This document shows positions 1-64,000 of a stretch of DNA of 64,000 nt, piece after piece. Each line of letters starts with the position of its first letter. The stretch's first letter is position 1. The stretch is from the NCBI RefSeq assembly GCF_001889405.1, contig NZ_CP017921.1:1564057-1628056 (forward strand), read 5' to 3'. The DNA is from Methanohalophilus halophilus (GTDB lineage: Archaea; Halobacteriota; Methanosarcinia; Methanosarcinales; Methanosarcinaceae). The notes beneath the pieces were generated by a model. It did not search any database. It was given only the letters and a program-made list of their open reading frames with translations, and had not been told where the DNA came from. Made by a program: the position numbers and the translations under genes.

Positions 1-1
1 C

Positions 2-574
2 ATAGGTTTACCTGTGACTGTGTATGCAAGCAAACCCGATGATGTAAAAGACATGGTAAAAATGGTTGGTGGTGCTCCACTTGTTGTTAAGATTCTTGAA
101 GGTACACAGGGTATAGGTGTAGTGCTTGCAGAAACACAAAAAGCTGCAGAAAGTATTATTGAAGGATTTATGGGTGTAAATGCAAATATCCTGGTGCAGG
201 AATACATAAAGGAATCCAAGGGAGCCGATATACGCTGTTTTGTTGTTGGGGGTAAGGTTGTGGCATCCATGAAAAGACAGGGGCCCAAAGGTGAATTCCG
301 TTCAAACATTCACAGAGGAGGAACGGCAACTACTATCAGAATCACACCTGAAGAACGCTCAACTGCTGTGCGTGCTGCAAAAATAATGGGGCTTAATGTT
401 GCAGGTGTTGATCTTTTACGTTCCAATCATGGACCTGTGGTGATGGAAGTAAACTCCAGTCCCGGTTTGGAAGGTATAGAATCTAGTACTGGCAAAGATA
501 TCGCAGGTATGATAATTGATTATATTGAGAAAAACAGTAAATTTGGTAAGACACGAACCAGAGGAAAAGGTTAA
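2..574 (+). CDS. rimK: RimK-type ATP-grasp glutamate ligase (C-terminal part)
   Basis: The reading frame is already open at the left edge, so the N-terminal third lies outside the window. RimK-family ATP-grasp ligases add L-glutamate to the C-terminus of a protein or cofactor; bacterial RimK modifies ribosomal protein S6, and archaeal relatives also glutamylate tetrahydromethanopterin or F420. Visible family hallmarks are the nucleotide-binding stretch [17 protein letters not shown], the ligand segment [18 protein letters not shown], and the metal/ATP motif [14 protein letters not shown] near the end. The wording is closer to S6-type RimK than to the MptN/CofF branches, but the true substrate in an archaeon is unknown. 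The stop codon directly precedes the next gene, which suggests an operon with the desuccinylase-family gene. Confidence 0.9.
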
Positions 575-577
575 TTG

Positions 578-1624
578 ATGCAACAACCAATAACAATAGC
601 AGGGAATACGATCCAGCCAGGAACAAGGAAATCCATCGAATTACCGATTCCCAGCTTTTATACTCATACATCGGCTTCAATGCCAGTTCATGTTATACAT
701 GGACGCAAACCTGGCCCCTGCCTACTTGTATGTGCTGCTATTCACGGGGATGAGATTAACGGTGTAGAAATTATTCGCCGTGTCCTTGCACATAAAACGA
801 TCAATAACCTCAAAGGCACTCTTATTGCCATACCAATTGTAAATGTATTTGGTTTTGTTTCCCAGTCTCGTTATTTACCGGATAGGCGAGATCTGAACCG
901 CTCTTTTCCGGGTTCTAAAAAAGGTTCAATGACATCCAGACTTGCAAATATCTTGATGGAAGAGGTAGTAGAGCATTGCAGTCATATAATTGATCTTCAT
1001 ACCGGAGCTGTTGCCCGGTATAATTTACCTCAGATACGTGCATGCCTGGTAGATGATACAGAAACAGAAGCTTTAGCCCGTGCTTTTGAAGTACCGGTCA
1101 TAATTAATACGGAACTGCGTGATGGCTCTTTGCGTGAAGCTGCTCGTGAGAAAAATATACCTGTTCTATTGTATGAAGCAGGTGAAGCACTTCGTTTTGA
1201 CGAGGTCGCAATTCGAGCAGGTGTAAGGGGTATACTTGGAGTTATGCATCATTTAGGTATGAGGACAAAGGCCAGAAAAAAGAAAGGGTATGAGACTGTC
1301 ATTTCCAAATCAACGCAATGGATCAGATCTCCTAATAGCGGAATATTACGTTCGATATCTCCTCTGGGGACGTTGGTCAAAAAAGGAGACTTACTGGCCT
1401 ATGTAGGTGACCCTCTGGGTGAGGTTGAAACAAAAGTTATGAGTTCAATTTTTGGGATTGTAATCGGAAAAACAAATCTGCCGCTGGTTTATGAAGGAGA
1501 TGCTATATATCATATTGCCAGATACCCAGAAGCAGAAGAGGTTTCTAATTATATAGAATCATATCATGATGAACTTGATCCTCTAAACGATGAAATAGCA
1601 GACAAGAATAATTCCCTGGCATAA
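578..1624 (+). CDS. Succinylglutamate desuccinylase/aspartoacylase-family zinc hydrolase
   Basis: A 348-residue member of the AstE/AspA (M14-like) family of zinc-dependent amidohydrolases. The metal-binding signature HGDEINGVEIIRR lies near residue 64, and the downstream DLHTG motif supplies the third ligand. A C-terminal lipoyl-like beta segment (GTLVKKGDLLAYVGDP) is typical of the microbial subgroup that sits beside RimK. The ATG at 578 is preferred over a TTG at 575 because an AAGGT box ends 6 nt upstream. It follows the RimK stop with only 3 nt between. In bacteria this pairing is known (a RimK-linked protease or desuccinylase), so it may trim or recycle what RimK adds. That role is inferred from context; the substrate cannot be read from sequence. 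Confidence 0.85.
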   Translation: MQQPITIAGNTIQPGTRKSIELPIPSFYTHTSASMPVHVIHGRKPGPCLLVCAAIHGDEINGVEIIRRVLAHKTINNLKGTLIAIPIVNVFGFVSQSRYLPDRRDLNRSFPGSKKGSMTSRLANILMEEVVEHCSHIIDLHTGAVARYNLPQIRACLVDDTETEALARAFEVPVIINTELRDGSLREAAREKNIPVLLYEAGEALRFDEVAIRAGVRGILGVMHHLGMRTKARKKKGYETVISKSTQWIRSPNSGILRSISPLGTLVKKGDLLAYVGDPLGEVETKVMSSIFGIVIGKTNLPLVYEGDAIYHIARYPEAEEVSNYIESYHDELDPLNDEIADKNNSLA

Positions 1625-1702
1625 TTGTTTGGCTTTAAAAAATCGATTTTCTTTTTTATCAGCAATGATCCTGGTTACCTCTTTTTAATGGTATGTCCAT
1701 AA

Positions 1703-1831
1703 TTTGGAGGGACCGGTCTGGGACTTGCCCTTGTCAAAAAATATGTAGAAATGCATGGTGGAGATATCTGGCTGGAAAGTGAAGTTGATAAGGGTAGTAT
1801 CTTTACCTTCACAATACCTGCTAGTGTGTAA
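1703..1831 (+). pseudogene. Remnant of a histidine kinase C-terminus
   Basis: A 42-residue open stretch beginning [20 protein letters not shown] and ending with a stop at 1829-1831 matches the G-box end of HATPase domains. It is almost word for word the end of the two large kinases at 40.7-47.8 kb. No kinase N-terminus lies upstream; the frame starts abruptly within intergenic sequence. It is best read as a leftover of a recombination or deletion event involving that kinase family. Confidence 0.75.
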
Positions 1832-2026
1832 TTCTTAGAGATTAATTTATAGTGTTATTTTAAGATTAGAAAAATGCATGGATTGCTATGCTCACAATTT
1901 GCATGGCCTAAATACAATATCTGCTAACAGGAAAATTAGAATGCGATGGCTGCTTTTCCAGGATAGGCAAATTGGTACAAAAAGCATTGAAAATAAAATT
2001 GAGAAATATTTATTGTCGGGATTGGT

Positions 2027-2362
2027 TTAATTCCCGGAATGAATAATGGAAATATTTTTTCTGTATGAGAAAAACCGACTATTGAATATTATTGGTGTGG
2101 ATGCCAGTGCAATTATTATCATTGCCCATGCACAGAGCCCTATTGCTGCGTATATCGGAGACTGGAACATTTCACCGAACATGGACGGCTCGATTATGAT
2201 ACCAGCAGATCCCAGGGTCTGAACCATTTTCAGACCTGTATTTGTAAATATGTGCCAGAAAAATATAGATGCCACCAGTAACATTCCTGCTTTTGCTGTA
2301 AGATAACATGCTGGATTGCTTTTGAATGTGCCCTTTCCGGAGTTTTTGCTTTTTCGGATCAT
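2027..2362 (-). CDS. Small hypothetical membrane protein
   Basis: About 111 residues from the ATG at 2362, which has a purine-rich GGAAA stretch just upstream; a longer in-frame start at 2443 is less likely. A basic N-terminus (MIRKSKNSGKG) is followed by two hydrophobic segments (around AGMLLVASIFFWHIFTNTGL and IYAAIGLCAWAMIIIALAST), consistent with a two-helix inner membrane protein. I do not recognise a family. It is isolated, with the gene to the right on the opposite strand. Confidence 0.5.
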   Translation of the reverse strand: MIRKSKNSGKGTFKSNPACYLTAKAGMLLVASIFFWHIFTNTGLKMVQTLGSAGIIIEPSMFGEMFQSPIYAAIGLCAWAMIIIALASTPIIFNSRFFSYRKNISIIHSGN

Positions 2363-2467
2363 GATTTTCCACAGATACTTCCTATACAATACACTAGGAT
2401 TCGCATCTATATAAAAAAATCCGGATTCATTAATTATGAACAATATTATTCATGAACAATTTAGCAA

Positions 2468-2497
2468 ATTAACAACATATTTTTTATTGTTGTTAAT
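2468..2497. repeat. Perfect inverted repeat (10-bp arms)
   Basis: ATTAACAACA at 2468-2477 is matched by TGTTGTTAAT at 2488-2497 with a 10-nt A/T spacer. It lies in the 430-base gap between a minus-strand membrane protein and the plus-strand phosphoribosyltransferase. It could be an operator for either divergent gene or a transcription-related hairpin. The rest of the gap (to 2794) shows nothing else recognisable. Confidence 0.5.
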
Positions 2498-2794
2498 TAG
2501 TAGTTAAAATAGAAATTTCATTTAATTTTAAATTGGTTTCTATTGTATAGATTTCACTGTTCCTTTACTTTATCGTAACCCACCTTGCCATTCACACGTC
2601 CAAAAAAACTATGGTTTTAAATTCCATAAGTATGGAGTGTGTTAACAAGAATCATTAATAAGAATTTAGGCTAACCATTCCGTCCGGTTCTAATTTGAAA
2701 ATGTTTGCAGTTGTAATATTGCAGTTTCTCTATGAGACGGAAAATTCATAAATAGCTGTGTCACCCACATCAATATGGGAGTTGAGGGTAGATT

Positions 2795-3457
2795 ATGCCA
2801 ATATTCAAGAATAGGATGGATGCCGGGCGCAAACTGGCTGGCGAATTAGGTGAGTATGCAAACAGGAAGGACGTTATTTTGCTTGCCCTTCCCAGGGGTG
2901 GAGTACCGGTTGCATATGAAATTGCAAAACAACTGAAAGTACCTATGGACATTTTTCTGATTCGGAAACTCGGTGTTCCTGGGAACGAAGAACTGGCAAT
3001 GGGAGCTATCGATTCAGAGGATGTCCGTGTACTGAATCAAGATATAATCAGGTCTTTTGGTATTTCCGATAGAACGATTGCCAAAGTTGCAGCTGAGGAA
3101 CGTAGAGAGCTACATAGAAGAGAACGGCTATACCGAGGAGATCGCAAACGTCCAGAATTAAAGGGTCGTACTGTAATTTTGATTGATGATGGTTTGGCTA
3201 CAGGTGCCACTATGCTAGCTGCAGTTAAAGCATTGCGTTCCAAAAACCCATCAAATTTAGTAATTGCTGTCCCGGTTGCTTCCTTAGATACATGTAGGGC
3301 TTTTGAAAGGGAAGTTGACGATATAATCTGTGGCGCCACTCCGGAACCTTTCTATGGGGTAGGTGCCTGGTATGAAGACTTCAGGCAGGTAACCGATGAG
3401 GAAGTCTGTGATATGCTGGAAAAAAGTATGTCATTACAAAAACCAGAGGAGGACTAA
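2795..3457 (+). CDS. Phosphoribosyltransferase-family protein
   Basis: A 220-residue type I phosphoribosyltransferase fold protein. The PRPP-binding signature VILIDDGLATGATM is complete (around residue 127), and the N-terminal ALPRGGVPVAYEIA segment supplies the first loop. Proteins of this subgroup commonly sit next to an alpha/beta hydrolase, as here, and their substrate is not established. An unusual feature of the family is a long helical insert between the two motifs (residues about 80-120, rich in Arg and Glu). It starts at an ATG with a GAGGGT box upstream, and the next gene follows after 2 nt, so the two are surely co-transcribed. Confidence 0.85.
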   Translation: MPIFKNRMDAGRKLAGELGEYANRKDVILLALPRGGVPVAYEIAKQLKVPMDIFLIRKLGVPGNEELAMGAIDSEDVRVLNQDIIRSFGISDRTIAKVAAEERRELHRRERLYRGDRKRPELKGRTVILIDDGLATGATMLAAVKALRSKNPSNLVIAVPVASLDTCRAFEREVDDIICGATPEPFYGVGAWYEDFRQVTDEEVCDMLEKSMSLQKPEED

Positions 3458-3459
3458 AT

Positions 3460-4122
3460 ATGGTGGTTAATGAAATCCAGGAAACTGTACGTATCCAGAT
3501 GGATTCAATAATCCTTGAAGGCGATTTGGAAATTCCTGAAGATGCTCAGGGATTAGTGATATTTGCCCATGGCAGTGGAAGTAGTCGACATAGTATACGT
3601 AACAAAACCGTTGCAAAAATGCTGCGGCAGAATAAAATGGCCACACTTCTCTTTGACCTGTTAACTCCAAAAGAGGAAGAAATAGACAATGTTACAGCAC
3701 ACTTGAGATTCGATATAGACCTTCTTTCTGAACGTCTGATAGGAACCACTGATTGGGTTCTCCAAAACCCGGCTACAAAAAATTTGAATATCGGCTACTT
3801 TGGGGCCAGTACAGGCGCTGCAGCTGCTCTTAGTGCAGCCAGTAAACGTTCAGACAAAATTGGTGCAGTGGTTTCCAGAGGAGGCAGACCTGATCTAGCA
3901 GAACACGAACTTCCTAACGTAGAAGCACCTACACTCCTGATAGTTGGGGGGAAAGATTATCAGGTTATAGAGATGAATCGTGAGGCATTAAAAACTTTAA
4001 ACTGCAAGAAAGAACTCCAAATCATCCCTGGGGCTACTCATCTCTTCGAGGAACAAGGAGCACTGGAAGAGGTCGCAAAGATTGCAGGAAATTGGTTTCT
4101 TGAATATTTAGTCACAGACTAA
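3460..4122 (+). CDS. Dienelactone hydrolase-like alpha/beta hydrolase
   Basis: A 220-residue alpha/beta hydrolase. The oxyanion segment is VIFAHGSGSSRHS, the nucleophile elbow is GASTGA with Ser117, and later Asp (GGKDYQV) and His (GATHLFEE) residues complete a plausible triad. It is cytoplasmic, with no signal peptide. A strong GGAGGA ribosome site overlaps the end of the phosphoribosyltransferase gene, showing coupled expression. This two-gene pair recurs in bacteria and archaea, sometimes as a fusion, but the reaction is unknown; hydrolysis of a small ester or thioester is the family expectation. Confidence 0.85.
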   Translation: MVVNEIQETVRIQMDSIILEGDLEIPEDAQGLVIFAHGSGSSRHSIRNKTVAKMLRQNKMATLLFDLLTPKEEEIDNVTAHLRFDIDLLSERLIGTTDWVLQNPATKNLNIGYFGASTGAAAALSAASKRSDKIGAVVSRGGRPDLAEHELPNVEAPTLLIVGGKDYQVIEMNREALKTLNCKKELQIIPGATHLFEEQGALEEVAKIAGNWFLEYLVTD

Positions 4123-4294
4123 CTGAATTTCCTTCTGTTGCAGGTATAAGAATATTTTTCTTGACCTGCAATTTTCCTTTACATATTTGAATATAAGAAC
4201 ATTGCAGATATTGAATAACAATTCATAGTAGATTTCTTTGTCCAAAAAACACTCTAATAAAATTGGTCCGTTAGTTATTTAATTATGGAACAAA

Positions 4295-4428
4295 CTCCTA
4301 TATTTAGGAGAGTGGTGGGTATGAAACTCTCCTATTTACCAAGCCAACCGTTTTTAGAGAAGGAGCGGTTGAAAGGGTGGTGGTACGAAAGTGGGAACAT
4401 TATAGCATCGATGTTCCCACTATTTCAT
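4295..4428 (+). ncRNA. Structured RNA element, type I copy A
   Basis: The gap 4123-4662 holds no gene but a clear structured element. Hairpin 1 pairs GGAGAGT with ACTCTCC. Hairpin 2 pairs CAACCG with CGGTTG. A G-rich box GGGTGGTGGTACGA lies at 4375-4388. Hairpin 3 pairs AGTGGGAACAT with ATGTTCCCACT and is followed by a short U-rich run. The same order of parts, with different but still complementary stems, occurs at 8.8, 18.0 and 49.5 kb. A TATA-like AT-rich tract lies just upstream. The plus orientation is chosen to match the copies with better promoters. Confidence 0.7.
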
Positions 4429-4662
4429 AATTCCCTTTAACTAAATGTATATAGTATTATTCTAAAGTTTGCTTTTTGAATAAGAAAAGAGTAATTCTAA
4501 TTATTCAGTTGCTACTATTCAAAGTGACAGGGCTAAGGCTATTTTTGTATTTGTCTGTAAGAAACTTATAGTATTTCACGTATTATTGAAACACTGATTT
4601 TCTGATAGGAAAACAAAGTTAAGGTGAGAAGTACTTATCCAATATAAAACTTAACTGGGAGA

Positions 4663-5007
4663 TTATTTCTCCCAGTAAGGAGCAAATCCATATTTTGAAT
4701 AGACATCCGTCAGCCATTTGCGCTCATTGGACAAAGGCCAATTATCTTTATCGAATCCTTCCGAATCTTCAAGCAGCGACCTGTCGTGATGAAATACAAA
4801 CCTATGCTCGCCTTCTTTCAGAGACAATGCTTCCCAGGGAACTGCAAACAACTTGTCCTTGAAGGAAAGGGCTGCGTAGGCAACCGTACCAAAGTCAAGG
4901 TCAATCATCAGTTCTTCTATATGGCCAATGTCTTCACCGTTTAAATCCTCTACTTTGTCTTTTTCTATTGTACTTGCTGACAAAAATTTAGGTACACTTC
5001 CGTTCAT
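4663..5007 (-). CDS. PRC-barrel domain protein
   Basis: A 114-residue protein whose first 80 residues form a PRC-barrel (KFLSASTIEKDKVEDLNG... IGHIEELMIDLDFGTVAYA). The start at 5007 has a GGAGTGGG ribosome site 4 nt upstream; the frame extends further but without signal. PRC-barrels occur in photosynthetic reaction centre H subunits, in RimM and in many small archaeal proteins, where they act as binding or assembly modules. The C-terminal tail is charged and aromatic (DNWPLSNERKWLTDVYSKYG). The gene stands alone; its role is unknown. Confidence 0.8.
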   Translation of the reverse strand: MNGSVPKFLSASTIEKDKVEDLNGEDIGHIEELMIDLDFGTVAYAALSFKDKLFAVPWEALSLKEGEHRFVFHHDRSLLEDSEGFDKDNWPLSNERKWLTDVYSKYGFAPYWEK

Positions 5008-5239
5008 ATTTCCCACTCCTATTAAACGAAAGGCATGCGAGGAGAATTTATTATGATTACTGATACCTGCGGTTAAACCAAAATGAAACAAATTCTTCCA
5101 CCACAGCTACGAATCAGCCCCATACCTTCCATACATTTTTTTTCTTTTTGATGATTGTTAAAAGTATCGCCTATAGAGCCATCTAAAACTATTTCTGGTA
5201 GTAAACACAAGGTTATACAGGATCTTTTAAGGTGTGGGC

Positions 5240-6949
5240 ATGGAGTCATTTCGGAAACTTGTGGAACTTTATGAAGAATTAGATAATTCCACATCTCATA
5301 AAAAAATAATTGAATTGCTGGCGGAGCATTTTCAAGATCTTGAGCCGGCAGAAGTGAAAATAACTGCATATCTTGCACTGGGTACAATCGGTCCCCGGTT
5401 TGAAAAAATTGATCTGGGAATTGGAGATAAATATGGTATAAAGGCCATCTCCCAGGCCTACGATGTGGATAAGGAAAAAGTAGAGATCGCATTTGGGAAT
5501 CAAGGAGATCTGGGGGATGTGGCCTCTGTTCTTAATGAGAGACAGCGAAGTTCACTTACACTCAAGTATGTTTTTCAGCATTTTGTGCAGATAAGGGACG
5601 TTTCTGGAAAGGGTAGTCAAAAAAGAAAGATAAATTTACTCGCAGAAGTTCTGTCAAAGGCCAGACCTTTGGAATCCAGGTATATTATGCGTATTGCACA
5701 GGGAAATCTGAGACTGGGGTTTGGCGAGAAATTTCTTCTGGAAGCTCTGGCTCTGGCTTTTACAGGTTCCCGGGAGAATACAGCTAAAGTGGAAGATACA
5801 TACAATATATGTACTGATATCGGTCAGCTCGGCGAGTCTCTGGCAAAACACGGGATGGGTTCGTTGGGAAAGTTTTCCATTAAAATTGGCAGACCTGTCC
5901 AGATGATGCTAGCCAGCAGGGTAGATAGTATGGAGGAACTGAATGAGAAATTCTCCACAACTATGGCAGCCGAGGAAAAATATGATGGAGAAAGGGTTCA
6001 GGTACATGTGGACGGGGATAATATAAAGGCATTCTCAAGACGGTTAACCGATATTTCTGAACAGTTTCCTGACGTCATTGAGGCTGTTCGCAATAGCGTA
6101 AAAGCTGAAAAAATTGTCTTGGATGGAGAAATAGTTGCCTATGAGGAAGGGGAGTTTCGCCCCTTCCAGGAACTTATGCAGCGCAGGCGAAAGTACCGTG
6201 TTAAGGAATATGTAAAAAAAATCCCTGTTACCGTTTTTTTCTTTGATGTTATATATCTCGAGGGTAAATCTCTGATGAACCGGTCTTATCCTGAAAGAAG
6301 ACAAGTTTTGGAAGAAAATCTCGTAGAGACAGAAAAAGTAAAACTTTCAGGTCGGGTTGTGAGTGCAGATTTCTCCCGGATACAGCATTTTTTCGATGCT
6401 TGTGTGGAAAAGGGAATGGAAGGTATAATTATCAAGTCAGTAAAGGCTAAATCCACTTACAGGCCGGGAAAACGAGGTTGGTTGTGGGTTAAGTGGAAAA
6501 AGGAATATATCGAAGACGTAAGAGAAACCTTTGATCTGGTGATTGTTGGAAGTTATTATGGTAAAGGGAGGCGCAAAGGTTCATTTGGGGCATTGTTATG
6601 TGCTGTGCTAAATGAAAGCGAAAAAAGGTATGAAACTCTGGCTAAAGTAGGTACGGGTTTCAAAGATGAAGACTTTGCGGAAATCAACGATCTTATAAAA
6701 AAATACTCCGTTGAAAAACAACCTGTTAATATCCTTATAGACAGTAATATGCAGCCAGATAAATACATTAAACCAGCTGTTGTCATCGAAGTAATTGGAT
6801 CGGAGATTACTTCAAGCCCCTCTCATACGTCAGGTCAGAAAAATTCCGGGAATGGATATGCACTACGTTTTCCACGTTTCCTTAGAATAAGGTATGACAA
6901 AGGCCCAGAGGATGCAACTACAGTTGAAGAGGTGAGGCATCTGAAATGA
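5240..6949 (+). CDS. lig: ATP-dependent DNA ligase
   Basis: A 569-residue archaeal/eukaryotic type DNA ligase, the replicative and repair nick-sealing enzyme. An N-terminal DNA-binding domain (1-220) precedes the adenylation domain with catalytic Lys247 in EEKYDGERVQVH, motif III (VFFFDVIYLEG), motif IV (EGIIIKS) and motif V (WLWVKWKKEY), then an OB-fold with the C-terminal motif RFPRFLRIRYDKGPEDATT. Length and motif order fit the family. The ATG at 5240 follows AAGGTG with ideal spacing; an upstream GTG at 5234 overlaps that box. It overlaps the PolX gene by 4 nt (ATGA), so ligase and gap-filling polymerase are probably made together for base-excision or end repair. Confidence 0.95.
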   Translation: MESFRKLVELYEELDNSTSHKKIIELLAEHFQDLEPAEVKITAYLALGTIGPRFEKIDLGIGDKYGIKAISQAYDVDKEKVEIAFGNQGDLGDVASVLNERQRSSLTLKYVFQHFVQIRDVSGKGSQKRKINLLAEVLSKARPLESRYIMRIAQGNLRLGFGEKFLLEALALAFTGSRENTAKVEDTYNICTDIGQLGESLAKHGMGSLGKFSIKIGRPVQMMLASRVDSMEELNEKFSTTMAAEEKYDGERVQVHVDGDNIKAFSRRLTDISEQFPDVIEAVRNSVKAEKIVLDGEIVAYEEGEFRPFQELMQRRRKYRVKEYVKKIPVTVFFFDVIYLEGKSLMNRSYPERRQVLEENLVETEKVKLSGRVVSADFSRIQHFFDACVEKGMEGIIIKSVKAKSTYRPGKRGWLWVKWKKEYIEDVRETFDLVIVGSYYGKGRRKGSFGALLCAVLNESEKRYETLAKVGTGFKDEDFAEINDLIKKYSVEKQPVNILIDSNMQPDKYIKPAVVIEVIGSEITSSPSHTSGQKNSGNGYALRFPRFLRIRYDKGPEDATTVEEVRHLK

Positions 6950-8658
6950 TCAATCGGGATATAGCCAAACTGCTCTATGAGATTGCGGATATATTTGAAT
7001 ATAAAGAAGTAGAGTGGAAACCTCGTGCATACCGCAAAGCAGCCAGAAAAATAGGGGATATGAGGGAAGACATCTCAGGACTCTACGCAAAAAAGGGCAG
7101 GGAAGGACTGGAAAACATTCCCGGTATTGGAAGCCGTATTGCAGACCACATTGTTGAATATATTGAAACCGGGTCTGTGGAGGAATTTAGAAAGATCAGA
7201 AAACAAACTCCCAGGGGTGCTAGTAAGATAATAAAGATTAGAGGGCTTGGTCCTAAAAAAGCAAAAAAACTCATGGATGAACTCGACATACAATCAATAC
7301 CCGATCTGAAAGAGGCAATTAAAAATCAGGAGATCCGCAAACTTGAAGGTTTCGGAGAAAAGACTGAAGAAAATCTGGATAAAGCAATTTCCCAATACGA
7401 AAAAAGCCATGAACGTATGCTTTTACCAAAAGCAATGGATTTGGCTGAAGAAATTATATCCTATATGGAAGAAAACACTACCCTGAAGAAAATAGATTAC
7501 GCTGGATCCCTGCGGCGGATGAAGGAAACGATTGGGGATATAGATATACTGGTTGTTGCTTCGGATCCTGAAGAAGTCATGGATGCCTTTGTCAATTTTG
7601 AAAATGTGGACGAGGTTGAATCCCGGGGTAAGACACGCAGTACAATAATATTGCAAAACGGCGGTCATGTAGATTTGAGAGTTGTTCCAGAAAGTAGTTA
7701 TGGAGCAGCATTACAGTATTTTACAGGCTCAAAGGACCATAACATCGAACTGAGAAACCTTGCCCTCTCGAAAGGCTATAAGCTTTCGGAATATGGATTG
7801 TTTAAAGAGGATTCCAATAAAAAGATTGAAGGAAGAAAAGAAGATAGAATTTACGGAAAACTGGGCCTAAGTTTCATCCCGCCGCAACTGCGGGAAAACA
7901 GGGGAGAGTTGGAATGTGCAAAAAATGCACTTCCTTCACTGGTGGAGTTAGAAGATATCAGGGGTGATCTGCATGTCCATACTTCTTACAGTGACGGGAC
8001 GGATAGCCTCAATTCTATTATCACCCGGGCCGATAAATTGGGATATGAGTATATTGGTATAACTGATCATTCCAGATCCCGCAAGATCGCAGGTGGGTTA
8101 GGGATCGATAAGGTAAAAGATCAGTGGAAAGAAATAGATGGCCTCCGCGATGATTTTGATATAGATATCCTGAAAGGTATTGAAGTGGATATCCTTCCTG
8201 ATGGAAGTTTGGATTGTCCGGATGACATTCTTGAGGAAATGGATATTGTAGTGGGATCTATTCATTCCGGTTATAAGTCTTCCAAAAAGAAAATGACTGA
8301 AAGGATAACTACTGCCCTGCAAAATGAATTCCTGCATGTGCTGGGCCATCCTACAAGCCGCAAGATCGGTATTCGGGAGGCATATGCTGTTGACCTTGAC
8401 AAAATATTCGAAACAGCGGCAGAAAACGGTAAACTTCTGGAAATAAACAGCCAGCCGGAAAGGCTTGACCTTAACGACAACCTGATTTTACATGCCAAAA
8501 AATATGACCTTAAGTTTTGTATCAGCAGTGACAGTCATTCCTCCGCACAACTGGATTTCATGAAATACGGTGTAGGACAAGCACGTAGAGGATGGCTTAC
8601 AAAGGATGATATTGCTAATACTTATTCATTGAAAGAACTGAAAAGATTAATTGGCTGA
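6946..8658 (+). CDS. polX: Family X DNA polymerase with PHP domain (PolX)
   Basis: A 570-residue prokaryotic PolX. The order is an 8-kDa lyase-like and helix-hairpin-helix region (1-130, with IPGIGSRIADHI), a palm with metal-binding GDIDILVV near residue 198 and HVDLRVV near 243, and a C-terminal PHP phosphoesterase (about 340-570). The PHP part has DLHVHTSYSDGTD, GITDHSRS, GSIHSG and CISSDSHSS supplying its metal ligands. PolX fills short gaps, and the PHP domain gives 3'-5' exonuclease or phosphatase activity in characterised bacterial members. Its start overlaps the stop of the DNA ligase, making a compact gap-filling/sealing operon. Confidence 0.94.
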   Translation: MINRDIAKLLYEIADIFEYKEVEWKPRAYRKAARKIGDMREDISGLYAKKGREGLENIPGIGSRIADHIVEYIETGSVEEFRKIRKQTPRGASKIIKIRGLGPKKAKKLMDELDIQSIPDLKEAIKNQEIRKLEGFGEKTEENLDKAISQYEKSHERMLLPKAMDLAEEIISYMEENTTLKKIDYAGSLRRMKETIGDIDILVVASDPEEVMDAFVNFENVDEVESRGKTRSTIILQNGGHVDLRVVPESSYGAALQYFTGSKDHNIELRNLALSKGYKLSEYGLFKEDSNKKIEGRKEDRIYGKLGLSFIPPQLRENRGELECAKNALPSLVELEDIRGDLHVHTSYSDGTDSLNSIITRADKLGYEYIGITDHSRSRKIAGGLGIDKVKDQWKEIDGLRDDFDIDILKGIEVDILPDGSLDCPDDILEEMDIVVGSIHSGYKSSKKKMTERITTALQNEFLHVLGHPTSRKIGIREAYAVDLDKIFETAAENGKLLEINSQPERLDLNDNLILHAKKYDLKFCISSDSHSSAQLDFMKYGVGQARRGWLTKDDIANTYSLKELKRLIG

Positions 8659-8769
8659 AAGTTGTAACATCTTTTCCAAATCGCCCATAGTTTCCGAGTA
8701 TGGATATTAGAATTATTGCTAAAGCAGGCCAAAGATAAAACTACTGTTTCAGCTCTTAAACAAGTCAAA

Positions 8770-8897
8770 GTGTAAAGAGGATTTGAGAGCAAAGGGGCCC
8801 TTACCCAATGCTCTCAACTCATGCCCCACTCCTCTTTTCAGTCGCAACCCCTATTACGACTGGTTTTGGTGAGAGTTCCCTTTACTCTCACTCCAAA
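8770..8897 (-). ncRNA. Structured RNA element, type I copy B
   Basis: Read on the minus strand, hairpin 1 pairs GTGAGAGT with ACTCTCAC, hairpin 2 pairs CAGTCG with CGACTG, the box is GGAGTGGGGCATGA, and hairpin 3 pairs TTGAGAGCA with TGCTCTCAA followed by a U-rich stretch. The layout matches copies A, C and D, while the stem sequences differ in a compensatory way. A TATA box (TTTATATAA in minus sense, 8914-8922) lies about 25 nt before the first stem. It fills most of the gap between polX and the amphi-Trp gene; the rest of 8923-9250 shows nothing recognisable. Confidence 0.75.
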
Positions 8898-8913
8898 TTC
8901 ATAAATGTGATCG

Positions 8914-8923
8914 TTATATAAAT
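8914..8923 (-). promoter_or_regulatory. TATA box for RNA element B
   Basis: On the minus strand the sequence reads ATTTATATAA, close to the archaeal TATA consensus, and sits about 25 nt upstream of the first hairpin of element B. No minus-strand gene uses it. Confidence 0.6.
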
Positions 8924-9250
8924 ACAAAAGGGTCAGAAATATTGTATGCACTTAGAATTTTCAATGACATTTTAATTGATTTTTATGTATGTTTAGACCT
9001 TAATTAAAATCGACAATAGAAAAATGTGTATACAATGTTATGCCTTCAATTGTAGTTAGGGAGGCTTATGGCGGTAATTCCTTTTTCTTGTATCCTCAAT
9101 ATCACTCATATTCTTCAATATATCAGGTTTTATATTCTATCTTTTGGGTACAGCATCGAGGATTGATCTCCCGATTATTCTTACCAACGATACTATATAT
9201 CAAATTATGTCAAATATTATATGCCGATTATTCAAACTTGGAGTGGGAAT

Positions 9251-9469
9251 ATGACAGAACCAGAAAAGGAAATTGAAAAGAATTATTCATACAATAAACA
9301 GGAAATTATTAAATTCCTGGGTGACTTGAAGAACCAAATTGAGGCTGGAAGAATAGAGATTGGACAAGAACATGTTGAGATGCCCGATGGCAACATGGAC
9401 GTAGAATACGGTTTCAAAATTGAAAAAGGACAAAAAGAGATTGAAATAGAAATAAAATGGAAGAAATAA
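9251..9469 (+). CDS. Amphi-Trp domain-containing small protein
   Basis: A 72-residue acidic protein with a helix followed by beta strands, ending in IEIEIKWKK. The pattern of a long amphipathic helix (KQEIIKFLGDLKNQIEAGRI) then VEMPDGNMDVEYGFKIEKGQ is that of the small amphi-Trp family of haloarchaea and methanogens, whose role is unknown. The ATG at 9251 follows GGAGTGGGAAT, the same type of ribosome site as the PRC-barrel gene. It is not linked to a neighbour. Confidence 0.7.
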   Translation: MTEPEKEIEKNYSYNKQEIIKFLGDLKNQIEAGRIEIGQEHVEMPDGNMDVEYGFKIEKGQKEIEIEIKWKK

Positions 9470-9517
9470 AAAGATAATAGTACTTTTGGAAAACTTACAT
9501 ATAAGATTGTTGTATAT

Positions 9518-9621
9518 TGATGGGCAAGGAAATAAACTACATCAGGTGTTATAAACTCCTTTCATTGTGGTCTGGTGGTGGATAAAAACAATTTTATCCT
9601 GCATAATTAACCTGCCCATCA
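9518..9621 (+). ncRNA. Structured RNA element, type II copy E
   Basis: A 5' strand TGATGGGCAAGG pairs with the 3' strand CCTGCCCATCA (11 pairs, one bulged A) and encloses about 80 nt. Inside is a G-rich box (GGTCTGGTGGTGG) followed directly by a hairpin GGATAAAA/TTTTATCC. An ACATATAAG TATA-like box lies about 20-25 nt upstream on the plus strand. It resembles the element at 34.1 kb in closing stem and box. Nothing else is seen in the 9470-9827 gap. Confidence 0.6.
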
Positions 9622-9827
9622 CTATATCTATATGGTTTTTTTTGGGATATAAGTAGCGGAACGAAGAGTTCTGAACTTTCTTATCTATTCTAAGGATAGC
9701 TTAAGATTTTTTGCTTTAATATTGCTGTTGAAAAGTGAGACACGATAGTTGATTATAACTAAAAAGTGACTAAAAAAATAAGATGGAGAAACTCCATCTT
9801 TGCATTATTCATAGTTTGTTTGCTTAT

Positions 9828-10265
9828 TTATGGGACTACCATCACAGATGTTTCCGCATGACGGACGACATTTTCTGCTACACTTCCCAATAAGAGCTGG
9901 GTAAGACCTGTTTCACCCAGTGTCCCCATTACGATGAGGTCTGTATTGTTCTTCTTAGCAAAGTTGACAATCCCCTCGGATGGATGTTCTTCAATGGTAA
10001 CTGGTTCTACTTCGACTCCAGCTGCTTTACCCACTTTTACAACATATTCAGTGGCTTCCTTGCCCTCTTTTTCTAAATGGGTGCGTGTTCCTTCAGCCCA
10101 GCTTTCTCCGCGAACTGCAGCAGAAACACCAACTGGTGGTATGACAAATAGGGCCTTGACCTTTGCATCGGTTGATTTTGCAAGATCTATACCCCAATCT
10201 ACCGCATTCTTTACATTCTCAGATCCGTCAGTAGCAATTAGTATATTTTCAATTTTCTCACTCAT
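9828..10265 (-). CDS. Universal stress protein (UspA family)
   Basis: A 145-residue single-domain Usp with an N-terminal ILIATDGSENV nucleotide-binding aspartate and the C-terminal ATP-binding signature G-x2-G-x9-G-S (from GTLGETGLTQLLLGSV). The presence of this signature predicts an ATP-binding Usp. Such proteins are cytoplasmic and induced under starvation or stress in many prokaryotes; the precise role here is unknown. The gene is alone. An AT-rich stretch upstream (10280-10340) contains likely promoter sequence. Confidence 0.92.
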   Translation of the reverse strand: MSEKIENILIATDGSENVKNAVDWGIDLAKSTDAKVKALFVIPPVGVSAAVRGESWAEGTRTHLEKEGKEATEYVVKVGKAAGVEVEPVTIEEHPSEGIVNFAKKNNTDLIVMGTLGETGLTQLLLGSVAENVVRHAETSVMVVP

Positions 10266-10490
10266 GATTTACCCCCATTTATTATACAGAGAGATAGACC
10301 TATATACTTTTTGGTCAAAAGATTGGTAAATTTTGTTAAAAGAAAATATATATTAACACAGTGTATCTTTTCATTCTTTCTTATGATTATAAATGAGTTT
10401 TTCTATACATCGGATAATAATGTGTATAATCCAAAATGAATTATATGATTGGTAACTAATGATTTGTGGGACTTAGTGGGGTACGAGTAA

Positions 10491-11003
10491 ATGAAAGTAT
10501 TAGTAACATATATAACCCGGACAGGAAATACAAAGAAAGTTGCAGAAGCAATTTATGATGAGATTGATGAACAAAAGGAAATGAAACCATTAGATGAAGT
10601 TAATAGCCTGGATGGTTACGATTTAACTTTTATTGGTTTCCCGATTAATCAGTTATATCCACCAGAAAAAGCGCAGAAATTTTTAAACAATCAAACATCT
10701 GGTAGAGACAGTGCTTTGTTTATGACTCATGGAGTACCTGAGGGTACAGGATTGATATTGGATTGGATATCTACAGCTAAAGAAATGGCATCAGGGGCAA
10801 ATATTATAGATATTTTCAATTGTCAGGGTAAAGTTGCCCGGAAAGTACTGGATATTCTACAGAACTCTGATGATCCGGAAATGCGAGCTTTTGCTAATAT
10901 GTGTGTTTTGGCCAAAGAGCAGCCAGACAGAATCAGGTTGCAAAAAGCGCGTGAATTTGCAAGATCGATTGTCTCTCAGAAAAAAGGATACATAGCACCA
11001 TAA
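10491..11003 (+). CDS. Flavodoxin-family protein
   Basis: A 170-residue flavodoxin-like FMN protein. The phosphate-binding loop TYITRTGNTKKVAEAI is at the N-terminus and GYDLTFIGFPI forms the second isoalloxazine-contact strand. The C-terminal half is helical and contains two or three cysteines (FNCQGKVA, NMCVLAKEQ). It is longer than short-chain flavodoxins only at its C-terminus. It would carry electrons in the cytoplasm; the partner is not evident from the neighbours, which are an UspA gene and a C_GCAxxG_C_C gene on the opposite strand. Confidence 0.85.
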   Translation: MKVLVTYITRTGNTKKVAEAIYDEIDEQKEMKPLDEVNSLDGYDLTFIGFPINQLYPPEKAQKFLNNQTSGRDSALFMTHGVPEGTGLILDWISTAKEMASGANIIDIFNCQGKVARKVLDILQNSDDPEMRAFANMCVLAKEQPDRIRLQKAREFARSIVSQKKGYIAP

Positions 11004-11075
11004 TATTAAATTTATCTGTATTTATTTTTAGGTATTGTGCTTTATTACTACTTTATAGATTTAGTACCTTTATTT

Positions 11076-11597
11076 TCATAGGTTTGGTTCAATGCCTTCA
11101 TCCAGCAAGACTTTTGCCGTCCATTTCGCCGCATTTCCCGTTACACCTGGGCATTTATCATCATGCCCTCCAGCTTCTTCAAAAGCTTCAAATTCCTTTG
11201 GATCCCACAGATTATAGGAATTTCCAAATACTTCTTTTTGGATATCGTTACAGATAATACTACCATATTCATCAATGAATTTTTCTCTAACTCCCTTTGA
11301 TAATCTAGATGAATCCATCCAATCCGCAACATCTCCTTCGCCGAACTGATCCCTTTTTCTACCGAAAAAGGCGCTAATAGCCATCATAGCTCCACTATAT
11401 CCACCACAGGTCCCATCACCATCCAGTGCACCTCCACCAGCAAGGGAATGGGATGCCTGGATCACTTTATCATCTATTCCACCAAAAATATCCTGTATTG
11501 CTGAAAGAACTGCTTGAGAGCAGTAACCATATTTCCTTTCGTACTCAAAACCTTTATCGTAAGCTTTGTCTAAAATTTCTTGCTCATTATCGACCAT
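11076..11597 (-). CDS. C_GCAxxG_C_C family (putative redox) protein
   Basis: About 173 residues from the ATG at 11597, which follows AAAGGGG. It shows the family's spaced cysteines: YGYCSQAVLSA, then a glycine-rich GGGALDGDGTCGGYSGAMM, then two late cysteines (IICNDI and DKCPGV). These proteins are small, cytoplasmic and suspected to bind an iron-sulfur cluster or to act as redox carriers; no member has a firm reaction. The first cysteine block departs slightly from the family name (C-S-Q-A rather than GCA). It faces the flavodoxin gene convergently. Confidence 0.8.
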   Translation of the reverse strand: MVDNEQEILDKAYDKGFEYERKYGYCSQAVLSAIQDIFGGIDDKVIQASHSLAGGGALDGDGTCGGYSGAMMAISAFFGRKRDQFGEGDVADWMDSSRLSKGVREKFIDEYGSIICNDIQKEVFGNSYNLWDPKEFEAFEEAGGHDDKCPGVTGNAAKWTAKVLLDEGIEPNL

Positions 11598-11698
11598 GAA
11601 ATACCCCTTTTCCATGTAATACTGGTCTTGGCGTGTATATGAATATTTTCCTCTTAGCTTTGAGTTACTGAATCAGTGTAATAAAATACTATATTGGT

Positions 11699-11914
11699 TT
11701 GGCAAAAAACGGCTCGGCAGATAATTTTGTAAGTTTTAAAGTAAGGAAAAGTTACATGGTTATGCGATTAAAACCTGAAGACTCCGAAGATATCGAAAAC
11801 GAGCTTCTTGAATCAGGTTTAGACCTTATGGATTACAACCGTAGAAGCGAGCTTCAGAGAATCCGGTTGGTAAAAAAGGATCTTGTAGATATGAAGAAAC
11901 AATCAGGAAATTAA
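11699..11914 (+). CDS. Small protein resembling the C-terminus of DUF5655
   Basis: A 71-residue reading frame with a TTG start that carries FVSFKVRKSYMVMRLKPE, a long charged helix and LQRIRLVKKDL. This resembles the tail of DUF5655 (predicted nuclease- or transport-linked) proteins. No N-terminal portion is present, so it may be a remnant or a free-standing small protein. No good ribosome site is visible. The 70 bases after it hold nothing obvious. Confidence 0.4.
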   Translation: MAKNGSADNFVSFKVRKSYMVMRLKPEDSEDIENELLESGLDLMDYNRRSELQRIRLVKKDLVDMKKQSGN

Positions 11915-11988
11915 TGCAGATGTCCTACGACTATGTTCATTTATGATACAAAATTGCACTTTAGGTGTTGATATCTCCTTAGGAGATA

Positions 11989-12495
11989 TCATTGCTCTTT
12001 GTATTCTCTCATAATTTCGATGTAAGATGCAGCATTTTCTTCAACCATCTTTATATCTTTATCGTTTGCTTCCCTTCTAATTCTTCCCGGGATTCCTGTA
12101 ATTACATTTGCAGGCCCATATCTTTTTCCGGGTGCTACGAGTGCATTGGCACCAACAATTGAATTATCGCCTATTTCCGCACCTTCAAGTACAGTTGCAT
12201 TCATACCTATAAGCACATTATTTCCGATTTTACAACTATGTAACACTGCTCCGTGGCCAATACTGACATTATCACCAATTTCGACCATTTTGGACGAGTC
12301 ATTGTGGATTACCACATTATCCTGGATACTGGTCCCCTTTCCTATATTTATTTCATTCATGTCCGCACGTATTGTGGCATTAAACCAGATACTTGAGTCC
12401 CTGTCAACCCTGACATTTCCTATGACTTCCGCAGATTCTGCAACAAATACACTGTCATGTATTGTCGGCCCTTTACCCCTGAAATTTCTTATCAT
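11989..12495 (-). CDS. Gamma carbonic anhydrase-like hexapeptide-repeat protein
   Basis: A 168-residue left-handed beta-helix protein made of repeated I/V-G-x4 hexapeptides. The metal-binding histidines of the gamma-carbonic anhydrase family are visible in VVIHNDSS and SIGHGAVLHSCKIG, and the N-terminal WFNATIRADMN loop matches the short (YrdA/CaiE-like) branch. These trimers bind zinc or iron at subunit interfaces; some hydrate CO2 and others are of unknown activity. The start at 12495 overlaps the stop of the upstream frame (TAATG) and has a GGTG site. It lacks the signal peptide of Methanosarcina Cam, so it is cytoplasmic. Confidence 0.9.
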   Translation of the reverse strand: MIRNFRGKGPTIHDSVFVAESAEVIGNVRVDRDSSIWFNATIRADMNEINIGKGTSIQDNVVIHNDSSKMVEIGDNVSIGHGAVLHSCKIGNNVLIGMNATVLEGAEIGDNSIVGANALVAPGKRYGPANVITGIPGRIRREANDKDIKMVEENAASYIEIMREYKEQ

Positions 12496-12776
12496 TATCT
12501 CACACCATTCTCTCTTACATGTATAGCCAAATTTACTTTCCACACAGATTTGTCCACTATGTATTTATACATATTTTTTGAAGGGAAATCTTTTCCCATA
12601 TTCCTGACAAAGAAAATAGATTGCCTGGAAATGTTTCCGGAATAAGTCATTAGCTCCAGATGTTTGTTTTCATTATTTACAGTATATTTTCCGGCTGCAT
12701 CTATGTTATCAAAAATCAGGATATTTCCAGGAATGGACAATACTGCTTTTCCAAAAGGATAATTGTATCTTTTCAT
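12495..12776 (-). CDS. Hypothetical protein upstream of gamma-CA
   Basis: A 93-residue basic frame whose TAA overlaps the ATG of the carbonic anhydrase-like gene (TAATG), an arrangement typical of translational coupling. The sequence (MKRYNYPFGKAVLSIPGNIL... DFPSKNMYKYIVDKSVWKVN) has mixed alpha/beta character and no signal peptide. I do not recognise it, and there is no strong ribosome site. The overlap is the main reason to believe it is real. From 12843 to 13026 nothing was found except AT-rich promoter-like sequence. Confidence 0.45.
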   Translation of the reverse strand: MKRYNYPFGKAVLSIPGNILIFDNIDAAGKYTVNNENKHLELMTYSGNISRQSIFFVRNMGKDFPSKNMYKYIVDKSVWKVNLAIHVRENGVR

Positions 12777-13026
12777 ATCATATACAATTTTTTAACAACA
12801 AAATATTGTTGGTATCCCCATTTACCATTGTTCTCTTCCTGAATATAAGTATGCTCACTATTCAATACTTATTTTTGGAATTGTATTTTTTCTATAAAGT
12901 ATATGTATTTACTGCTTGTGATTTTTCATATATTTCTTTTGTTTTTTAGTTCACACTCCCCCTTGGGCGTTTAATATTTAATGTCCAATGAAGTAAATAT
13001 TGATGGGGATTAGATAGGGAATAATT

Positions 13027-13236
13027 ATGCAGGAAATTAAACCACTGGCTTTGGGGCTTGCACTTGTAGCCCTTGCTGCAATGCTAATGCTTTTATCTGG
13101 TCTATCGGGGAATTCAGGTGTATACACCTCACCTGTTGAAATGCTGTCCCGGTGGAACATGTTTTTTTCATTTAGTTTTGCAGTTATCATTGCAGGCATG
13201 CTGGAAGCTGTGATAATATACAACAGGTTAATTTAA
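13027..13236 (+). CDS. Small two-helix membrane protein next to cytochrome c
   Basis: A 69-residue hydrophobic protein with two transmembrane segments (LALGLALVALAAMLMLLSGL and FFSFSFAVIIAGMLEAVIIY). It starts at an ATG after AGGGAATAATT and is followed after 27 nt by the cytochrome gene, so the two are probably one operon. It may anchor or assemble with the cytochrome in the membrane. I do not recognise a named family. Confidence 0.7.
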   Translation: MQEIKPLALGLALVALAAMLMLLSGLSGNSGVYTSPVEMLSRWNMFFSFSFAVIIAGMLEAVIIYNRLI

Positions 13237-13263
13237 GGAAACCAGATAGAAGGGGGATTAAAT

Positions 13264-13827
13264 TTGTCAAGGAACATGTTGATATTACTATTGTTTATTG
13301 GGGTTGTATTAATTTTTGTTGGAATGATGAATCTCTTTTACACTCCACCATCATACCAGCAATACGGATGGCAACAGCCGGGAAATATGTATCCGGGTGA
13401 TATGGCTCCGTCCCCGTCACCACCATCGAATTCTGACATTATCAATGAATTTGATAGCAACGGCGAAATGATATATTATACGGGCTTTAATGAAGATGGA
13501 CAAAGAATACCATTTCAGGGTGGTCCTCACTGGTTAAGCGTACATGGTGGAAGCTGTGTAAGTTGCCACGGTGTTGATGGAAAAGGTGGTGTGCCGATAA
13601 TGATGGGTACTGCAGTTCCTCCTGATATTACCTATGAAGCATTGACTTCTGAGCAAAATCATGAGGATGAACATGAAGATCATCCCGTTTATACTGATGA
13701 AACTATCAAGAAGGCTATTAAACAGGGAATTGATCCGTCGGGGGAAAGACTGGATTATACGATGCCGCGCTGGGACATGTCAGAAAAGGATCTCAACGAT
13801 TTGGTTGAATATTTGAAAACCCTGTAA
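13264..13827 (+). CDS. Membrane-anchored monohaem cytochrome c
   Basis: A 187-residue protein with an uncleaved N-terminal transmembrane anchor (residues 5-27), a Pro/Ser-rich linker and an extracytoplasmic cytochrome c domain. The haem site is CVSCH with Cys98, Cys101 and His102, followed by a methionine-rich loop (VPIMMGTAVPP) and a C-terminal MPRWDMSEKDLNDLVEYLK. The last part is the usual final helix, with Met as a possible sixth ligand. A TTG start is chosen because GGGGGA sits 7 nt before it. Cytochromes c are confined to some Methanosarcinales methanogens, where they take part in membrane electron transfer; the partner here is unknown. The histidine-rich HEDEHEDHP segment may bind metal. 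Confidence 0.88.
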   Translation: MSRNMLILLLFIGVVLIFVGMMNLFYTPPSYQQYGWQQPGNMYPGDMAPSPSPPSNSDIINEFDSNGEMIYYTGFNEDGQRIPFQGGPHWLSVHGGSCVSCHGVDGKGGVPIMMGTAVPPDITYEALTSEQNHEDEHEDHPVYTDETIKKAIKQGIDPSGERLDYTMPRWDMSEKDLNDLVEYLKTL

Positions 13828-13864
13828 TTAACCAAAAGGTATATTGAAGGTATTGCCTGCTGTC

Positions 13865-14164
13865 TCAGACAATATCCTTCAATGCATTTGCAGCAGTATA
13901 TACGCTTCCGATTCCAGAAATATAGTTGGCTAGCCTTACTGCCTGCATCACTTCTTCTTTTGTAGCTCCGGCATTGATTGCCTGTGTAGCAAGGTTTCTG
14001 ACCCCATTCTCAGCTCCTTCTGATGCATCAAGTGCCATTGCAATCAGGAATTTGTATTGTAGCGGTATGCCTTCTTCGGTGAAAGCCAATTCACCGCTTT
14101 GTCCGATTAAACCAAACATGTCAGGGTCTGCCTTTTGTATAGTATCGAGGGGGTCATCTGTCAT
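13865..14164 (-). CDS. Carboxymuconolactone decarboxylase (AhpD-like) family protein
   Basis: A 99-residue all-helical CMD-fold protein (YKFLIAMALDASEGAENGVRNLATQAINAGATKEE split over two helices). The AhpD-type CxxC redox motif is absent, so peroxidase-coupled activity is unlikely. The family is found widely as hexamers with poorly known functions. It is monocistronic and lies convergent to the cytochrome gene. Confidence 0.8.
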   Translation of the reverse strand: MTDDPLDTIQKADPDMFGLIGQSGELAFTEEGIPLQYKFLIAMALDASEGAENGVRNLATQAINAGATKEEVMQAVRLANYISGIGSVYTAANALKDIV

Positions 14165-14232
14165 TTTAATTGCTCCTGTTAGTTTTGAATATAAATAATG
14201 TAATACGGATTGATTAATTTAAAGAATATACT

Positions 14233-14442
14233 TTATAGTGCACCACATCCACACCCACGTCCTGTGAGGGTCGATATCCGATACTTTATCTCCTTTACTT
14301 CGTCTTCAGACATCTTTTCCAGTTCATCTCCGTGGACTTGCTTGATGTGGTCAAGCATCTTTTTTTCTACTTCTTCCTGGTTGGTACCTGTAGCCATGAA
14401 ATTACATTTGAAACCCAGATCCCTGCATTTGACGATTTTCAT
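14233..14442 (-). CDS. DUF1059 small protein
   Basis: A 69-residue protein with the DUF1059 pattern: KCRDLGFKCNFMATG at the N-terminus, DHIKQVHG in the middle, and here a cysteine-containing tail (GRGCGCGAL). The Cys/His spacing suggests a small metal-binding fold. Function is unknown in all organisms. The GGAGGATAC sequence upstream of the ATG at 14442 is a good ribosome site. Confidence 0.85.
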   Translation of the reverse strand: MKIVKCRDLGFKCNFMATGTNQEEVEKKMLDHIKQVHGDELEKMSEDEVKEIKYRISTLTGRGCGCGAL

Positions 14443-14610
14443 TCCTGTATCCTCCTCTATTTTTAAAAAGCACTAATTACCCTATAAATCATTTTCATAC
14501 ATTAGGCTAAAAACCTTCCCCTATGATTGCAATTGAAACCACATTTGTTACCGATAACGCATAAATACTCACAGACTCATCTTATTTCAGGGTTTAATGA
14601 GGAGTTTATA

Positions 14611-15051
14611 ATGGAAGTATCAGATCCTGAAAAAATAATGTCTCGCCTGCTTACCGGTCAATTACTCGGAGTGCTGGCTACACAGAATAACGGCCAGCCC
14701 TATACCAACCTTGTGGCCTTTGCTGCAAGTGAAAATTTCAAGTATCTTCTTTTTGTTACGCCGAAGTTTACAAGGAAGTATTCAAATCTGAGTTCTTCCC
14801 AGGAAGCATCCTTGATGATCGACAATCGATCCAATACGGTATCTGATTTTAAGCAAGCCACTGTTTTGAACGCAATGGGAAATGTGAAAGAAATAGAAAA
14901 AGACCCTGAAATGATCAATCTTTATCTGAGCAAACATCCCTATCTTAGCAGTTTCCTTGAGAGCCCTTCATCTGCACTGATGAAATTTCAGGTTGAAAAA
15001 TATATTGTGGCGACAAGTTTCCAGAATGTTGTGGAGATCGATATGCTATGA
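14611..15051 (+). CDS. Pyridoxamine 5'-phosphate oxidase-family protein
   Basis: About 146 residues with an FMN-binding split-barrel pattern (LTGQLLGVLATQNNGQPYTN, LLFVTPKFTRKYSNL). Members bind FMN, F420 or haem, and the family name does not imply vitamin B6 synthesis. The ATG at 14611 is chosen because GGAG lies 8 nt upstream; the open frame extends leftwards without signal. It overlaps the following PEP-synthase-like gene by 4 nt, so the two proteins are probably made together. Confidence 0.82.
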   Translation: MEVSDPEKIMSRLLTGQLLGVLATQNNGQPYTNLVAFAASENFKYLLFVTPKFTRKYSNLSSSQEASLMIDNRSNTVSDFKQATVLNAMGNVKEIEKDPEMINLYLSKHPYLSSFLESPSSALMKFQVEKYIVATSFQNVVEIDML

Positions 15052-17186
15052 CAAATCTTGTAATTCCTATGGAAGGAATCCGGGAAGAGCATATGGATAT
15101 TATCGGAGGCAAAGCTTACTCTTTGCACAGGCTTCTTGAAAATGGCTTCCGTGTTCCTGCATATTTTTGTGTCACAACAGATGCGTATAACAAATTTTTG
15201 GATTGCAGTGGTCTGAAGGGTAAACTCATAATCGAATTTGCCAGAAAGGATTTCTCAAAAATGAGATGGGAGGAAATGTGGGATGCAGGTTTGCGTATCA
15301 GGAACATGTTTATGAATACCCCGATCCCTGCGGCTTTAGTCGATACAATCAACTCACAGGTACCAAAAGACTTCCTAAAAAGGGCAGTGGTTGTCCGATC
15401 TTCTGCACCCGGCGAAGATTCAAGCAAAACATCATTTGCAGGTCTACACGAATCATATGTAAATGTGGCAGGTATGGAAGAAATACTGGAAAGCATCAAA
15501 CTGGTATGGGCCTCTCTCTGGTCCGATGCTGCAATTCTGTACAGGCAGGAACTGGGACTTGACATAGAGCACAGTTCAATGGCTGTTATGGTTCAGGAAA
15601 TGATAGAAGGTAATGTTTCAGGAATTGTATTCAGCACAGATCCTAATAATGCCAATAAATTGACCATCGAAGCCATTCACGGGCTTAACAAAGGATTGGT
15701 AGAAGGAGATGTGGAGCCCGATCGCTGGCAATTAGATAAGTTTTCAGGTTCAATTGTGCAGCATATTGTTCCTTCAAGCAGGGATCGCATTGTTTCATTG
15801 TCAGAAAAAGGCACATTGATGGGGTCAATTCCACAGTTATTATCCCACAAAACCCCTCTTACTACTGATGAGGTCAAACAAATATATGAAATGGCCATTT
15901 CTTCTGAAAAAATATTTGGTTTACCGCAGGATATGGAATGGACTATTATCAACAATGAATTGTATACTCTCCAGTCAAGACCGATAACAAATGCACAAAA
16001 CAATGAAAAACAGTGGTATATATCCCTGAAAAGGACTTTCGAAAACCTGAAGCAATTACGCAATCGTATAGAACAAGATTTAATTCCTGCAATGATTTCC
16101 GAAGCTAATGCTCTATCTGGCTTGAATTTACATAAGCTCAACAATGTTGAACTTGCAACTGAGATCTCCCGCAGACAGGGAATATACCAAAAATGGGATG
16201 AAATCTACACCAGGGAGTTCATACCTTTTGCTCATGGGATGAGATTATTCGGCCAGGTTTACAATGACGTTATAAAACCACAGGATCCTTATGAATTTGT
16301 GGATTTACTCGCAGATTCTAAATTGCTGAGTGTCCAGCGAAATGAGCAACTTAGACAAATGGCAGAATTGATTAGAAATAATACAGCTCTGCGAAGAAAA
16401 GTAGAAAATGGTATTTTGGAAGGAAAATTCAAAGAGCTTTTTGATAATTTCATGGACAATTTCGGAAGGTCTCCTTATGTTACAGAAGAAAATGATATCA
16501 TACGGTTGATTCTTGAATTTGGGTTTGCCCCTGTTTCAATAGGGGCAAATTCAAAAGACGTAAAGAAAAGGGAAATGGATTTTCTTTCTAATTTTAAAGA
16601 TGAAGAGAGGGAATGGGCCAGCCAACTCCTGGACCTGGGGCGGGCAAGTTACAGGCTAAGAGATGATGATAACATATATCTTGGCAGGATAGAAGGACAA
16701 TACCTATCTTCTTTGAGGGAAGGTAAAATCAGGCTGGCAGAAAGAGGTATAAGGTATGAAATTGAAAATTCCGAAGTTATTGCTGCATTATTCAATGATT
16801 CTTACATTCCGCCCGTTAAACCAATACAGGAAAATGCCCTATTAAAGCAGAAGGCCACGGATAGACAGATTCAGGGTCAACCTGCAGGTAAAGGTTCTGT
16901 TACAGGGATTGCACGAGTTATAAATGAAAATACAGACCTTTTTAATATTCATGCCGGTGAAATTTTGGTATGTGATTCCATCGATCCTAATATGACCTTT
17001 GTCATTCCCCTTGCCGGAGGGATTGTGGAGCGTAGGGGAGGGATGCTTATACATGGGGCTATAATAGCCAGGGAATACGGGATTCCCTGTGTGACCGGTA
17101 TCCCGGATGCAATCAGTATAATTAAATCAGGCGATGAAGTAACAGTTGATGGCAATTTGGGTATTGTAGTCATACACAGGCATTGA
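15048..17186 (+). CDS. PEP synthase-like phosphotransferase (ATP-grasp plus mobile His domain)
   Basis: A 712-residue protein of the pyruvate phosphate dikinase/PEP synthase superfamily. The N-terminal ATP-grasp half (1-320) has GGKAYSLHRLLENG, VVRSSAPGEDS and GIVFSTDP. A helical middle (330-600) follows, and then the swivelling phosphohistidine domain with GGMLIHGAIIARE, His669 being the predicted phosphorylated residue. The PEP/pyruvate-binding TIM barrel that ends true PEP synthases is absent. The layout resembles rifampicin phosphotransferases and related antibiotic- or small-molecule-dikinases, so pyruvate is not a safe substrate assignment. It overlaps the PNPOx-family gene by ATGA. Confidence 0.85.
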   Translation: MTNLVIPMEGIREEHMDIIGGKAYSLHRLLENGFRVPAYFCVTTDAYNKFLDCSGLKGKLIIEFARKDFSKMRWEEMWDAGLRIRNMFMNTPIPAALVDTINSQVPKDFLKRAVVVRSSAPGEDSSKTSFAGLHESYVNVAGMEEILESIKLVWASLWSDAAILYRQELGLDIEHSSMAVMVQEMIEGNVSGIVFSTDPNNANKLTIEAIHGLNKGLVEGDVEPDRWQLDKFSGSIVQHIVPSSRDRIVSLSEKGTLMGSIPQLLSHKTPLTTDEVKQIYEMAISSEKIFGLPQDMEWTIINNELYTLQSRPITNAQNNEKQWYISLKRTFENLKQLRNRIEQDLIPAMISEANALSGLNLHKLNNVELATEISRRQGIYQKWDEIYTREFIPFAHGMRLFGQVYNDVIKPQDPYEFVDLLADSKLLSVQRNEQLRQMAELIRNNTALRRKVENGILEGKFKELFDNFMDNFGRSPYVTEENDIIRLILEFGFAPVSIGANSKDVKKREMDFLSNFKDEEREWASQLLDLGRASYRLRDDDNIYLGRIEGQYLSSLREGKIRLAERGIRYEIENSEVIAALFNDSYIPPVKPIQENALLKQKATDRQIQGQPAGKGSVTGIARVINENTDLFNIHAGEILVCDSIDPNMTFVIPLAGGIVERRGGMLIHGAIIAREYGIPCVTGIPDAISIIKSGDEVTVDGNLGIVVIHRH

Positions 17187-17261
17187 GTGACTGAATATTC
17201 TATGTTATTTTTGGTTTCTGAAACCAAATTTTAGCTATTACCTAATATTTTGCAGGTACCA

Positions 17262-17900
17262 ATGTCGACAAAGAAGACAGGAAAAAGAGCAGATTATTCA
17301 GATTACCTGGTAGGGTTGTGCAAAAATCGGATGAATAATACATCCGGTCGATATAATAATATTATTATTTTTGTTTTAATAGCTCTTTTTATTATTACGT
17401 GGTCAATTTTTCTCCATTACTATCCTCCAAAATTGATAGTATCAACCTTGGGTATTAACAATACTTATCTGGCTATTTTCCTGTTGTCTTTAATTGGCGG
17501 AGTTTCCACATTTACTTCTACTACATTTTATACTGTTCTTATAACAATAGCTTTGTCTGAAGTAAATCCGGTCTGGTTGGGATTGATTGCAAGTTTGGGT
17601 CTCACTCTGGGTGACCTGTTATTCTATTACATGGGCAGGAAAGGGAAACAATGCGTACCGGGAAAATATGAGGCAAAAGTAATTAAGCTGGCTGCAAAAC
17701 TGGAACAAATCAATGATAAACTGATCATTCTTATTATATTTTTATATTCTTTGACCCCTCTGCCCAGCGATATTTTAGCGATAGGCCTTGCATTTGGTGG
17801 ATTTCCAGTGAAAAAATTGATTCCACCTCTTTTTGTGGGTAATTTCGTACTTATAGTGCTACTTGTAGAATTTTCCAGATTAGGTTATGGTATACTGTAA
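17262..17900 (+). CDS. VTT/DedA-like small membrane protein
   Basis: About 212 residues with five or so hydrophobic segments. The centre (IGGVSTFTSTTFYTVLITIA, LGLTLGDLLFYYMGRKGKQ, LYSLTPLPSDILAIGLAFGG) resembles the VTT/YqaA-type fold, including a proline in the re-entrant hairpin and a short polar GRKG loop. Relatives act in membrane protein or lipid homeostasis, but this assignment rests on pattern only. The start at 17262 is chosen over an upstream TTG. The stretch 17901-18379 carries RNA element C and otherwise nothing recognised. Confidence 0.55.
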   Translation: MSTKKTGKRADYSDYLVGLCKNRMNNTSGRYNNIIIFVLIALFIITWSIFLHYYPPKLIVSTLGINNTYLAIFLLSLIGGVSTFTSTTFYTVLITIALSEVNPVWLGLIASLGLTLGDLLFYYMGRKGKQCVPGKYEAKVIKLAAKLEQINDKLIILIIFLYSLTPLPSDILAIGLAFGGFPVKKLIPPLFVGNFVLIVLLVEFSRLGYGIL

Positions 17901-17975
17901 TATTTCTGGGTTATACGGGCTTAAAAATTTTAATAGGCCTTATGTTTTAAGCCACTTCATTGTATTTTTATCCAT

Positions 17976-17988
17976 TTATTATATATAG
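17976..17988 (+). promoter_or_regulatory. TATA box for RNA element C
   Basis: TTATTATATATAG precedes the first hairpin of element C by the distance expected between an archaeal TATA box and its start site. The nearest plus-strand gene (rtcA) begins nearly 400 nt further on, so the box most simply serves the RNA. Confidence 0.5.
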
Positions 17989-18008
17989 TAATCTATCAAT
18001 CATTTTTT

Positions 18009-18140
18009 GATAAGGGGGAGTTTAGCAGCATGACTCTCACCTTGTGTTCAGCCTGAAACGGGGGTTTGGCTGATATGGGAGTGGTGGTACGATATTGAGA
18101 GTAATGGATTGAAATCCTTACTCTCATTTCTCCTGTGTTT
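18009..18140 (+). ncRNA. Structured RNA element, type I copy C
   Basis: Hairpin 1 is GGGGGAGT...ACTCTCACC, hairpin 2 pairs CAGCC with GGCTG, the box is GGGAGTGGTGGTACGA (18077-18092), and hairpin 3 pairs TGAGAGTAA with TTACTCTCA followed by a U-rich tail (TTTCTCCTGTGTTTTT). A TATA-like TTATTATATATAG lies at 17976-17988, about 25-30 nt upstream. It is the clearest copy of the family on the plus strand. Confidence 0.78.
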
Positions 18141-18379
18141 TTCTGTATATTTTGTATTATTATACTGCAAAGCTCTAAAGAAGAAAGCTCCTTAAGTTCC
18201 TTCCGTCAACACCAGAAACTATGAAAATATCAGAGATGAGTTGAGGACAAAGCAGGCAAAGTTAATCGGAGGAGTAGTTTAATTCTAACAGCCTGTAGTG
18301 GATCTTTATAGGAAAATCCTGAAGACAATTATAGGAGCGTTCAGGTAAAATATTAAATAAAGAAGTATGATTGAATCCT

Positions 18380-19435
18380 ATGACTGATCGTATTTTAGTA
18401 GATGGTTCCACTGGAGAAGGAGGTGGACAGATAATAAGGACATCTGTAGCTCTTTCTGCAGTCACAGGGATACCTGTGAAAATCATCAATATCCGTGCAC
18501 AAAGAAAAGTCCCGGGTCTGCGAGCCCAGCATGTGGCCGGAATTATGGCGGTTGCACAGTTGTGTAATGCAGAAGTGAGGGGTGTTTCAGTAAGTTCAAC
18601 GGAAATTGAGTTCGTGCCGGGTCCTATAATATCCGATCACATAAAAATACAAATTCCTACAGCCGGTTCAATCGGCCTTGTCCTGCAGGCCCTTTTGATT
18701 CCGATGGCCCTGGCAGACCAAGAAATACAGATCTCTATTCATGGAGGCGCAACCTATGGGAAATGGAGTCCTCCTATTGCTTATATACAGCATGTTCTCT
18801 GTCCCTGTCTTTCAAGGATGGGTTTCAATGTGACTATCCGGGTTCTCAGGGAGGGTTACTATCCTCGTGGAGGAGCTCAGGTTTTGGTCAAGGTAGAACC
18901 CCCGAAAGATGGTATTAAAGCCATTGATCTTTATGAAAGAGGAAAACTGCTGGAGATAAAAGGAGTTGCCCATTCATCATCGGACCTCGAAAGGGCAGAT
19001 GTATCTGCAAGGGAAGTTGATGCTATACAGGACTATCTTGCGCAGAGATATGATGTACGAATAAATATTGATGCACAATATTCTCCCTCTTATTCCACCG
19101 GGTCAGGAGTCACCCTCTGGGCTGTTTTTGAAAATTGTATTATCGGGATGGATAGTCTCGGGGAGCGTGGTGTCAGGGCTGAATACGTAGGAATTGTTGC
19201 TGCAGAAAATCTTTCACGTTGCATTAATGCAGGTGCAACAGTGGATGAATTTATGTGCGATCAAGTCATCCCCTATATGGCACTGGCCACTGGCCAATCG
19301 CGCTTTAAAGTAAAATCTGTAACCAGTCATGCCAGAACAAATATGGATATTGTGCAAAGGTTCCTGAAGGTCAAATTCTCTGTTTTAAAAGAGCAAAATT
19401 TATGGGCAGTATTGGTGCAGCCATTAAATTGTTGA
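18380..19435 (+). CDS. rtcA: RNA 3'-terminal phosphate cyclase
   Basis: A 351-residue RtcA. It converts RNA 3'-phosphate to 2',3'-cyclic phosphate with ATP through an adenylated histidine. The family start DGSTGEGGGQIIRTSVALSA and the ARRK-like segment RAQRKVPGLRAQH are intact, and the C-terminal KSVTSHARTNM holds the candidate nucleophile histidine. Length is normal. The ATG at 18380 is preferred to an upstream TTG. It stands 60 nt before cysS on the same strand; a shared transcript is possible, but there is also room for a promoter. Confidence 0.95.
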   Translation: MTDRILVDGSTGEGGGQIIRTSVALSAVTGIPVKIINIRAQRKVPGLRAQHVAGIMAVAQLCNAEVRGVSVSSTEIEFVPGPIISDHIKIQIPTAGSIGLVLQALLIPMALADQEIQISIHGGATYGKWSPPIAYIQHVLCPCLSRMGFNVTIRVLREGYYPRGGAQVLVKVEPPKDGIKAIDLYERGKLLEIKGVAHSSSDLERADVSAREVDAIQDYLAQRYDVRINIDAQYSPSYSTGSGVTLWAVFENCIIGMDSLGERGVRAEYVGIVAAENLSRCINAGATVDEFMCDQVIPYMALATGQSRFKVKSVTSHARTNMDIVQRFLKVKFSVLKEQNLWAVLVQPLNC

Positions 19436-19495
19436 AAGTGAAATGTATTGATTAAAATAGAAAGGCACAAATTAGGGTAACAGGTGGTTGTTTGA

Positions 19496-20911
19496 ATGTT
19501 ACGATTGTATAATACTTTAACAAGGAAAAAAGAAGTTTTCAAGCCTCTAAAAGAAGATGAAGTTACAATATATGCATGTGGACCGACTGTGTACAACATT
19601 CCGCATATAGGCAATTACCGAACCTTTTTGGTGACCGATAATCTGGTACGTATCCTGGAGTATTTGGGCTACTCTGTGAATCTTGTAATGAACATAACAG
19701 ATATCGACGATAAAACTATCCGGGATTCAAAGAAAGCGGGCATGTCCCTGAAGGAATTTACAGAAAAATATACGGAAGAATTTTTCTGCGGACTTGATAT
19801 GCTAAACATAAAACGTGCCTCTGCTTATCCCCGGGCCACTGAAAATGTGGATGCAATGATAGGGCTGGCGCAAATACTGATGGAAAAAGGGCTTGCCTAT
19901 GAAAAGGAGGGCTCTGTGTATTACAGGATTTCGGCTTTTCCGGAGTATGGTAAACTTTCAAAACTGGATTTCAATTCAATTAAGGTGGGAGCATCGGTTG
20001 ATGTTGATGAATACGATAAGGACAATCCCCGTGATTTTGTTTTGCTGAAAGCATCCACACAGGAAGAGATTGAAAGGGGTATTTACTATGAAAGTCCTTG
20101 GGGTAAGATCAGGCCCGGATGGCATACTGAATGCTCGGTAATGTCAATGAATCATTTTGGACCTTCCCTTGATATTCATACAGGCGGAGTGGACCTGATA
20201 TTTCCCCATCATGAAAATGAAATTGCCCAGTCTGAAGGAGCTACAGGTAAACCCTTTGTAAGGTACTGGATACACGGGGAACACCTGATAGTTGACGGCG
20301 AGAAAATGAGTAAGTCAAAGGGCAATGTTTTCACTCTCCCCGAGCTGGTTGACAAATATGGGGGAGAAGTTGTGCGCTTCATGTTTATGTCCGTGCATTA
20401 CAGGAAGAAACTGGATTTTTCCGACTCCTTTGCCCGGAATGCACAAAATAGCTATTTCAAACTCAGGGAAACACTGGAAAATCTGGAGTTCGCTATAAAG
20501 AGAACAGATGATAGTACATATCCTTCTGATCAGGAAATGATAGATCTGCCTGGCAATCTTGAAGATGACTTCAGGAACGCTCTTGAAGATGACATGAACA
20601 TCCCGAAAGCAATCGCAGTTTACCATGAATTATCCCGTATTTCCAACCAGTACCTTGAAACCGACAGGAATAAGGATGTACTTGAAAAACTTCTTTCCCT
20701 TTACAGGAAGTTTGCAGATACCCTTGGCATTTTTGCACAAGAAGGCGGGGAAGTGCCAGAAGAGATAATGGAACTTGTAAAGATCCGTGAGCAGGCCCGA
20801 AATGACAGGGATTGGGAAACCGCAGATGCTTTAAGGGATAAAATTGCGCAAGAGGGATTTGTTGTGCAGGATACCTGTGAAGGTCCTAATGTAAAGAGAC
20901 AAAAGTGCTGA
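19496..20911 (+). CDS. cysS: Cysteinyl-tRNA synthetase
   Basis: A 471-residue class I synthetase charging tRNA-Cys. The HIGH motif appears as HIGN in [13 protein letters not shown] and the KMSKS motif as [11 protein letters not shown]. The zinc-site residues are in YACGPT, WHTECS and HHENE, and the C-terminal helical bundle is present. Methanogens may instead or in addition use the SepRS/SepCysS route; this gene shows that the direct route exists here. It starts at an ATG soon after rtcA. Confidence 0.97.
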
Positions 20912-20954
20912 TAAAAAGATTATTTGCACTTAAGTCTTGAGTTGGGAAAGTGAA

Positions 20955-21338
20955 TTAATAGTATACCACTCCAACATCATTGCCTTCCTTTTGTATAAAC
21001 GGATACTGAGCTTTTGGCACCATGACGGTTATGCGTGACCCACTCAGGTAGATTTCCTCAATACTTGCTCCATCTTTGAATAGGACTTCGATATTGTTGC
21101 CGGTAATAGTGGCATTATCAACACGGGTTCCCCATTCCACAACAACGTTAATGGAGTCACCATTTATGTACAGATCGATGCTTTCCTCATCATACTGTAC
21201 GGTTTCCTTGATATTTTCCCCTTCGATTTCCACAACACCTGATTGGACTACAGATCGAGTTGTGTCGTCTGCACATCCACTGGTAAGTAGTATTGCAGAA
21301 AGGAAAAGAATAGCAACAATTGATTTTATGAATTTCAT
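20955..21338 (-). CDS. Small lipoprotein (DUF3060-like)
   Basis: A 127-residue exported protein with a signal sequence ending in the lipobox-like LLTSGC (Cys near residue 22), so it is probably lipid-anchored on the outer face of the membrane. The mature part has short repeated beta strands (NITVEWGTRVDNATITGNNI type spacing) like DUF3060 beta-solenoid proteins. Function is unknown. It lies convergent to cysS. Confidence 0.7.
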   Translation of the reverse strand: MKFIKSIVAILFLSAILLTSGCADDTTRSVVQSGVVEIEGENIKETVQYDEESIDLYINGDSINVVVEWGTRVDNATITGNNIEVLFKDGASIEEIYLSGSRITVMVPKAQYPFIQKEGNDVGVVYY

Positions 21339-21417
21339 TGGTAGTCATTGGGCAATTCAATTATTTAATCATTTTCAGATACCGGGGCTATCCCACTCCA
21401 CTGTAATCATAATACAG

Positions 21418-22788
21418 TCATTTCACGATTTCATATCCTGCATTCTTCCATGCAGCCATGCTACCAAGGACATTATATATCTTTTTATATCCGTTTCTTT
21501 TCAAAATTGAAGCCGCTATATTGGAACGTCTCGCAGAACCACAATAGACAACTACCTGACATTTATCGGGCAGTTTGTCCAGATTATCTTCCAGATTCCC
21601 TACGTATACATGTGTGGATCTTTTTATGTGTCCTGCTTCCCATTCATCCTGACCTCGCACGTCCAGGATAACCATTTTTTCATTTTCATCCAGCTTCCTT
21701 TTCAGGTCATGCACGGATATGAGGTGGAATCCGTCCACAGGTAAAGCTTCCATATACCAGGCGGAAATTCCCCCTTCCAGGAAACCTTTGATATTATCAT
21801 AGCCCAAACGTACCAGATATTTTACAGCTCTATCCAGCTGCTCTTTTTCTTCCATAACCAGTAGTATTGGTTTATCATAGGGAAGAAACCAGCCTGCAAA
21901 AGAAGGCAGGCCTTCCAGCCAGATGCTGTATGTATCCTTGATGTGGGCTCCGCCGAAAGAATGAGGCATACGTGTATCCACAACTATAGCCCCTTTTTCC
22001 ATTTCTTCCCTGAACTCTTGTGGGGAAAGCATTTGAGGAATAGGCAGGCATTTCAGGATTGGTGGTCCCCTGAGATTGTATTCTTCCATTTTCCTGAAGT
22101 AAGGGGGATACTCGTGATGCTCTGCAAGTTTATGTTTTACAAACTTGTCCCTCTCAGTTTTTTGTAATACGGGGTTATGAATACGTTCCAGTCCCAGAGT
22201 GCTGTGTTCCCTTTCTGAGATGGCACCACCACAAACAGAACCGGCACCATGGGCGGGACAGAGTATTACTTCATCTCCCAGTGGCAGTATTTTGTTAAAA
22301 ATGCTGTCATATAGTTTTGATGCCATCTGTGAAGTTTCGTCGGGTCCGTAAAGGTCTGTTCTTCCCACATCCCCCACAAACAATGTGTCACCTGTAAATA
22401 CCATTACAGGAGCCTCATTTGAATTAAGGTCTGTTAGCACATATGACATACTTTCATCTGTATGGCCCGGTGTGTGCAGGGCTGTTAGTTTCAATGAACC
22501 GAATGTGAAAGTTTGTTTATCCTTTAAGGTATTCCCATATTCAAAATCCAGGTTTATACCATGGTATATATCCGCATCAGTGAGGTTTTTCAACTGCTTT
22601 GAACCGATTACGTAATCTTCATTGCGATGTGTTTCAAAAATATATTTTATATTCATTCCATTTTTGCGCGCCATATCCACATAAATCTGGCAATCCCTGC
22701 GCGGATCGATTACCACAGCCTCATTCCCGGAACCCAGGAAATATGACAGATGTGCAATTCCTTCTGATTTTATACGCCCGAAAATCAT
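21418..22788 (-). CDS. MBL-fold hydrolase fused to two rhodanese domains
   Basis: A 456-residue fusion. Residues 1-240 are a metallo-beta-lactamase fold of the glyoxalase II/persulfide dioxygenase type (HRNEDYVIGS, HTPGHTDES, FTGDTLFVGDVGRTDL, PAHGAGS). The central HxHxDH motif is altered to HRNED, so one metal site may be changed. Residues about 260-350 form a first rhodanese domain without a catalytic cysteine. Residues about 360-456 form a second rhodanese domain with the active Cys in VVYCGSARRS. Known relatives oxidise glutathione or CoA persulfides and move sulfane sulfur. A cytoplasmic role in sulfide or persulfide handling is likely. Confidence 0.9.
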   Translation of the reverse strand: MIFGRIKSEGIAHLSYFLGSGNEAVVIDPRRDCQIYVDMARKNGMNIKYIFETHRNEDYVIGSKQLKNLTDADIYHGINLDFEYGNTLKDKQTFTFGSLKLTALHTPGHTDESMSYVLTDLNSNEAPVMVFTGDTLFVGDVGRTDLYGPDETSQMASKLYDSIFNKILPLGDEVILCPAHGAGSVCGGAISEREHSTLGLERIHNPVLQKTERDKFVKHKLAEHHEYPPYFRKMEEYNLRGPPILKCLPIPQMLSPQEFREEMEKGAIVVDTRMPHSFGGAHIKDTYSIWLEGLPSFAGWFLPYDKPILLVMEEKEQLDRAVKYLVRLGYDNIKGFLEGGISAWYMEALPVDGFHLISVHDLKRKLDENEKMVILDVRGQDEWEAGHIKRSTHVYVGNLEDNLDKLPDKCQVVVYCGSARRSNIAASILKRNGYKKIYNVLGSMAAWKNAGYEIVK

Positions 22789-22824
22789 GTTTACCCCACC
22801 TTTTATAGTGACTATTATTTGTGA

Positions 22825-23427
22825 TTAAGATTTATCTTTATTTAGCAATTGATCCAGGAATGATTTAAATTCTTCATCAGGTTTATGTGCAGAAATTCCC
22901 ATTATGGTTGAATCAGGGTTGGAATTACGGAGAAAATCTTTTACATCTCTGATAGTTTCATCTTTTGCAGATTCTGTTTTGTTCAAACAGATTATATCGG
23001 CTTCTTTGATCCTGTCGATGGCAAATTGGGGCAATTTACCAACATCAGTTATGAAGGTTTTAGGATCTACAATATTTACAACAGGAGCAAAAGATATATC
23101 CGGGATATTCATCGGTTCAAGGCTTGCTTTTATCTGGGACGGGGATGCACTTGATAGAAGTTCGATAATAACAAAATCAGGATTTGTTTCACTGGTTGCA
23201 TTTTTCAAGGTGTTTTCCAGATTGAACCTGAGGCTGCAGGGAACGCAGGCGTTTATCACTTCTTTTGTGATGATATTTGTGTTTTTGATATCACTATAAC
23301 TGACTTCCCCTTCCTCGGTAAATATTATAACAACTTTTTTCCCCTTATCGATCAAACTTTTTGCGATTTGCTTGATTGTTGTCGTTTTCCCGCTTCCTGG
23401 AAAACCATTTATGATCATTATCTTCAT
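22825..23427 (-). CDS. CobW/HypB-like P-loop GTPase
   Basis: A 200-residue G3E-type GTPase. The Walker A motif is GFPGSGKTT at the start, a metal-binding-like CVPCS lies near residue 62 in place of the CxCC of CobW, and NKTE near residue 150 gives base specificity. It lacks the C-terminal CobW domain, so it is the minimal GTPase. Family members insert metals (Ni, Co, Zn) into enzymes or maintain metal pools. It lies between the MBL-rhodanese gene and a cupin on the same strand; these may form a stress- or sulfur-linked cluster. Confidence 0.85.
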   Translation of the reverse strand: MKIMIINGFPGSGKTTTIKQIAKSLIDKGKKVVIIFTEEGEVSYSDIKNTNIITKEVINACVPCSLRFNLENTLKNATSETNPDFVIIELLSSASPSQIKASLEPMNIPDISFAPVVNIVDPKTFITDVGKLPQFAIDRIKEADIICLNKTESAKDETIRDVKDFLRNSNPDSTIMGISAHKPDEEFKSFLDQLLNKDKS

Positions 23428-23497
23428 ACAACCCCTCCTCCCTTTTATCCATATCAGTGGCTGGTTAATTCATAATTCCTTTTATCATGTAATTGGT

Positions 23498-23809
23498 TTA
23501 CTTAGTCAGGCACAGAAGTACTGCGAGGTCTTCCTGGGCTTGAAGGGAGTGAGGTGCATTTGCAGGCATGAAAATGAAAGTACCTTCTTTCATTTCGATT
23601 TCATTTCCAGATAAACGGAAGACACCCTTTCCTTTCAGGATCTGGACCACGCCTGTTTTTGTGGATGTATGTTCATCAATATCAGTTCCACCTGCAAGAC
23701 ACATAAGTGTGTAATTATAGGTATCTGATTTTGCCAGTACTGTACTGAATATTCCCTCTGTGGGAAATTGCATCAATTCATTCAAATCTTTTGAAAAACC
23801 TCTGTTCAT
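23498..23809 (-). CDS. Cupin-domain protein
   Basis: A 103-residue single cupin barrel. Motif 1 is GGTDIDEHTSTKTGVVQILKG (His and Glu ligands partly kept) and motif 2 is FIFMPANAPHSLQA, which carries the final His. The ATG at 23809 has the ideal GAGGTG site 5 nt upstream. Such small cupins bind a metal and often act as sensors or isomerases; the activity is unknown. Confidence 0.85.
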   Translation of the reverse strand: MNRGFSKDLNELMQFPTEGIFSTVLAKSDTYNYTLMCLAGGTDIDEHTSTKTGVVQILKGKGVFRLSGNEIEMKEGTFIFMPANAPHSLQAQEDLAVLLCLTK

Positions 23810-23870
23810 TGTTTCACCTCTTATTATCACAATTTATATTTTAGGCAATTGCAAACTTATTTTTGTATTT

Positions 23871-23990
23871 TTATTTGTTTCTTCCGAGGTGCCATTTGAT
23901 CAATAAACCGATACCTATTATAATCAGGACAAATACAAACATACCCACCACAGTATGGTAACCATAACCATAGTACCCAAATTCGTTCAT
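23871..23990 (-). CDS. 39-residue single-pass membrane peptide
   Basis: A short frame encodes a Tyr/Gly-rich start (MNEFGYYGYGYHT), one transmembrane helix (VVGMFVFVLIIIGIGLLIKW) and a basic end (HLGRNK). A GGGGAAC ribosome site precedes the ATG at 23990. It is likely a real small membrane protein and stands 60 nt upstream of the cupin gene on the same strand. Comparable Tyr-Gly small proteins are sporulation-linked in Bacillus, but no link is implied here. Confidence 0.65.
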   Translation of the reverse strand: MNEFGYYGYGYHTVVGMFVFVLIIIGIGLLIKWHLGRNK

Positions 23991-24114
23991 TTAGTTCCCC
24001 CTGCAATAATATATTAAATATACTCTGACAACATGTATTAATTTTGCCTTAATGTCTATGGTTGCTACGCGGGCTTTGTGGATATTATCTTAAAATGAGT
24101 AAAAGGTCAAAACA

Positions 24115-24255
24115 ATGACAGACGATATAATGAAGTCCATGTTGGATAAAATGGCAAAAGATGGTTTGTTAAAATACAATCCTGAAACGGATACCTACGA
24201 TGTAACGGAACTGGGCAATCAGGTATTCAATAATCAGGAAGAAGATTCTTCCTGA
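24115..24255 (+). CDS. 46-residue hypothetical protein
   Basis: A short frame (MTDDIMKSMLDKMAKDGLL... DVTELGNQVF) with the look of a small winged-helix fragment: helix, helix, then KYNPETDTYDVTELG like a wing. A GGT-containing ribosome site lies 8 nt upstream. It may be a small DNA-binding or regulatory protein. It is monocistronic, with an AT-rich gap to the next gene. Confidence 0.5.
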   Translation: MTDDIMKSMLDKMAKDGLLKYNPETDTYDVTELGNQVFNNQEEDSS

Positions 24256-24523
24256 AATAAATACAATGGATATTTATAAAATTAAACTGTAGCCTCTTCT
24301 TTAAGCCCCAACAAATATATATTTAGTTGTACCTATTATTATCTAGACGGGAAACACAAATCGGGGAGTTGTGAATTTCTGAATCGGCATCCAGTCATCC
24401 ATTGTTATTATAAAGACAGATGGTGGGTTTGTCCCTGGTTTCAAATATAGTAGATTGACTTATTGGTTGACTTTAACTCATGCCGATTGTGAATCCTATC
24501 TGATCAGTAATGGGGTATTATAT

Positions 24524-24865
24524 ATGGAAAAGATAAAGAAGATGGGTCTTTTAGGTGCAACTGCATTGATTGGTGCAGGATTGGCAGCTATGTCCGAAGA
24601 GCGAATAAGGGAATTTGTAAAGACAAGGGTCAATGAAGGTGCCATCAGCAAGGAAGAAGGGAAAGTACTTGTCGAGGACCTTGTTAGTGAGACCAGGAAA
24701 CAGAGGTTGAATCTGGAGAAGAATGTAGTAGAAAGGCTGCACAGCACTCTTCAGACAGCTGATAAGGAACTTGCGGATTATGCGGATTCTATCGATGAAA
24801 TGAAGATTCGGGAACTTGAGGGGGAACTTGAAAAAATGAAAAGCCTGAGGAAAGGCGATAAATAA
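24524..24865 (+). CDS. Phasin-like coiled-coil protein
   Basis: A 113-residue helical protein. A hydrophobic N-terminal segment (MGLLGATALIGAGLAAM) is followed by heptad-rich charged helices (VNEGAISKEEGKVLVEDLVS... NVVERLHSTLQTADKELADY). The opening KTRVNEGAISKEEGKVLV resembles the polyhydroxyalkanoate-granule/phasin-like group of small proteins. The function is unproven. The start at 24524 is chosen because the upstream extension lacks features. Confidence 0.6.
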   Translation: MEKIKKMGLLGATALIGAGLAAMSEERIREFVKTRVNEGAISKEEGKVLVEDLVSETRKQRLNLEKNVVERLHSTLQTADKELADYADSIDEMKIRELEGELEKMKSLRKGDK

Positions 24866-24991
24866 CTGCTGTATTGAATGATTTGATTATTCACCATTTT
24901 ACCGGTGAATAAATTATTTTCTTTTTCTTTAATGTACCTGTTTCTCTTGCGTTCTATATTGTAGATATTCCCTTCTGCAAACATTTTCAAT

Positions 24992-26905
24992 TTACAATCT
25001 AACGTTTGAATCCGGGATTGGAATTTTGATATGCACTTCCGTGCCTTTTCCTTGACCCTCACTTGTGGCCCAGATATCCCCGTGGTGTGCTTGTGCTATT
25101 GTCTTTGAAATATAAAGGCCAAGGCCGGTTCCCCCATACTTACGTGTGCGTGAGGCGTCCAGCTGGTAAAAACGCTGGAAAAGTTTATCGATCATGTCTT
25201 CAGGGATACCGATTCCTGTATCTTTCACAACAATATTTATGTCCCCTTCTTTTTTGAAGCTGGTAACGGTTACTTTACCTCCGCGGGGGGTGAATTTGAT
25301 GGCATTATCTACGATGTTTGTAATCATGTCCGTGAGTTTGTCCCTGTCACCATTGATTTTGGGCAGATCTTCTTCCAAATTCATTTCCAGTTCAATTCCT
25401 TTTTGATCCGCTAGCATTCTCATGTCTTCCAAAATAATTTCTATAATTTCCCTAACCTTTACTGTTTCAAAGACATATTCTATATTTGATGCTTGTATCT
25501 TGCTCAGATACAGCAGAGAATCAACCAACCTCTTTAATCTTTCTGCATTGCGAACAACTTTATTTTGCACTTCGATTTGCTCTTTATTGAGTTCTCCCAT
25601 TTTTCCTTCACAAAGCAGTTCTGTATATCCTTTGATTAATGTAAGGGGAGTTTTCAGTTCATGGCTGACATTTGAGAGGAACTCATCCTTCATCCTGTCC
25701 AGCGATTTAAGTTCCTCATTGACTTTTTTCAGTTCATCGGAATTTTTCTTGAGTGCATCCAGAATCTCATTTAAACGTACAGGTATTTCTTTAAAGTCAA
25801 CCTCAACTTCAGTATCTGCTCTCGAATCAAGTTTACCATGCAGGGCATCATCCGATATATACTTGAAATCATCAACAATATCGTCAATAGGCCTTGTAAC
25901 GGATAATGCAATCATGTAACCCAGACCACCCATGAAAAAAAGAGCGATAACAGAAACAATAATCAGTTCGTTCCTGAGAGCCGTTACTCCTGCAAGCATT
26001 TCGTCTTTTGGTACCACTAGTATAAAAGAATAATTTCCGGTTTTAACCGGTTCATAGAACATTATTACTTCTTTACCTGTTGTGGGGTCCAGAGTTTCAA
26101 TGTTTCCCCCAGTTCCATTTTTAATATCTTTTGCCATTGAAACGATTTTTGGATCTTCAAAATCTGTCAATGTCTTTGTCCCGATCCATTCCTTATTTAC
26201 AGGATGGGACAACAGAATTCCCGTCTTACTGGCTGCAAGTGCATATCCTGTGTCAAAGACCCTTACCTGATTAACATCCTCGTCAATGTAATTCAGGGAA
26301 ACATCTACACCACCTATACCGATGAATTTCCCGTCCCTGGTAACCGGTGTAACATAACTTACGATCAACTCTCCCTGATACAGATATGGTTCGGTGATAA
26401 CTTCAGATTTTGTATTCTTTGGCCCCTGGTAATAGTCCAGTGTTTCATACTCAAGTAAAGGTTCAAGGTGTAGGGACCCACCGATCTTGGTCCAGTAGGG
26501 TATGAAACGGCCAGTAGAGTCATGCCCGAAGGTATCGGCATACAATTCATCCTTTCCGTCGAAGGCGTTCGGTTCAAAAGCAACATAAGTTCCGATAAGG
26601 TTGGGGTTTTCAACCAGCAATCTTTTCAGGATAGCATTAACTTCATCTCTGTTTCCCGACTCGTACTCCACCATGGAATTAGCAATTGTCTGTCCGATTG
26701 CATGATTACTTTGCATGTCCCCGTTAAACTTGTTAGCGAGGTTTTTTGTGGTTTCAATCGATTGCTGGTATGCCAGTTTTTCCTGCTGGAAGGTCGCTGT
26801 AGAAATAATGACTGCAGTTGTAACTGCCAGTACCAGGAAAAGGCCTATGACTATTGAAAGGATTAACTTTGCTCTCAAAGGCATGGTAGCCCAGTTCATT
26901 TTCAT
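24992..26905 (-). CDS. Cache-domain membrane histidine kinase
   Basis: A 637-residue sensor kinase. A transmembrane helix at 13-33 is followed by an extracytoplasmic double-Cache region (35-300), a second helix (310-332), a HAMP-like/helical linker (335-400), HisKA with His415 in NVSHELKTPL, and HATPase with GLGLYISKTIAQAHHGD near the end. Cache domains bind small external molecules such as amino acids or carboxylates. No response regulator is adjacent, as is common in methanogens. The gap 26906-27314 upstream holds nothing recognisable beyond AT-rich promoter sequence. Confidence 0.93.
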   Translation of the reverse strand: MKMNWATMPLRAKLILSIVIGLFLVLAVTTAVIISTATFQQEKLAYQQSIETTKNLANKFNGDMQSNHAIGQTIANSMVEYESGNRDEVNAILKRLLVENPNLIGTYVAFEPNAFDGKDELYADTFGHDSTGRFIPYWTKIGGSLHLEPLLEYETLDYYQGPKNTKSEVITEPYLYQGELIVSYVTPVTRDGKFIGIGGVDVSLNYIDEDVNQVRVFDTGYALAASKTGILLSHPVNKEWIGTKTLTDFEDPKIVSMAKDIKNGTGGNIETLDPTTGKEVIMFYEPVKTGNYSFILVVPKDEMLAGVTALRNELIIVSVIALFFMGGLGYMIALSVTRPIDDIVDDFKYISDDALHGKLDSRADTEVEVDFKEIPVRLNEILDALKKNSDELKKVNEELKSLDRMKDEFLSNVSHELKTPLTLIKGYTELLCEGKMGELNKEQIEVQNKVVRNAERLKRLVDSLLYLSKIQASNIEYVFETVKVREIIEIILEDMRMLADQKGIELEMNLEEDLPKINGDRDKLTDMITNIVDNAIKFTPRGGKVTVTSFKKEGDINIVVKDTGIGIPEDMIDKLFQRFYQLDASRTRKYGGTGLGLYISKTIAQAHHGDIWATSEGQGKGTEVHIKIPIPDSNVRL

Positions 26906-27314
26906 CCCCCATTCCCCCCAAACGAAGAATATTTTTGATGTATTTATTCCCTATAAAAATTGTTCAGTATTGTATATATGTGCTTCCGCTTAAATTCTGT
27001 AAGTACAATCAGGTTTGATCTTTGTCTTTCCTAAATCGTGGATACTGTTTTTTCTCATGAAATAAAATATCAGGTGAATTTAAGTGTATGATATAGAAGT
27101 CTGGCAATAACAAATTTTCGTTGCCAAGAGTTTTTGAAGCGGCTTGTTAATATTTGGATAAATTTGCTCAGTCGGGCTCCTCATTGAGGCAATCCTGTAT
27201 CCAGTATCCAATTTCCCTTCTTTCTAAAAACGTGGTCATTTGTTCTGTTTTTAGACTATTTGGGATAATTTGCCTTATAAATCCTCCCTGTTCTGAATGA
27301 ACCAGAAACCTTCG

Positions 27315-27611
27315 TTAGGCTCCTATAGGTTCATCCCTGGCACCAAAAAAAGCTACAACCCGTATTTCCAGATTATGGATCGGCTCATTTTCTGAATTTT
27401 CTAATTTTTGCAACAGTGAATCAAATCTACCCAGACAGATCAAATCTCCCGGATACAGGGGTCTTTCCTGGATACTCTTTATATGTGTAATCTGGCCGGT
27501 TTGGGTCTCGGTAGTGAATTGTTCGTAATCAGTAATTTTTTTGTAGATACTCCTTTTTTCTCCGTATCCAATCACGAATACACATGTAACATTCAGTATT
27601 TTTTCACTCAT
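27315..27611 (-). CDS. Hypothetical protein
   Basis: About 98 residues from the ATG at 27611. It has predicted beta-rich character (LNVTCVFVIGYGEKRSIYKK, HNLEIRVVAFFGARDEPI) and no signal peptide. I do not recognise a family. The gene is isolated. The 350-base stretch to its right (27612-27964) shows nothing but AT-rich sequence. Confidence 0.45.
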   Translation of the reverse strand: MSEKILNVTCVFVIGYGEKRSIYKKITDYEQFTTETQTGQITHIKSIQERPLYPGDLICLGRFDSLLQKLENSENEPIHNLEIRVVAFFGARDEPIGA

Positions 27612-27964
27612 ATTGGTAAGCAAGCAAAGTGAATTTGCCCTGCTGCCGGGAGATTGCTGTATTAGTATCCTGAAGTGATCGTAGAAGTGTTTTCACTAAT
27701 CCAATAGAAATTTGTTCACCAACCATACATATCCAATGTGGTATATGCTGCCTGATAAATTGATTTGTTATGAACAAAGGCCAGGTTAATATATTTTTGT
27801 TATGTATAAGTAAATATTAGCGGTGTCTCGTAGTTATTGCATTCGGAACAAAACCACAATTTTTCGTAACATTTAGATAGTTAGTTTGCGCAAAGATATT
27901 ACAGATTATTGTTATATTAAAAATAATAAATAAGTTTCATTCAACAAAAAGGAGAGTGCTGGAA

Positions 27965-28561
27965 TTGGTTTCATCTACTATTATACTTGTTTTTTGCCTT
28001 GTGGCGTTTGCAGCCATTCATAGTTTTTTGGCCAGCCTGCCATTCAAACGCCGACTCATGAGGGTTCTGGGTTCCCGGGCAGAAACGCTATATATGCCGG
28101 CATACAGCCTCATTGCAGTTATTACAATTTTGCCTCTTGTCTACCTGCTCTACAAAAATCCGGGTCCCTTTTTATACATTGTGCCTTCTCCGTGGAGGTG
28201 GCTGATGGTGGGGGTACAGCTGGCTGCCGCCTTGGTTGCACCGAGGGCTTTGCGGGATGCTCCACACAGGTTCAAGATTGGTGCCCAGCTGGCTGGTCCC
28301 AATAATAATTCTGAATCCCTGAATATCCAGGGTATATACCGGTGGGTGAGGGATCCTTTCCTGCTTACAGGATTGATTATCATCTGGTTTACTCCATTCA
28401 TGACATTAAACCTGCTTGTGATATACCTGCTGGCGAGCATATACCTGTACCTGGGGTCGCTGCACTGGGAAACAAGGCTGGTAGCACAGTTTGGTGATGA
28501 ATACAGGAAGTATCAACAACGGGTACACAGGATTATTCCCGGCAAAAGTGAATATTACTGA
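27965..28561 (+). CDS. NnrU/isoprenylcysteine methyltransferase-like membrane protein
   Basis: About 198 residues with five to six transmembrane segments and the C-terminal signature IYRWVRDPFLLTGL ... YLYLGSLHWETRLVAQFGDEYRKYQQRV split over the last two helices. This is the SAM-binding ICMT-like (NnrU/MddA) fold: the R-x-P-x-Y-like loop is RDPF here and the E-x2-L...G-x-EY-x2-Y motif is intact. Family members methylate lipids, thiols or prenylcysteine; others are NnrU proteins of unknown role. The TTG at 27965 is preferred because GGAG lies 10 nt before it, while the GTG at 27956 touches the GGAG. Confidence 0.75.
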   Translation: MVSSTIILVFCLVAFAAIHSFLASLPFKRRLMRVLGSRAETLYMPAYSLIAVITILPLVYLLYKNPGPFLYIVPSPWRWLMVGVQLAAALVAPRALRDAPHRFKIGAQLAGPNNNSESLNIQGIYRWVRDPFLLTGLIIIWFTPFMTLNLLVIYLLASIYLYLGSLHWETRLVAQFGDEYRKYQQRVHRIIPGKSEYY

Positions 28562-28636
28562 ATATCCTGCTTACGGGGTAAGTACAGAAGAAGGTACAGG
28601 TACTTTTGCCTCTCTTCTTTGCTGCCTAAATCATCA

Positions 28637-29047
28637 TTATTTCCCCGGTTTCTGAGGCAGGTTTAAATAGTTTTCAACTGCCCGGGATCCAAAGTAGAAT
28701 ACAACAACAATTCCTACAAGGTAGGTGAAATGAGCGATAATGGTTTTGGCTAACTCTGTATCTGAGATACCTATATCCGTTAATGTAAGCAGTGATACAA
28801 GTGAAAAATAGACCACAATGAAAGCTCCTGTCATTGCTTTCCTGACTTCCCCTTTATCGAAGTCTGTGGATTTGGAAAGGTGGTTGATCAACATCAATGT
28901 TCCCAGAAAAGTTATTATTCCTGTACTGGCTACCGCCCAGCCTATGTGATCTGGCCTGATTGTCCCGAGATAAAGTACAAGGATATCAAGAAACCCCACT
29001 ATTATAGCCATCATGAATGCTGTCTTGCGCTTGTTTTCTTCAGACAT
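28637..29047 (-). CDS. Four-helix membrane protein of unknown function
   Basis: A 136-residue protein with four predicted transmembrane helices (AFMMAIIVGFLDILVLYLG, WAVASTGIITFLGTLMLI, AMTGAFIVVYFSLVSLLTL, IIAHFTYLVGIVVVFYFGS) and short charged loops. No family is recognised. It ends convergent with the NnrU-like gene. The 500-base gap to the right contains RNA element G and its promoter. Confidence 0.65.
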   Translation of the reverse strand: MSEENKRKTAFMMAIIVGFLDILVLYLGTIRPDHIGWAVASTGIITFLGTLMLINHLSKSTDFDKGEVRKAMTGAFIVVYFSLVSLLTLTDIGISDTELAKTIIAHFTYLVGIVVVFYFGSRAVENYLNLPQKPGK

Positions 29048-29287
29048 TTCTATGTTCCTTTAAGAATTTATAAGTGCAGTCATTAATAACACCATTGTAT
29101 TTGTTTAAAAAATAATTCTATGCCAGTCTCATTATGAATTAGTTAAGATGTGTGTGTTATAATATTACTGTTTTTATGATATTTTTGTATGCATTTATGT
29201 ACAATGCTTTAGCTAGATGCCTTTAATCATTATTAAGGTTAGAAATCAGGGCAAAACATGTATATACGGCGAAAACCCATTCTTTGT

Positions 29288-29348
29288 TGATGAGCGGGTA
29301 ATTACCTTTTTTTGTACCCCCACTCCCCAGCCCGCTCATACCACCCAT
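29288..29348 (-). ncRNA. Structured RNA element, type II copy G
   Basis: On the minus strand TGAGCGGG and CCCGCTCA form the closing stem. Inside is GGGGAGTGGGGGTAC followed by an A-run and GGTAATTA. GGGTGGTA precedes the stem. The element is matched by copy H at 49.8 kb in stem, G-box and upstream promoter, while the remaining sequence differs. No gene accounts for it. Confidence 0.65.
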
Positions 29349-29390
29349 TATTAAGCAGGTCTGATTAAGATTAATGTAGTTGAGTATTAC

Positions 29391-29413
29391 ATATATACTC
29401 TTTGTTTCGAAAT
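29391..29413 (-). promoter_or_regulatory. Promoter shared by RNA elements G and H
   Basis: On the minus strand the stretch reads TTCGAAACAAAGAGTATATA, a BRE-like purine run followed by a TATA box. The same 19-20 bases occur upstream of element H (49897-49917), though the sequences around them are unrelated. That identity argues for a selected promoter. Confidence 0.65.
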
Positions 29414-29568
29414 GTTAAACCGGCTTTAAAATTTCATGCTTTGGATTATAAATATCGCTTAGATTATTGTGTAAAATAAATCCTCTATTTACAGAATTCA
29501 ATTGTAAAATTCTAAAAAGAAGAAAAAGGAGGGTTTGTCCCTTTCCTGTGATCAATCACGAAAAAATT

Positions 29569-29985
29569 TCAGGCCCATCCGATTTGCTGGAGGGTAATTG
29601 TATCGTTCCAGATCTTTGTCATGTGTTTGATTAAATCCCCTTCGAATTGCATCAGATAGGCATAGTCGGCTGCAGCAGTCTTACCGGTTGGTGGCACAGG
29701 ACCTCCAGGACCTGTCTGTGTACCATGAAATACTGCACATGCTGCAACGCTGTTCCTTTCCTCATCCTCTGCAAAGAAAAGCAGTTCATAGTGACCGTCC
29801 GGTATTGGAGTCAGTAAGTCCCTCATCCAGTTGGTGTATCCTTCCACAGTGGTTATTCCGTCCAGTGCTGCTGCCTGGGCAGAAAATGTTGCCTCAGGAT
29901 GACAATACTGTTTGCATTCTTCCCATCCCTTCCCCGTTTCACATGCTTCGTAAAACTTTCTTGCAGTTTCTAACATTTCACTCAT
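29569..29985 (-). CDS. SnoaL-like (NTF2-fold) protein
   Basis: A 138-residue protein of the SnoaL/ester-cyclase type: helix ARKFYEACETGKGWEECKQY, then CHPEATFSAQ, a loop, and beta strands ending in GDLIKHMTKIWND. The NTF2-like cone fold binds small molecules; activities range from polyketide cyclases to isomerases, and most members are uncharacterised. A GGGAGGTTGAAAG ribosome site precedes the ATG at 29985. Confidence 0.82.
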   Translation of the reverse strand: MSEMLETARKFYEACETGKGWEECKQYCHPEATFSAQAAALDGITTVEGYTNWMRDLLTPIPDGHYELLFFAEDEERNSVAACAVFHGTQTGPGGPVPPTGKTAAADYAYLMQFEGDLIKHMTKIWNDTITLQQIGWA

Positions 29986-30327
29986 CTTTCAACCTCCCTT
30001 TACCCATCACATTTATTGTAACGAGCTTGACACATTTAAGCATAATACTTTTTAGGGTTATTTTATATGTAATTTTCTAACAGTTGACTCTTGTATCATA
30101 TTTATAAAAGATATGAATCTAATGCAATAGTAGTTTTGAAACAGGTCTTAAAATAAAGAATGTGTATCTGCTATGGCTAAAAACCGGCAGAATGGTTTCG
30201 ATTTTACTGGCATGCAGGATCTTGATTTATTGTTTTGCTACAGGTGTAAATCGATTCTCTTTCCTTTGAAAAATAGCTATTATTTTCACCCGCTTTACTA
30301 TGGTTTTATCTAGTAAAGGATACAAAA

Positions 30328-30846
30328 GTGATTTTGGAATTTAAGGTGGATGATAGTTTGGAAATTATAAAGGAACCCGTGATAACAGAATTAGACGAAA
30401 GGAATGTAGCATGCGTTTCGTTTGTTGGCAACTATGTAGGAGATGCCAGTGTCTTTGAAGAATTGTTTGGTAAACTTTTTAGCTGGGCAGGTCCTAAACA
30501 ATTGATGGGACCGGATACTCTTTTGATGTCTGCCTACTATGATGACCCCGCTGTTACCCCGCCGGAAGAACTTAAGGTAGACGTGTGCATGACCATTGAG
30601 GATGACGTTGAAGTTGAAGGGGAAATCAAAAAGAAAAAACTTCCCGGAGGAAAGTATGTGGTAATGCGTGTGGAGCTGGCAGGAGCAGAAGAATACGGTC
30701 CTGTATGGGAGAAGATTGTTGGGTGGGTGATGCAGAAGAACTTTGAAATTGATATATCCAGAGCAAGTTATGAGATATATCTCAACTCTCCCGAAGAACA
30801 TCCTCAAGGACACCATATCCTTGATATATGCATGGCTGTGAAGTGA
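30328..30846 (+). CDS. GyrI-like small-molecule-binding protein
   Basis: A 172-residue stand-alone GyrI-like/AraC effector-binding domain. It has duplicated beta-alpha-beta-beta halves, with VACVSFVGNYVGDASVFEE, GPKQLMGPDTLLMSAYYDD, KLPGGKYVVMRVEL and SRASYEIYLNSPEEHPQG. Such domains bind amphipathic drugs or act as hydrolases on cyclic cations. No DNA-binding domain is attached. The GTG start has an AAAGG site 8 nt upstream. Confidence 0.85.
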   Translation: MILEFKVDDSLEIIKEPVITELDERNVACVSFVGNYVGDASVFEELFGKLFSWAGPKQLMGPDTLLMSAYYDDPAVTPPEELKVDVCMTIEDDVEVEGEIKKKKLPGGKYVVMRVELAGAEEYGPVWEKIVGWVMQKNFEIDISRASYEIYLNSPEEHPQGHHILDICMAVK

Positions 30847-30907
30847 ATAATATTGTGAGGCATTTATGGCTTTATAAATACCTCTTAAAATGGGAATTAT
30901 GAGGTTT

Positions 30908-30985
30908 GAAGGAGAAATTGGGTTTTAGCATTTTTATCATAACATGAAACAGAATGCAAATGCTGTTAAGCCTTTTAATTTGAAT
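30908..30985 (+). pseudogene. Cas1 C-terminal remnant (relic 1)
   Basis: The DNA here corresponds to the tail of the Cas1-like genes at 52-54.9 kb. The GAAATTGGGTTTTAGC stretch matches the KKLGF...S segment, and AACATGAAACAGAATGC (MKQNA) followed by GTTAAGCCTTTTAATTTGAA (VKPFNLN) matches the end. It is frame-broken and very short. It lies between the GyrI-like gene and the ferric reductase-like gene. Confidence 0.6.
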
Positions 30986-31012
30986 ATTTTATTGTTTGTA
31001 CCACGTTACAGT

Positions 31013-31597
31013 TCACATACTCTTTCGGGGATTTATGATGTGCTTGTGTACAAAAATTGCTGCGATTACCAGGGCCATACAAACCCAGAGTAACTGCATA
31101 ATACCGGAATTCAGGTCTGTTCCAATTAACCAGGAATGAATAAAGATCAGCAAAAAGGCCGGATAGTTCAAGTAGTGGATTTTTTTCCACTTACGGATAA
31201 AATGTTTCCTGTAGACACCTGCTGCCACTGCTATTATAATTAGATAGAAAGCCGGCCTGCCTGCAAGTTCCAGAAACTCCATTAACGGATAGAAAACAGG
31301 AATAAAGATCGATATGCTTTGTTTCTCAAATGCAAATGCAATTGGATGAAGCAGCATCAATGAAATCCCAAGACGTGCAAGATGATGATGAACCCTGATA
31401 AAACCCTGCCCGAACACCTTTTTCATCTGTTTCATGTATTCAGAGGACAGGATTGCCAGAAAGATGAAATAATATGCAAAAAGACCTGCCGCTCTGTCTA
31501 TCATTTCGAGAGGCTTATCAATTGCCTGTAAAAGAATGTATGCAATTATTGCCGCAATGAACGTTACCAGAAATATTAACTGCCAGCGTTTTTCCAT
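31013..31597 (-). CDS. Ferric reductase-like haem b membrane protein
   Basis: A 194-residue membrane protein with six hydrophobic helices and the conserved histidines of the ferric reductase-like transmembrane domain: FIRVHHHLARLG and MLLHPIAFAF in the first pair, and KWKKIHYLNYPAFLLIFIHS in the second. The paired histidines 13-14 residues apart should hold two b-type haems. No FAD/NAD domain is present, so it resembles the MsrQ/YedZ-like electron-transfer class. Its electron donor and acceptor are not encoded next to it. Confidence 0.82.
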   Translation of the reverse strand: MEKRWQLIFLVTFIAAIIAYILLQAIDKPLEMIDRAAGLFAYYFIFLAILSSEYMKQMKKVFGQGFIRVHHHLARLGISLMLLHPIAFAFEKQSISIFIPVFYPLMEFLELAGRPAFYLIIIAVAAGVYRKHFIRKWKKIHYLNYPAFLLIFIHSWLIGTDLNSGIMQLLWVCMALVIAAIFVHKHIINPRKSM

Positions 31598-31689
31598 TCA
31601 GGATTCCTCTTATAGTTCTACACCTTATTTTGTATAAAGTTAATGTTATGCTCAATTATGAGTATGTTTTACCTGTGGTGGAATAAGTG

Positions 31690-31872
31690 AAGGTATTAAT
31701 GTTGATGATCCTGATGTTCATGTAGGTTTTTTTTGCGGAAGCCTGATTTATTGTTTAGTTTACAATTCTGAATCTGATTGACAGGGGAGAGTCAGAGGAG
31801 TTGATCAGAAGACCTTCAATATGTCTTATTCTGCAATGAAAGAAAATAAGATCCTCTAAGGGTAGTTTGCGC
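31690..31872 (+). pseudogene. Internally deleted Cas1 remnant (relic 2)
   Basis: DNA segments matching the Cas1 copy at 54.3-54.9 kb occur in the same order but with deletions and frame breaks. GATGTTCATGTAGGTTT (DVHVGF) comes first, then ACAATTCTGAATCTGATTGA (the LNLIE stretch), then GAGGAGTTGA...CAGAAGA, then ATGTCTTATTCTG (MSYS) and GGGTAGTTTGC (the GTLH region). It is non-coding now. It sits between two minus-strand membrane protein genes. Confidence 0.7.
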
Positions 31873-31916
31873 TAAATGAAAATCAGGTTATTTGAAGAAA
31901 AAAAAGAAAGAGGGTT

Positions 31917-32837
31917 TTACTTCTTTTGCTTTGTGTATTCCACAAGAGCGTCCTTTACACCCCACTTAAAGGCTACTACTACAGCAATACCCCATCCCAA
32001 TGGTTCCAGGAATGTATATAGAATACCTGTGTCCACAAGCATGGTATCCAGTGCAATGAGGACTACTACCAGAAACAAAAATCCTCTAAGCAATGGAGTA
32101 ATGACCTCGGCCCCCTCTACATCCATCTCCCGGATAGTGGCCTTTATGTAATCCATAAGGAAATCCACGGATAGCAAGCCGAGAGCGAGAATTACGACTC
32201 CCAGTAACAATCTTGGAATATATGCTGTCACAGCAACCAGGAAATCAGTAATCAATTCCAGCTGCAAGATGTTGGCTGCGGCTGCAATGAAAAACAGGTA
32301 ACCAAATAATTTTATAACTCCGGCGATTATTGTCGAGGGTTTCATATTTGATGCTTTTATAGGTCCTCCTGCGGGTCCCTGTTCAAGTTTTTCATCCACG
32401 CCTGTTGCTGAAAGTATCGTTGCAGTTGTGCGAGCAACAAAATCAACGATTATGAGACCGATTACAAGTACTATGGCTGCTGCTATAACCAGAGGCACAT
32501 AAGCAAGTAACAAGGTTATGAAATCTGCTACTACACCTATCTCCAAATAATCAATAATTATTGCTGCAAATATAATGTATACGAACCATTTAATTAAAGC
32601 GCCGAAAAAATCTTTTGTTGTAATTTCAGCTCTTTGCAGCATATTTCCTATAAATGTGTTATCAACCGTATTATCCAAACCGGTTTTCTCAATCAACTTC
32701 GCACCTATTTTTCCCAGTGTTCTGCCTGCTATCCAGCCAATTAGTACAAAGATAATTACGGCAATTATTTCAGGAATGTAAGAAAAGGCATCCCCTATAG
32801 CCGTGTATAGACTCTCCGTTAGACTTGTTTCCACCAT
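31917..32837 (-). CDS. Mechanosensitive channel-related TM-helix repeat protein
   Basis: A 306-residue membrane protein made of repeated pairs of helices with glycine-rich stretches (IIAVIIFVLIGWIAGRTLGK, LVIAAAIVLVIGLIIVDFVAR, LLGVVILALGLLSVDFLMDY). This is the conserved TM-helix repeat found in small-conductance mechanosensitive channel-like proteins. The MscS beta domain is absent. A GGAGTGGTATAA ribosome site precedes the ATG. The function is likely membrane tension- or ion-related, but not proven. Confidence 0.8.
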   Translation of the reverse strand: MVETSLTESLYTAIGDAFSYIPEIIAVIIFVLIGWIAGRTLGKIGAKLIEKTGLDNTVDNTFIGNMLQRAEITTKDFFGALIKWFVYIIFAAIIIDYLEIGVVADFITLLLAYVPLVIAAAIVLVIGLIIVDFVARTTATILSATGVDEKLEQGPAGGPIKASNMKPSTIIAGVIKLFGYLFFIAAAANILQLELITDFLVAVTAYIPRLLLGVVILALGLLSVDFLMDYIKATIREMDVEGAEVITPLLRGFLFLVVVLIALDTMLVDTGILYTFLEPLGWGIAVVVAFKWGVKDALVEYTKQKK

Positions 32838-33007
32838 TTATACCACTCCTGATCTGTCAGATACTTTATGATATCTTTCAGATTCGTTTCGTTAGTTAAG
32901 CATAGTCAATTGGTATATATCAATATGCCGAACTTTTCGAAAAAATTTAAATATATATAAACCCTAATTACAAGAAGATACAATCAAAAATGCCACGTTC
33001 ACGTTTT

Positions 33008-33052
33008 TGGAGTATGGGGTTATGACAGGATAAAAAAATGCAACCCTTATTA
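33008..33052 (+). repeat. Short repeat family J, partial copy 1
   Basis: GGGGTTATGACAGGATAAAAAAATGCAACCCTT-like sequence matches the 3' half of the J repeats at 50.0, 56.6 and 60.0 kb: GGGTTAT, then AAAAATGCAACCCTT. The upstream CCTATA arm is missing. It lies in the gap between the channel-like gene and the peroxiredoxin gene, where a TATA-rich tract (32945-32960) also occurs. Confidence 0.45.
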
Positions 33053-33137
33053 TAAATAGATAAAATAAAAATTGTAAAAACCTAAATATACAGCTACCAA
33101 CTGAATATAAGAATGATCAGACAAATGGGGTGTTATT

Positions 33138-33884
33138 GTGGAACAAAATGAATGTATGACTACCAGAATTCCAATGATGGGGGAAGTTACTCCTTTTTTC
33201 AGGGCCCGTACCACACATGGAGAAGTGAATTTTCCAAAAGATTACGAAGGTAAATGGGTAATTTTTTTCAGCCATCCGGGAGACTTTACACCTGTATGCA
33301 CCACCGAGTTCATGGTGTTTGCAAAGATGCAGGAAGAATTCAGGCAGCTAAATACTGAACTTCTTGGCCTGTCAGTTGACAGTGTCCATTCACATATTTC
33401 CTGGTTACGCTCGATAAAGGAAAAGGTGGAATTCAACGGTATCTCGGGCATAGATGTGGAATTTCCTATAGTCGAAGACAATGGGTTGTCAATAGTTAAA
33501 AAATATGGTTTGCTCCAGCCTTCTGAGAACAAAAGATATATGCGCTATATGCAGGATATTCAGGCAAGCAAGGCAACTGATGATAACGAAATCATGAATA
33601 CCCAACCGGTGAGGGGAATATTCATAATCGACCCGCAATCACGCATCCGGTATATGGCCTTTTATCCACTTTCCAATGGCAGAAACCTTGATGAAATAAA
33701 ACGTATCCTGCAGGCGATCCAGAAAACGGATTCAGAAAAAATACACACTCCTGTTAACTGGAATCCCGGTGATGACGTCATAGAACCTACTCCTCTTTCC
33801 TATGAAGATGCAAAGAATCGCATGGAAGATAAGGAATTGAAATGTTCCGACTGGTACATTTGTCTTAAGAAAGATAAACCTTGA
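33138..33884 (+). CDS. Prx6-type peroxiredoxin
   Basis: A 248-residue thiol peroxidase of the 1-Cys/Prx6 archaeal group. The peroxidatic Cys54 lies in HPGDFTPVCTTEF. The long C-terminal arm ends in KCSDWYICLKK with Cys236 and Cys242, the spacing seen in decameric archaeal peroxiredoxins, where these cysteines help resolve the disulfide. It reduces H2O2 and organic peroxides in the cytoplasm. The GTG start follows GGGGTG with 5 nt spacing. It is monocistronic. Confidence 0.95.
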   Translation: MEQNECMTTRIPMMGEVTPFFRARTTHGEVNFPKDYEGKWVIFFSHPGDFTPVCTTEFMVFAKMQEEFRQLNTELLGLSVDSVHSHISWLRSIKEKVEFNGISGIDVEFPIVEDNGLSIVKKYGLLQPSENKRYMRYMQDIQASKATDDNEIMNTQPVRGIFIIDPQSRIRYMAFYPLSNGRNLDEIKRILQAIQKTDSEKIHTPVNWNPGDDVIEPTPLSYEDAKNRMEDKELKCSDWYICLKKDKP

Positions 33885-33895
33885 TTTTTTGAGCA

Positions 33896-33952
33896 TTATA
33901 ACCTTGCTGTGTAGTGCGGGGTTATAGGTAGATTGTAAAAACACAACCTTTA
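33896..33952 (+). repeat. Short repeat family J, copy 2
   Basis: TATAACC and GGTTATA form a stem around GTAGTGCGG, followed by GGTAGATTGTAAAAACACAACCTTT. It matches the layout of the other J copies (stem, TAG-A-TTG, A-run, CAACC). It directly follows the peroxiredoxin stop codon and could act as its 3' end, although other copies are not placed behind genes in the same way. Confidence 0.5.
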
Positions 33953-33955
33953 ATG

Positions 33956-34024
33956 ATGAAGCTGGCAACGATCAGACATGAACTCGACCCACTTGCAGGC
34001 AGGATAAGTGAACTCAAAAAATAA
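33956..34024 (+). pseudogene. Fragment related to the coiled-coil peptide at 52.0 kb
   Basis: A 22-residue frame ending LDPLAGRISELKK resembles the start of the 55-residue coiled-coil protein on the minus strand at 52027-52194 (FDSLANRISELEEKN). It is too short to assign and is probably a broken copy. Confidence 0.35.
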
Positions 34025-34121
34025 GTTCTGCTGATTGTTAATACTGAAGAATTGGATAACAAAATTCAGAACCATTCGTTCTTTTCATTATATCCCGTAT
34101 CAAAACATCTATTATAGTATA

Positions 34122-34227
34122 GTGATGGGTAAGATATCTATATGTAGATAGAAAAGACATGTGTCGCCCACTTACCACCAAATCGGTTTACCACGACGAA
34201 GGTTTGTTTTTTGTACTTACCCATCAC
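34122..34227 (-). ncRNA. Structured RNA element, type II copy F
   Basis: A perfect 12-bp closing stem (GTGATGGGTAAG with CTTACCCATCAC) encloses about 80 nt. On the minus strand the interior has a GGTTTACC-type segment, the box TTTGGTGGTAAGTGGGCGA and a small hairpin TATCTACATATAGATA. A TATA-like TGTATATAC lies about 25-30 nt upstream in minus sense. It corresponds to element E at 9.5 kb. The remaining gap to 34439 shows only AT-rich promoter sequence for the next gene. Confidence 0.65.
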
Positions 34228-34439
34228 ACTAAATTTAATTTTAGCAAAAACCAGTATATACAAACTGTAATACTGTAAAAATCACCTCTTACATATGTTT
34301 ATGTAAAAGTCAGATTTTAGAAACAACTGTTCTAACTGCAGATTCTTTGTACTATATAACATATTTCCACCCAACTAATCAGTAGACTACACATTTCTTC
34401 ATAATGTGGGATGGTACTAAATTTCTGGGGGTAATTTGA

Positions 34440-35690
34440 ATGTGGATAAAAGCGTATATGACAATCGCAGCAGTTTTGTTTCTCATGCTATCAGGAATAG
34501 CATCTGCAGATGAGCAGGTATCGAAAAACTACGGTAATGTAACTCTGGATGCTCCCTATGAAGCTACACATTGGGATGACGTTTGGAACTTGACGCAGGG
34601 CAACTTGACACTTTCCTATACCATTGATATGAACGGTCTCAATCAACCGGGAAATTGGTCTACATTTCAGCCGTGGCAAACTTGGTACACCGAAGTTGGA
34701 CTTCGTGGGGAAGGGGCACCTGATTTCAACCCCGGGCCCTTTAATACGTATCAGGGCAAATGCGGAGGTTGGATGGTATCTGACAGCGATACATGGACTG
34801 ACAGCGATGGGTTTACTGAAAACGGTGATTTACCAAATGAAACGCAGGATTTGGATGATAAACATGCACTTCAGGCTTCCGGTGGAAGAGGCGAAGGGGA
34901 CTATGATGTTTTAGGTGATAACTGGAATGAAGTCCTGACACCATTTGGAAGCGGAGACAATTTTGGAATATGGTTTGATCGAGATGGTGTAGATCAATGG
35001 CAAGCGGAATCGTGGGGAAATAAAGGCCCTGGTGGCGTAGGTAGTGGAGATGGACTTAGGTATAATACCAGTGGAGTTTACGATATAGTCATAACCTATT
35101 ATTCGATTGACAATGGTCTGGGTGTTATGTTTGCCACTGTCAATGGCTATTCTCAGGGTTTCTATGTATCAGGGGATGACGATGAACCAACAAACTATCC
35201 AGCGGGTTTGAGTTTCAAGGGTGATATGCAACACATGCAGGTTTTTGCCGGTCTTTGGTCTCCTTCTGATCCCGAAGGCCACGACTATGGGAATGCAAAT
35301 CTGAGTAATATAACGGTTACAGGGTATCTTGGTGAATCCGGCCCACTTGTAGCTGACTTTTCATGGTACAGAATTAATGACACTACTGTCCAATTCAACG
35401 ATGCTACATATGGAGGAATGGCGCCATACACTTATGAATGGAATTTTGGAGATGGAAATAATTCTACTGAACAGAATCCAATTCATGAATTCCCTGATGA
35501 TGGGGGATACAGTGTAACCTTAACTGTGGATCCATACAGATGTGTGCCGGACAGTGTAACCAAGAAAATAACAAAACCTTTTGAACCTAATCCACAACCC
35601 AACTTCGATGTGCCGACTGCGAACCCCCTGTTGATTATTGGAATGCTGGGACTTGCGGTTGTACTTGTGTTGAGGAGAGAAAAGGATTAA
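34440..35690 (+). CDS. Secreted PKD-domain surface protein with VPxxxP-type sorting tail
   Basis: A 416-residue exported protein. A signal peptide (1-23, ending GIASA) is followed by a large Trp/Gly/Asp-rich domain (25-300) that may be carbohydrate-binding. A PKD domain comes next (about 305-380, with YEWNFGDGNNSTEQNPIHEF), then a Pro linker. The C-terminal tail is VPTANP, a hydrophobic helix and RREKD. That tripartite end is the type recognised by archaeosortases, so the protein is probably trimmed and anchored to the cell surface. The ATG follows GGGGGTAATTTGA. Three more proteins in the window share the same tail. Confidence 0.82.
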   Translation: MWIKAYMTIAAVLFLMLSGIASADEQVSKNYGNVTLDAPYEATHWDDVWNLTQGNLTLSYTIDMNGLNQPGNWSTFQPWQTWYTEVGLRGEGAPDFNPGPFNTYQGKCGGWMVSDSDTWTDSDGFTENGDLPNETQDLDDKHALQASGGRGEGDYDVLGDNWNEVLTPFGSGDNFGIWFDRDGVDQWQAESWGNKGPGGVGSGDGLRYNTSGVYDIVITYYSIDNGLGVMFATVNGYSQGFYVSGDDDEPTNYPAGLSFKGDMQHMQVFAGLWSPSDPEGHDYGNANLSNITVTGYLGESGPLVADFSWYRINDTTVQFNDATYGGMAPYTYEWNFGDGNNSTEQNPIHEFPDDGGYSVTLTVDPYRCVPDSVTKKITKPFEPNPQPNFDVPTANPLLIIGMLGLAVVLVLRREKD

Positions 35691-35944
35691 TTGAAGGAAG
35701 TTTAATCGGCTTCCTCTTATTTGTATAAATAAAAGTTTGTTATTTAATTTATTTAAAAAATTTAATATTTATTAATAGAAAAAGTTATTAATTTATTAAA
35801 ACAGATTGCATTCACTTTGACTTACCCATCACAATCAACCAAACAATAATTATAAATTTCCAAAAGACATTATAAATTATTTATTGTATTTGGCTTTTAA
35901 AGAAAGCTTAAGCCTGGATTAATTGCAATGTTCTTATATGACTT

Positions 35945-36130
35945 GTTTTAAGAAATTGGATGCCTCAATTGAGTTCAATCTTCTGGTATTGCATTTTGAG
36001 ACAAATATTTCTTTCATTTGGAATCTGATTGAAGGGATGATCCAGAGCAATAAAGGCACAAGACCCTTGCTATGTCTTATTCTGAATGGAAGAAAGGGGA
36101 TCCTCCAGGGGCAGTTTGCCGTTGATTTTT
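35945..36130 (+). pseudogene. Degenerate Cas1 remnant (relic 3)
   Basis: AGTTCAATCTTCTGGTATTG matches the WSSILLL coding stretch of the Cas1 copy at 54.6 kb, and ATGTCTTATTCTGAATGGAA matches MSYSEWK, followed by GGATCC...GGGGCAGTTTGCC where the KGTLH codons would be. The order is right, but intervening pieces are lost and the frame is broken. It occupies most of the 35691-36213 gap. Confidence 0.6.
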
Positions 36131-36213
36131 TGACGAAAAAATACTTATCTTTGAAACCCATGCTTTATAATAGGTGAAGAAAATCACCTTTTGTACAAAG
36201 TGGGGTTATAAGA

Positions 36214-36411
36214 ATGAAACAGGAATTTATAGAAAAGTACTATATGGACAAAGAAGTTACGATTGATATTGGGGGAAAAGATCTGTATAAAGGAATAGCT
36301 GCTGAATGTGCCGATGGTATACTCAGCCTCAAGTGGACAAAAGGAGGCGAGGAATACACTCACATAGATATCGCTGAAATCAAAGCAATCTGGAAAACAA
36401 AAGATAAATAA
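36214..36411 (+). CDS. Small SH3/Sm-like protein (MM0924-type)
   Basis: A 65-residue protein predicted to form a small beta barrel: KEVTIDIGGKDLYKGIAAEC, ADGILSLKWTKGGEEYTHID, IAEIKAIWKTKDK. It resembles a short family conserved among Methanosarcina species (MM0924-like), of unknown function. GGGGTTATAAGA upstream is an adequate ribosome site. It is flanked by Cas1 relics on both sides. Confidence 0.7.
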   Translation: MKQEFIEKYYMDKEVTIDIGGKDLYKGIAAECADGILSLKWTKGGEEYTHIDIAEIKAIWKTKDK

Positions 36412-36524
36412 ATTTGCTTTGTGAAAGCATATCAACCAGACTCTGCATTCCCGTGGAATAAAAGAGTCTTATATAATCTATATTTTTCTTTTTTTGCTAT
36501 CCATAGAAACTTTATTTTTGATTT

Positions 36525-36812
36525 TAGACGTGCAGATCTGAATCTGATTGAAAGAGATGTTAGGGATACACAGGACTTCATCCGTACAGAAACTTATGCT
36601 CTAAGGCTTAAGCCTGCAGGGGCCAGGAAGGTTACAGAGGAAGTTAATAAATGGCTGAATAAACGTGCTAAATACAGGAAGCTTCGTGTAATACAAATAT
36701 ATCCTTAGAGACCCATCCGGAGCATAAGTTTGATGGTGAGATTGGTATTCTTGAGAGGAAACATATTGGTATTGATGGATTTGTGTATATCGGCAAAGAG
36801 GTAATGATATAA
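36525..36812 (+). pseudogene. Cas1 remnant with a second Cas1-linked tail fragment (relic 4)
   Basis: Residues corresponding to LNLIERDVRDTQDFIRTETY and ALRLKPAGARKVTEEVNKWL are in frame up to about 36687 and are close to the minus-strand Cas1 at 52.4 kb. The frame then runs into unrelated sequence and stops. Directly after it, 36713-36812 encodes HPEHKFDGEIGILERKHIGI, which resembles the start of the fragment at 58763 (QPETKFEGDTRIHNRKYIDI). It is a composite relic, not an intact gene. The 36813-37059 gap beyond it shows nothing recognisable. Confidence 0.7.
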
Positions 36813-37059
36813 TCGATTGACAAAACACCTTCATTCTCTTTGTGTTTTTATGGGAAAATCACACAGGGACTTCTTTTAAGAAAATAATGTATTAGTGGTA
36901 ATTAGAGGTAAGGGTTTCTACAGAACCGAAAAGTTGTGGTATCAAAAAAAACCAGATATCCCTATATATAAGGGAGAAGAAAATAATTCCAGAAGGGGGG
37001 AATCCTCCCGGGGAAACACAATTGATAATTATTGGAACAGGTACATCCCCACTTTAATT

Positions 37060-37767
37060 TCAGAATGTCGTATCTTTGTAGATTTCAATACCATTCCCTG
37101 AAACAGTAAGTATGTGAGGATCCATACTGTGAGACGTTGCTCTCATTTTCTTTACCTGTATGTACCTCTGGGATGAATTATCCTTTGTTTTAATCATCAT
37201 ATCTATAATGCCATCTGACAGATAACCTTCCATGCCACTTGACTGTTGGGTCTGGCCAATGATATCATATGTTTCAAATACAACGAACGTTGTTATATTT
37301 TCTCTTCTCAGGGGTTCGAAAAGATGAAACAGTTGTTTTCTGAGTTTGGTTGGTTCTGTGTCCATCAAAGAGTAAAGTGCACCGAGAGAATCGATCCCCA
37401 GGCAGGTAAACTTATCTCTTTTTTTTTCTTTGTATTTCATTATATTATTGCCGATAACTTCCATAAGGTCCTCATTTCCAGACGCCTCTTCAAATTTCAA
37501 CCTGTAATCACTATAGTCTGAAATAAAAAGCCTGTCTGAAAGTTTCAGTCCCATACTATCCATATTTCTCAGATGACTCGCCTTGCTTTCTTCAAGGGTA
37601 ATATAAACACCATATTCCTCACTGTTTTCCAGGTAATTGGATAGGAAGGAAAAAGTCAAACCTGATTTTAAAGTTCCTGGGGGACCAGTCACCAAAATTA
37701 TGCTACCCCTTGGAATATCATTGTTAAAAATATTGTTTAATCCTTGTACCGTATCAATAAATCTCAT
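37060..37767 (-). CDS. KaiC-like RecA-superfamily ATPase
   Basis: A 235-residue single RecA-fold ATPase with Walker A GPPGTLKSGLT at about residue 28, a Glu pair in YITLEESKASH, and Walker B TCLGIDSLGALY. This is the archaeal KaiC-like/FlaH-related group used as ATP-dependent signal or regulatory proteins. A Thr replaces a Gly in the Walker A loop (PGTLKS), as in several family members. The ATG overlaps the stop of the CheF-like gene (ATGA), so it is the third gene of a signalling operon with the DUF835 response regulator. Confidence 0.85.
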   Translation of the reverse strand: MRFIDTVQGLNNIFNNDIPRGSIILVTGPPGTLKSGLTFSFLSNYLENSEEYGVYITLEESKASHLRNMDSMGLKLSDRLFISDYSDYRLKFEEASGNEDLMEVIGNNIMKYKEKKRDKFTCLGIDSLGALYSLMDTEPTKLRKQLFHLFEPLRRENITTFVVFETYDIIGQTQQSSGMEGYLSDGIIDMMIKTKDNSSQRYIQVKKMRATSHSMDPHILTVSGNGIEIYKDTTF

Positions 37768-38951
37768 TGGATACCACCTATTTTTTCAAGAAGTTTCTTT
37801 CTTTCACTTTCTCGATTCAGATCTTTTTGTTTTGAGCTATGTTTAATATAAGAGGTGCTGCTATTATTAATTTTACTGATTTGTAAATTTAGTTTATCAA
37901 ATCCGGATGAAAGCAGGGTATTATCAAAACCAATATATCCACCATTTTTAAGGTTGTTGATCATTCCATTAAGTCTTTGCAGGGGAATAGCAAGCCTTGT
38001 TGCAATTTTTTCTTCATCTGTGTTTCCTGTGTACAAGAAAGAAAGTATCCTGTAATAGGGTTCACAGGTTCTTTCAAGTGCAATATATATGGCAGAAAGT
38101 AGTACCCTATCCTTCGAATGCAGATTTATTTTGGTTTCCATTGCCGTATAAATAGTCAAATTCTGTGTATTTTCATTCATTTCACCCATCTTTACAGATT
38201 GTATTTCCACAGGAATGAAAGCAAATAAATCACTATTGCTTACATTCCCCGATACAAAAGAGCCATTCCGACTATGTTCAATCCATACGTTTCCTTCAGT
38301 TAATTTGCCGGATACGCATGTTTTTTCCGGGTCACCATCTGGAAAATCAGACTCTTTGTTTGTCTGTGTATGTTCCCCAAAAAATTCATTAATATAGGTC
38401 ATACCACGGGGTTTTAGGTTGGCAGATTCATCAATAAAACCCATTGATATTAATTGCTTTAACAATTTCTTGACAAGAAGTTCTTTGTTATCAAACATAG
38501 TTGCCAGCATTTTCGTACGATTTATTCCTTTTGCCAGCAGTAATAGCATCTTCAGGTGTTCATTATTGAGTTCCTGCAGAATTGCATCCTTTTGGAGACC
38601 TACTTCTTTATTAAAATAATGGCGTATTGCAGTAATTGACTCTTCCTCAGCCGCAAAAACAAGACTGGTAGTGATATAGCGAGAACTGAAAAAAGATTTC
38701 TTCTGGTAATCAATAGCAATACTTTCCGGTGCGTCACACGTTGCTTTTACTTTGTTTAAAAAAGTAGGAGGCAATTTTCTACCAACAATTTCAATTGCTT
38801 TTGTCGGTATAAGTTCCCATCCGTCTGTTGAAGGGAGCCAAATTCCTTTATCGTCAAAAGTTACCGTGCCGTGTTTCCAATTAAGATCATTTGATCCAAG
38901 CACAGTAAGCATTTGAGGTACATCGGGAAGGAAATAAGCATCTGTTTCCAT
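37764..38951 (-). CDS. CheF-like archaeal signalling protein
   Basis: A 395-residue cytoplasmic protein. The N-terminal half (1-145) reads like the beta-rich CheF (DUF439) fold, including WKHGTVTFDDKGIWLPSTDG and SRYITTSLVFAAEE. A middle winged-helix (LNNEHLKMLLLLAKGINRTK, about 155-205) is followed by a second similar copy in the C-terminus. CheF links chemotaxis proteins to the archaellum switch in haloarchaea. No archaellum or che genes are nearby, so it may be a CheF-derived adaptor for another output. It is translationally coupled to the KaiC-like gene. The family call is moderate; the domain pattern is the only evidence. Confidence 0.5.
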   Translation of the reverse strand: METDAYFLPDVPQMLTVLGSNDLNWKHGTVTFDDKGIWLPSTDGWELIPTKAIEIVGRKLPPTFLNKVKATCDAPESIAIDYQKKSFFSSRYITTSLVFAAEEESITAIRHYFNKEVGLQKDAILQELNNEHLKMLLLLAKGINRTKMLATMFDNKELLVKKLLKQLISMGFIDESANLKPRGMTYINEFFGEHTQTNKESDFPDGDPEKTCVSGKLTEGNVWIEHSRNGSFVSGNVSNSDLFAFIPVEIQSVKMGEMNENTQNLTIYTAMETKINLHSKDRVLLSAIYIALERTCEPYYRILSFLYTGNTDEEKIATRLAIPLQRLNGMINNLKNGGYIGFDNTLLSSGFDKLNLQISKINNSSTSYIKHSSKQKDLNRESERKKLLEKIGGIQ

Positions 38952-38980
38952 TATTGGCCCTTTTTAAATTATTACATCTA

Positions 38981-40276
38981 TCACTGTGACAATTGAATAT
39001 TTTCAATTGTATCAAGCGGTAACTTTCTCATCCATCTTTTAAACAAATGATATTCTTTTTGCTCCATTGTATGAGGGTCAATTTGGATGATCAATTTGGA
39101 TGATGAGGCCATGATACTATCATTTATTTGTTCAATTAATTTAATAATAGAACGGAAATCATTTTCCAGTATCAGATATTCAAGCCCATCAATAAATATA
39201 AGACCATTTTCCACCTTTTCAATAAAATTTGTTATTGTAGGATGGATCTTGAATATTTCTGAAGGTTCGATAACAGGGTCTGTACTATTTTGATTTTTAG
39301 TCAGCCATATGAGAGGTGTTTTATACAGATCATAGCTTTTTCTAATGTGGTCAGGATTCATTCTGGAGATACAAAGTCCATGATACCCACTTTTGACAAA
39401 ACATGAAAATGCATCATAACCTGTCTTGAAATCTTCATTATCAACGATATATGAATATCCATTTTCAATCGAATTAAGCTCCAATCTGACGTCTTCATCA
39501 TATTCTTTTTCAGTCAATGGAGTAATGAACAATCCTTTAAGCTTTTTCAGGTCTTGTATAGTGACTATCATTCCTGTGCCGGATTCTTCATCTTCCACCA
39601 GTGATGTCGAAACATTCATTGAAACTGATTTGCCACTTTTTTGTAAAAACTCAAGCGTAAAATCATTTTTATCTTCCATTCTCAGGATTGAATCATCGTT
39701 AAGTATTGCGGAAATATTTTTCCCCAGAATCTCTTCTTCATCATAATCAAGCAAACGTATTGCACTCTTATTGGTATTAAGTATATTTCTATTTCCATCA
39801 AGGTAGAGAATTGCAATTGGGGATGTTTTGATTAGTTTATCAAGATGATCGCGGTATTTTTGAGCCTTGTTCTTGTCCCTTATAATGGTATCTCGCTGGT
39901 GTTTGATACGTAGAAGGGACTTTACCCTTATTTGAATTTCAAGCATATCCACAGGTTTAGCCAAAAAATCATCTGCCCCTGAGTCAATGCTTTTTTGAAG
40001 ATTTTCTCTTTTTGAAAGGGCAGTTACAAGTATAACCGGTATATATTTGGTATCAGGATTGGATTTTAACTTGCTGCAAACCTCAAAACCACTAATGTCG
40101 GGCATCAAGACATCAAGTAGTATGAGGTCAATGCTTTCATTGGCTTTTTCAAGTGCTTCAGTACCATTGGAAGCAAATACCAAACTATATTCATCTTCCA
40201 TATAAGATTCCATCAGATCCAGATTGGATTCATCATCATCGACTATTAATATGGTTGATTGAACATTACCCGTCAT
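38981..40276 (-). CDS. Response regulator with PAS and DUF835 domains
   Basis: A 431-residue protein. The receiver domain (1-125) has the acidic pocket DDDE and phosphoacceptor Asp55 in LILLDVLMPD; Lys in LAKPVD completes the site. A PAS domain spans about 150-260. The C-terminal DUF835 domain (275-420) shows its signature GYHGLCISRMNPDHIRKSYD, PLIWLTKN and IFIDGLEYLI. DUF835 is an archaeal output module of unknown action, often linked to kinases. GGGGAGTATA precedes the ATG. It heads the operon with the CheF-like and KaiC-like genes, and is divergent from the large kinase. Confidence 0.9.
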   Translation of the reverse strand: MTGNVQSTILIVDDDESNLDLMESYMEDEYSLVFASNGTEALEKANESIDLILLDVLMPDISGFEVCSKLKSNPDTKYIPVILVTALSKRENLQKSIDSGADDFLAKPVDMLEIQIRVKSLLRIKHQRDTIIRDKNKAQKYRDHLDKLIKTSPIAILYLDGNRNILNTNKSAIRLLDYDEEEILGKNISAILNDDSILRMEDKNDFTLEFLQKSGKSVSMNVSTSLVEDEESGTGMIVTIQDLKKLKGLFITPLTEKEYDEDVRLELNSIENGYSYIVDNEDFKTGYDAFSCFVKSGYHGLCISRMNPDHIRKSYDLYKTPLIWLTKNQNSTDPVIEPSEIFKIHPTITNFIEKVENGLIFIDGLEYLILENDFRSIIKLIEQINDSIMASSSKLIIQIDPHTMEQKEYHLFKRWMRKLPLDTIENIQLSQ

Positions 40277-40658
40277 TATACTCCCCGGTATGATAATAGT
40301 AATTAATAAAAATATCTTTTTTAACCTATATAAGTTTTATTAGATCTTATTTTATAATTAACGAGGCAATCAAATTAGATTTTCGCTTTAAAAATGTAAC
40401 TCTTTTTTCATTATCAATTAGCATTGCATGAGAGTAGTTTATGCATTATCTTTATATACTAGAAAATGTACATTTGCAATTTTGGGATGGAAAATAGGGC
40501 AGGCAGTTGCCCATAAGGATTTGATTGTGACATACTAATTATCAATAGCAAATATTGAATGAGCCAGTCTGTGTTAACATTGAATAGGTTCTTCATGGTC
40601 TATACATTTATATAATGGGAGATATAATATTATATAAATTGACTTTTTGGAGCATAAC

Positions 40659-43600
40659 TTGATTCCACATAAAAAATCTTCTATTGATACAGAATTGTTT
40701 GACCTATGGGAAGATAATATTGCAATAATCTCTCCAGATGGTACGATTATTTACACGAATAAAAGCTGGAAGCAATTTGCTCAAAATAATGATCTGGACC
40801 CATTACAATGTAGTGAAGGTACCAATTACCTGCAAATATGTGATGAAGCTACAGGAGAATATTCAAGTGAATCTTCCATTGCAGCAGAAGGTATAAGGGA
40901 TGTAATATCTGGGAAAAAAAGTATAGTTAAACTTGAATATCCCTGTCACAGTCCTGATGAAAATCGCTGGTTTTTACTAAAAATTACTCCTCTTTCAAAA
41001 ACGTATCCTACGGATGTTTTTTTACAGCATATAGATATCACTGAGAGGAAAGAAGCTGAATTGCTGGCAAAGAAAGAACAAAGGCAGTTAAAAAAAGCAC
41101 AATCTATCGGGAATATGGGGAGCTGGCAATTTAATCTCAATACCGGTACAATAACTATTTCCGAAGAATCACACAGAATATATGGACTCGAGATTGGTAA
41201 AATTTATACCATCAAAGAAATTCAAAAATTTCCTCTTCCTGAATACAGGTCAATGTTAGATGATGCACTGGAGAAACTTGTAAATGGGGAACGGGAGTAC
41301 GATGTTGAATTCAAAATAAAAAGGCCCAGTGATGGTTGTATTGTCGATATACATTCTGTTGCAGAGTATGATTCGCAAGAAAATACTGTAACAGGTATTA
41401 TTCAGGACATAACAGAGATCAAGAAATCTGAAGCACAAATCCTAAAAAATGAACAAGAACTTGATGCGATCTATCAAAACGCTCCCGTTATAATGATGCT
41501 GGTGGATAAAGAAAGACGAGTTCGCAAAATAAATGATTCAGGAGCTAAGTTTGCAGGCGAATATCCAGATGAACTTATTGGAATGCGGGGTGGTGAAGCT
41601 TTAAGATGTATTCATCATCTTGATGATCCAAAAGGTTGTGGATTCGGACCTTTCTGTGATGAATGTACTGTTCGAAACACAGTAATGGATACTTTTGCTA
41701 CGGGTCAATCCCATAAAATGGTAGAAGCTACCCTTCCTTTTTTAATAGAAGGTAAAAAGAAAGAATTGACATTTCTCCTTTCGACATCCCTCATTCATTT
41801 TATGAAGGGACCAATGGTTCTGGTTAGCATTCTGGATATTACCGCACGTAAAGAAAGTGAAGATGAAATAAAAAAACTCACCGAAGAATATCAAACGGTG
41901 TTCCAGGGTACACAGGATGCAATGTTTTTGATGGAGGTAAGCGATAACAATACATTCCGCTATATACGTAACAACCGAGCGCACCAGATTTCCACTGGGT
42001 TTACTTTAGCTTATTTCAGAGGCAAAACTCCTCAGGAACTTGCAGGAAAGAAAACAGGTGATCAACTTTCTGCCAATTACAAGCGATGTGTCGATTCAAA
42101 AGACACTGTTTCATATGAGGAAACACTGGAGTTTCCAGCAGGTACAAGGACGTGGCATGTCACATTGACACCGATTTTTCAAAACAATGAAGTCCGCTAT
42201 ATTGTAGGTTCAAGGCAAGACATTACTGAACGTAAAGAAGCTGAAAATGCATTAATACAAAGTGAAGCGAAATTCAAGAGTTATATTATACAGGCCCCAG
42301 ATGGCATTTTTATTACTGATATAAATGGTTATTATGTAGATGTCAACCCTGCTGCCTGCGAAATGACAGGTTATTCAGAGGATGAATTACTTGGAATGAA
42401 TCTACTGGATATACTGCCTCATGATATCCATGAATATGCAATTAGTAAGTTTGAAGATTCAAAAAATAAAGGAAAAATTGATATTGAAATCCCATATTTG
42501 ACTAAAGAGGGAGACAGAAGGTGGTGGAGAATTACCGCTGCTGCTTTATCCGAAAACAGGGTAATTGGTTTTGTAAAAGATATAACCAATCAAAAAGATA
42601 CAGAATCAGCTCTCTCTGAAGCATTAACTAATTCCCAACAGAGAGAAAAAGAAATTACTGAACTTTTGAATTCTACCACTGCTATTCTGGAAATTGACGA
42701 TTTCGAGGTAGTGGCACGTCATATATTTGATGCATGTGCAAGGGTCATAGGTGCAAAAGCAGGTTATGTGGCCCTATTATCAGATACAGGTGAAGAAAAT
42801 GAACTCCTGTTTCTGGAAGACGGAGGCATGCCGTGTTCTGTTGATCCTGATTTGCCCATGCCAGTTAGGGGTTTGCGAGCCGAAGCATATGAGACAGGTG
42901 AAGTGGTTTATGAGAATGACTTCATGGCAAGTGAATGGGTCAAATATATGCCCGAGGGTCACATGGTTTTGCCAAACGTTCTTTTCTCTCCATTAAATGT
43001 AGAGGGCAAAACAGTAGGTATACTGGGATTTGCCTATAAAGACGGTGATTTCACAGAGCATGACGCCTGGCTTGCAAAAACGTTTGGTGAATATGCTGCT
43101 ATAGCCCTGAGAAACAGCCACAATTTTGAATTATTGGAAAAAAGTGAGCAGCGTTACAGGTCTATCTTTGAGACAGCTGCAAACCTGATAACTTCTGTAG
43201 ATTCAAATGGTATAATTGTGGATTGTAATAACCAGGTAAAACAGGTCCTTGGTTATGATAAAGGTGAGATAATCGGCCATCCCATGTCAAAAACAATTCA
43301 TCCTGATTATCACGACAAAGCTTTTGCCTCTCTTAAGGAAATCCTTGAAAGTGGATATTCTAATGATAAAGAGTATAAGATGGTCAAAAAGAACGGTGAA
43401 ATTATTGATGTACTCATAAATTCGTCAGGCATCAATAAAAGTGCTGAAGGATATGAAAGAACAAACTGTATCATCAGTGATATAACTGAAAGCAAGGAAA
43501 ATGTAAGAAGAATCAATTATTTGACTTCGATACTTAAATCTTTACGTAATGTAAATCAGCTTATAGTAACAGAACAAGATCCCATAAATTTGATTCAGGG

Positions 43601-44771
43601 AATCTGTGATAACCTTACTGAAAATCAGGGATACTATAATGTCTGGATAAGTCTTCTGGACCAGTATCAAAATCCTATAGTTGTTAGGCAATCAGGGATT
43701 GAAAACGGCTTTGATTTGCTTCTCTCTCAATTAAGAAATAAAGGTTTACCATATTGTGCCCGAAAGGCTTTAAAAGAAAATCAGATTTTTGTGATTGACA
43801 CACCTTCAGAAAAATGTACTGCTTGTCTTGTGGAAGATAAATGTAAACAATCCATAAGATTTGTATCAAAGTTTGAATACGCCAATAAAACCTATGGTAT
43901 TATTTCAGCTGCAGTGCCTTACAAATATGCTTATGATGAAGAAGTAATGAGTTTATTTAAAGAGGTTGTTGGAGATATATCATTTGCTTTGTATAGTCTC
44001 GAGCTGGAAGCAAATCGGCAAAAGGCAGAAGAAGCATTATTGGAGAGTAAAATTGTGGCTGAAGAGGCCAATCGTACTAAATCAGAATTCCTTGCTAATA
44101 TGAGTCATGAATTACGTACTCCACTCAATTCGGTTCTTGGTTTTTCCCAGATATTGGAAAAGAATCCATCTAATCATCTGGATGATAATGAATTAAAATA
44201 TATAGGAAATGTTTATAGAAGTGGGAAGCATTTGTTGGGTTTGATCAATAATATTCTTGATATTTCAAAAGTTGAATCCGGTAATATGGATTATGTACCT
44301 GAAAATGTAAATTTTGCAGGAATAATTGATGATACTGTAGTATTGATTGAACCGATGGCAAACAAAAAAGAGATTTATTTAAATTACAATAACGAGTCTG
44401 GTAATATAAATCTACAAATAGACAGAATGAAATTCAAGGAAATTCTGTATAATTTGCTGAGCAATGCAATTAAATTCACACCTGCAAAAGGTGAAGTATT
44501 CATTAAATCCAAAATTATAGATGACCATATTCAGGTCTCGGTTTCAGATACCGGAGTAGGTATACCGGAAGAAGAGTACCAGAGCATATTTGACCCCTTC
44601 AAACAGGCAGATTCTTCTTCAACACGAAAGTATGGCGGAACTGGCCTGGGGCTTGCTCTTGTGAAAAAATATGTGGAAATGCATGGTGGAGATATTTGGA
44701 TTGAAAGTGAAGTTGGAAAGGGTAGTACCTTTACTTTTACAATCCCTCTAAAAGGAGATGAGCAGGAATAA
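40659..44771 (+). CDS. Multi-PAS/GAF hybrid sensor histidine kinase (1370 aa)
   Basis: A soluble kinase with no transmembrane helix. In order: PAS (about 10-130), PAS (140-260), a cysteine-rich PAS (265-400, with KGCGFGPFCDECTVR), PAS (405-535), PAS (540-655), GAF (670-830), PAS (840-955), and a second GAF (960-1125) with CTACLVEDKC. HisKA follows with His1150 in NMSHELRTPLN, then HATPase with [19 protein letters not shown]. Cys-bearing GAF domains in related Methanosarcina kinases (MsmS) hold haem, so a redox or gas signal is plausible. The TTG start at 40659 is preferred, as GGAG lies 6 nt before it. The 40277-40658 gap contains a likely promoter (TTTATATACT, near 40450). Confidence 0.9.
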   Translation: MIPHKKSSIDTELFDLWEDNIAIISPDGTIIYTNKSWKQFAQNNDLDPLQCSEGTNYLQICDEATGEYSSESSIAAEGIRDVISGKKSIVKLEYPCHSPDENRWFLLKITPLSKTYPTDVFLQHIDITERKEAELLAKKEQRQLKKAQSIGNMGSWQFNLNTGTITISEESHRIYGLEIGKIYTIKEIQKFPLPEYRSMLDDALEKLVNGEREYDVEFKIKRPSDGCIVDIHSVAEYDSQENTVTGIIQDITEIKKSEAQILKNEQELDAIYQNAPVIMMLVDKERRVRKINDSGAKFAGEYPDELIGMRGGEALRCIHHLDDPKGCGFGPFCDECTVRNTVMDTFATGQSHKMVEATLPFLIEGKKKELTFLLSTSLIHFMKGPMVLVSILDITARKESEDEIKKLTEEYQTVFQGTQDAMFLMEVSDNNTFRYIRNNRAHQISTGFTLAYFRGKTPQELAGKKTGDQLSANYKRCVDSKDTVSYEETLEFPAGTRTWHVTLTPIFQNNEVRYIVGSRQDITERKEAENALIQSEAKFKSYIIQAPDGIFITDINGYYVDVNPAACEMTGYSEDELLGMNLLDILPHDIHEYAISKFEDSKNKGKIDIEIPYLTKEGDRRWWRITAAALSENRVIGFVKDITNQKDTESALSEALTNSQQREKEITELLNSTTAILEIDDFEVVARHIFDACARVIGAKAGYVALLSDTGEENELLFLEDGGMPCSVDPDLPMPVRGLRAEAYETGEVVYENDFMASEWVKYMPEGHMVLPNVLFSPLNVEGKTVGILGFAYKDGDFTEHDAWLAKTFGEYAAIALRNSHNFELLEKSEQRYRSIFETAANLITSVDSNGIIVDCNNQVKQVLGYDKGEIIGHPMSKTIHPDYHDKAFASLKEILESGYSNDKEYKMVKKNGEIIDVLINSSGINKSAEGYERTNCIISDITESKENVRRINYLTSILKSLRNVNQLIVTEQDPINLIQGICDNLTENQGYYNVWISLLDQYQNPIVVRQSGIENGFDLLLSQLRNKGLPYCARKALKENQIFVIDTPSEKCTACLVEDKCKQSIRFVSKFEYANKTYGIISAAVPYKYAYDEEVMSLFKEVVGDISFALYSLELEANRQKAEEALLESKIVAEEANRTKSEFLANMSHELRTPLNSVLGFSQILEKNPSNHLDDNELKYIGNVYRSGKHLLGLINNILDISKVESGNMDYVPENVNFAGIIDDTVVLIEPMANKKEIYLNYNNESGNINLQIDRMKFKEILYNLLSNAIKFTPAKGEVFIKSKIIDDHIQVSVSDTGVGIPEEEYQSIFDPFKQADSSSTRKYGGTGLGLALVKKYVEMHGGDIWIESEVGKGSTFTFTIPLKGDEQE

Positions 44772-44778
44772 TCCTGCT
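44761..44778 (+). terminator. Palindrome across the kinase stop codon
   Basis: AGCAGGA and TCCTGCT pair around ATAA; the TAA stop of the kinase is in the loop. It is followed by TTATTTTC, so it could be a terminator or mRNA 3'-end structure. The same palindrome and the next 40 bases are repeated after the second kinase at 47816. Confidence 0.45.
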
Positions 44779-45060
44779 TATTTTCATGTATTCAGTATTT
44801 TTTGATATAATCAACTGGTATCAACCAGATCTCCATTTGCATCATAAAGACTTGCAGTATCTCCATCTTTTAGTGTCTATCTGCAACTTCACGGCAATGA
44901 ACACTACATTTATAAAATATTAAATTATATATAAGAGGTGTATAATAATTTATAGTGGCAATTACGTCCATTGATATGGTATAAATTATGCCTAATTTGG
45001 ATAGATGTGGCTGTTATCGCTGGAACTACGAATCATGGTCAAAAAGAGTGATGATAAATT

Positions 45061-47826
45061 ATGCCAAATACCGCAGATGAAACCTTTAAAGAATCACATT
45101 TTGGCTACGCCCGTCATAAAATCATCCTTGATGAAAACGGCAACGCGGTGAATTACCTGTTTCTGGATGTAAATGCTGCATTTGAGGATATGACCGGCCT
45201 GAAAAAAGAAAATATTATTAATAAAACAGTTACCGAAGTAATTCCAGAAATTGTTGAAGATGATTTTGACTGGATTTCACTTTATGGACATGTAGCATTA
45301 ACAGGAGAAGATATAAGTTTCACTCATTATTCTCTAGCGTTAGGACAATGGTACCAGGTATATACTCAATCATCTGAAAAAGGATATTTTGTCACTCTTT
45401 TTTCAGTCCTGTCACAAAGTGAAGCCAAATTTTACGAGTTTGCAGAACGCTCTTCTGAACCAATCTATCGTTATGATCTTGTTCCCAAGCCCGGTTATAC
45501 CTATGTAAACAAAGCTACAACTCAAATGGACGGATACACACCCGAAGAACATTATCTGGACCAACAACTGGCTATAAAAATAGTCCATCCTGATGATAAA
45601 CAAATGTTTTTGGATTATTTTGAGGGTAAAATTCCAATAGACAAGCGCATCCAATTGCGTTGGGTCCATAAAAAGGGACAGACGATATGGTTTGAATTTG
45701 TGAATAAACCTGTCTATGACAGCAACGGCAACCTTGTTGCACTGGAAGGTATTGGCAGGGATATAACGGAAATGAAAAACGCACAGGAACGTGAACAGCA
45801 TATCAAAGATGTTCTTCTTGCAATCCGGAATGTCAATCAGATGATTGTAAAAGAACATGATCCGTCCCGAGTCATCCAGAAAGCCTGCAACAATCTGACA
45901 GAAACACTGGGCTACTACAGTGCATGGATTGCACTTGTTGATGATGAGAAAAATGTTATATCAACAGCATTTTCTTATTCAGATTTTGCCAGTGGTTTTG
46001 AACCTTTGAAAGGACAATTAAAAGAAGGCATATTTCCACAATGTATGCAGCAAGTATTGGAAAAAGACGAATTTTTGATTATGGACAATCCTGCTGAAGA
46101 ATGTCAGGAGTGTCCTCTTTCCTATACTTATTCCGACCGGGCATCTTTATGTTATCGACTGCAATATGCTTCCAAATTATATGGTATACTATCAGTTTCC
46201 CTTCCTCTGAAGTATGCCAACCTGGATGAAATACATGACCTTTTCAGAGAAGTTTCAGATGATCTGGGCTTTGCTCTCTATAAAATAGAAATGGAAAAAA
46301 AGAGAGACCAATATGAAACCCATCTGCGTCTGATGAACCGGAATATGAATGATGTTATAATTGAAGCCGACGTCGAAAGTCGCTATACATACATCTCTCC
46401 TTCTCATCAACGAATTCTTGGCAGGGGCAAAGAATTACTGGGTAAAAACTGTATGAAGGACCTGCATCCTGATGATATTGATTTTGTTGCAAGCATATTT
46501 AGAAAAATCGTTGAAACCGATGAGCAACATCATGCAGAATATAGGTATCTGCATCCTAATAAAGGATATATCTGGCTGGAATCCACTGCCACTTCTTATG
46601 TTGATGAAAATGGTCAAAAACGGGTACTGATCAATACCCGTGATGTTACTGAGCGTAAAGAAACTGAAAAAAAGTTTCTCCATTTCCACAATTTAATGCA
46701 TTATATTATAGAGCATGTCAACGGTGGTGTGGCTGTGCATGATAAAGAATTGAATTATATTTATGTCAGTCAACGCTACCTTGATATTTACAAATTAAAA
46801 GAAAAAGATGTTATTGGTAAACATCATTATGATGTAATTCCGGATTTGCCCCGAAAATGGAGGGAAGTACATCAACGAGTATTAAAGGGTGAGTTTCTTA
46901 GTGGTGATCGAGATCCTTGCTATAAGGCAGATGGGAGTGTGGAATGGACACGCTGGTCGTGCATTCCTTGGTATGACAGAGATGATGCGATTGGTGGATT
47001 GATAGTTTATACTGAAATGATCACCGATCAAATAAAGAATGAGAAAAAACTGGAAGAAACTAATAAACAATTAGAAGATGCTGTTCTAAAAGCCAATGAA
47101 ATGGCGGTTCAGGCCGAATATGCCAATAAAACCAAAAGTCAGTTTCTGGCCAACATGAGTCACGAGCTACGCACGCCTTTAAATTCAGTAATCGGATTTT
47201 CCGACATCTTGCTGAAAGAAACAAGGGGAGAACTCAATGATTCTCAGAAAAAATATGCATCAAATATATCCAAAGGTGGTAGACACCTGCTTGACCTTAT
47301 AAATGATATTCTGGATCTTTCGAAGATAGAAGCCGGTAAAATGGAACTTGTTTGTGAAGATTTATATCTGGATTCTGTCTTTTCTGAGATCGAAGCCGTC
47401 ATATCACCACAGGTACGAAAAAAATCCATTGACCTTGAAATAAGCAAACCCCTTAATATAGAAATCAATGCCGATAAAAGTAAGATTAAACAAGCCATTT
47501 ACAATCTATTAAGCAACGCGATTAAATTCACTGATGAAAATGGCAAAATATCCATGTATGCCAGAAAGGTTGATAGAGATTTGGTGGAAATAGCGGTTAT
47601 AGATACGGGGATTGGTATTCAGGAAGATAAATTAAACCAGATCTTTGATCCCTTCATGCAGGCGGATGTTTCCACATCCCGCAAGTACGGAGGAACCGGG
47701 CTGGGACTTCCCCTTGTCAAGGAATATGTGGAAATGCATGGCGGGGAGATTCGGGTTGAAAGTGAGGTAGGTAAAGGCAGTACTTTTACGTTCACGATAC
47801 CAATGGAAAAAGATGAGCAGGAATAA
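45061..47826 (+). CDS. PAS/GAF sensor histidine kinase (921 aa)
   Basis: A cytoplasmic kinase with PAS (about 10-115), PAS (120-245), a Cys-bearing GAF (255-420, with EECQECP), PAS (425-545), PAS (550-665), HisKA with His701 in NMSHELRTPLN, and HATPase ending KGSTFTFTIP. It is similar to the end of the preceding kinase, GAF and HATPase domains included, so the two arose by duplication. Both ends of signal input appear to be intracellular. No regulator is adjacent on this strand; the DUF835 regulator across the divergent promoter is a possible partner. The gap 44779-45060 shows only AT-rich sequence. Confidence 0.92.
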   Translation: MPNTADETFKESHFGYARHKIILDENGNAVNYLFLDVNAAFEDMTGLKKENIINKTVTEVIPEIVEDDFDWISLYGHVALTGEDISFTHYSLALGQWYQVYTQSSEKGYFVTLFSVLSQSEAKFYEFAERSSEPIYRYDLVPKPGYTYVNKATTQMDGYTPEEHYLDQQLAIKIVHPDDKQMFLDYFEGKIPIDKRIQLRWVHKKGQTIWFEFVNKPVYDSNGNLVALEGIGRDITEMKNAQEREQHIKDVLLAIRNVNQMIVKEHDPSRVIQKACNNLTETLGYYSAWIALVDDEKNVISTAFSYSDFASGFEPLKGQLKEGIFPQCMQQVLEKDEFLIMDNPAEECQECPLSYTYSDRASLCYRLQYASKLYGILSVSLPLKYANLDEIHDLFREVSDDLGFALYKIEMEKKRDQYETHLRLMNRNMNDVIIEADVESRYTYISPSHQRILGRGKELLGKNCMKDLHPDDIDFVASIFRKIVETDEQHHAEYRYLHPNKGYIWLESTATSYVDENGQKRVLINTRDVTERKETEKKFLHFHNLMHYIIEHVNGGVAVHDKELNYIYVSQRYLDIYKLKEKDVIGKHHYDVIPDLPRKWREVHQRVLKGEFLSGDRDPCYKADGSVEWTRWSCIPWYDRDDAIGGLIVYTEMITDQIKNEKKLEETNKQLEDAVLKANEMAVQAEYANKTKSQFLANMSHELRTPLNSVIGFSDILLKETRGELNDSQKKYASNISKGGRHLLDLINDILDLSKIEAGKMELVCEDLYLDSVFSEIEAVISPQVRKKSIDLEISKPLNIEINADKSKIKQAIYNLLSNAIKFTDENGKISMYARKVDRDLVEIAVIDTGIGIQEDKLNQIFDPFMQADVSTSRKYGGTGLGLPLVKEYVEMHGGEIRVESEVGKGSTFTFTIPMEKDEQE

Positions 47827-47833
47827 TCCTGCT
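47816..47833 (+). terminator. Second copy of the stop-codon palindrome
   Basis: AGCAGGA-ATAA-TCCTGCT again spans the stop codon. The 3' flank for about 40 bases is also the same as after the first kinase, showing that the duplication includes non-coding sequence. Confidence 0.45.
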
Positions 47834-47984
47834 GATTTTCATGTATTCAGTATTTTTTGATATAATCAACTGGTTGATACAAGTGACTAAATACAGCAAC
47901 TAAAAGTTTCATCCATATTTACACTCAATAAAACAAGGATTATAAGTCGCAATGACTATCAGTAAAATTGAAACTGATAACTCT

Positions 47985-48420
47985 GCTTGTTGATAGAGGA
48001 GCAATGGATAAACAGGACTTCATCCGGCCAGAAACCTATGCGCTAAGGCTTAAGCCTGCAGGGCCAGAAAGGTTACTGAGGAAGTTAATCATTGGTTGAA
48101 TAAACGTGCTCAATACAGGAATAAACAGCATACATGAAGTGCTATATTGCTCCTGAAGACAAGAGAACTGGCTCAACATCTTGTTGGCAAACGCAAAACT
48201 GTTGATTTCATGTTTCCTGTATATGAAATTGAAAGACAGGACAATATGGAAATCAGGCAGTTGATTCTTGACATTTCCTATGTTGAGTGGAAAAAACTGG
48301 GGTTTTCAAAGGGTACTTTGCACTACATAAAACAGAATGCCAAATATGGTAAACCGTTTGGTTTGAATGCTCATGTGAGGGAGAGGTTGGATGAGTGGGA
48401 TAAATTGGGGTGCGCTCATT
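47985..48420 (+). pseudogene. Frame-broken Cas1 C-terminal half (relic 5)
   Basis: DNA is close to the 3' half of the Cas1 gene at 52.4 kb. GGAGCAATGGATAAACAGGA (GAMDKQD) begins the matching part, then a base deletion in the GGGCCAGAAAGG region and a stop near 48135 (ACATGAAGTG) break the frame. A 91-residue open end from 48147 keeps WKKLGFSKGTLHYIKQNAK and NAHVRERLDEWDK. The N-terminal catalytic half is missing, so it is not functional as an integrase. Confidence 0.8.
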
Positions 48421-48553
48421 AATGAATAAAGTTTACTATTAATTGAATTTAGTAAAATGTTGTATATAGATTAAACCAGTATGCTCCGAAAGTACAATTG
48501 GTATAAAAAAGTAAAGAGGAAGCAAAGTTACTACCTCTATTATGAGTACTCAA

Positions 48554-49222
48554 TTATTCATCTTCTCTTCTGAAAAACAACACTAGTGCAATACCCAGAA
48601 TACCGACGGTCAACAACGGTGTTGCAGTAGGTACGTCAAAGTTAGGCTGTGGGTGTGGAACCGGTTGCTCTGGTGTTTCTTCTGGTATAACAGTGCATGT
48701 CATATTGGTATCTGGGTTTGACCATCTAGCCCAGTCATCAGGGAAATTTTGCTGTTCACTGCTTGAATGCTCGGGCCAAGTTGCTTCTACGTTAGCAGCC
48801 CAGCAAAAAGTTTCACCTTCACCACCCAATAAATCCTTGTCAACTGTTATTTCGTAATGTGTTGCATTTACTTCTCCAATAACATTCATACCATCAGGTA
48901 ACCCAGATGGAGCTGACCATCCTCCGTTGTATTCCTTGTATACGATACCTTCAGCAGGACTGCGTCCAAGCATGAAAGTCTGTGAACTGTTGTTTATCAC
49001 AATCTGGGCTCCTGTTGACCAGTGTCCATCAATTTCACTGAGGTTCACAGTCCATTTCATATTATCCCCATCACTTTCAAGTGTCAGGTCAACACCAAAT
49101 TCCTGTGCTGAAAAATCACTTTCATTCCAGCTTTGTGCTGAAGTTATTCCAACCATTGCAACTATAAATATCAGAAATAAAGTTGCAAACATACCTATTT
49201 TTTTTACTGCTGTTTGATACAC
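48554..49222 (-). CDS. Secreted surface protein with VPxxxP-type sorting tail
   Basis: A 222-residue exported protein. A basic N-terminus and hydrophobic signal (MFATLFLIFIVAMVGITSAQ) precede a beta-rich domain (30-175) that I do not recognise, with many N-glycosylation sequons (NLS, NNS, NES). The Pro-rich linker HPQPNFD is followed by VPTATP, a hydrophobic helix and RREDE, the tripartite tail expected for archaeosortase processing. A GTG start at 49222 follows GGGGGTTATT. It is about 1 kb from the NosD gene, which has the same tail. Confidence 0.75.
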   Translation of the reverse strand: MYQTAVKKIGMFATLFLIFIVAMVGITSAQSWNESDFSAQEFGVDLTLESDGDNMKWTVNLSEIDGHWSTGAQIVINNSSQTFMLGRSPAEGIVYKEYNGGWSAPSGLPDGMNVIGEVNATHYEITVDKDLLGGEGETFCWAANVEATWPEHSSSEQQNFPDDWARWSNPDTNMTCTVIPEETPEQPVPHPQPNFDVPTATPLLTVGILGIALVLFFRREDE

Positions 49223-49454
49223 ACAATAACCCCCTATTTAATTTTATATACCACAAGTTGGAGTATATATTACAATGTGTTTTTAGGAATAAAACTTTGA
49301 GAACGTATAGTTAGAACTATTAGTTAGAATAAAAGTAGTGTAGCATAAATCGTTACCACATACATAAGTTCCTATGCAAAAAAGACCTTCATAATAATTA
49401 AAATAACTTTTGCAAAAATAATTCAGAATAAATTTAAGAGTTCCGTTTTTAATA

Positions 49455-49577
49455 AATAGAAGTATTGAGAACAAAGGATTTTTCATCCAATGTTCTCAAT
49501 ACTGTACCACCACTCCCACTCAACAGCTACCACTAAACTGCTGAGTCATAGTGAGAGTTCCCAAACTCTCACCAATT
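49455..49577 (-). ncRNA. Structured RNA element, type I copy D
   Basis: On the minus strand: hairpin 1 GTGAGAGT...ACTCTCAC, hairpin 2 CTCAGCAG...CTGTTGAG (one mismatch), box GGGAGTGGTGGTACAG, and hairpin 3 TATTGAGAACA...TGTTCTCAATA followed by CTTCTATTTATT. It matches copies A-C in layout. A TATA box (CTTATATAG in minus sense) lies about 25 nt upstream. No gene lies in 49223-50186, which is instead filled by this element, element H and repeat J3. Confidence 0.78.
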
Positions 49578-49594
49578 GAAGCTTGAGTTTGCCT

Positions 49595-49604
49595 TCTATA
49601 TAAG
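49595..49604 (-). promoter_or_regulatory. TATA box for RNA element D
   Basis: On the minus strand CTTATATAGA precedes element D by about 25 nt. No protein gene could use this promoter, since the next minus-strand gene begins some 370 nt downstream, past the element. Confidence 0.55.
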
Positions 49605-49775
49605 CTAAATGGATATTAATATTGCAATAACTTTTGAATTTTTGATACTATCAAAAGTTTAAATTGCCAAAAAAGAATGTTAGTTAATCCTATTCCCAGT
49701 CGATATATCCTAAATTAACTAAAAAAGTGACCATAAAGTGTATATACAATAACCATCTTTATTACAATTATTAAA

Positions 49776-49845
49776 TGAGCGGGTAGTATCCAATATCTTT
49801 TTCTAGTACCCCCCACTCCCCACTACCCGCTCATATCACCCCACA
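49776..49845 (-). ncRNA. Structured RNA element, type II copy H
   Basis: A perfect 12-bp stem (TGAGCGGGTAGT with ACTACCCGCTCA) encloses GGGGAGTGGGGGGTAC and an A-rich segment on the minus strand. GGGGTGATA precedes it. It is the sister of element G, with a slightly longer stem. Its promoter (see 49897-49917) is the same as that of G. Confidence 0.7.
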
Positions 49846-49896
49846 GAAAAATAAGACGGGATTATTACTTTAGTACTAAGTCCATGTCTTATTCAA

Positions 49897-49917
49897 ATAT
49901 ATACTCTTTGTTTCGAA
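49897..49917 (-). promoter_or_regulatory. Promoter of RNA element H, same as for G
   Basis: On the minus strand TTCGAAACAAAGAGTATATA; identical over 19-20 bases to that at 29391-29413. The first hairpin is some 50-60 nt further on, so the transcript probably begins with a leader that in H can also pair (ATAAGAC with GTCTTAT). Confidence 0.65.
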
Positions 49918-49999
49918 GGATAAATAGGGTATAAAAAAACTAATTTCCGGAAATAAATTTTATGATTTGGAAGATTTAAAGACAATTCCAATGAATTGT

Positions 50000-50080
50000 A
50001 AGAGTTCCGTTTTTCAGAGATACCTATATCCCCGCACCTTTTTAAAGAGTTATAGGTAGGAGTGAAAAATGCAATCCTTC
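50000..50080 (+). repeat. Short repeat family J, copy 3
   Basis: It begins AAGAGTTCCGTTTTTCAGAG, then CCTATATCCCCGCACC, then TTATAGG, then GAGTGAAAAATGCAATCCTTC. The first 38 bases are shared with the copy at 56.6 kb. A CCTATA/TATAGG stem can form, although the inner pairs seen in other copies are lost. Confidence 0.6.
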
Positions 50081-50186
50081 AGATAAATTCTGGAAGTAAC
50101 CAGATTCTCAAGAAATCAACAACTTTATTAAAAATAACTGTTTATGATTTAGAAAAAAGGAAGAGAAAATGAATTTCCTTCCTCAT

Positions 50187-51773
50187 TTAATCCTCTTCTC
50201 TCCTCAGCAACAATACAACAGCAAAACCCAGCATTCCAATAATTAACAAGGGATTTGCTGTCGGCACATCGAAATTGGGTTGTGGATGAATTACGGGCCC
50301 CGTTTCTTGTTCTACCAATGTCAATGGCAGGTAATCTGTATTATTTGCATCTATGTCAAATTGAGAATCACAGAATCCATCTAAATTTGTATCATTGCAA
50401 GTTTGGCTATGTCCTGTGCCATTGGGGTGTGCCCAATAGTTACCACCTATATTAGGGCCGTTTACGATGTTTGGACCAGACATTTTGGTTACATTCCAGA
50501 TGTAATTTGTGCTACTGGCATCTATTCCAATATTGTTCGTATTGTTGAAGAAATTATTAAATATTGTATTGTTATCGCTATATGAAAATTGAATGCCAGA
50601 TTTATTGTTATTACAGATAACATTACCTTTCAATATATTATTGTTAGAATAATATACTTCTATACCGTGATTGATATTATTTGACACATTATTATTAGTC
50701 AGTATGTTATTGTTACAGAAATAATCAATAAAGATACCATAAGTGTTGTCAAATACATTATTGTTATCCAGTATATTGTTGTTGGATTGTTCATACAGTT
50801 CAATACCGTCATCACCACTATTGAACACAGTATTGTAATTCAGTTTGTTATTGCAGGAATTATAAAGATAGATGCCACTATAGCTGTTGTTTGACACACT
50901 GTTGTTAGTCAGGATGTTATTGCTAGAATAATAAAGGGCGATTCCGTCATAATCGTTGTTGTATGATGCAATATTACCATCTAGCGTATTATTGTTGGAT
51001 TCATAGAGTTCAATGCCATACTCCTTGTTGTTCGATGCATTGTTATTGATCAGTGTGTTATTGCTGGATCCATAAAGATCGATGCCAATATAGTAGTTGT
51101 TAAATGCTTTGTTGTTGATCAGCATATTGTTGTTGGATTGATCGAGTAAGATACCATCATAATCGGTGTAAGATGCAGTGTTATTATTTAGCATATTATT
51201 GTTGGAATAATAAATGTAGATTCCATAATAATTGTTGTAAAATGCGTTGTTGTTTATCAGTGTGTTATTGCTGGATCCATAAACTTCAATGCCATACTCA
51301 TCGTTGTTTGATGCAGTATTGTTGATCAGTGTGTTATTATTGGAATAATAAAGATTGATGCCGTCATAGTTGCTCGATACTTCATTATCACTAATATTGT
51401 TATTCCGGACTTCATCAAGATATATTCCAATTTTATAGTTTGTAGCACCTGTTATATTGAAACCACTGATTGTCACGTTATCTCTGGTCACGTTAAATAC
51501 GTGGTCGTCCGTAAAAGCAGCCTGAACTTTGGTATCATCAGGATTCCCGGATTCTGATATTATGGTTACTGATTTGTTAACGTCCACATTCTCGTTATAT
51601 GTACCCGAATAGACAATAATCGTATCCGTATCGTTCGCAGCGTTTATAGCTGCCTGTATCGTGGTGTAGTTGCCAGATCCACCGCCACCAACATTGAGTG
51701 TAGCTGCTGTTCCTATTCCTGATAAAATTACAAACAATAATGTTGCTATTGCAAGATATTTTTCCACTCCCAT
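50187..51773 (-). CDS. NosD-type parallel beta-helix surface protein with VPxxxP tail
   Basis: A 528-residue exported protein. A signal peptide (MGVEKYLAIATLLFVILSGI and following) precedes a NosD/pectate-lyase-like right-handed beta-helix: an N-terminal cap (GGSGNYTTIQAAINAANDTD) followed by some 15 repeats of about 23 residues (G-I-x-L-x-x-S-x-N-N-x-L-x-N-N). The C-terminus is the HPQPNFD linker, VPTANP, a hydrophobic helix and RREED. Asn-rich repeats carry many glycosylation sites. It likely forms surface fibres or binds polysaccharide. A near-identical signal region and tail occur in inverted orientation at 62285. Confidence 0.88.
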   Translation of the reverse strand: MGVEKYLAIATLLFVILSGIGTAATLNVGGGGSGNYTTIQAAINAANDTDTIIVYSGTYNENVDVNKSVTIISESGNPDDTKVQAAFTDDHVFNVTRDNVTISGFNITGATNYKIGIYLDEVRNNNISDNEVSSNYDGINLYYSNNNTLINNTASNNDEYGIEVYGSSNNTLINNNAFYNNYYGIYIYYSNNNMLNNNTASYTDYDGILLDQSNNNMLINNKAFNNYYIGIDLYGSSNNTLINNNASNNKEYGIELYESNNNTLDGNIASYNNDYDGIALYYSSNNILTNNSVSNNSYSGIYLYNSCNNKLNYNTVFNSGDDGIELYEQSNNNILDNNNVFDNTYGIFIDYFCNNNILTNNNVSNNINHGIEVYYSNNNILKGNVICNNNKSGIQFSYSDNNTIFNNFFNNTNNIGIDASSTNYIWNVTKMSGPNIVNGPNIGGNYWAHPNGTGHSQTCNDTNLDGFCDSQFDIDANNTDYLPLTLVEQETGPVIHPQPNFDVPTANPLLIIGMLGFAVVLLLRREED

Positions 51774-52006
51774 TAGAATACCACCAAATTTTCCATTCGC
51801 GTACAGATGATTAGACTATTAATTACTTAATCTAATATTTAATAAATAGAAATAAGAACTAATGGTTATGAACATCAGTTCTAATTACAGGTCTGTATAA
51901 AGCAATCTATGATAGATTTTCTTCAATATTGGAATACAATACATCGATTTTCAATGCATTGTGTACATCCTCCATCTCTTAAAACAGCCTATTTATGAAT
52001 AAAAAA
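51515..52006 (-). repeat. Left arm of a long inverted repeat
   Basis: The 5' end of the NosD gene and about 230 bases upstream are repeated almost base for base at 62050-62541 in opposite orientation. The upstream part holds the promoter region, including TTTATTAAATATTAGATTAA. The arms face each other across a 10-kb island. Confidence 0.85.
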
Positions 52007-52026
52007 AATAAGTAAGGAAGTAAATT

Positions 52027-52194
52027 TCACTTCAACGAGTAAATCCCCCCATCCCTTACAATCCTCTCAATATTACTATTTACAGCATCCAGCTTCCGTG
52101 ATACTACATCAATTACTTCTTCATGCTTGGTAATCAACATTTCATTCTTCTCTTCAAGTTCACTTATCCTGTTTGCAAGCGAATCAAATTTCAT
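52027..52194 (-). CDS. 55-residue coiled-coil protein
   Basis: A short frame MKFDSLANRISELEEKNEML continuing with heptads (LITKHEEVIDVVSRKLDAVN) and ending GGIYSLK; probably one long helix forming a coiled coil. Many archaeal mobile regions have such small proteins, sometimes as antitoxins or as tails of larger proteins. No ribosome site is obvious. It lies immediately outside the left arm of the NosD inverted repeat. Confidence 0.5.
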   Translation of the reverse strand: MKFDSLANRISELEEKNEMLITKHEEVIDVVSRKLDAVNSNIERIVRDGGIYSLK

Positions 52195-52210
52195 ATCTGA
52201 ATATTCCGCA

Positions 52211-52330
52211 CACGCATCTGGGCATGCTTCAGGGGGCTAAATAAGGAAAATGATCAAAGAAATTGGTGCAGAAAATCTCATTCCAATACATACTGAAAAA
52301 CCAGAAATGCTTTTCGAGGAAAACTCATGA
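52211..52330 (+). pseudogene. RNase J-like MBL ribonuclease remnant
   Basis: In one frame this reads HASGHASGG, a stop, then IRKMIKEIGAENLIPIHTEK and PEMLFEENS with a terminal stop. The HASGHAS and IPIHTE motifs are those of the end of RNase J/beta-CASP type metallo-beta-lactamase nucleases. Nothing else of the gene remains, and there is an internal stop. It shows that this island joined sequence from a deleted gene. Confidence 0.7.
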
Positions 52331-52368
52331 AGTACTCCATCCTAACAGCACTCAGCCTTCCCAACCAA

Positions 52369-53190
52369 TTAATCCCACTGATTGAGTCTCTCCCTAACAT
52401 GAGCATTCAAAGTAAACGGTTTTTCAGATTTGGCATTCTGTTTCATATAATGCAAAGTACCCTTTGAGAACCCCAATTTTTTCCACTCAACATAGGAAAT
52501 ATCAAGAATCAACTGCCTGATTTCCATATTATCCTGTATTTCAATCTCATATACAGGAGACATGAAATCAACGGTTTTGCATTTGCCAACAAGGTGTTGA
52601 GCCAGTTCTCTTGTCTTCAGAAGCAATATAGCACTCCATGTATGCTGTTTATTCCTGTATTGAGCACGTTTATTCAGCCATTGATTAACTTCCTCAGTGA
52701 CCTTCCGAGCCCCTGCAGGCTTAAGCCTTAGCGCATAAGTTTCTGTTCGGATGAAATCCTGTTTTTCCATTGCTCCTTTCTCAACCAGTGAAAACACAGC
52801 CAGATCAACAATAAACCTGAACGGTTCCTGTAAATCATAAGCAAGACTGTTTTTGCTCGAACTCATCTCATGCAGAAACCCAACATGAGGATCTAGGCCA
52901 ACCGAGTTTATGGCCCTCAGACATTCCGCCTCAAGCAGAGAATAGCCATAGTTGAGCATGACATTGACCTTATCACCTGCTGCAATAGGTCTTCTGTATT
53001 GGTCCGATCTGGCACAAAAATCATAATCTGCTGGTATGGATTTTGCAAATTCGTTCCAGTATTTCCAGGCAACTCCACCCTCAACCCCCATTAGACCTCT
53101 AATTGTACCTGCCTTGTTTAGTTTCTCAGCATCTTCCGAAAAATCAAACTTAATCCCAGGATATCTCTGGGTTAAATTTTTTCTGCTCAA
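52369..53190 (-). CDS. cas1: Truncated solo Cas1 integrase with HTH tail
   Basis: A 273-residue frame covering the catalytic helical domain of Cas1. The three metal/active-site motifs are present: Glu37 (LMGVEGGVAWKYW), His107 (GFLHEM) and Glu122 (SLAYDLQEPFR). The C-terminal extension WKKLGFSKGTLHYMKQNAK reads like a helix-turn-helix, as in casposases and some Cas1 variants. The N-terminal beta domain (about 80-110 residues) is missing, and the frame is closed upstream by a stop. It begins at a TTG overlapping the stop of hepT, where two genes have been joined. No cas2, effector or CRISPR array is in the window. Cas1 normally integrates DNA; activity of this shortened form is doubtful. Confidence 0.8.
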   Translation of the reverse strand: MSRKNLTQRYPGIKFDFSEDAEKLNKAGTIRGLMGVEGGVAWKYWNEFAKSIPADYDFCARSDQYRRPIAAGDKVNVMLNYGYSLLEAECLRAINSVGLDPHVGFLHEMSSSKNSLAYDLQEPFRFIVDLAVFSLVEKGAMEKQDFIRTETYALRLKPAGARKVTEEVNQWLNKRAQYRNKQHTWSAILLLKTRELAQHLVGKCKTVDFMSPVYEIEIQDNMEIRQLILDISYVEWKKLGFSKGTLHYMKQNAKSEKPFTLNAHVRERLNQWD

Positions 53191-53525
53191 TCTATCTCAA
53201 CTAGAATTGTCTGGATGGAATCCCTTAAACCAATCAGACGATTGCCAACAACATCCCACACAATCACATAATCGATTCCGAAATAACCATGAGCTAAGCG
53301 GTCCCGCATACCGACAATCACCCGCCAAGGAATGTCAGGATAACTTGCCTTTATCTCATCAGGCAAATTCTTAGCGGCTTCACCAATGATTTCAATATTC
53401 TTCACAACTGCCTTCTGGGTTTTCCTATCGTTGATAAATTCAGTGAAGTCCATCCCTGAAGTGAAATCTTCAATCTCATCAATCGCTTCAACGATGTCAG
53501 TTAAAAACAACCTGTACTCACGCAT
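53187..53525 (-). CDS. hepT: HepT-type HEPN toxin
   Basis: About 112 residues. The HEPN fold (DUF86) has the RNase motif R-x4-H in MRDRLAHGYFGID, and is the toxin in the HepT/MntA system. The start at 53525 is preferred, because GAGGTG sits 6 nt upstream. It follows mntA by 10 nt on the same strand, as in other pairs. In characterised systems MntA adds AMPs to a tyrosine near the HEPN active site to block it; the HGYF tyrosine fits. Its 3' end touches the Cas1 remnant. Confidence 0.92.
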   Translation of the reverse strand: MREYRLFLTDIVEAIDEIEDFTSGMDFTEFINDRKTQKAVVKNIEIIGEAAKNLPDEIKASYPDIPWRVIVGMRDRLAHGYFGIDYVIVWDVVGNRLIGLRDSIQTILVEID

Positions 53526-53535
53526 GAAAAACACC

Positions 53536-53835
53536 TCATGCATGCGCATAAACTACTTCTGAAAAAATCCTGCTTTTCAATTCATCCCTAACGGCACGTT
53601 TCGAGATGATATCTACCTTTGACTCGAACTCGTCTTCAAGAAAAATTCCAAGAGCTGCGAGATCAAAAAGATCCGCACCTTTCTCAAACTCAACAAGGAA
53701 GTCAATATCGCTGTCGGTTTTGTATTCATTCCTCACCACCGACCCAAAAAGGCCTATTTCCTTTACCTTATAGTTCTTTTTCAATTCCGGAAGCAGCTCA
53801 TCCAGTCTTCCCAGAATAATATCCCTTTTGATCAT
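53536..53835 (-). CDS. mntA: MntA-type minimal nucleotidyltransferase antitoxin
   Basis: A 99-residue minimal nucleotidyltransferase with the signature GSVVRNEYKTDSDIDFLVEF, where GSxxR and the two Asp residues bind ATP and metal. The start at 53835 has AAGGAAATTAAT upstream. It is predicted to AMPylate and neutralise HepT. The operon is the only complete toxin-antitoxin system seen here. Confidence 0.9.
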   Translation of the reverse strand: MIKRDIILGRLDELLPELKKNYKVKEIGLFGSVVRNEYKTDSDIDFLVEFEKGADLFDLAALGIFLEDEFESKVDIISKRAVRDELKSRIFSEVVYAHA

Positions 53836-53949
53836 ATTAATTTCCTTATGAGATCTCTGATACACATTTTGGAGGGTCTTTTTATATTATTGCTTTGGTT
53901 GGCGTTGTCTGAACACTCCCATGAATTCATTAATTGGAGTTGCCAGTAT

Positions 53950-54295
53950 TTCAACTATTAGTTTTCCACTAAAATAGGAAACATCAAGAATAAAGTGGCT
54001 GGTTTCCATGTTGTCCTGTCTTTCAATTTCATATAAAGAAGACATGAAATCAACGGTTTTCTTTTTACCAACAAGGTGGTTGAGCCAGTTCTCTTGTCTT
54101 CAGGAGCAATATAGCACTCCATTTATGCTGTTTATTCCTGTATTTAGCGCTTTTATTCAGCCATTGATTAACTTCCTCAGTAACCTTCCTAGTCCCCGTA
54201 GGCTTGAGCCTTAGCGCATAAGTTTCTGTCCGGATGACGTCCTGTTTATCCATTGCTTCTTTCTCAACCAGTGAAAATACAGCCAGATCAACATA
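53950..54295 (-). pseudogene. Cas1 remnant, minus-strand piece (relic 6)
   Basis: It encodes in pieces KQDVIRTETYALRLKPTGTR, then KVTEEVNQWLNKSAKYRNKQ and ILLLKTRELAQ, then a frame break at the CAACAAGGTGG site, then DFMSSLYEIERQDNMETSH-like sequence. It is the same lineage as the Cas1 gene at 52.4 kb. Its upstream end joins head to head with another Cas1 piece on the plus strand. Confidence 0.75.
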
Positions 54296-54315
54296 TTTTC
54301 AAAAAAGTTGCTATT

Positions 54316-54881
54316 CTGTACTAAAAAGAAAGAGACATTTTACTAGTGGTCTTGATGTTCATGTAGGTTTCTTACATGAAATGAATCCAAGTAAATACAG
54401 TTTAGCCTATGATCTACAAGAGCCTTTTAGATTCCTTGTGGAACTTACAGTTCTGAACCTGATTGAAAGAGATGTTATGGATAAACAGGATTTTATCAGA
54501 ACTGAGAACTATGGTTTAAGGTTTAAACCGACTGGTGCTAGAAAATTAACCTCTGAGTTTAACGTTATGTTAAACAAAGGTTTAACGTATAAAGGTAAAA
54601 ACTCATCATGGAGTTCAATCTTGTTGTTGAAAACAAGAGAACTGGCATTTTATCTTACTGGCAAAAGGAAGAAGTTGGAGTTTGTCAATCCAGTCTATAA
54701 GGTTGAAAGGGATGATTCTGAGGAGTTGAGGCAGAAGATTCTTGATATGTCTTATTCTGAATGGAAGAAAATGGGTTTTTCTAAGGGTACTTTGCATTAT
54801 ATGAAACAGAATGCTAAGTCTGTTAAGCCGTTTACTTTGAATTCTCATGTAAGGGAGAGGTTGAAAAATTTGGGATGCTAA
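54316..54881 (+). pseudogene. Cas1 remnant of a second lineage (relic 7)
   Basis: From about GLDVHVGFLHEMNPSKYSLA to the end (VRERLKNLGC) this is a continuous reading frame of about 170 residues. His (GFLHEM) and Glu (YDLQEPFR) of the Cas1 active site are kept; the N-terminal part, including the first catalytic Glu, is lost. The helix-turn-helix tail (WKKMGFSKGTLHYMKQNAK) is intact. Its DNA differs clearly from the 52.4-kb copy (codons for NYGLRFKPTGARKLTSEFN differ), so it is another paralogue. The relics at 31.7 and 36.0 kb match this one best. Confidence 0.75.
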
Positions 54882-55047
54882 GTAATGATTAAAATTTACT
54901 AAAATTTATTACCATTAAATTTATTAAAATTTAATGTATGCAGTAAATCAATATTTATAATTCTATAAATAAACATAAAAATGCTGAAAAGATTGGTGCG
55001 GGGAGAAGTACATTACATAAGATCAAATGGAATTTTAGGAGACAAAT

Positions 55048-55710
55048 ATGGAATGGAAAGTTGAATTAACAGGCGACAATAAAACTTTAGAGCGATTATC
55101 GTTGGTATTTAATGAGGAAATCGCGATATTTAAAGAGGATGAGACTTATTTATTGACCGCAAATCAAATTAATTCAACAAATGACCACATAATTGCTAAA
55201 TCTGAAGTTCAAAAACTATTAGATAGAATTAACTCATTAGCAAAAATCTGTCTTAATATCTCTGAAAATGTAGATTACACTTTCATATATTATGTTGATG
55301 AAAAAGGACATAAACACTACTTTTCGAAACCTGTCGGTGTTACCTTAACATGTCGATATGATATACAAGAAGAAATAACTCGCTCTGATGGGACAATTGA
55401 GGTATACAATCCAGCGGTGAAAATCAAAGATTGGATTGATGTCGCAGATGGAGACGTTTGTGTTAAGAAAATACTTGGTCTTATACAGCACGATTTTAGT
55501 TCGTGGGAAGGCTTGTATAAAGTCGTAGAAGTGTTACAAAAAGACGACGAATATCCTCCAGTAACGAGAAATGGAAAGTACTATAAAGATATTAAGCTTT
55601 TTAATCATACGGCGAACTCATATCTAGCCCTCAAAGAAAAAGCAAGACATGCTAAGAATGACACAAATCCTCCAGAAAAGCCTATGGAATTAATCTACGC
55701 ACAAAATTAG
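55048..55710 (+). CDS. HEPN-like protein of unknown function
   Basis: A 220-residue protein with N-terminal beta strands (1-130) and a helical end. The C-terminal ANSYLALKEKARHAKNDTNP followed by PPEKPM is a recurring ending of HEPN-type proteins of defence and mobile regions (an RHA-type motif near the last helix). I infer a HEPN-related fold, not a proven RNase. GGAG lies 8 nt before the ATG. AT content is high here compared with the core region. It has no clear partner; the preceding gene is a Cas1 relic. Confidence 0.6.
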   Translation: MEWKVELTGDNKTLERLSLVFNEEIAIFKEDETYLLTANQINSTNDHIIAKSEVQKLLDRINSLAKICLNISENVDYTFIYYVDEKGHKHYFSKPVGVTLTCRYDIQEEITRSDGTIEVYNPAVKIKDWIDVADGDVCVKKILGLIQHDFSSWEGLYKVVEVLQKDDEYPPVTRNGKYYKDIKLFNHTANSYLALKEKARHAKNDTNPPEKPMELIYAQN

Positions 55711-55805
55711 TAAAAAATATTCTTATTGAATGGCTGGATGAAAAAAGGAATAATATTTGATATTGAATCCTCATACAATGAAGAGATTCATTCTAAAAAG
55801 AAGAA

Positions 55806-56519
55806 TCAAAGAGGTAAGTCTAGTTTTCCTTTATATTTTTTATAACAGTTATAGCAAATGGGTTTAAGTTTGCTGGATTTTGTCTCAATGCCACAAACAT
55901 GACATACGTTCTCTTGATAATCTTCATTGCCGTATTTACTCCATGTCATAAAACAATCTTTGCAATATGGATGTAATGGATCTAGTTTTATTTTATTTTC
56001 GCACCTGATGCAAAAACCACTATCTGAAGACTTGTTTTTTTTGCTGTTTTCTTTTTTATCATCTTTACGAGCCACTTTTTCAACAGTCACTTTCACTTCT
56101 TCACTAATTCTAAACAAACGTTTAGCTTCTTCATTTATAGCATCATATAACTCTGGATCTGTCTCTTTGGAAACATATATCCCCATTTCATTGTTGTTTT
56201 GCTGAGAAAATTCATAGAGGTTCATGGAAGTTACCAATGCCTCTTTTTCATTTAAGTAGCATTTAGCATGTAAATTTTTACAGAAACCAGTTCTCACATA
56301 ATCCAAATTTCTCAACCAATTATTCTCATCTGGTTGAAGCTCATTTTTTCCATAGATAACTTCAGTATTAATTTTAATCCGATTTTTATCTTCAATTAAC
56401 TCCCTAATTCGTTCATTAATCTTTAAAAATGGACTAATCAAAATTAATTTCTCATCGGCACTTTTAATGATTTCTTCTAATTTGAAAGAAACTCCCGTTG
56501 TGGTTAAAAACTTAGGCAT
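55806..56519 (-). CDS. PLD-like protein with zinc-ribbon C-terminus
   Basis: A 237-residue protein. Residues 1-125 are a phospholipase D-like half with one HxK motif (NLHAKCYLNEKEALVTSMNL), which would need to dimerise for activity. Residues 140-160 are a Lys-rich linker. Residues 165-237 carry Cys pairs (CIRCENK, YCKDC, CHVCG, CYNCYKK) that should form two zinc-binding knuckles. Related proteins are annotated as PLD-family nucleases, some linked to DNA repair or restriction. The start region is duplicated in inverted orientation at 60.0-60.2 kb. Confidence 0.82.
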   Translation of the reverse strand: MPKFLTTTGVSFKLEEIIKSADEKLILISPFLKINERIRELIEDKNRIKINTEVIYGKNELQPDENNWLRNLDYVRTGFCKNLHAKCYLNEKEALVTSMNLYEFSQQNNNEMGIYVSKETDPELYDAINEEAKRLFRISEEVKVTVEKVARKDDKKENSKKNKSSDSGFCIRCENKIKLDPLHPYCKDCFMTWSKYGNEDYQENVCHVCGIETKSSKLKPICYNCYKKYKGKLDLPL

Positions 56520-56609
56520 GTATTAAGATTTGAAATTCTATTATATAAAATATGTGAAGTTATAATAATGAATGGTCAATACAAAATTGGAATTACAAAA
56601 GAAATTGTT

Positions 56610-56690
56610 AGAGTTCCGTTTTTCAGAGATACCTATATCCCCGCACCAAATTCTTGGGTTATAGGTAGAATTGAAAAATGCAACCCTTGA
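56610..56690 (+). repeat. Short repeat family J, copy 4
   Basis: AGAGTTCCGTTTTTCAGAGA, then CCTATATCCCCGCACC, then GGGTTATAGG (nine of ten pairs with the first arm), then TAGAATTGAAAAATGCAACC. It lies upstream of the PLD-type gene. The rest of 56520-57149 shows no supported gene; a 96-residue minus-strand frame at 56753-57043 has no recognisable content. Confidence 0.6.
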
Positions 56691-57149
56691 AATTTTTGAA
56701 CGCTGTTTGCCGTTAAAATATGTGTATTATTTAAAAATCATTGAATTTTAAATTATCTTCTACAAATAAATACTGCTGGATCTCTTCCCAACTTTGCAAG
56801 TCTAACTACTTTAATTTTCACATAATTATCTAAAAGGATAATCCCCTGAGTATTACTCACCACAAGAAAACGCAAAGGGGATTTGATTGTATTGGGACGT
56901 TGATTTGACGTTGACAACGGGATGATTTTGGAAGAACCTTTTATATTACGGCTTTGTAGAAATCCTCTATTATTTTTACTCGGAGCTATCGATGGAATCA
57001 CGGAGGATTTCATCTGTCTTGAATAGGGGGGAATTGAGTTCATTGAAGGTTAATACCATGATTAGCACCTTTATTAGTGGAAGAATAAATTAATGTGAAA
57101 ACAATTCAAATGTATTACGATGTATTAAGAGTTTCAATTTGGTGATGCA

Positions 57150-58052
57150 ATGGATTCAGATGAAAATAAAACTACTACAAATGTAATTATGTTTGCCCCA
57201 AATACGTGGGGAGAAGTATTAAAGTTTAAACATTTTGCCCATCCAACCTATAATTTCTATCCATATGGTTTTTCAGAACTTGTTGGGGTTGATGGTCATT
57301 TTGAAAAATATACTGTTTTAATCGGTATTGCCAAACGCTTGGTACCAAGATTAGCTGAAGATGAAGAACAATTAACAAAAAACGGATATTCTACTGCTAT
57401 TCATGCAAAAGAATTAACAGTAATTATTGAGGCTATTTTTTGCGAATTTTATTCTGTATTAGATTGCACTCGACAAGTAATCCATACTATCTATGGTAAA
57501 TATCGAGGTGCCAATGTAAAAAAGACTTCAAGGCTATTCAAGAATGCAGCAGATGAGAAAATTGATGAACGGGTACCAGTGGAAATAAGAAAAGCGTTGG
57601 CTGAATCTTATGGAGATTGGTTTCCAAGATTAAGAGATATAAGAACTGCTATTGTACATTCTGGTATTGGTTTTTGCAGTGAGAGTAAAGATGGTAAAAT
57701 ATCCTATTTTCATGATGAGCTTGGAAGAAAAAACGGCAATGTCCTTGCAGTAAATGATATTTTTGAGGATATTTCAATATATGCAGAGAAAGTTAATATG
57801 TTTATAGGATGTGTTTTTCATACTTTAAATCAAACTCTGGATGACGTTGATACGATTCAAACTTGTGGGATATTTGGAAGCTTCATCTATCAAAGGTCGG
57901 TTTCTCCCTATGAAGCAAGAGATTTTCATAGCGGAAAATGCAAGTCATACGAATCTTTTGAAAAGGGGGCTATGCCAAGATGTCCTTTTGCAGGTACATG
58001 TGGAGCCTACAAAAGAGTGTTGGAACAAAGAAATAGTTCTAATGAAAAATGA
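57150..58052 (+). CDS. Large HEPN-like protein with cysteine-rich tail
   Basis: A 300-residue protein. The centre (95-210) is helical with LRDIRTAIVHSGIGF, an R-x4-H arrangement like that of HEPN RNases (Cthe_2314-like group). The C-terminal part has four Cys (GKCKSYESFEKGAMPRCPFA and GTCGAYKR), probably a metal site. GGTGAT precedes the ATG by 3 nt. No partner nucleotidyltransferase is adjacent. Defence- or stress-linked RNA cleavage is the family expectation, but not shown here. Confidence 0.6.
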   Translation: MDSDENKTTTNVIMFAPNTWGEVLKFKHFAHPTYNFYPYGFSELVGVDGHFEKYTVLIGIAKRLVPRLAEDEEQLTKNGYSTAIHAKELTVIIEAIFCEFYSVLDCTRQVIHTIYGKYRGANVKKTSRLFKNAADEKIDERVPVEIRKALAESYGDWFPRLRDIRTAIVHSGIGFCSESKDGKISYFHDELGRKNGNVLAVNDIFEDISIYAEKVNMFIGCVFHTLNQTLDDVDTIQTCGIFGSFIYQRSVSPYEARDFHSGKCKSYESFEKGAMPRCPFAGTCGAYKRVLEQRNSSNEK

Positions 58053-58170
58053 ATACATTAGTAGATATATTTTGTTCAGCTGTGACAGAAATAATAATGG
58101 TGATCCATAATTACTTTTATATGAATCTACATAGCATAAACTTTAATAGATTCAACATGGTGTTGGTGAC

Positions 58171-58749
58171 ATGAATAAGAAAATTAGAATGTTTATGTTT
58201 TTAATATTTTTAGTATCAGTAATTTTCGTTTCTGGTTGTGTATCTGATTCAGATGGAGATGGATATGCAGATGACAAAGACGCATTTCCTGAGGATGATA
58301 GGTACCATTCAGATTATGATAGAGATGGATATGCAGATGAAATAGATGAATACCCAACGGAATATTATTACCATATAAAATGCTCTAATTGTGGTGGAGA
58401 TGGCATAGTAACAAAATTAACTACTAAAACTGTAAGGTTCAATATTGACGCAGCGAGTATGGAAAATACAGGATTTTTTAATCCGAACTATTTTTTCTAT
58501 ATAACAGTTACTAATATAGATTCACATGAAGGCACTTTTGATGTTATTGGCTATGCAGAAGACAATGGTGTAAAAATGTGGGAGGATAGTAAAGGTTTCT
58601 TTATAGGTTCTGGTGAAACCCATCAATTTATATTGAATTATGATGCAGACGAAGAGATGGATTCATTCGATTACGATGTAATAGCTCCTACATATGTACA
58701 AAAAGAAGAAGTAACATGTCCAAAATGTGGGGGTACAGGAAAGAGATAA
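58171..58749 (+). CDS. Lipoprotein with Ca-binding repeats and CxxCGGxG motifs
   Basis: A 192-residue exported protein with a signal peptide ending VFVSGC (a lipobox-like Cys near 23). Then comes a run of Asp-rich repeats (SDGDGYADDKDAFPEDD and DRDGYADEIDEYP), like thrombospondin type-3 calcium loops. A beta domain follows, enclosed by two CxxCGGxG motifs (CSNCGGDG and CPKCGGTG), as in the zinc centre of DnaJ. The two halves presumably join to hold one metal at the outer surface. GGTGAC precedes the ATG. The combination is unusual; I know of no named family. Confidence 0.7.
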   Translation: MNKKIRMFMFLIFLVSVIFVSGCVSDSDGDGYADDKDAFPEDDRYHSDYDRDGYADEIDEYPTEYYYHIKCSNCGGDGIVTKLTTKTVRFNIDAASMENTGFFNPNYFFYITVTNIDSHEGTFDVIGYAEDNGVKMWEDSKGFFIGSGETHQFILNYDADEEMDSFDYDVIAPTYVQKEEVTCPKCGGTGKR

Positions 58750-58762
58750 TATTTGTTTTTCC

Positions 58763-59008
58763 ATGTATTTAATCAATCAGCCAGAGACCAAGTTTGAGGG
58801 CGATACTCGTATTCATAACAGGAAGTATATTGATATTGATGAGCAGGAGTTGGATGTTGTAAAGCCTCAAACATTTCTGGATGAGGAAGAAGTCAGACAA
58901 TACATTCTTGATTTGACTCCTGAAGATGCTAAAAGGATTGGAATTAAACATAGGAGTGCTTTGGCATACTTGAAGAAAAAGGCAAAGGAAGGGGGAATTG
59001 AATTTTAG
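58763..59008 (+). pseudogene. Cas1-like C-terminal tail fragment (relic 8)
   Basis: Eighty-one residues beginning MYLINQPETKFEGDTRIHNR and ending with YILDLTPEDAKRIGIKHRSA and LAYLKKKAKEGGIEF. The last part aligns in pattern with the helix-turn-helix tail of the Cas1 copies (ILDISYVEWKKLGFSKGTLH...). The first part matches the piece at 36713-36812. It may be the end of a different Cas1 subfamily. The reading frame has no own good ribosome site, so a relic is the best guess. Confidence 0.45.
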
Positions 59009-59083
59009 TGCTAGAAATGTGAAGAAGGTGATAAACTTCTTGAATTAAAGTTGAGATAAAATAGGTGAATCACTGTGAACTAT

Positions 59084-59800
59084 TTATCTCAAAGACAGTA
59101 TCTGTTTTGTTTCAATTAGCCCATTATAATCAATGGTACAATCTTTAAATGAAATTGTACCACCACTGTGATCATAATTTTCACAACTACTTATTAATTC
59201 ATCTTTTAAATCTTCATATTTTTGTAGATTATTTGAGGCACTTTTAATTTCGGCTTTATTTTCAATATTATGATAAGGAGCACCAAAATAAACCTTGCTA
59301 ACAGTGCCAATTTGATGAAGCCCTTCTTCTGCATTTTTCAAGAATCTATATTCATCTTCATGTGACCAGTTTTCCAATTTTCTTGTCATTATTTTTTCAA
59401 CTGTGAGGTTATTTACACGAGTGAAATTTATATTATTATAGTCGACTTTTATTACTTTTCCACCTATATTCTTATCTTCATTGATTATGTTATCATTCTT
59501 ATCAAGTTTTACCTCTGTTTCAATAGCTACCCCTTTAAACCCATTTGCATAATATCCCCACATTAGGGGACAACTTAAAGTTTCTTCTCCACTAAAAGAG
59601 CAAATAACAGTATTGTTTTTTTCGGAAAATATTTCATCCACTTTTTCAGGTCTATAAGTTGAAAATACTCCTTCCATTGGGTCATTTAAGTTCCACAGTT
59701 TTGAGCACCAAAATTCATTTTTTTTGAGTATATCTTGGATATATCCAAGCTCTACATCATTAGACAATGACCTGAATTTTAATAATCTTAGGGTTTCCAT
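59084..59800 (-). CDS. DUF2971 protein
   Basis: About 238 residues from the ATG at 59800. Typical DUF2971 features are the start LLKFRSLSNDV, the FWCSKLWNLNDPMEG segment, CSFSGEETLSCPLMWGYYAN and GFKGVAIETEV. The family occurs widely in variable genome regions and its function is unknown; some members are found in phage-defence contexts. The frame extends upstream to 59872 without a signal. A lower GC content than the core region supports acquisition. Confidence 0.8.
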   Translation of the reverse strand: METLRLLKFRSLSNDVELGYIQDILKKNEFWCSKLWNLNDPMEGVFSTYRPEKVDEIFSEKNNTVICSFSGEETLSCPLMWGYYANGFKGVAIETEVKLDKNDNIINEDKNIGGKVIKVDYNNINFTRVNNLTVEKIMTRKLENWSHEDEYRFLKNAEEGLHQIGTVSKVYFGAPYHNIENKAEIKSASNNLQKYEDLKDELISSCENYDHSGGTISFKDCTIDYNGLIETKQILSLR

Positions 59801-59948
59801 AAGAGTTTTCTTCCTTAAAACAAGTTTACTTTTTGAAAATGTATATTTTGTACTGTACATGGAGAAGTTCATAATATATAATTTATTTCATAGTTGTAAC
59901 TTTATTTGTAAAAAAGCAAAAATCCTAGCGTACAAAAAATAGAAGATA

Positions 59949-60010
59949 ACTATATCCCCGCACCAAATTCTTGGGTTATAGGTAGAATTGAAAAATGCAA
60001 CCCTTGAAAT
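59949..60010 (+). repeat. Short repeat family J, copy 5
   Basis: CTATATCCCCGCACCAAATT, then CTTGGGTTATAGGTAGAATT, then GAAAAATGCAACCCTTGAAA, identical for about 60 bases to the copy at 56.6 kb. The first C of the CCTATA arm and the AGAGTTCCG lead are missing. Confidence 0.6.
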
Positions 60011-60025
60011 TTGTTTTTGATCTCT

Positions 60026-60168
60026 AATTTTGTATTGACCATTCATTATTATAACTTCACATATTTTATATAATAGAATTTCAAATCTTAATACATGCCT
60101 AAATTTTTGACCACTACAGGAGTTTCTTTCAAATTAGAAGAAATCATTAAAAATGCAGATGAGAAATT
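60026..60168 (+). pseudogene. Inverted partial copy of the PLD-type gene start
   Basis: The upstream region and the first 24 codons of the PLD-type gene (56447-56588, minus strand) are repeated here on the plus strand; the ATG is at 60095. MPKFLTTTGVSFKLEEIIKN is readable, and the match ends at GATGAGAAATT, where it joins the truncated secreted protein. The identity is high, so the event is recent. Confidence 0.85.
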
Positions 60169-60322
60169 TAAGTACTACAGTAATTTCATCGCCTTGCATA
60201 GATGTTGCTGGCAGATCTCTGCATACTACGGATTCTGCTGCAGCAGATGAAAGCATCGGTATTGTGACTGCTAACACCAAAAACATTATGCTGAGCATTC
60301 TTAAAGTATTGTTTCTTTTCAT
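60168..60322 (-). pseudogene. Truncated start of a secreted protein
   Basis: From the ATG at 60322 (GGGGGGACTTATT upstream, a very good ribosome site), a signal peptide (MLSIMFLVLAVTIPMLSSAA) and the first residues of a mature domain (VVCRDLPATSMQGDEITVVL) are readable. These look like the start of a Methanosarcina-type surface protein. The frame is then cut by the inverted PLD fragment, so no complete protein is made. Confidence 0.7.
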
Positions 60323-60512
60323 AATAAGTCCCCCCACATATAACCAAATTTGATAGAGATTTTTTACACACTATTCTAAGTTGCTCGTACTAATAGACTT
60401 TTGGAAAAAAGCATTCTGATTATTGTTTCTACTCTCTAGTTCCTATTAATTATTGGTACATGAAGAAGATATTAAATGATGAGTTTGTTGTTAATTGGTT
60501 GTGGGGAATATT

Positions 60513-61946
60513 ATGAAAATTAGGAGTTGTTTTGTACTACTTTTTGTATTCTGTGTCTCTATTAGTTGTGCATATGGAAGCCCATTAATGGCACAATCAA
60601 TCAATGAATCAAAAACAGATTATACAATACAATATAATAACTCGGTTTATAATCCATATGATTTAAATAACAATTACATTATAGAAATTTCAGAAATATC
60701 TGCAGCTGTGGATGACTTCCTTAATGGACAACTGTCTATTAGTGAAATTTCAGAACTTGTTGATTTTTTCCTATCAGGAGATGAATATGATATTCCTGTA
60801 GGTGAACCGGAAATACTGAGTAGCAGTTCATATATTGAATATGATGATTTTCATTTAGTTGGAGAAGTTCGAAATAATTTAGACCAAAATATTGAATATG
60901 TGAAAATTATTGGAACCTTCTACAATGAATATAATGAAGTAATTGGAACGGATTATACTTATACCGACATAGATATACTGAAACCTGGTCAAAAATCACC
61001 CTTTGAACTCACCACTTATCCAGACAGTTTTATTCCAGCTTCCTATAAACTGCAACTTTCCTATAGCACGACGTCTTCTGAACCCTATGAAAATGTAATC
61101 ATAAAAAGTCATACCTCGGATAATGATGGTGATTATTTCGAGGTTGTAGGGGAAGTACAAAATGATGGTGAGGAAACCGTCGAATACGTAAAAATTATAG
61201 GTACTTTTTACAATGAAGATGACATCGTTATCGGAAAAGACTATTCATATACAACACTTGATATCATTACTTCCGGGGATACTTCACCATTTGAATTGAG
61301 TTCCTACCCTCAAACAATAAATCCTTCAAGATATGATCTTCAGGTTCGTGGAAGTGAAATTGAATATCAAGAACCGCTTCATGAACCGGAAATATTGAGT
61401 AGTAGTTCATATATTGAATATGATGATTTTCATTTAGTTGGAGAAGTACAAAATAATTTAGACCAAAATATTGAATATGTGAAAATTGTTGGAACCTTCT
61501 ACAATGAACAAAATGAAGTAATTGGAATGGATTATACTTATACCGACATAGATATACTGAAACCTGGTCAAAAATCACCCTTTGAACTCAACACCTATCC
61601 AGACAGTTTTATTCCAGATTCCTATAAACTGCAACTTTCCTATAGCACGACGTCTTCTGAACCCTATGAAAATGTAATCATAAAAAGTCATACCTCGGAT
61701 AATGATGGCGATTATTTCGAGGTTGTAGGGGAAGTACAAAATGATGGTGAGGAAACCGTCGAATACGTAAAAATTATAGGTACTTTTTACAATGAAGATG
61801 ACATCGTTATCGGAAAAGACTATTCATATTCAACACTTGATATCATTACTTCCGGGGATACTTCACCATTTGAATTGAGTTCTTTCCCTCAGACTATAAA
61901 TCCTTCGAGATATGACCTCCAGACGCAAGCACGTGTAGTGGATTGA
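60513..61946 (+). CDS. Secreted FxLYD-repeat protein with EF-like start
   Basis: About 477 residues. The signal peptide is 1-22, followed by a dockerin/EF-like segment (DLNNNYIIEISEISAAVDDF). Then come four FxLYD-type beta domains of about 95 residues in two alternating types, each with VVGEV(Q/R)N-like, YVKIIGTFYNE and SPFEL signatures. Domains 1-2 are repeated as 3-4 by a 579-base tandem duplication (60804-61382 and 61383 onwards), nearly base-identical. No membrane anchor or sorting tail is seen, so it may be released or held by the surface layer. GGGG lies 8 nt before the ATG. Confidence 0.82.
   Translation: MKIRSCFVLLFVFCVSISCAYGSPLMAQSINESKTDYTIQYNNSVYNPYDLNNNYIIEISEISAAVDDFLNGQLSISEISELVDFFLSGDEYDIPVGEPEILSSSSYIEYDDFHLVGEVRNNLDQNIEYVKIIGTFYNEYNEVIGTDYTYTDIDILKPGQKSPFELTTYPDSFIPASYKLQLSYSTTSSEPYENVIIKSHTSDNDGDYFEVVGEVQNDGEETVEYVKIIGTFYNEDDIVIGKDYSYTTLDIITSGDTSPFELSSYPQTINPSRYDLQVRGSEIEYQEPLHEPEILSSSSYIEYDDFHLVGEVQNNLDQNIEYVKIVGTFYNEQNEVIGMDYTYTDIDILKPGQKSPFELNTYPDSFIPDSYKLQLSYSTTSSEPYENVIIKSHTSDNDGDYFEVVGEVQNDGEETVEYVKIIGTFYNEDDIVIGKDYSYSTLDIITSGDTSPFELSSFPQTINPSRYDLQTQARVVD
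60804..61939 (+). repeat. 579-base tandem duplication inside the FxLYD gene
   Basis: GAACCGGAAATA(C/T)TGAGTAG starts both units at 60804 and 61383. The second unit runs to about 61939. Only scattered differences are seen (for example GAATATAAT/GAACAAAAT), so the event is recent or copies are kept alike by recombination. The unit is an exact multiple of three. Confidence 0.85.
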
Positions 61947-62049
61947 GGATGTTTGTTAATAAACAGAATGTGTATTAAATGTTGTATTTCATTGTAATAT
62001 TATAAATTTATGAAAAAACAACCATCTATCATCCATAACCAGTTTCTTT

Positions 62050-62541
62050 CTTTTTTTATTCATAAATAGGCTGTTTTAAGAGATGGAGGATGTACACAAT
62101 GCATTGAAAATCGATGTATTGTATTCCAATATTGAAGAAAATCTATCATAGATTGCTTTATACAGACCTGTAATTAGAACTGATGTTCATAACCATTAGT
62201 TCTTATTTCTATTTATTAAATATTAGATTAAGTAATTAATAGTCTAATCATCTGTACGCGAATGGAAATTTTGGTGGTATTCTAATGGGAGTGGAAAAAT
62301 ATCTTGCAATAGCGACATTATTGTTTGTAATTTTATCAGGAATAGGAACAGCAGCTACACTCAATGTTGGTGGCGGTGGATCTGGCAACTACACAACGAT
62401 ACAGGCTGCTATAAACGCTGCGAACGATACGGATACAATCATTGTTTATCCAAGTGCATATAACGAGAATGTGGACGTTAACAAATCAGTAACCATAATA
62501 TCAGAATCCGGGAATCCTGATGATACCAAAGTTCAGGCTGC
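62050..62541 (+). repeat. Right arm of the long inverted repeat
   Basis: It matches 51515-52006 in reverse complement, from TATTCATAAATAGGCTG to about the GTTCAGGCTGCTT codons of NosD. The gap 61947-62284 is otherwise filled by this arm, including a promoter-like AT-rich tract. Confidence 0.85.
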
Positions 62542-64000
62542 TTCTACAAGTGACCATGTATTTGACGTGACCAGAGATAATGTGGCAATCAGTGGTTTCA
62601 ATATAACAGGTGCCGCAAGTAGCTCTAAAGCTGGAATATACCTTGGTGGTGTACAGAATACTAATATCAATAATAATGAATTGTCGAATAATTCCCGTGG
62701 CATTTTTCTTGACGGTTCAAGATACAATAATCTGAATAACAACATTGCAAATTCTAACAAAGCTGAAGGTATTGAACTTTTGAATTCCAGTGATAATGAT
62801 TTGATTGAAAATAATGCATCAAAAAACAATATTGATGGCATTTATATTCGCAAATCCAGCAATAACAACAATCTTATCAATAACACGGTATTGAATAACG
62901 GTTTCCGAGGGATCTATCTTGACAGTTCTAACAACAATATTTTGAACAATAATACAGTATTGGACACTGAAACCGAAGGAATATATCTTACTTCATCCAG
63001 TAATAATATTTTATCCAATAATAATGCATCTAATAACAAACGAGGAATCTATCTTGACAAGTCTAACGACAACAGCCTGAACAATAATAATGCATCAAAC
63101 AACAATTTTCAAGGAATCTATCTTCGGAGGTTCAGCAATAATAACAAAATAACCAATAACAATGCATCTCACAACAATAAAGGCATCTATCTTGATGATT
63201 CTAGCAATAACACGCTGACTAATAACAATGTGTTAAACAGCAGCTTTGATGGAATTGAGTTTTCTTATTCCAACAATAACACATTGACCAACAACAATGT
63301 ATTGTACACCGATGATGATGGCATCTATCTATCTAGATCCAACAATAATACGATAGACAACAACAATGCATCATACAACAGTTATGACGGCATCCGCCTT
63401 TTTGAATCCAGCAATAATACGATAGACAATAACAATGCATTTTACAACGGTGATGATGGTGGTTTTTATCTTTCTAGCTTCAGCAATAATAACACATTGA
63501 CCAACAACAATGCATTGTACAACGATAAGAATGGCATTCGTCTTGCTCGTTCCAGCAATAACACACTGACCAATAACAATGCGTCTAACAACATTAATGA
63601 TAATGGAATCTATATTTTTAGGTCTAACAATAATATATTGAAAGGTAATGTCATCTGTAACAATACTAAATATGGTATTGAATTGTCTAATGGTAATAAC
63701 AACACGATATATAACAACTTCTTCAACAACACCAACAATATAGGGATAGATGACAGTACAGGAAACATTTGGAACGTTACCAAAACCCCAGGTCCAAATA
63801 TCGTAAACGGCCCTAATATAGGCGGTAATTACTGGGCACACCCCAACGGTACAGGATATAGCCAAACTTGCATGGATTCTGATAATGATGGATTCTGCGA
63901 TTCCCAATTTGACATAGATTCAAATAATACAGATTACCTGCCATTGACATTGGTAGAACAAGAAACTGGGCCCGTAATTCATCCACAACCCAATTTCGAT
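62285..64000 (+). CDS. NosD-type parallel beta-helix surface protein (3' end beyond window)
   Basis: At least 572 residues, open to the right edge. The signal peptide and N-terminal cap are almost the same as in the gene at 50187-51773. The beta-helix repeats (SNNNTLTNNN type, about 20 repeats) differ in order and sequence. The last 250 bases again match the other gene up to HPQPNFD, where the window ends; the VPxxxP tail should follow. The pattern of variable middle and near-identical ends suggests recombination between paralogues. It is exported and probably surface-anchored. Confidence 0.85.
   Translation, partial: MGVEKYLAIATLLFVILSGIGTAATLNVGGGGSGNYTTIQAAINAANDTDTIIVYPSAYNENVDVNKSVTIISESGNPDDTKVQAASTSDHVFDVTRDNVAISGFNITGAASSSKAGIYLGGVQNTNINNNELSNNSRGIFLDGSRYNNLNNNIANSNKAEGIELLNSSDNDLIENNASKNNIDGIYIRKSSNNNNLINNTVLNNGFRGIYLDSSNNNILNNNTVLDTETEGIYLTSSSNNILSNNNASNNKRGIYLDKSNDNSLNNNNASNNNFQGIYLRRFSNNNKITNNNASHNNKGIYLDDSSNNTLTNNNVLNSSFDGIEFSYSNNNTLTNNNVLYTDDDGIYLSRSNNNTIDNNNASYNSYDGIRLFESSNNTIDNNNAFYNGDDGGFYLSSFSNNNTLTNNNALYNDKNGIRLARSSNNTLTNNNASNNINDNGIYIFRSNNNILKGNVICNNTKYGIELSNGNNNTIYNNFFNNTNNIGIDDSTGNIWNVTKTPGPNIVNGPNIGGNYWAHPNGTGYSQTCMDSDNDGFCDSQFDIDSNNTDYLPLTLVEQETGPVIHPQPNFD

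Follow-up and report, generated by a model that had tools for sequence, protein, structure and literature searches.

What are the repeated hairpin elements of this stretch of the Methanohalophilus halophilus genome, and with what could they interact? The window analyzed here (the whole stretch of 64,000 nucleotides) holds four of them, which a first-pass annotation had read as an unnamed folded RNA family, present in several copies and with compensatory changes in its stems. This reading of the family, here called type I, is supported, and the sequences of two further RNA families suggest candidate partners for it.

Copies, fold, and distribution of type I

The four elements lie within a few nucleotides of where they had been placed, and all four present the layout described for them, with hairpin 1 (H1), hairpin 2 (H2), a G-rich box, and hairpin 3 (H3) following one another. 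The copy number of four was too low, as the 2.02-Mb genome holds seven: copies A to D in the window and copies E (C1:210546), F (C1:1719981), and G (C1:1720374) outside it. The assignments below rest on sequence, fold, and covariance model (CM) hits and, for A, B, and C, also on orthologues.

4306..4436, + strand: type I copy A
4306-4313 and 4326-4333, +: copy A H1, AGGAGAGT / ACTCTCCT
4345-4350 and 4366-4371, +: copy A H2, CAACCG / CGGTTG
4375-4388, +: copy A box, GGGTGGTGGTACGA
4390-4400 and 4411-4421, +: copy A H3, AGTGGGAACAT / ATGTTCCCACT
8767..8892, - strand: type I copy B, with box GGAGTGGGGCATGA at 8819-8832 (-)
18014..18143, + strand: type I copy C, with box GGGAGTGGTGGTACGA at 18077-18092
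49449..49573, - strand: type I copy D, with box GGGAGTGGTGGTACAG at 49502-49517 (-)

A CM built from copies B, C, and E and their relatives only, with A and D left out of the training, recovered D at 65.7 bits and A at 27 bits in the window, and a second CM trained on all of them scores the window's four copies at 67 to 83 bits. The statement that no named RNA has this form agrees with Rfam 15, which gave no match anywhere in the window at the gathering score and none up to an E value of 1 for ten loci of types I, II, and III (including copies A, B, C, D, and F). Nor does a protein gene explain the elements, as had also been said: type I contains no ORF, and a small ORF in the copy B box (GGAG...ATG AGT TGA) was dismissed since the other copies lack it.

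The compensatory changes claimed for the stems are borne out, and the covariation persists when more genomes are added. In an alignment of 22 sequences made by sequence and not fitted to the structure, two-sided changes occur in 8 of the 15 pairs tested. The stem cells pair in 88.6% of cases, against 34 to 46% after a shift of the partner strand by 1 to 3 columns, and none of 500 shuffles equaled the observed percentage paired, the two-sided pair count, or the covariation score. The helices covary across homologues, as expected of a structured noncoding RNA. In some copies the alignments place H1 wrongly, and in copy A they misplace the 3' arm of H2, which makes the pair count for H2 too low. 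The box (GGAGUGGUGGUACGA) is the most conserved stretch of the family, as had been noted, but its conservation is uneven, copies B, F, and G reading GGAGTGGGGCATGA, GGAGTGGGGGTTAA, and CGGTGGGGTACGA, respectively. Folding indicates a likely fourth helix between the GGAG of the box and a CUCC (or equivalent) directly 3' of H3. This helix would put UGGUGGUACGA in a one-sided internal loop, and it was kept out of the tested pairs because its register varies among the copies. In free folding the box is only partly open, with a mean unpaired probability of 0.30 to 0.62.

The CM finds type I in six of eight Methanohalophilus genomes and in none outside this genus among 186 genomes of the order. Copies A, B, C, E, F, and G each recur in four or five of the seven sister Methanohalophilus genomes (A in G033 to G036; B in G031 and G033 to G035, at 94 to 98% identity; C in G033 to G036, at 92 to 95%). 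Copy D sits in a strain-specific stretch, and neither it nor its flanks have an orthologous match in the sister genomes. Weaker CM matches outside the genus were rejected, as no inspected locus has the three-hairpin layout; L066 is apparently coding sequence, and L067 and L069 are hairpins only. Four matches to the type I box in viral contigs have no type I hairpin sequence around them and look like chance, and the type III motif has no match in viruses.

Promoter-like boxes and gene neighborhood

A TATA box about 25 nucleotides upstream had been reported for three of the four copies. A TATA-like box is present in all seven, at about 28 to 32 nucleotides upstream; those of the window are the following.

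4276..4289, +: TATA-like box of copy A, TTATTTAATTATGG, upstream of H1
8914..8924, -: TATA-like box of copy B, TATTTATATAA
17978..17990 (approximate bounds), +: TATA-like box of copy C, TATTATATATAGT
49596..49604, -: TATA-like box of copy D, CTTATATAG

The neighboring genes differ at every type I locus (hydrolase/DNA ligase, PolX/Amphi-Trp, VTT/RtcA, NosD, CMD, and argininosuccinate synthase). A link to RtcA or to DNA repair, brought up by the neighbors of C, A, and B, was discarded, as E, F, G, and D adjoin unrelated genes. An intergenic position, a predicted promoter of its own, and no single neighbor gene are what is expected of a trans-encoded small RNA (sRNA).

Two other explanations can be weighed against this arrangement. 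Copies C and D each lie about 230 nucleotides upstream of an ORF (rtcA for C, an ORF on the same strand for D), as cis-regulatory leaders of the riboswitch or attenuator kind would. Copies B, F, and G are nevertheless not leaders, because they run toward the 3' end of a convergent gene on the opposite strand; this orientation largely refutes the idea and, together with the unrelated neighbors and the conservation that drops from 85 to 96% identity within the RNA to 51 to 72% just downstream, makes it very improbable. Even less credible is that type I derives from the ends of a mobile element or from what is left of one (a MITE or omega RNA). The number of copies and the strain-specific surroundings of D would fit such an origin, and a match to a mobile-element end had been named among the findings that would overturn the RNA family, but none of its features was found: the copies occupy fixed syntenic loci with orthologues, they are alike only as far as the RNA extends, their stems covary under constraint, and no transposase occurs among the neighbor genes examined.

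Two C-rich families complementary to the box

Two further unannotated intergenic families present hairpins with near-invariant C-rich loops, GUACCCCCACUCCCC in type II and AUAUCGUACCACCAC in type III (in an alternative extent, UCAUAUCGUACCACCACCA). The type II motif GTACCCCCACTCCCC, with at most one mismatch, occurs in 31 of 112 genomes of the family and 8 of 14 genera (a reversed control gave few matches), and the type III motif ATCGTACCACCACCA occurs in 44 of 112 genomes and also 8 of 14 genera. Types II and III are older than type I and spread over many genera of the Methanosarcinaceae. Both are assigned to the C-rich strand because this strand carries TATA boxes about 25 to 30 nucleotides upstream, across genera, because G-U cells outnumber A-C cells by 10 to 3 in the stem of type III, and because the stems vary around a fixed loop. 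The window contains three type II loci.

9020..9135 (approximate bounds), +: decayed type II copy, divergent from copy B
29290..29350 (genome 1593346-1593406), +: second type II copy, GATGAGCGGG...TTGTACCCCCACTCCCC...CCCGCTCATACCACCC, with ATGTATATACGG upstream
49774..49850, +: type II copy divergent from copy D, ATGAGCGGGTAGT...loop TAGTACCCCCCACTCCCC...ACTACCCGCTCAT, supported by an alignment among other evidence
49740-49748, +: upstream element of the copy at 49774, GTATATACA

At the site of the decayed copy, the type II element of G033 is intact, and its stem (ATGGGCGG/CCGCCCAT) is compensated. Copy D here and copy B in G033 each stand head to head with a gene of type II.

The box GGAGUGGUGGUACGA is complementary to the C-rich loops of both families, as a sponge or target mimic would be to the loop of a conserved putative sRNA. 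Copy C matches type III perfectly over 14 to 15 nucleotides; the match to type II is 14 of 16. The word TATCGTACCACCAC, expected 0.013 times in both strands under an order-3 Markov model, was found six times, namely, in the antisense of copy C and in five type III loops. Box-loop duplexes reach −24 to −31 kcal/mol with type III for copies A, C, D, E, and G and −24 to −29 kcal/mol with type II for C, D, E, and F, mostly 4 to 11 kcal/mol better than with composition-matched reversed loops. The type III pairing of this genome's copy B and of all copy F boxes is no better than the controls, and the type II pairing is weak for A and G. Type III is matched by A, C, D, E, and G, and type II by C, D, E, and F and less closely by B; several type I copies match only one of the two families well. 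Duplex energies of the whole RNAs (RNAduplex) gave only moderate z-scores, which were set aside as uninformative because the calculation unfolds the two RNAs over their entire length.

Types II and III also occur where type I was not detected, G032 and G037 of Methanohalophilus among these genomes, and type I is therefore not their main target. In a genome-wide test, their loops paired no more at translation starts than within coding bodies, and a general anti-Shine-Dalgarno role was set aside for want of such enrichment.

A possible role for type I

These observations point to type I RNAs as trans-encoded partners, either sponges or target mimics, of the type II and III sRNAs, a reading that we prefer while holding it with nearly as much belief as doubt. 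The elements would be genes for sRNAs of about 120 to 130 nucleotides, each with its own promoter, whose hairpins flank a single-stranded G-rich box and present it for pairing with the type II and type III loops; GUGGUGGUACGA in copy C is the proposed contact for the type III RNA. Methanohalophilus would probably have evolved sibling decoys that titrate the C-rich sRNAs off their normal targets. The sequences themselves show the fold and its covariation, the conserved orthologues, the promoter-like boxes, the complementarity, and the distribution; from these we infer transcription, pairing in the cell, which way regulation runs, and which mRNAs are affected in the end. More doubtful, though possible, is the wider picture of an archaeal RNA-on-RNA network, in which two family-wide C-rich sRNA families would be met by multiplied, genus-specific G-rich decoys evolved against their near-invariant loops, some head to head with the target sRNA gene.

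Type I could instead consist of ordinary sibling sRNAs that act in trans on mRNAs or a protein through the box, with types II and III as antagonists or unrelated and the complementarity secondary. Several copies with diverged stems and a retained box agree with this, as do the type III match counts, which are higher where type I is present (5, 2, 7, 3, 4, and 4, versus 1 and 1). It is nonetheless rather unlikely: type II and III loops are among the genome's best complements of the box besides its own antisense, and box complementarity below −18 is not in excess at translation starts (26 start-region versus 55 body matches). Less probable still is that the box is a protein-binding site common to several RNAs, the likeness of type I to the G-rich strand of types II and III reflecting recognition in the sense direction and not pairing. 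A few leaders, and intergenic sites elsewhere, do contain motifs like GGUGGUAYGA, but promoters and G-U pairs set types II and III on the C-rich strand, and the shared word would therefore be antisense in those RNAs.

Bacterial sRNA sponges and target mimics display the complement of an sRNA seed in a structured context, and type I resembles them in presenting the complement of an sRNA loop in such a setting; a search of the open literature found no paper naming an archaeal RNA sponge. Staphylococcal Rsa sRNAs carry UCCC loops, and types II and III likewise display C-rich hairpin loops, but without excess pairing at start sites here. Among methanogens, sRNA154 and sRNA41 of Methanosarcina mazei are intergenic sRNAs able to mask ribosome binding sites; for sRNA154, high conservation within Methanosarcina is reported (PMC5867862). 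The present RNAs are similarly intergenic and folded with single-stranded seed regions, types II and III being compared with these two by description and not by sequence. Type I differs from sRNA154 in being multicopy and confined to Methanohalophilus, and from both in its seed, which is G-rich (target-like) and not directed against ribosome binding sites. In Methanolobus psychrophilus, conserved sRNAs induced by cold carry a “cold box” (PMC5378194). By description, types II and III are like them in being conserved and intergenic, and an upstream element recurs here too: in a number of type III promoters a ATCATNATGATGAT-like dyad precedes the TATA box. The type I promoters show no such dyad.

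Few archaeal sRNAs have a worked-out mechanism. Here, sequence alone leads to a concrete prediction of three RNA families with complementary cores, for which the decoy-free lineages serve as natural controls. If true, this would be a case of sRNA titration evolving on the time scale of a genus; if the decoy reading is wrong, these would still be three conserved methanogen RNA families new to Rfam.

Type I copies and their surroundings

The four elements (copies A to D) reported in the window by the first-pass annotation are real: read and folded one by one, each presents the order hairpin 1, hairpin 2, G-rich box, and hairpin 3. The source genome is a single contig (C1) of 2,022,959 bases, of which the window covers bases 1564057 to 1628056. 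Seven copies in this genome were retrieved by BLAST together with two covariance models, of which R1 spans the full length and R2 runs from hairpin 2 to the 3′ end.

Type I copies found by BLAST and covariance models, with neighboring genes
Window 4306-4436, +, copy A; alpha/beta hydrolase and DNA ligase
Window 8767-8892, -, copy B; DNA polymerase X and Amphi-Trp protein
Window 18014-18143, +, copy C; VTT-domain protein and RtcA
Window 49449-49573, -, copy D; NosD-type protein
C1:210546-210673, +, copy E; CMD-family protein
C1:1719981-1720103, +, copy F; argininosuccinate synthase
C1:1720374-1720470, +, copy G, about 0.4 kb after F; argininosuccinate synthase

Type I is not tied to one gene. 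Copies B, F, and G are each oriented toward the 3′ end of a gene on the other strand, and the likeness between copies stops where the RNA stops. Relatives were found in four of the seven sister genomes for each of copies A, B, C, and E and in five for F and G, with copy D confined to this genome. F and G lie side by side in all but G034, where a rearrangement parts them. The family, sevenfold here, is genus-specific: it is present in six of eight Methanohalophilus genomes (absent from G032 and G037) and, among 186 genomes of the order, in none outside the genus at a threshold of E = 0.001. Weaker covariance-model matches outside the genus were rejected, the readable ones lacking the type I layout.

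Evidence for a structured RNA

The earlier reading of these elements as a structured RNA family is supported by the covariation of hairpins 2 and 3 and by the covariance-model matches, and an Rfam search with type I retrieved no family. In an alignment of 22 copies, made by sequence, 8 of the 15 scored pairs of hairpins 2 and 3 show two-sided changes. Paired cells amount to 88.6%, versus 34 to 46% with the strands slid, and no shuffle matched the observed percentage paired, two-sided pairs, or covariation score. Hairpin 1, whose variants were read by eye and left out of this count, is GAGAG/CTCTC in copies A, B, and D, GGGAG/CTCTC in C, GGAACTT/AAGTTCC in E, a CCGGG-based stem in F, and TTGGGAGAA/TTCTCTCAA in G. 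Orthologues of copies A, B, C, E, and F are 85 to 96% identical within the RNA versus 51 to 72% over the next 100 nt, and all seven copies carry a TATA-like box approximately 30 nt upstream of hairpin 1.

Two families with C-rich loops

Type II came to light as a repeated hairpin adjoining copy D when the surroundings of D were mapped. It is composed of a GAGCGGG/CCCGCUC stem and a large loop (...UAGUACCCCCACUCCCC...), with a conserved GTGTATATACA box about 25 to 28 nt upstream on the strand read.

Type II hairpins (family loop GUACCCCCACUCCCC, stem GAGCGGG/CCCGCUC, conserved TATA box)
Window 49740-49850, +
Window 29290-29350, +
C1:999393
C1:1018423, -
C1:1329906

Type II is found in several genera of the taxonomic family and is absent from Rfam; a search for its pattern, GTACCCCCACTCCCC, scored in 31 of the 112 genomes of that family, spread over 8 of 14 genera, and the control gave few hits. 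Some one-mismatch matches look like coding sequence and not like type II. Copy D and a type II gene are arranged head to head, and so are copy B and a type II in the sister genome G033, where the type II stem is changed yet paired and the loop core is the same; that type II is decayed in the present genome. A 320-bp intergenic segment is duplicated at 89% identity (window 49711-50032 and C1:999327-999649); it includes a type II hairpin as well as a second TATA-like box (ATATATACTCTTTG).

Type III is a nested hairpin with a near-invariant loop, UCAUAUCGUACCACCACCA.

Type III copies in this genome
C1:17571, -
C1:616939, -
C1:1167303, -
C1:1286642, -
C1:2003826, -

Further copies lie elsewhere (loci L247, L254, L268, and others). 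Across 23 aligned sequences from several genera, UCAUAUCGU and ACCACCA of the loop are invariant, and the intervening ACC is missing from one sequence only. The type III pattern turns up in 44 of the 112 genomes, from 8 genera; a few of these matches are coding. On the C-rich strand, type III stems contain 10 G-U cells versus 3 A-C cells; this excess, the compensated type II stem of G033, and the promoters place both families on the C-rich strand. Tandem type III copies about 360 bp apart occur in several genomes of one genus (g7). Upstream of the TATA box at L247, L254, L260, and C1:2003826 lies a ATCATNATGATGAT-like dyad that may be a regulator site and might correspond to the "cold box" described for sRNAs of Methanolobus psychrophilus (PMC5378194). 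Types II and III may already be known transcripts in the sRNA tables of M. mazei or M. psychrophilus.

Box-loop complementarity and putative capture

Loops of both families complement the type I box: AUAUCGUACCACCAC (type III) and GUGGUGGUACGAUAU (copy C) match with zero mismatches, and type II matches copy C over 16 nt with two. The genome contains six TATCGTACCACCAC sites versus 0.013 expected, located opposite copy C and in the five type III loops. Box-loop duplexes are mostly 4 to 11 kcal/mol better than those of composition-matched reversed loops (copy C with type III, −28.5/−30.6 versus −17.4/−19.7; copy E with type II, −28.6 versus −19.4). By duplex energy, the match to type II is weak for copies A and G, and no type III match was found for copy F or for copy B of this genome. 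Further intergenic G-rich sites with GGTGGTATGAGC lie at C1:116803, which has no Rfam match, and C1:588135.

Genome-wide, pairing of type II and III loops is not enriched at translation starts relative to coding bodies. Among 1826 gene starts, the two that best match the type III loop belong to neighboring genes, which we regard as a lead only.

Best type III-loop matches at gene starts
C1:1200225, gene for a large protein with SdrD_B/DUF7507 domains
C1:1203949, neighboring gene start

Both genes, at least one encoding a surface-type protein, have the leader GGTGGTAT(G/A)AATGGAGTGGATACGATGAA (C1:1200219 and C1:1203940), together with a putative upstream ORF of five codons (MEWIR) that overlaps the start.

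The best-supported account, which we put forward tentatively and at somewhat less than even chances, is that type I acts as partner of the two conserved C-rich sRNA families. Type I RNAs would be transcribed from their own promoters and fold into three hairpins, of which 2 and 3 show covariation, plus a putative closing helix. In this closed fold the G-rich box would sit within an internal loop; the mean unpaired probability of the box (0.30 to 0.62) lends partial support to its being open. Through its complementarity, the box could capture the open C-rich loops of types II and III and so titrate them. The literature searched yielded no paper on archaeal RNA sponges. Across eight related genomes, type III counts are higher where type I is present, and type II counts less clearly so, a relation that is only suggestive. 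The putative type I decoys probably arose later than types II and III, because the latter occur without type I.
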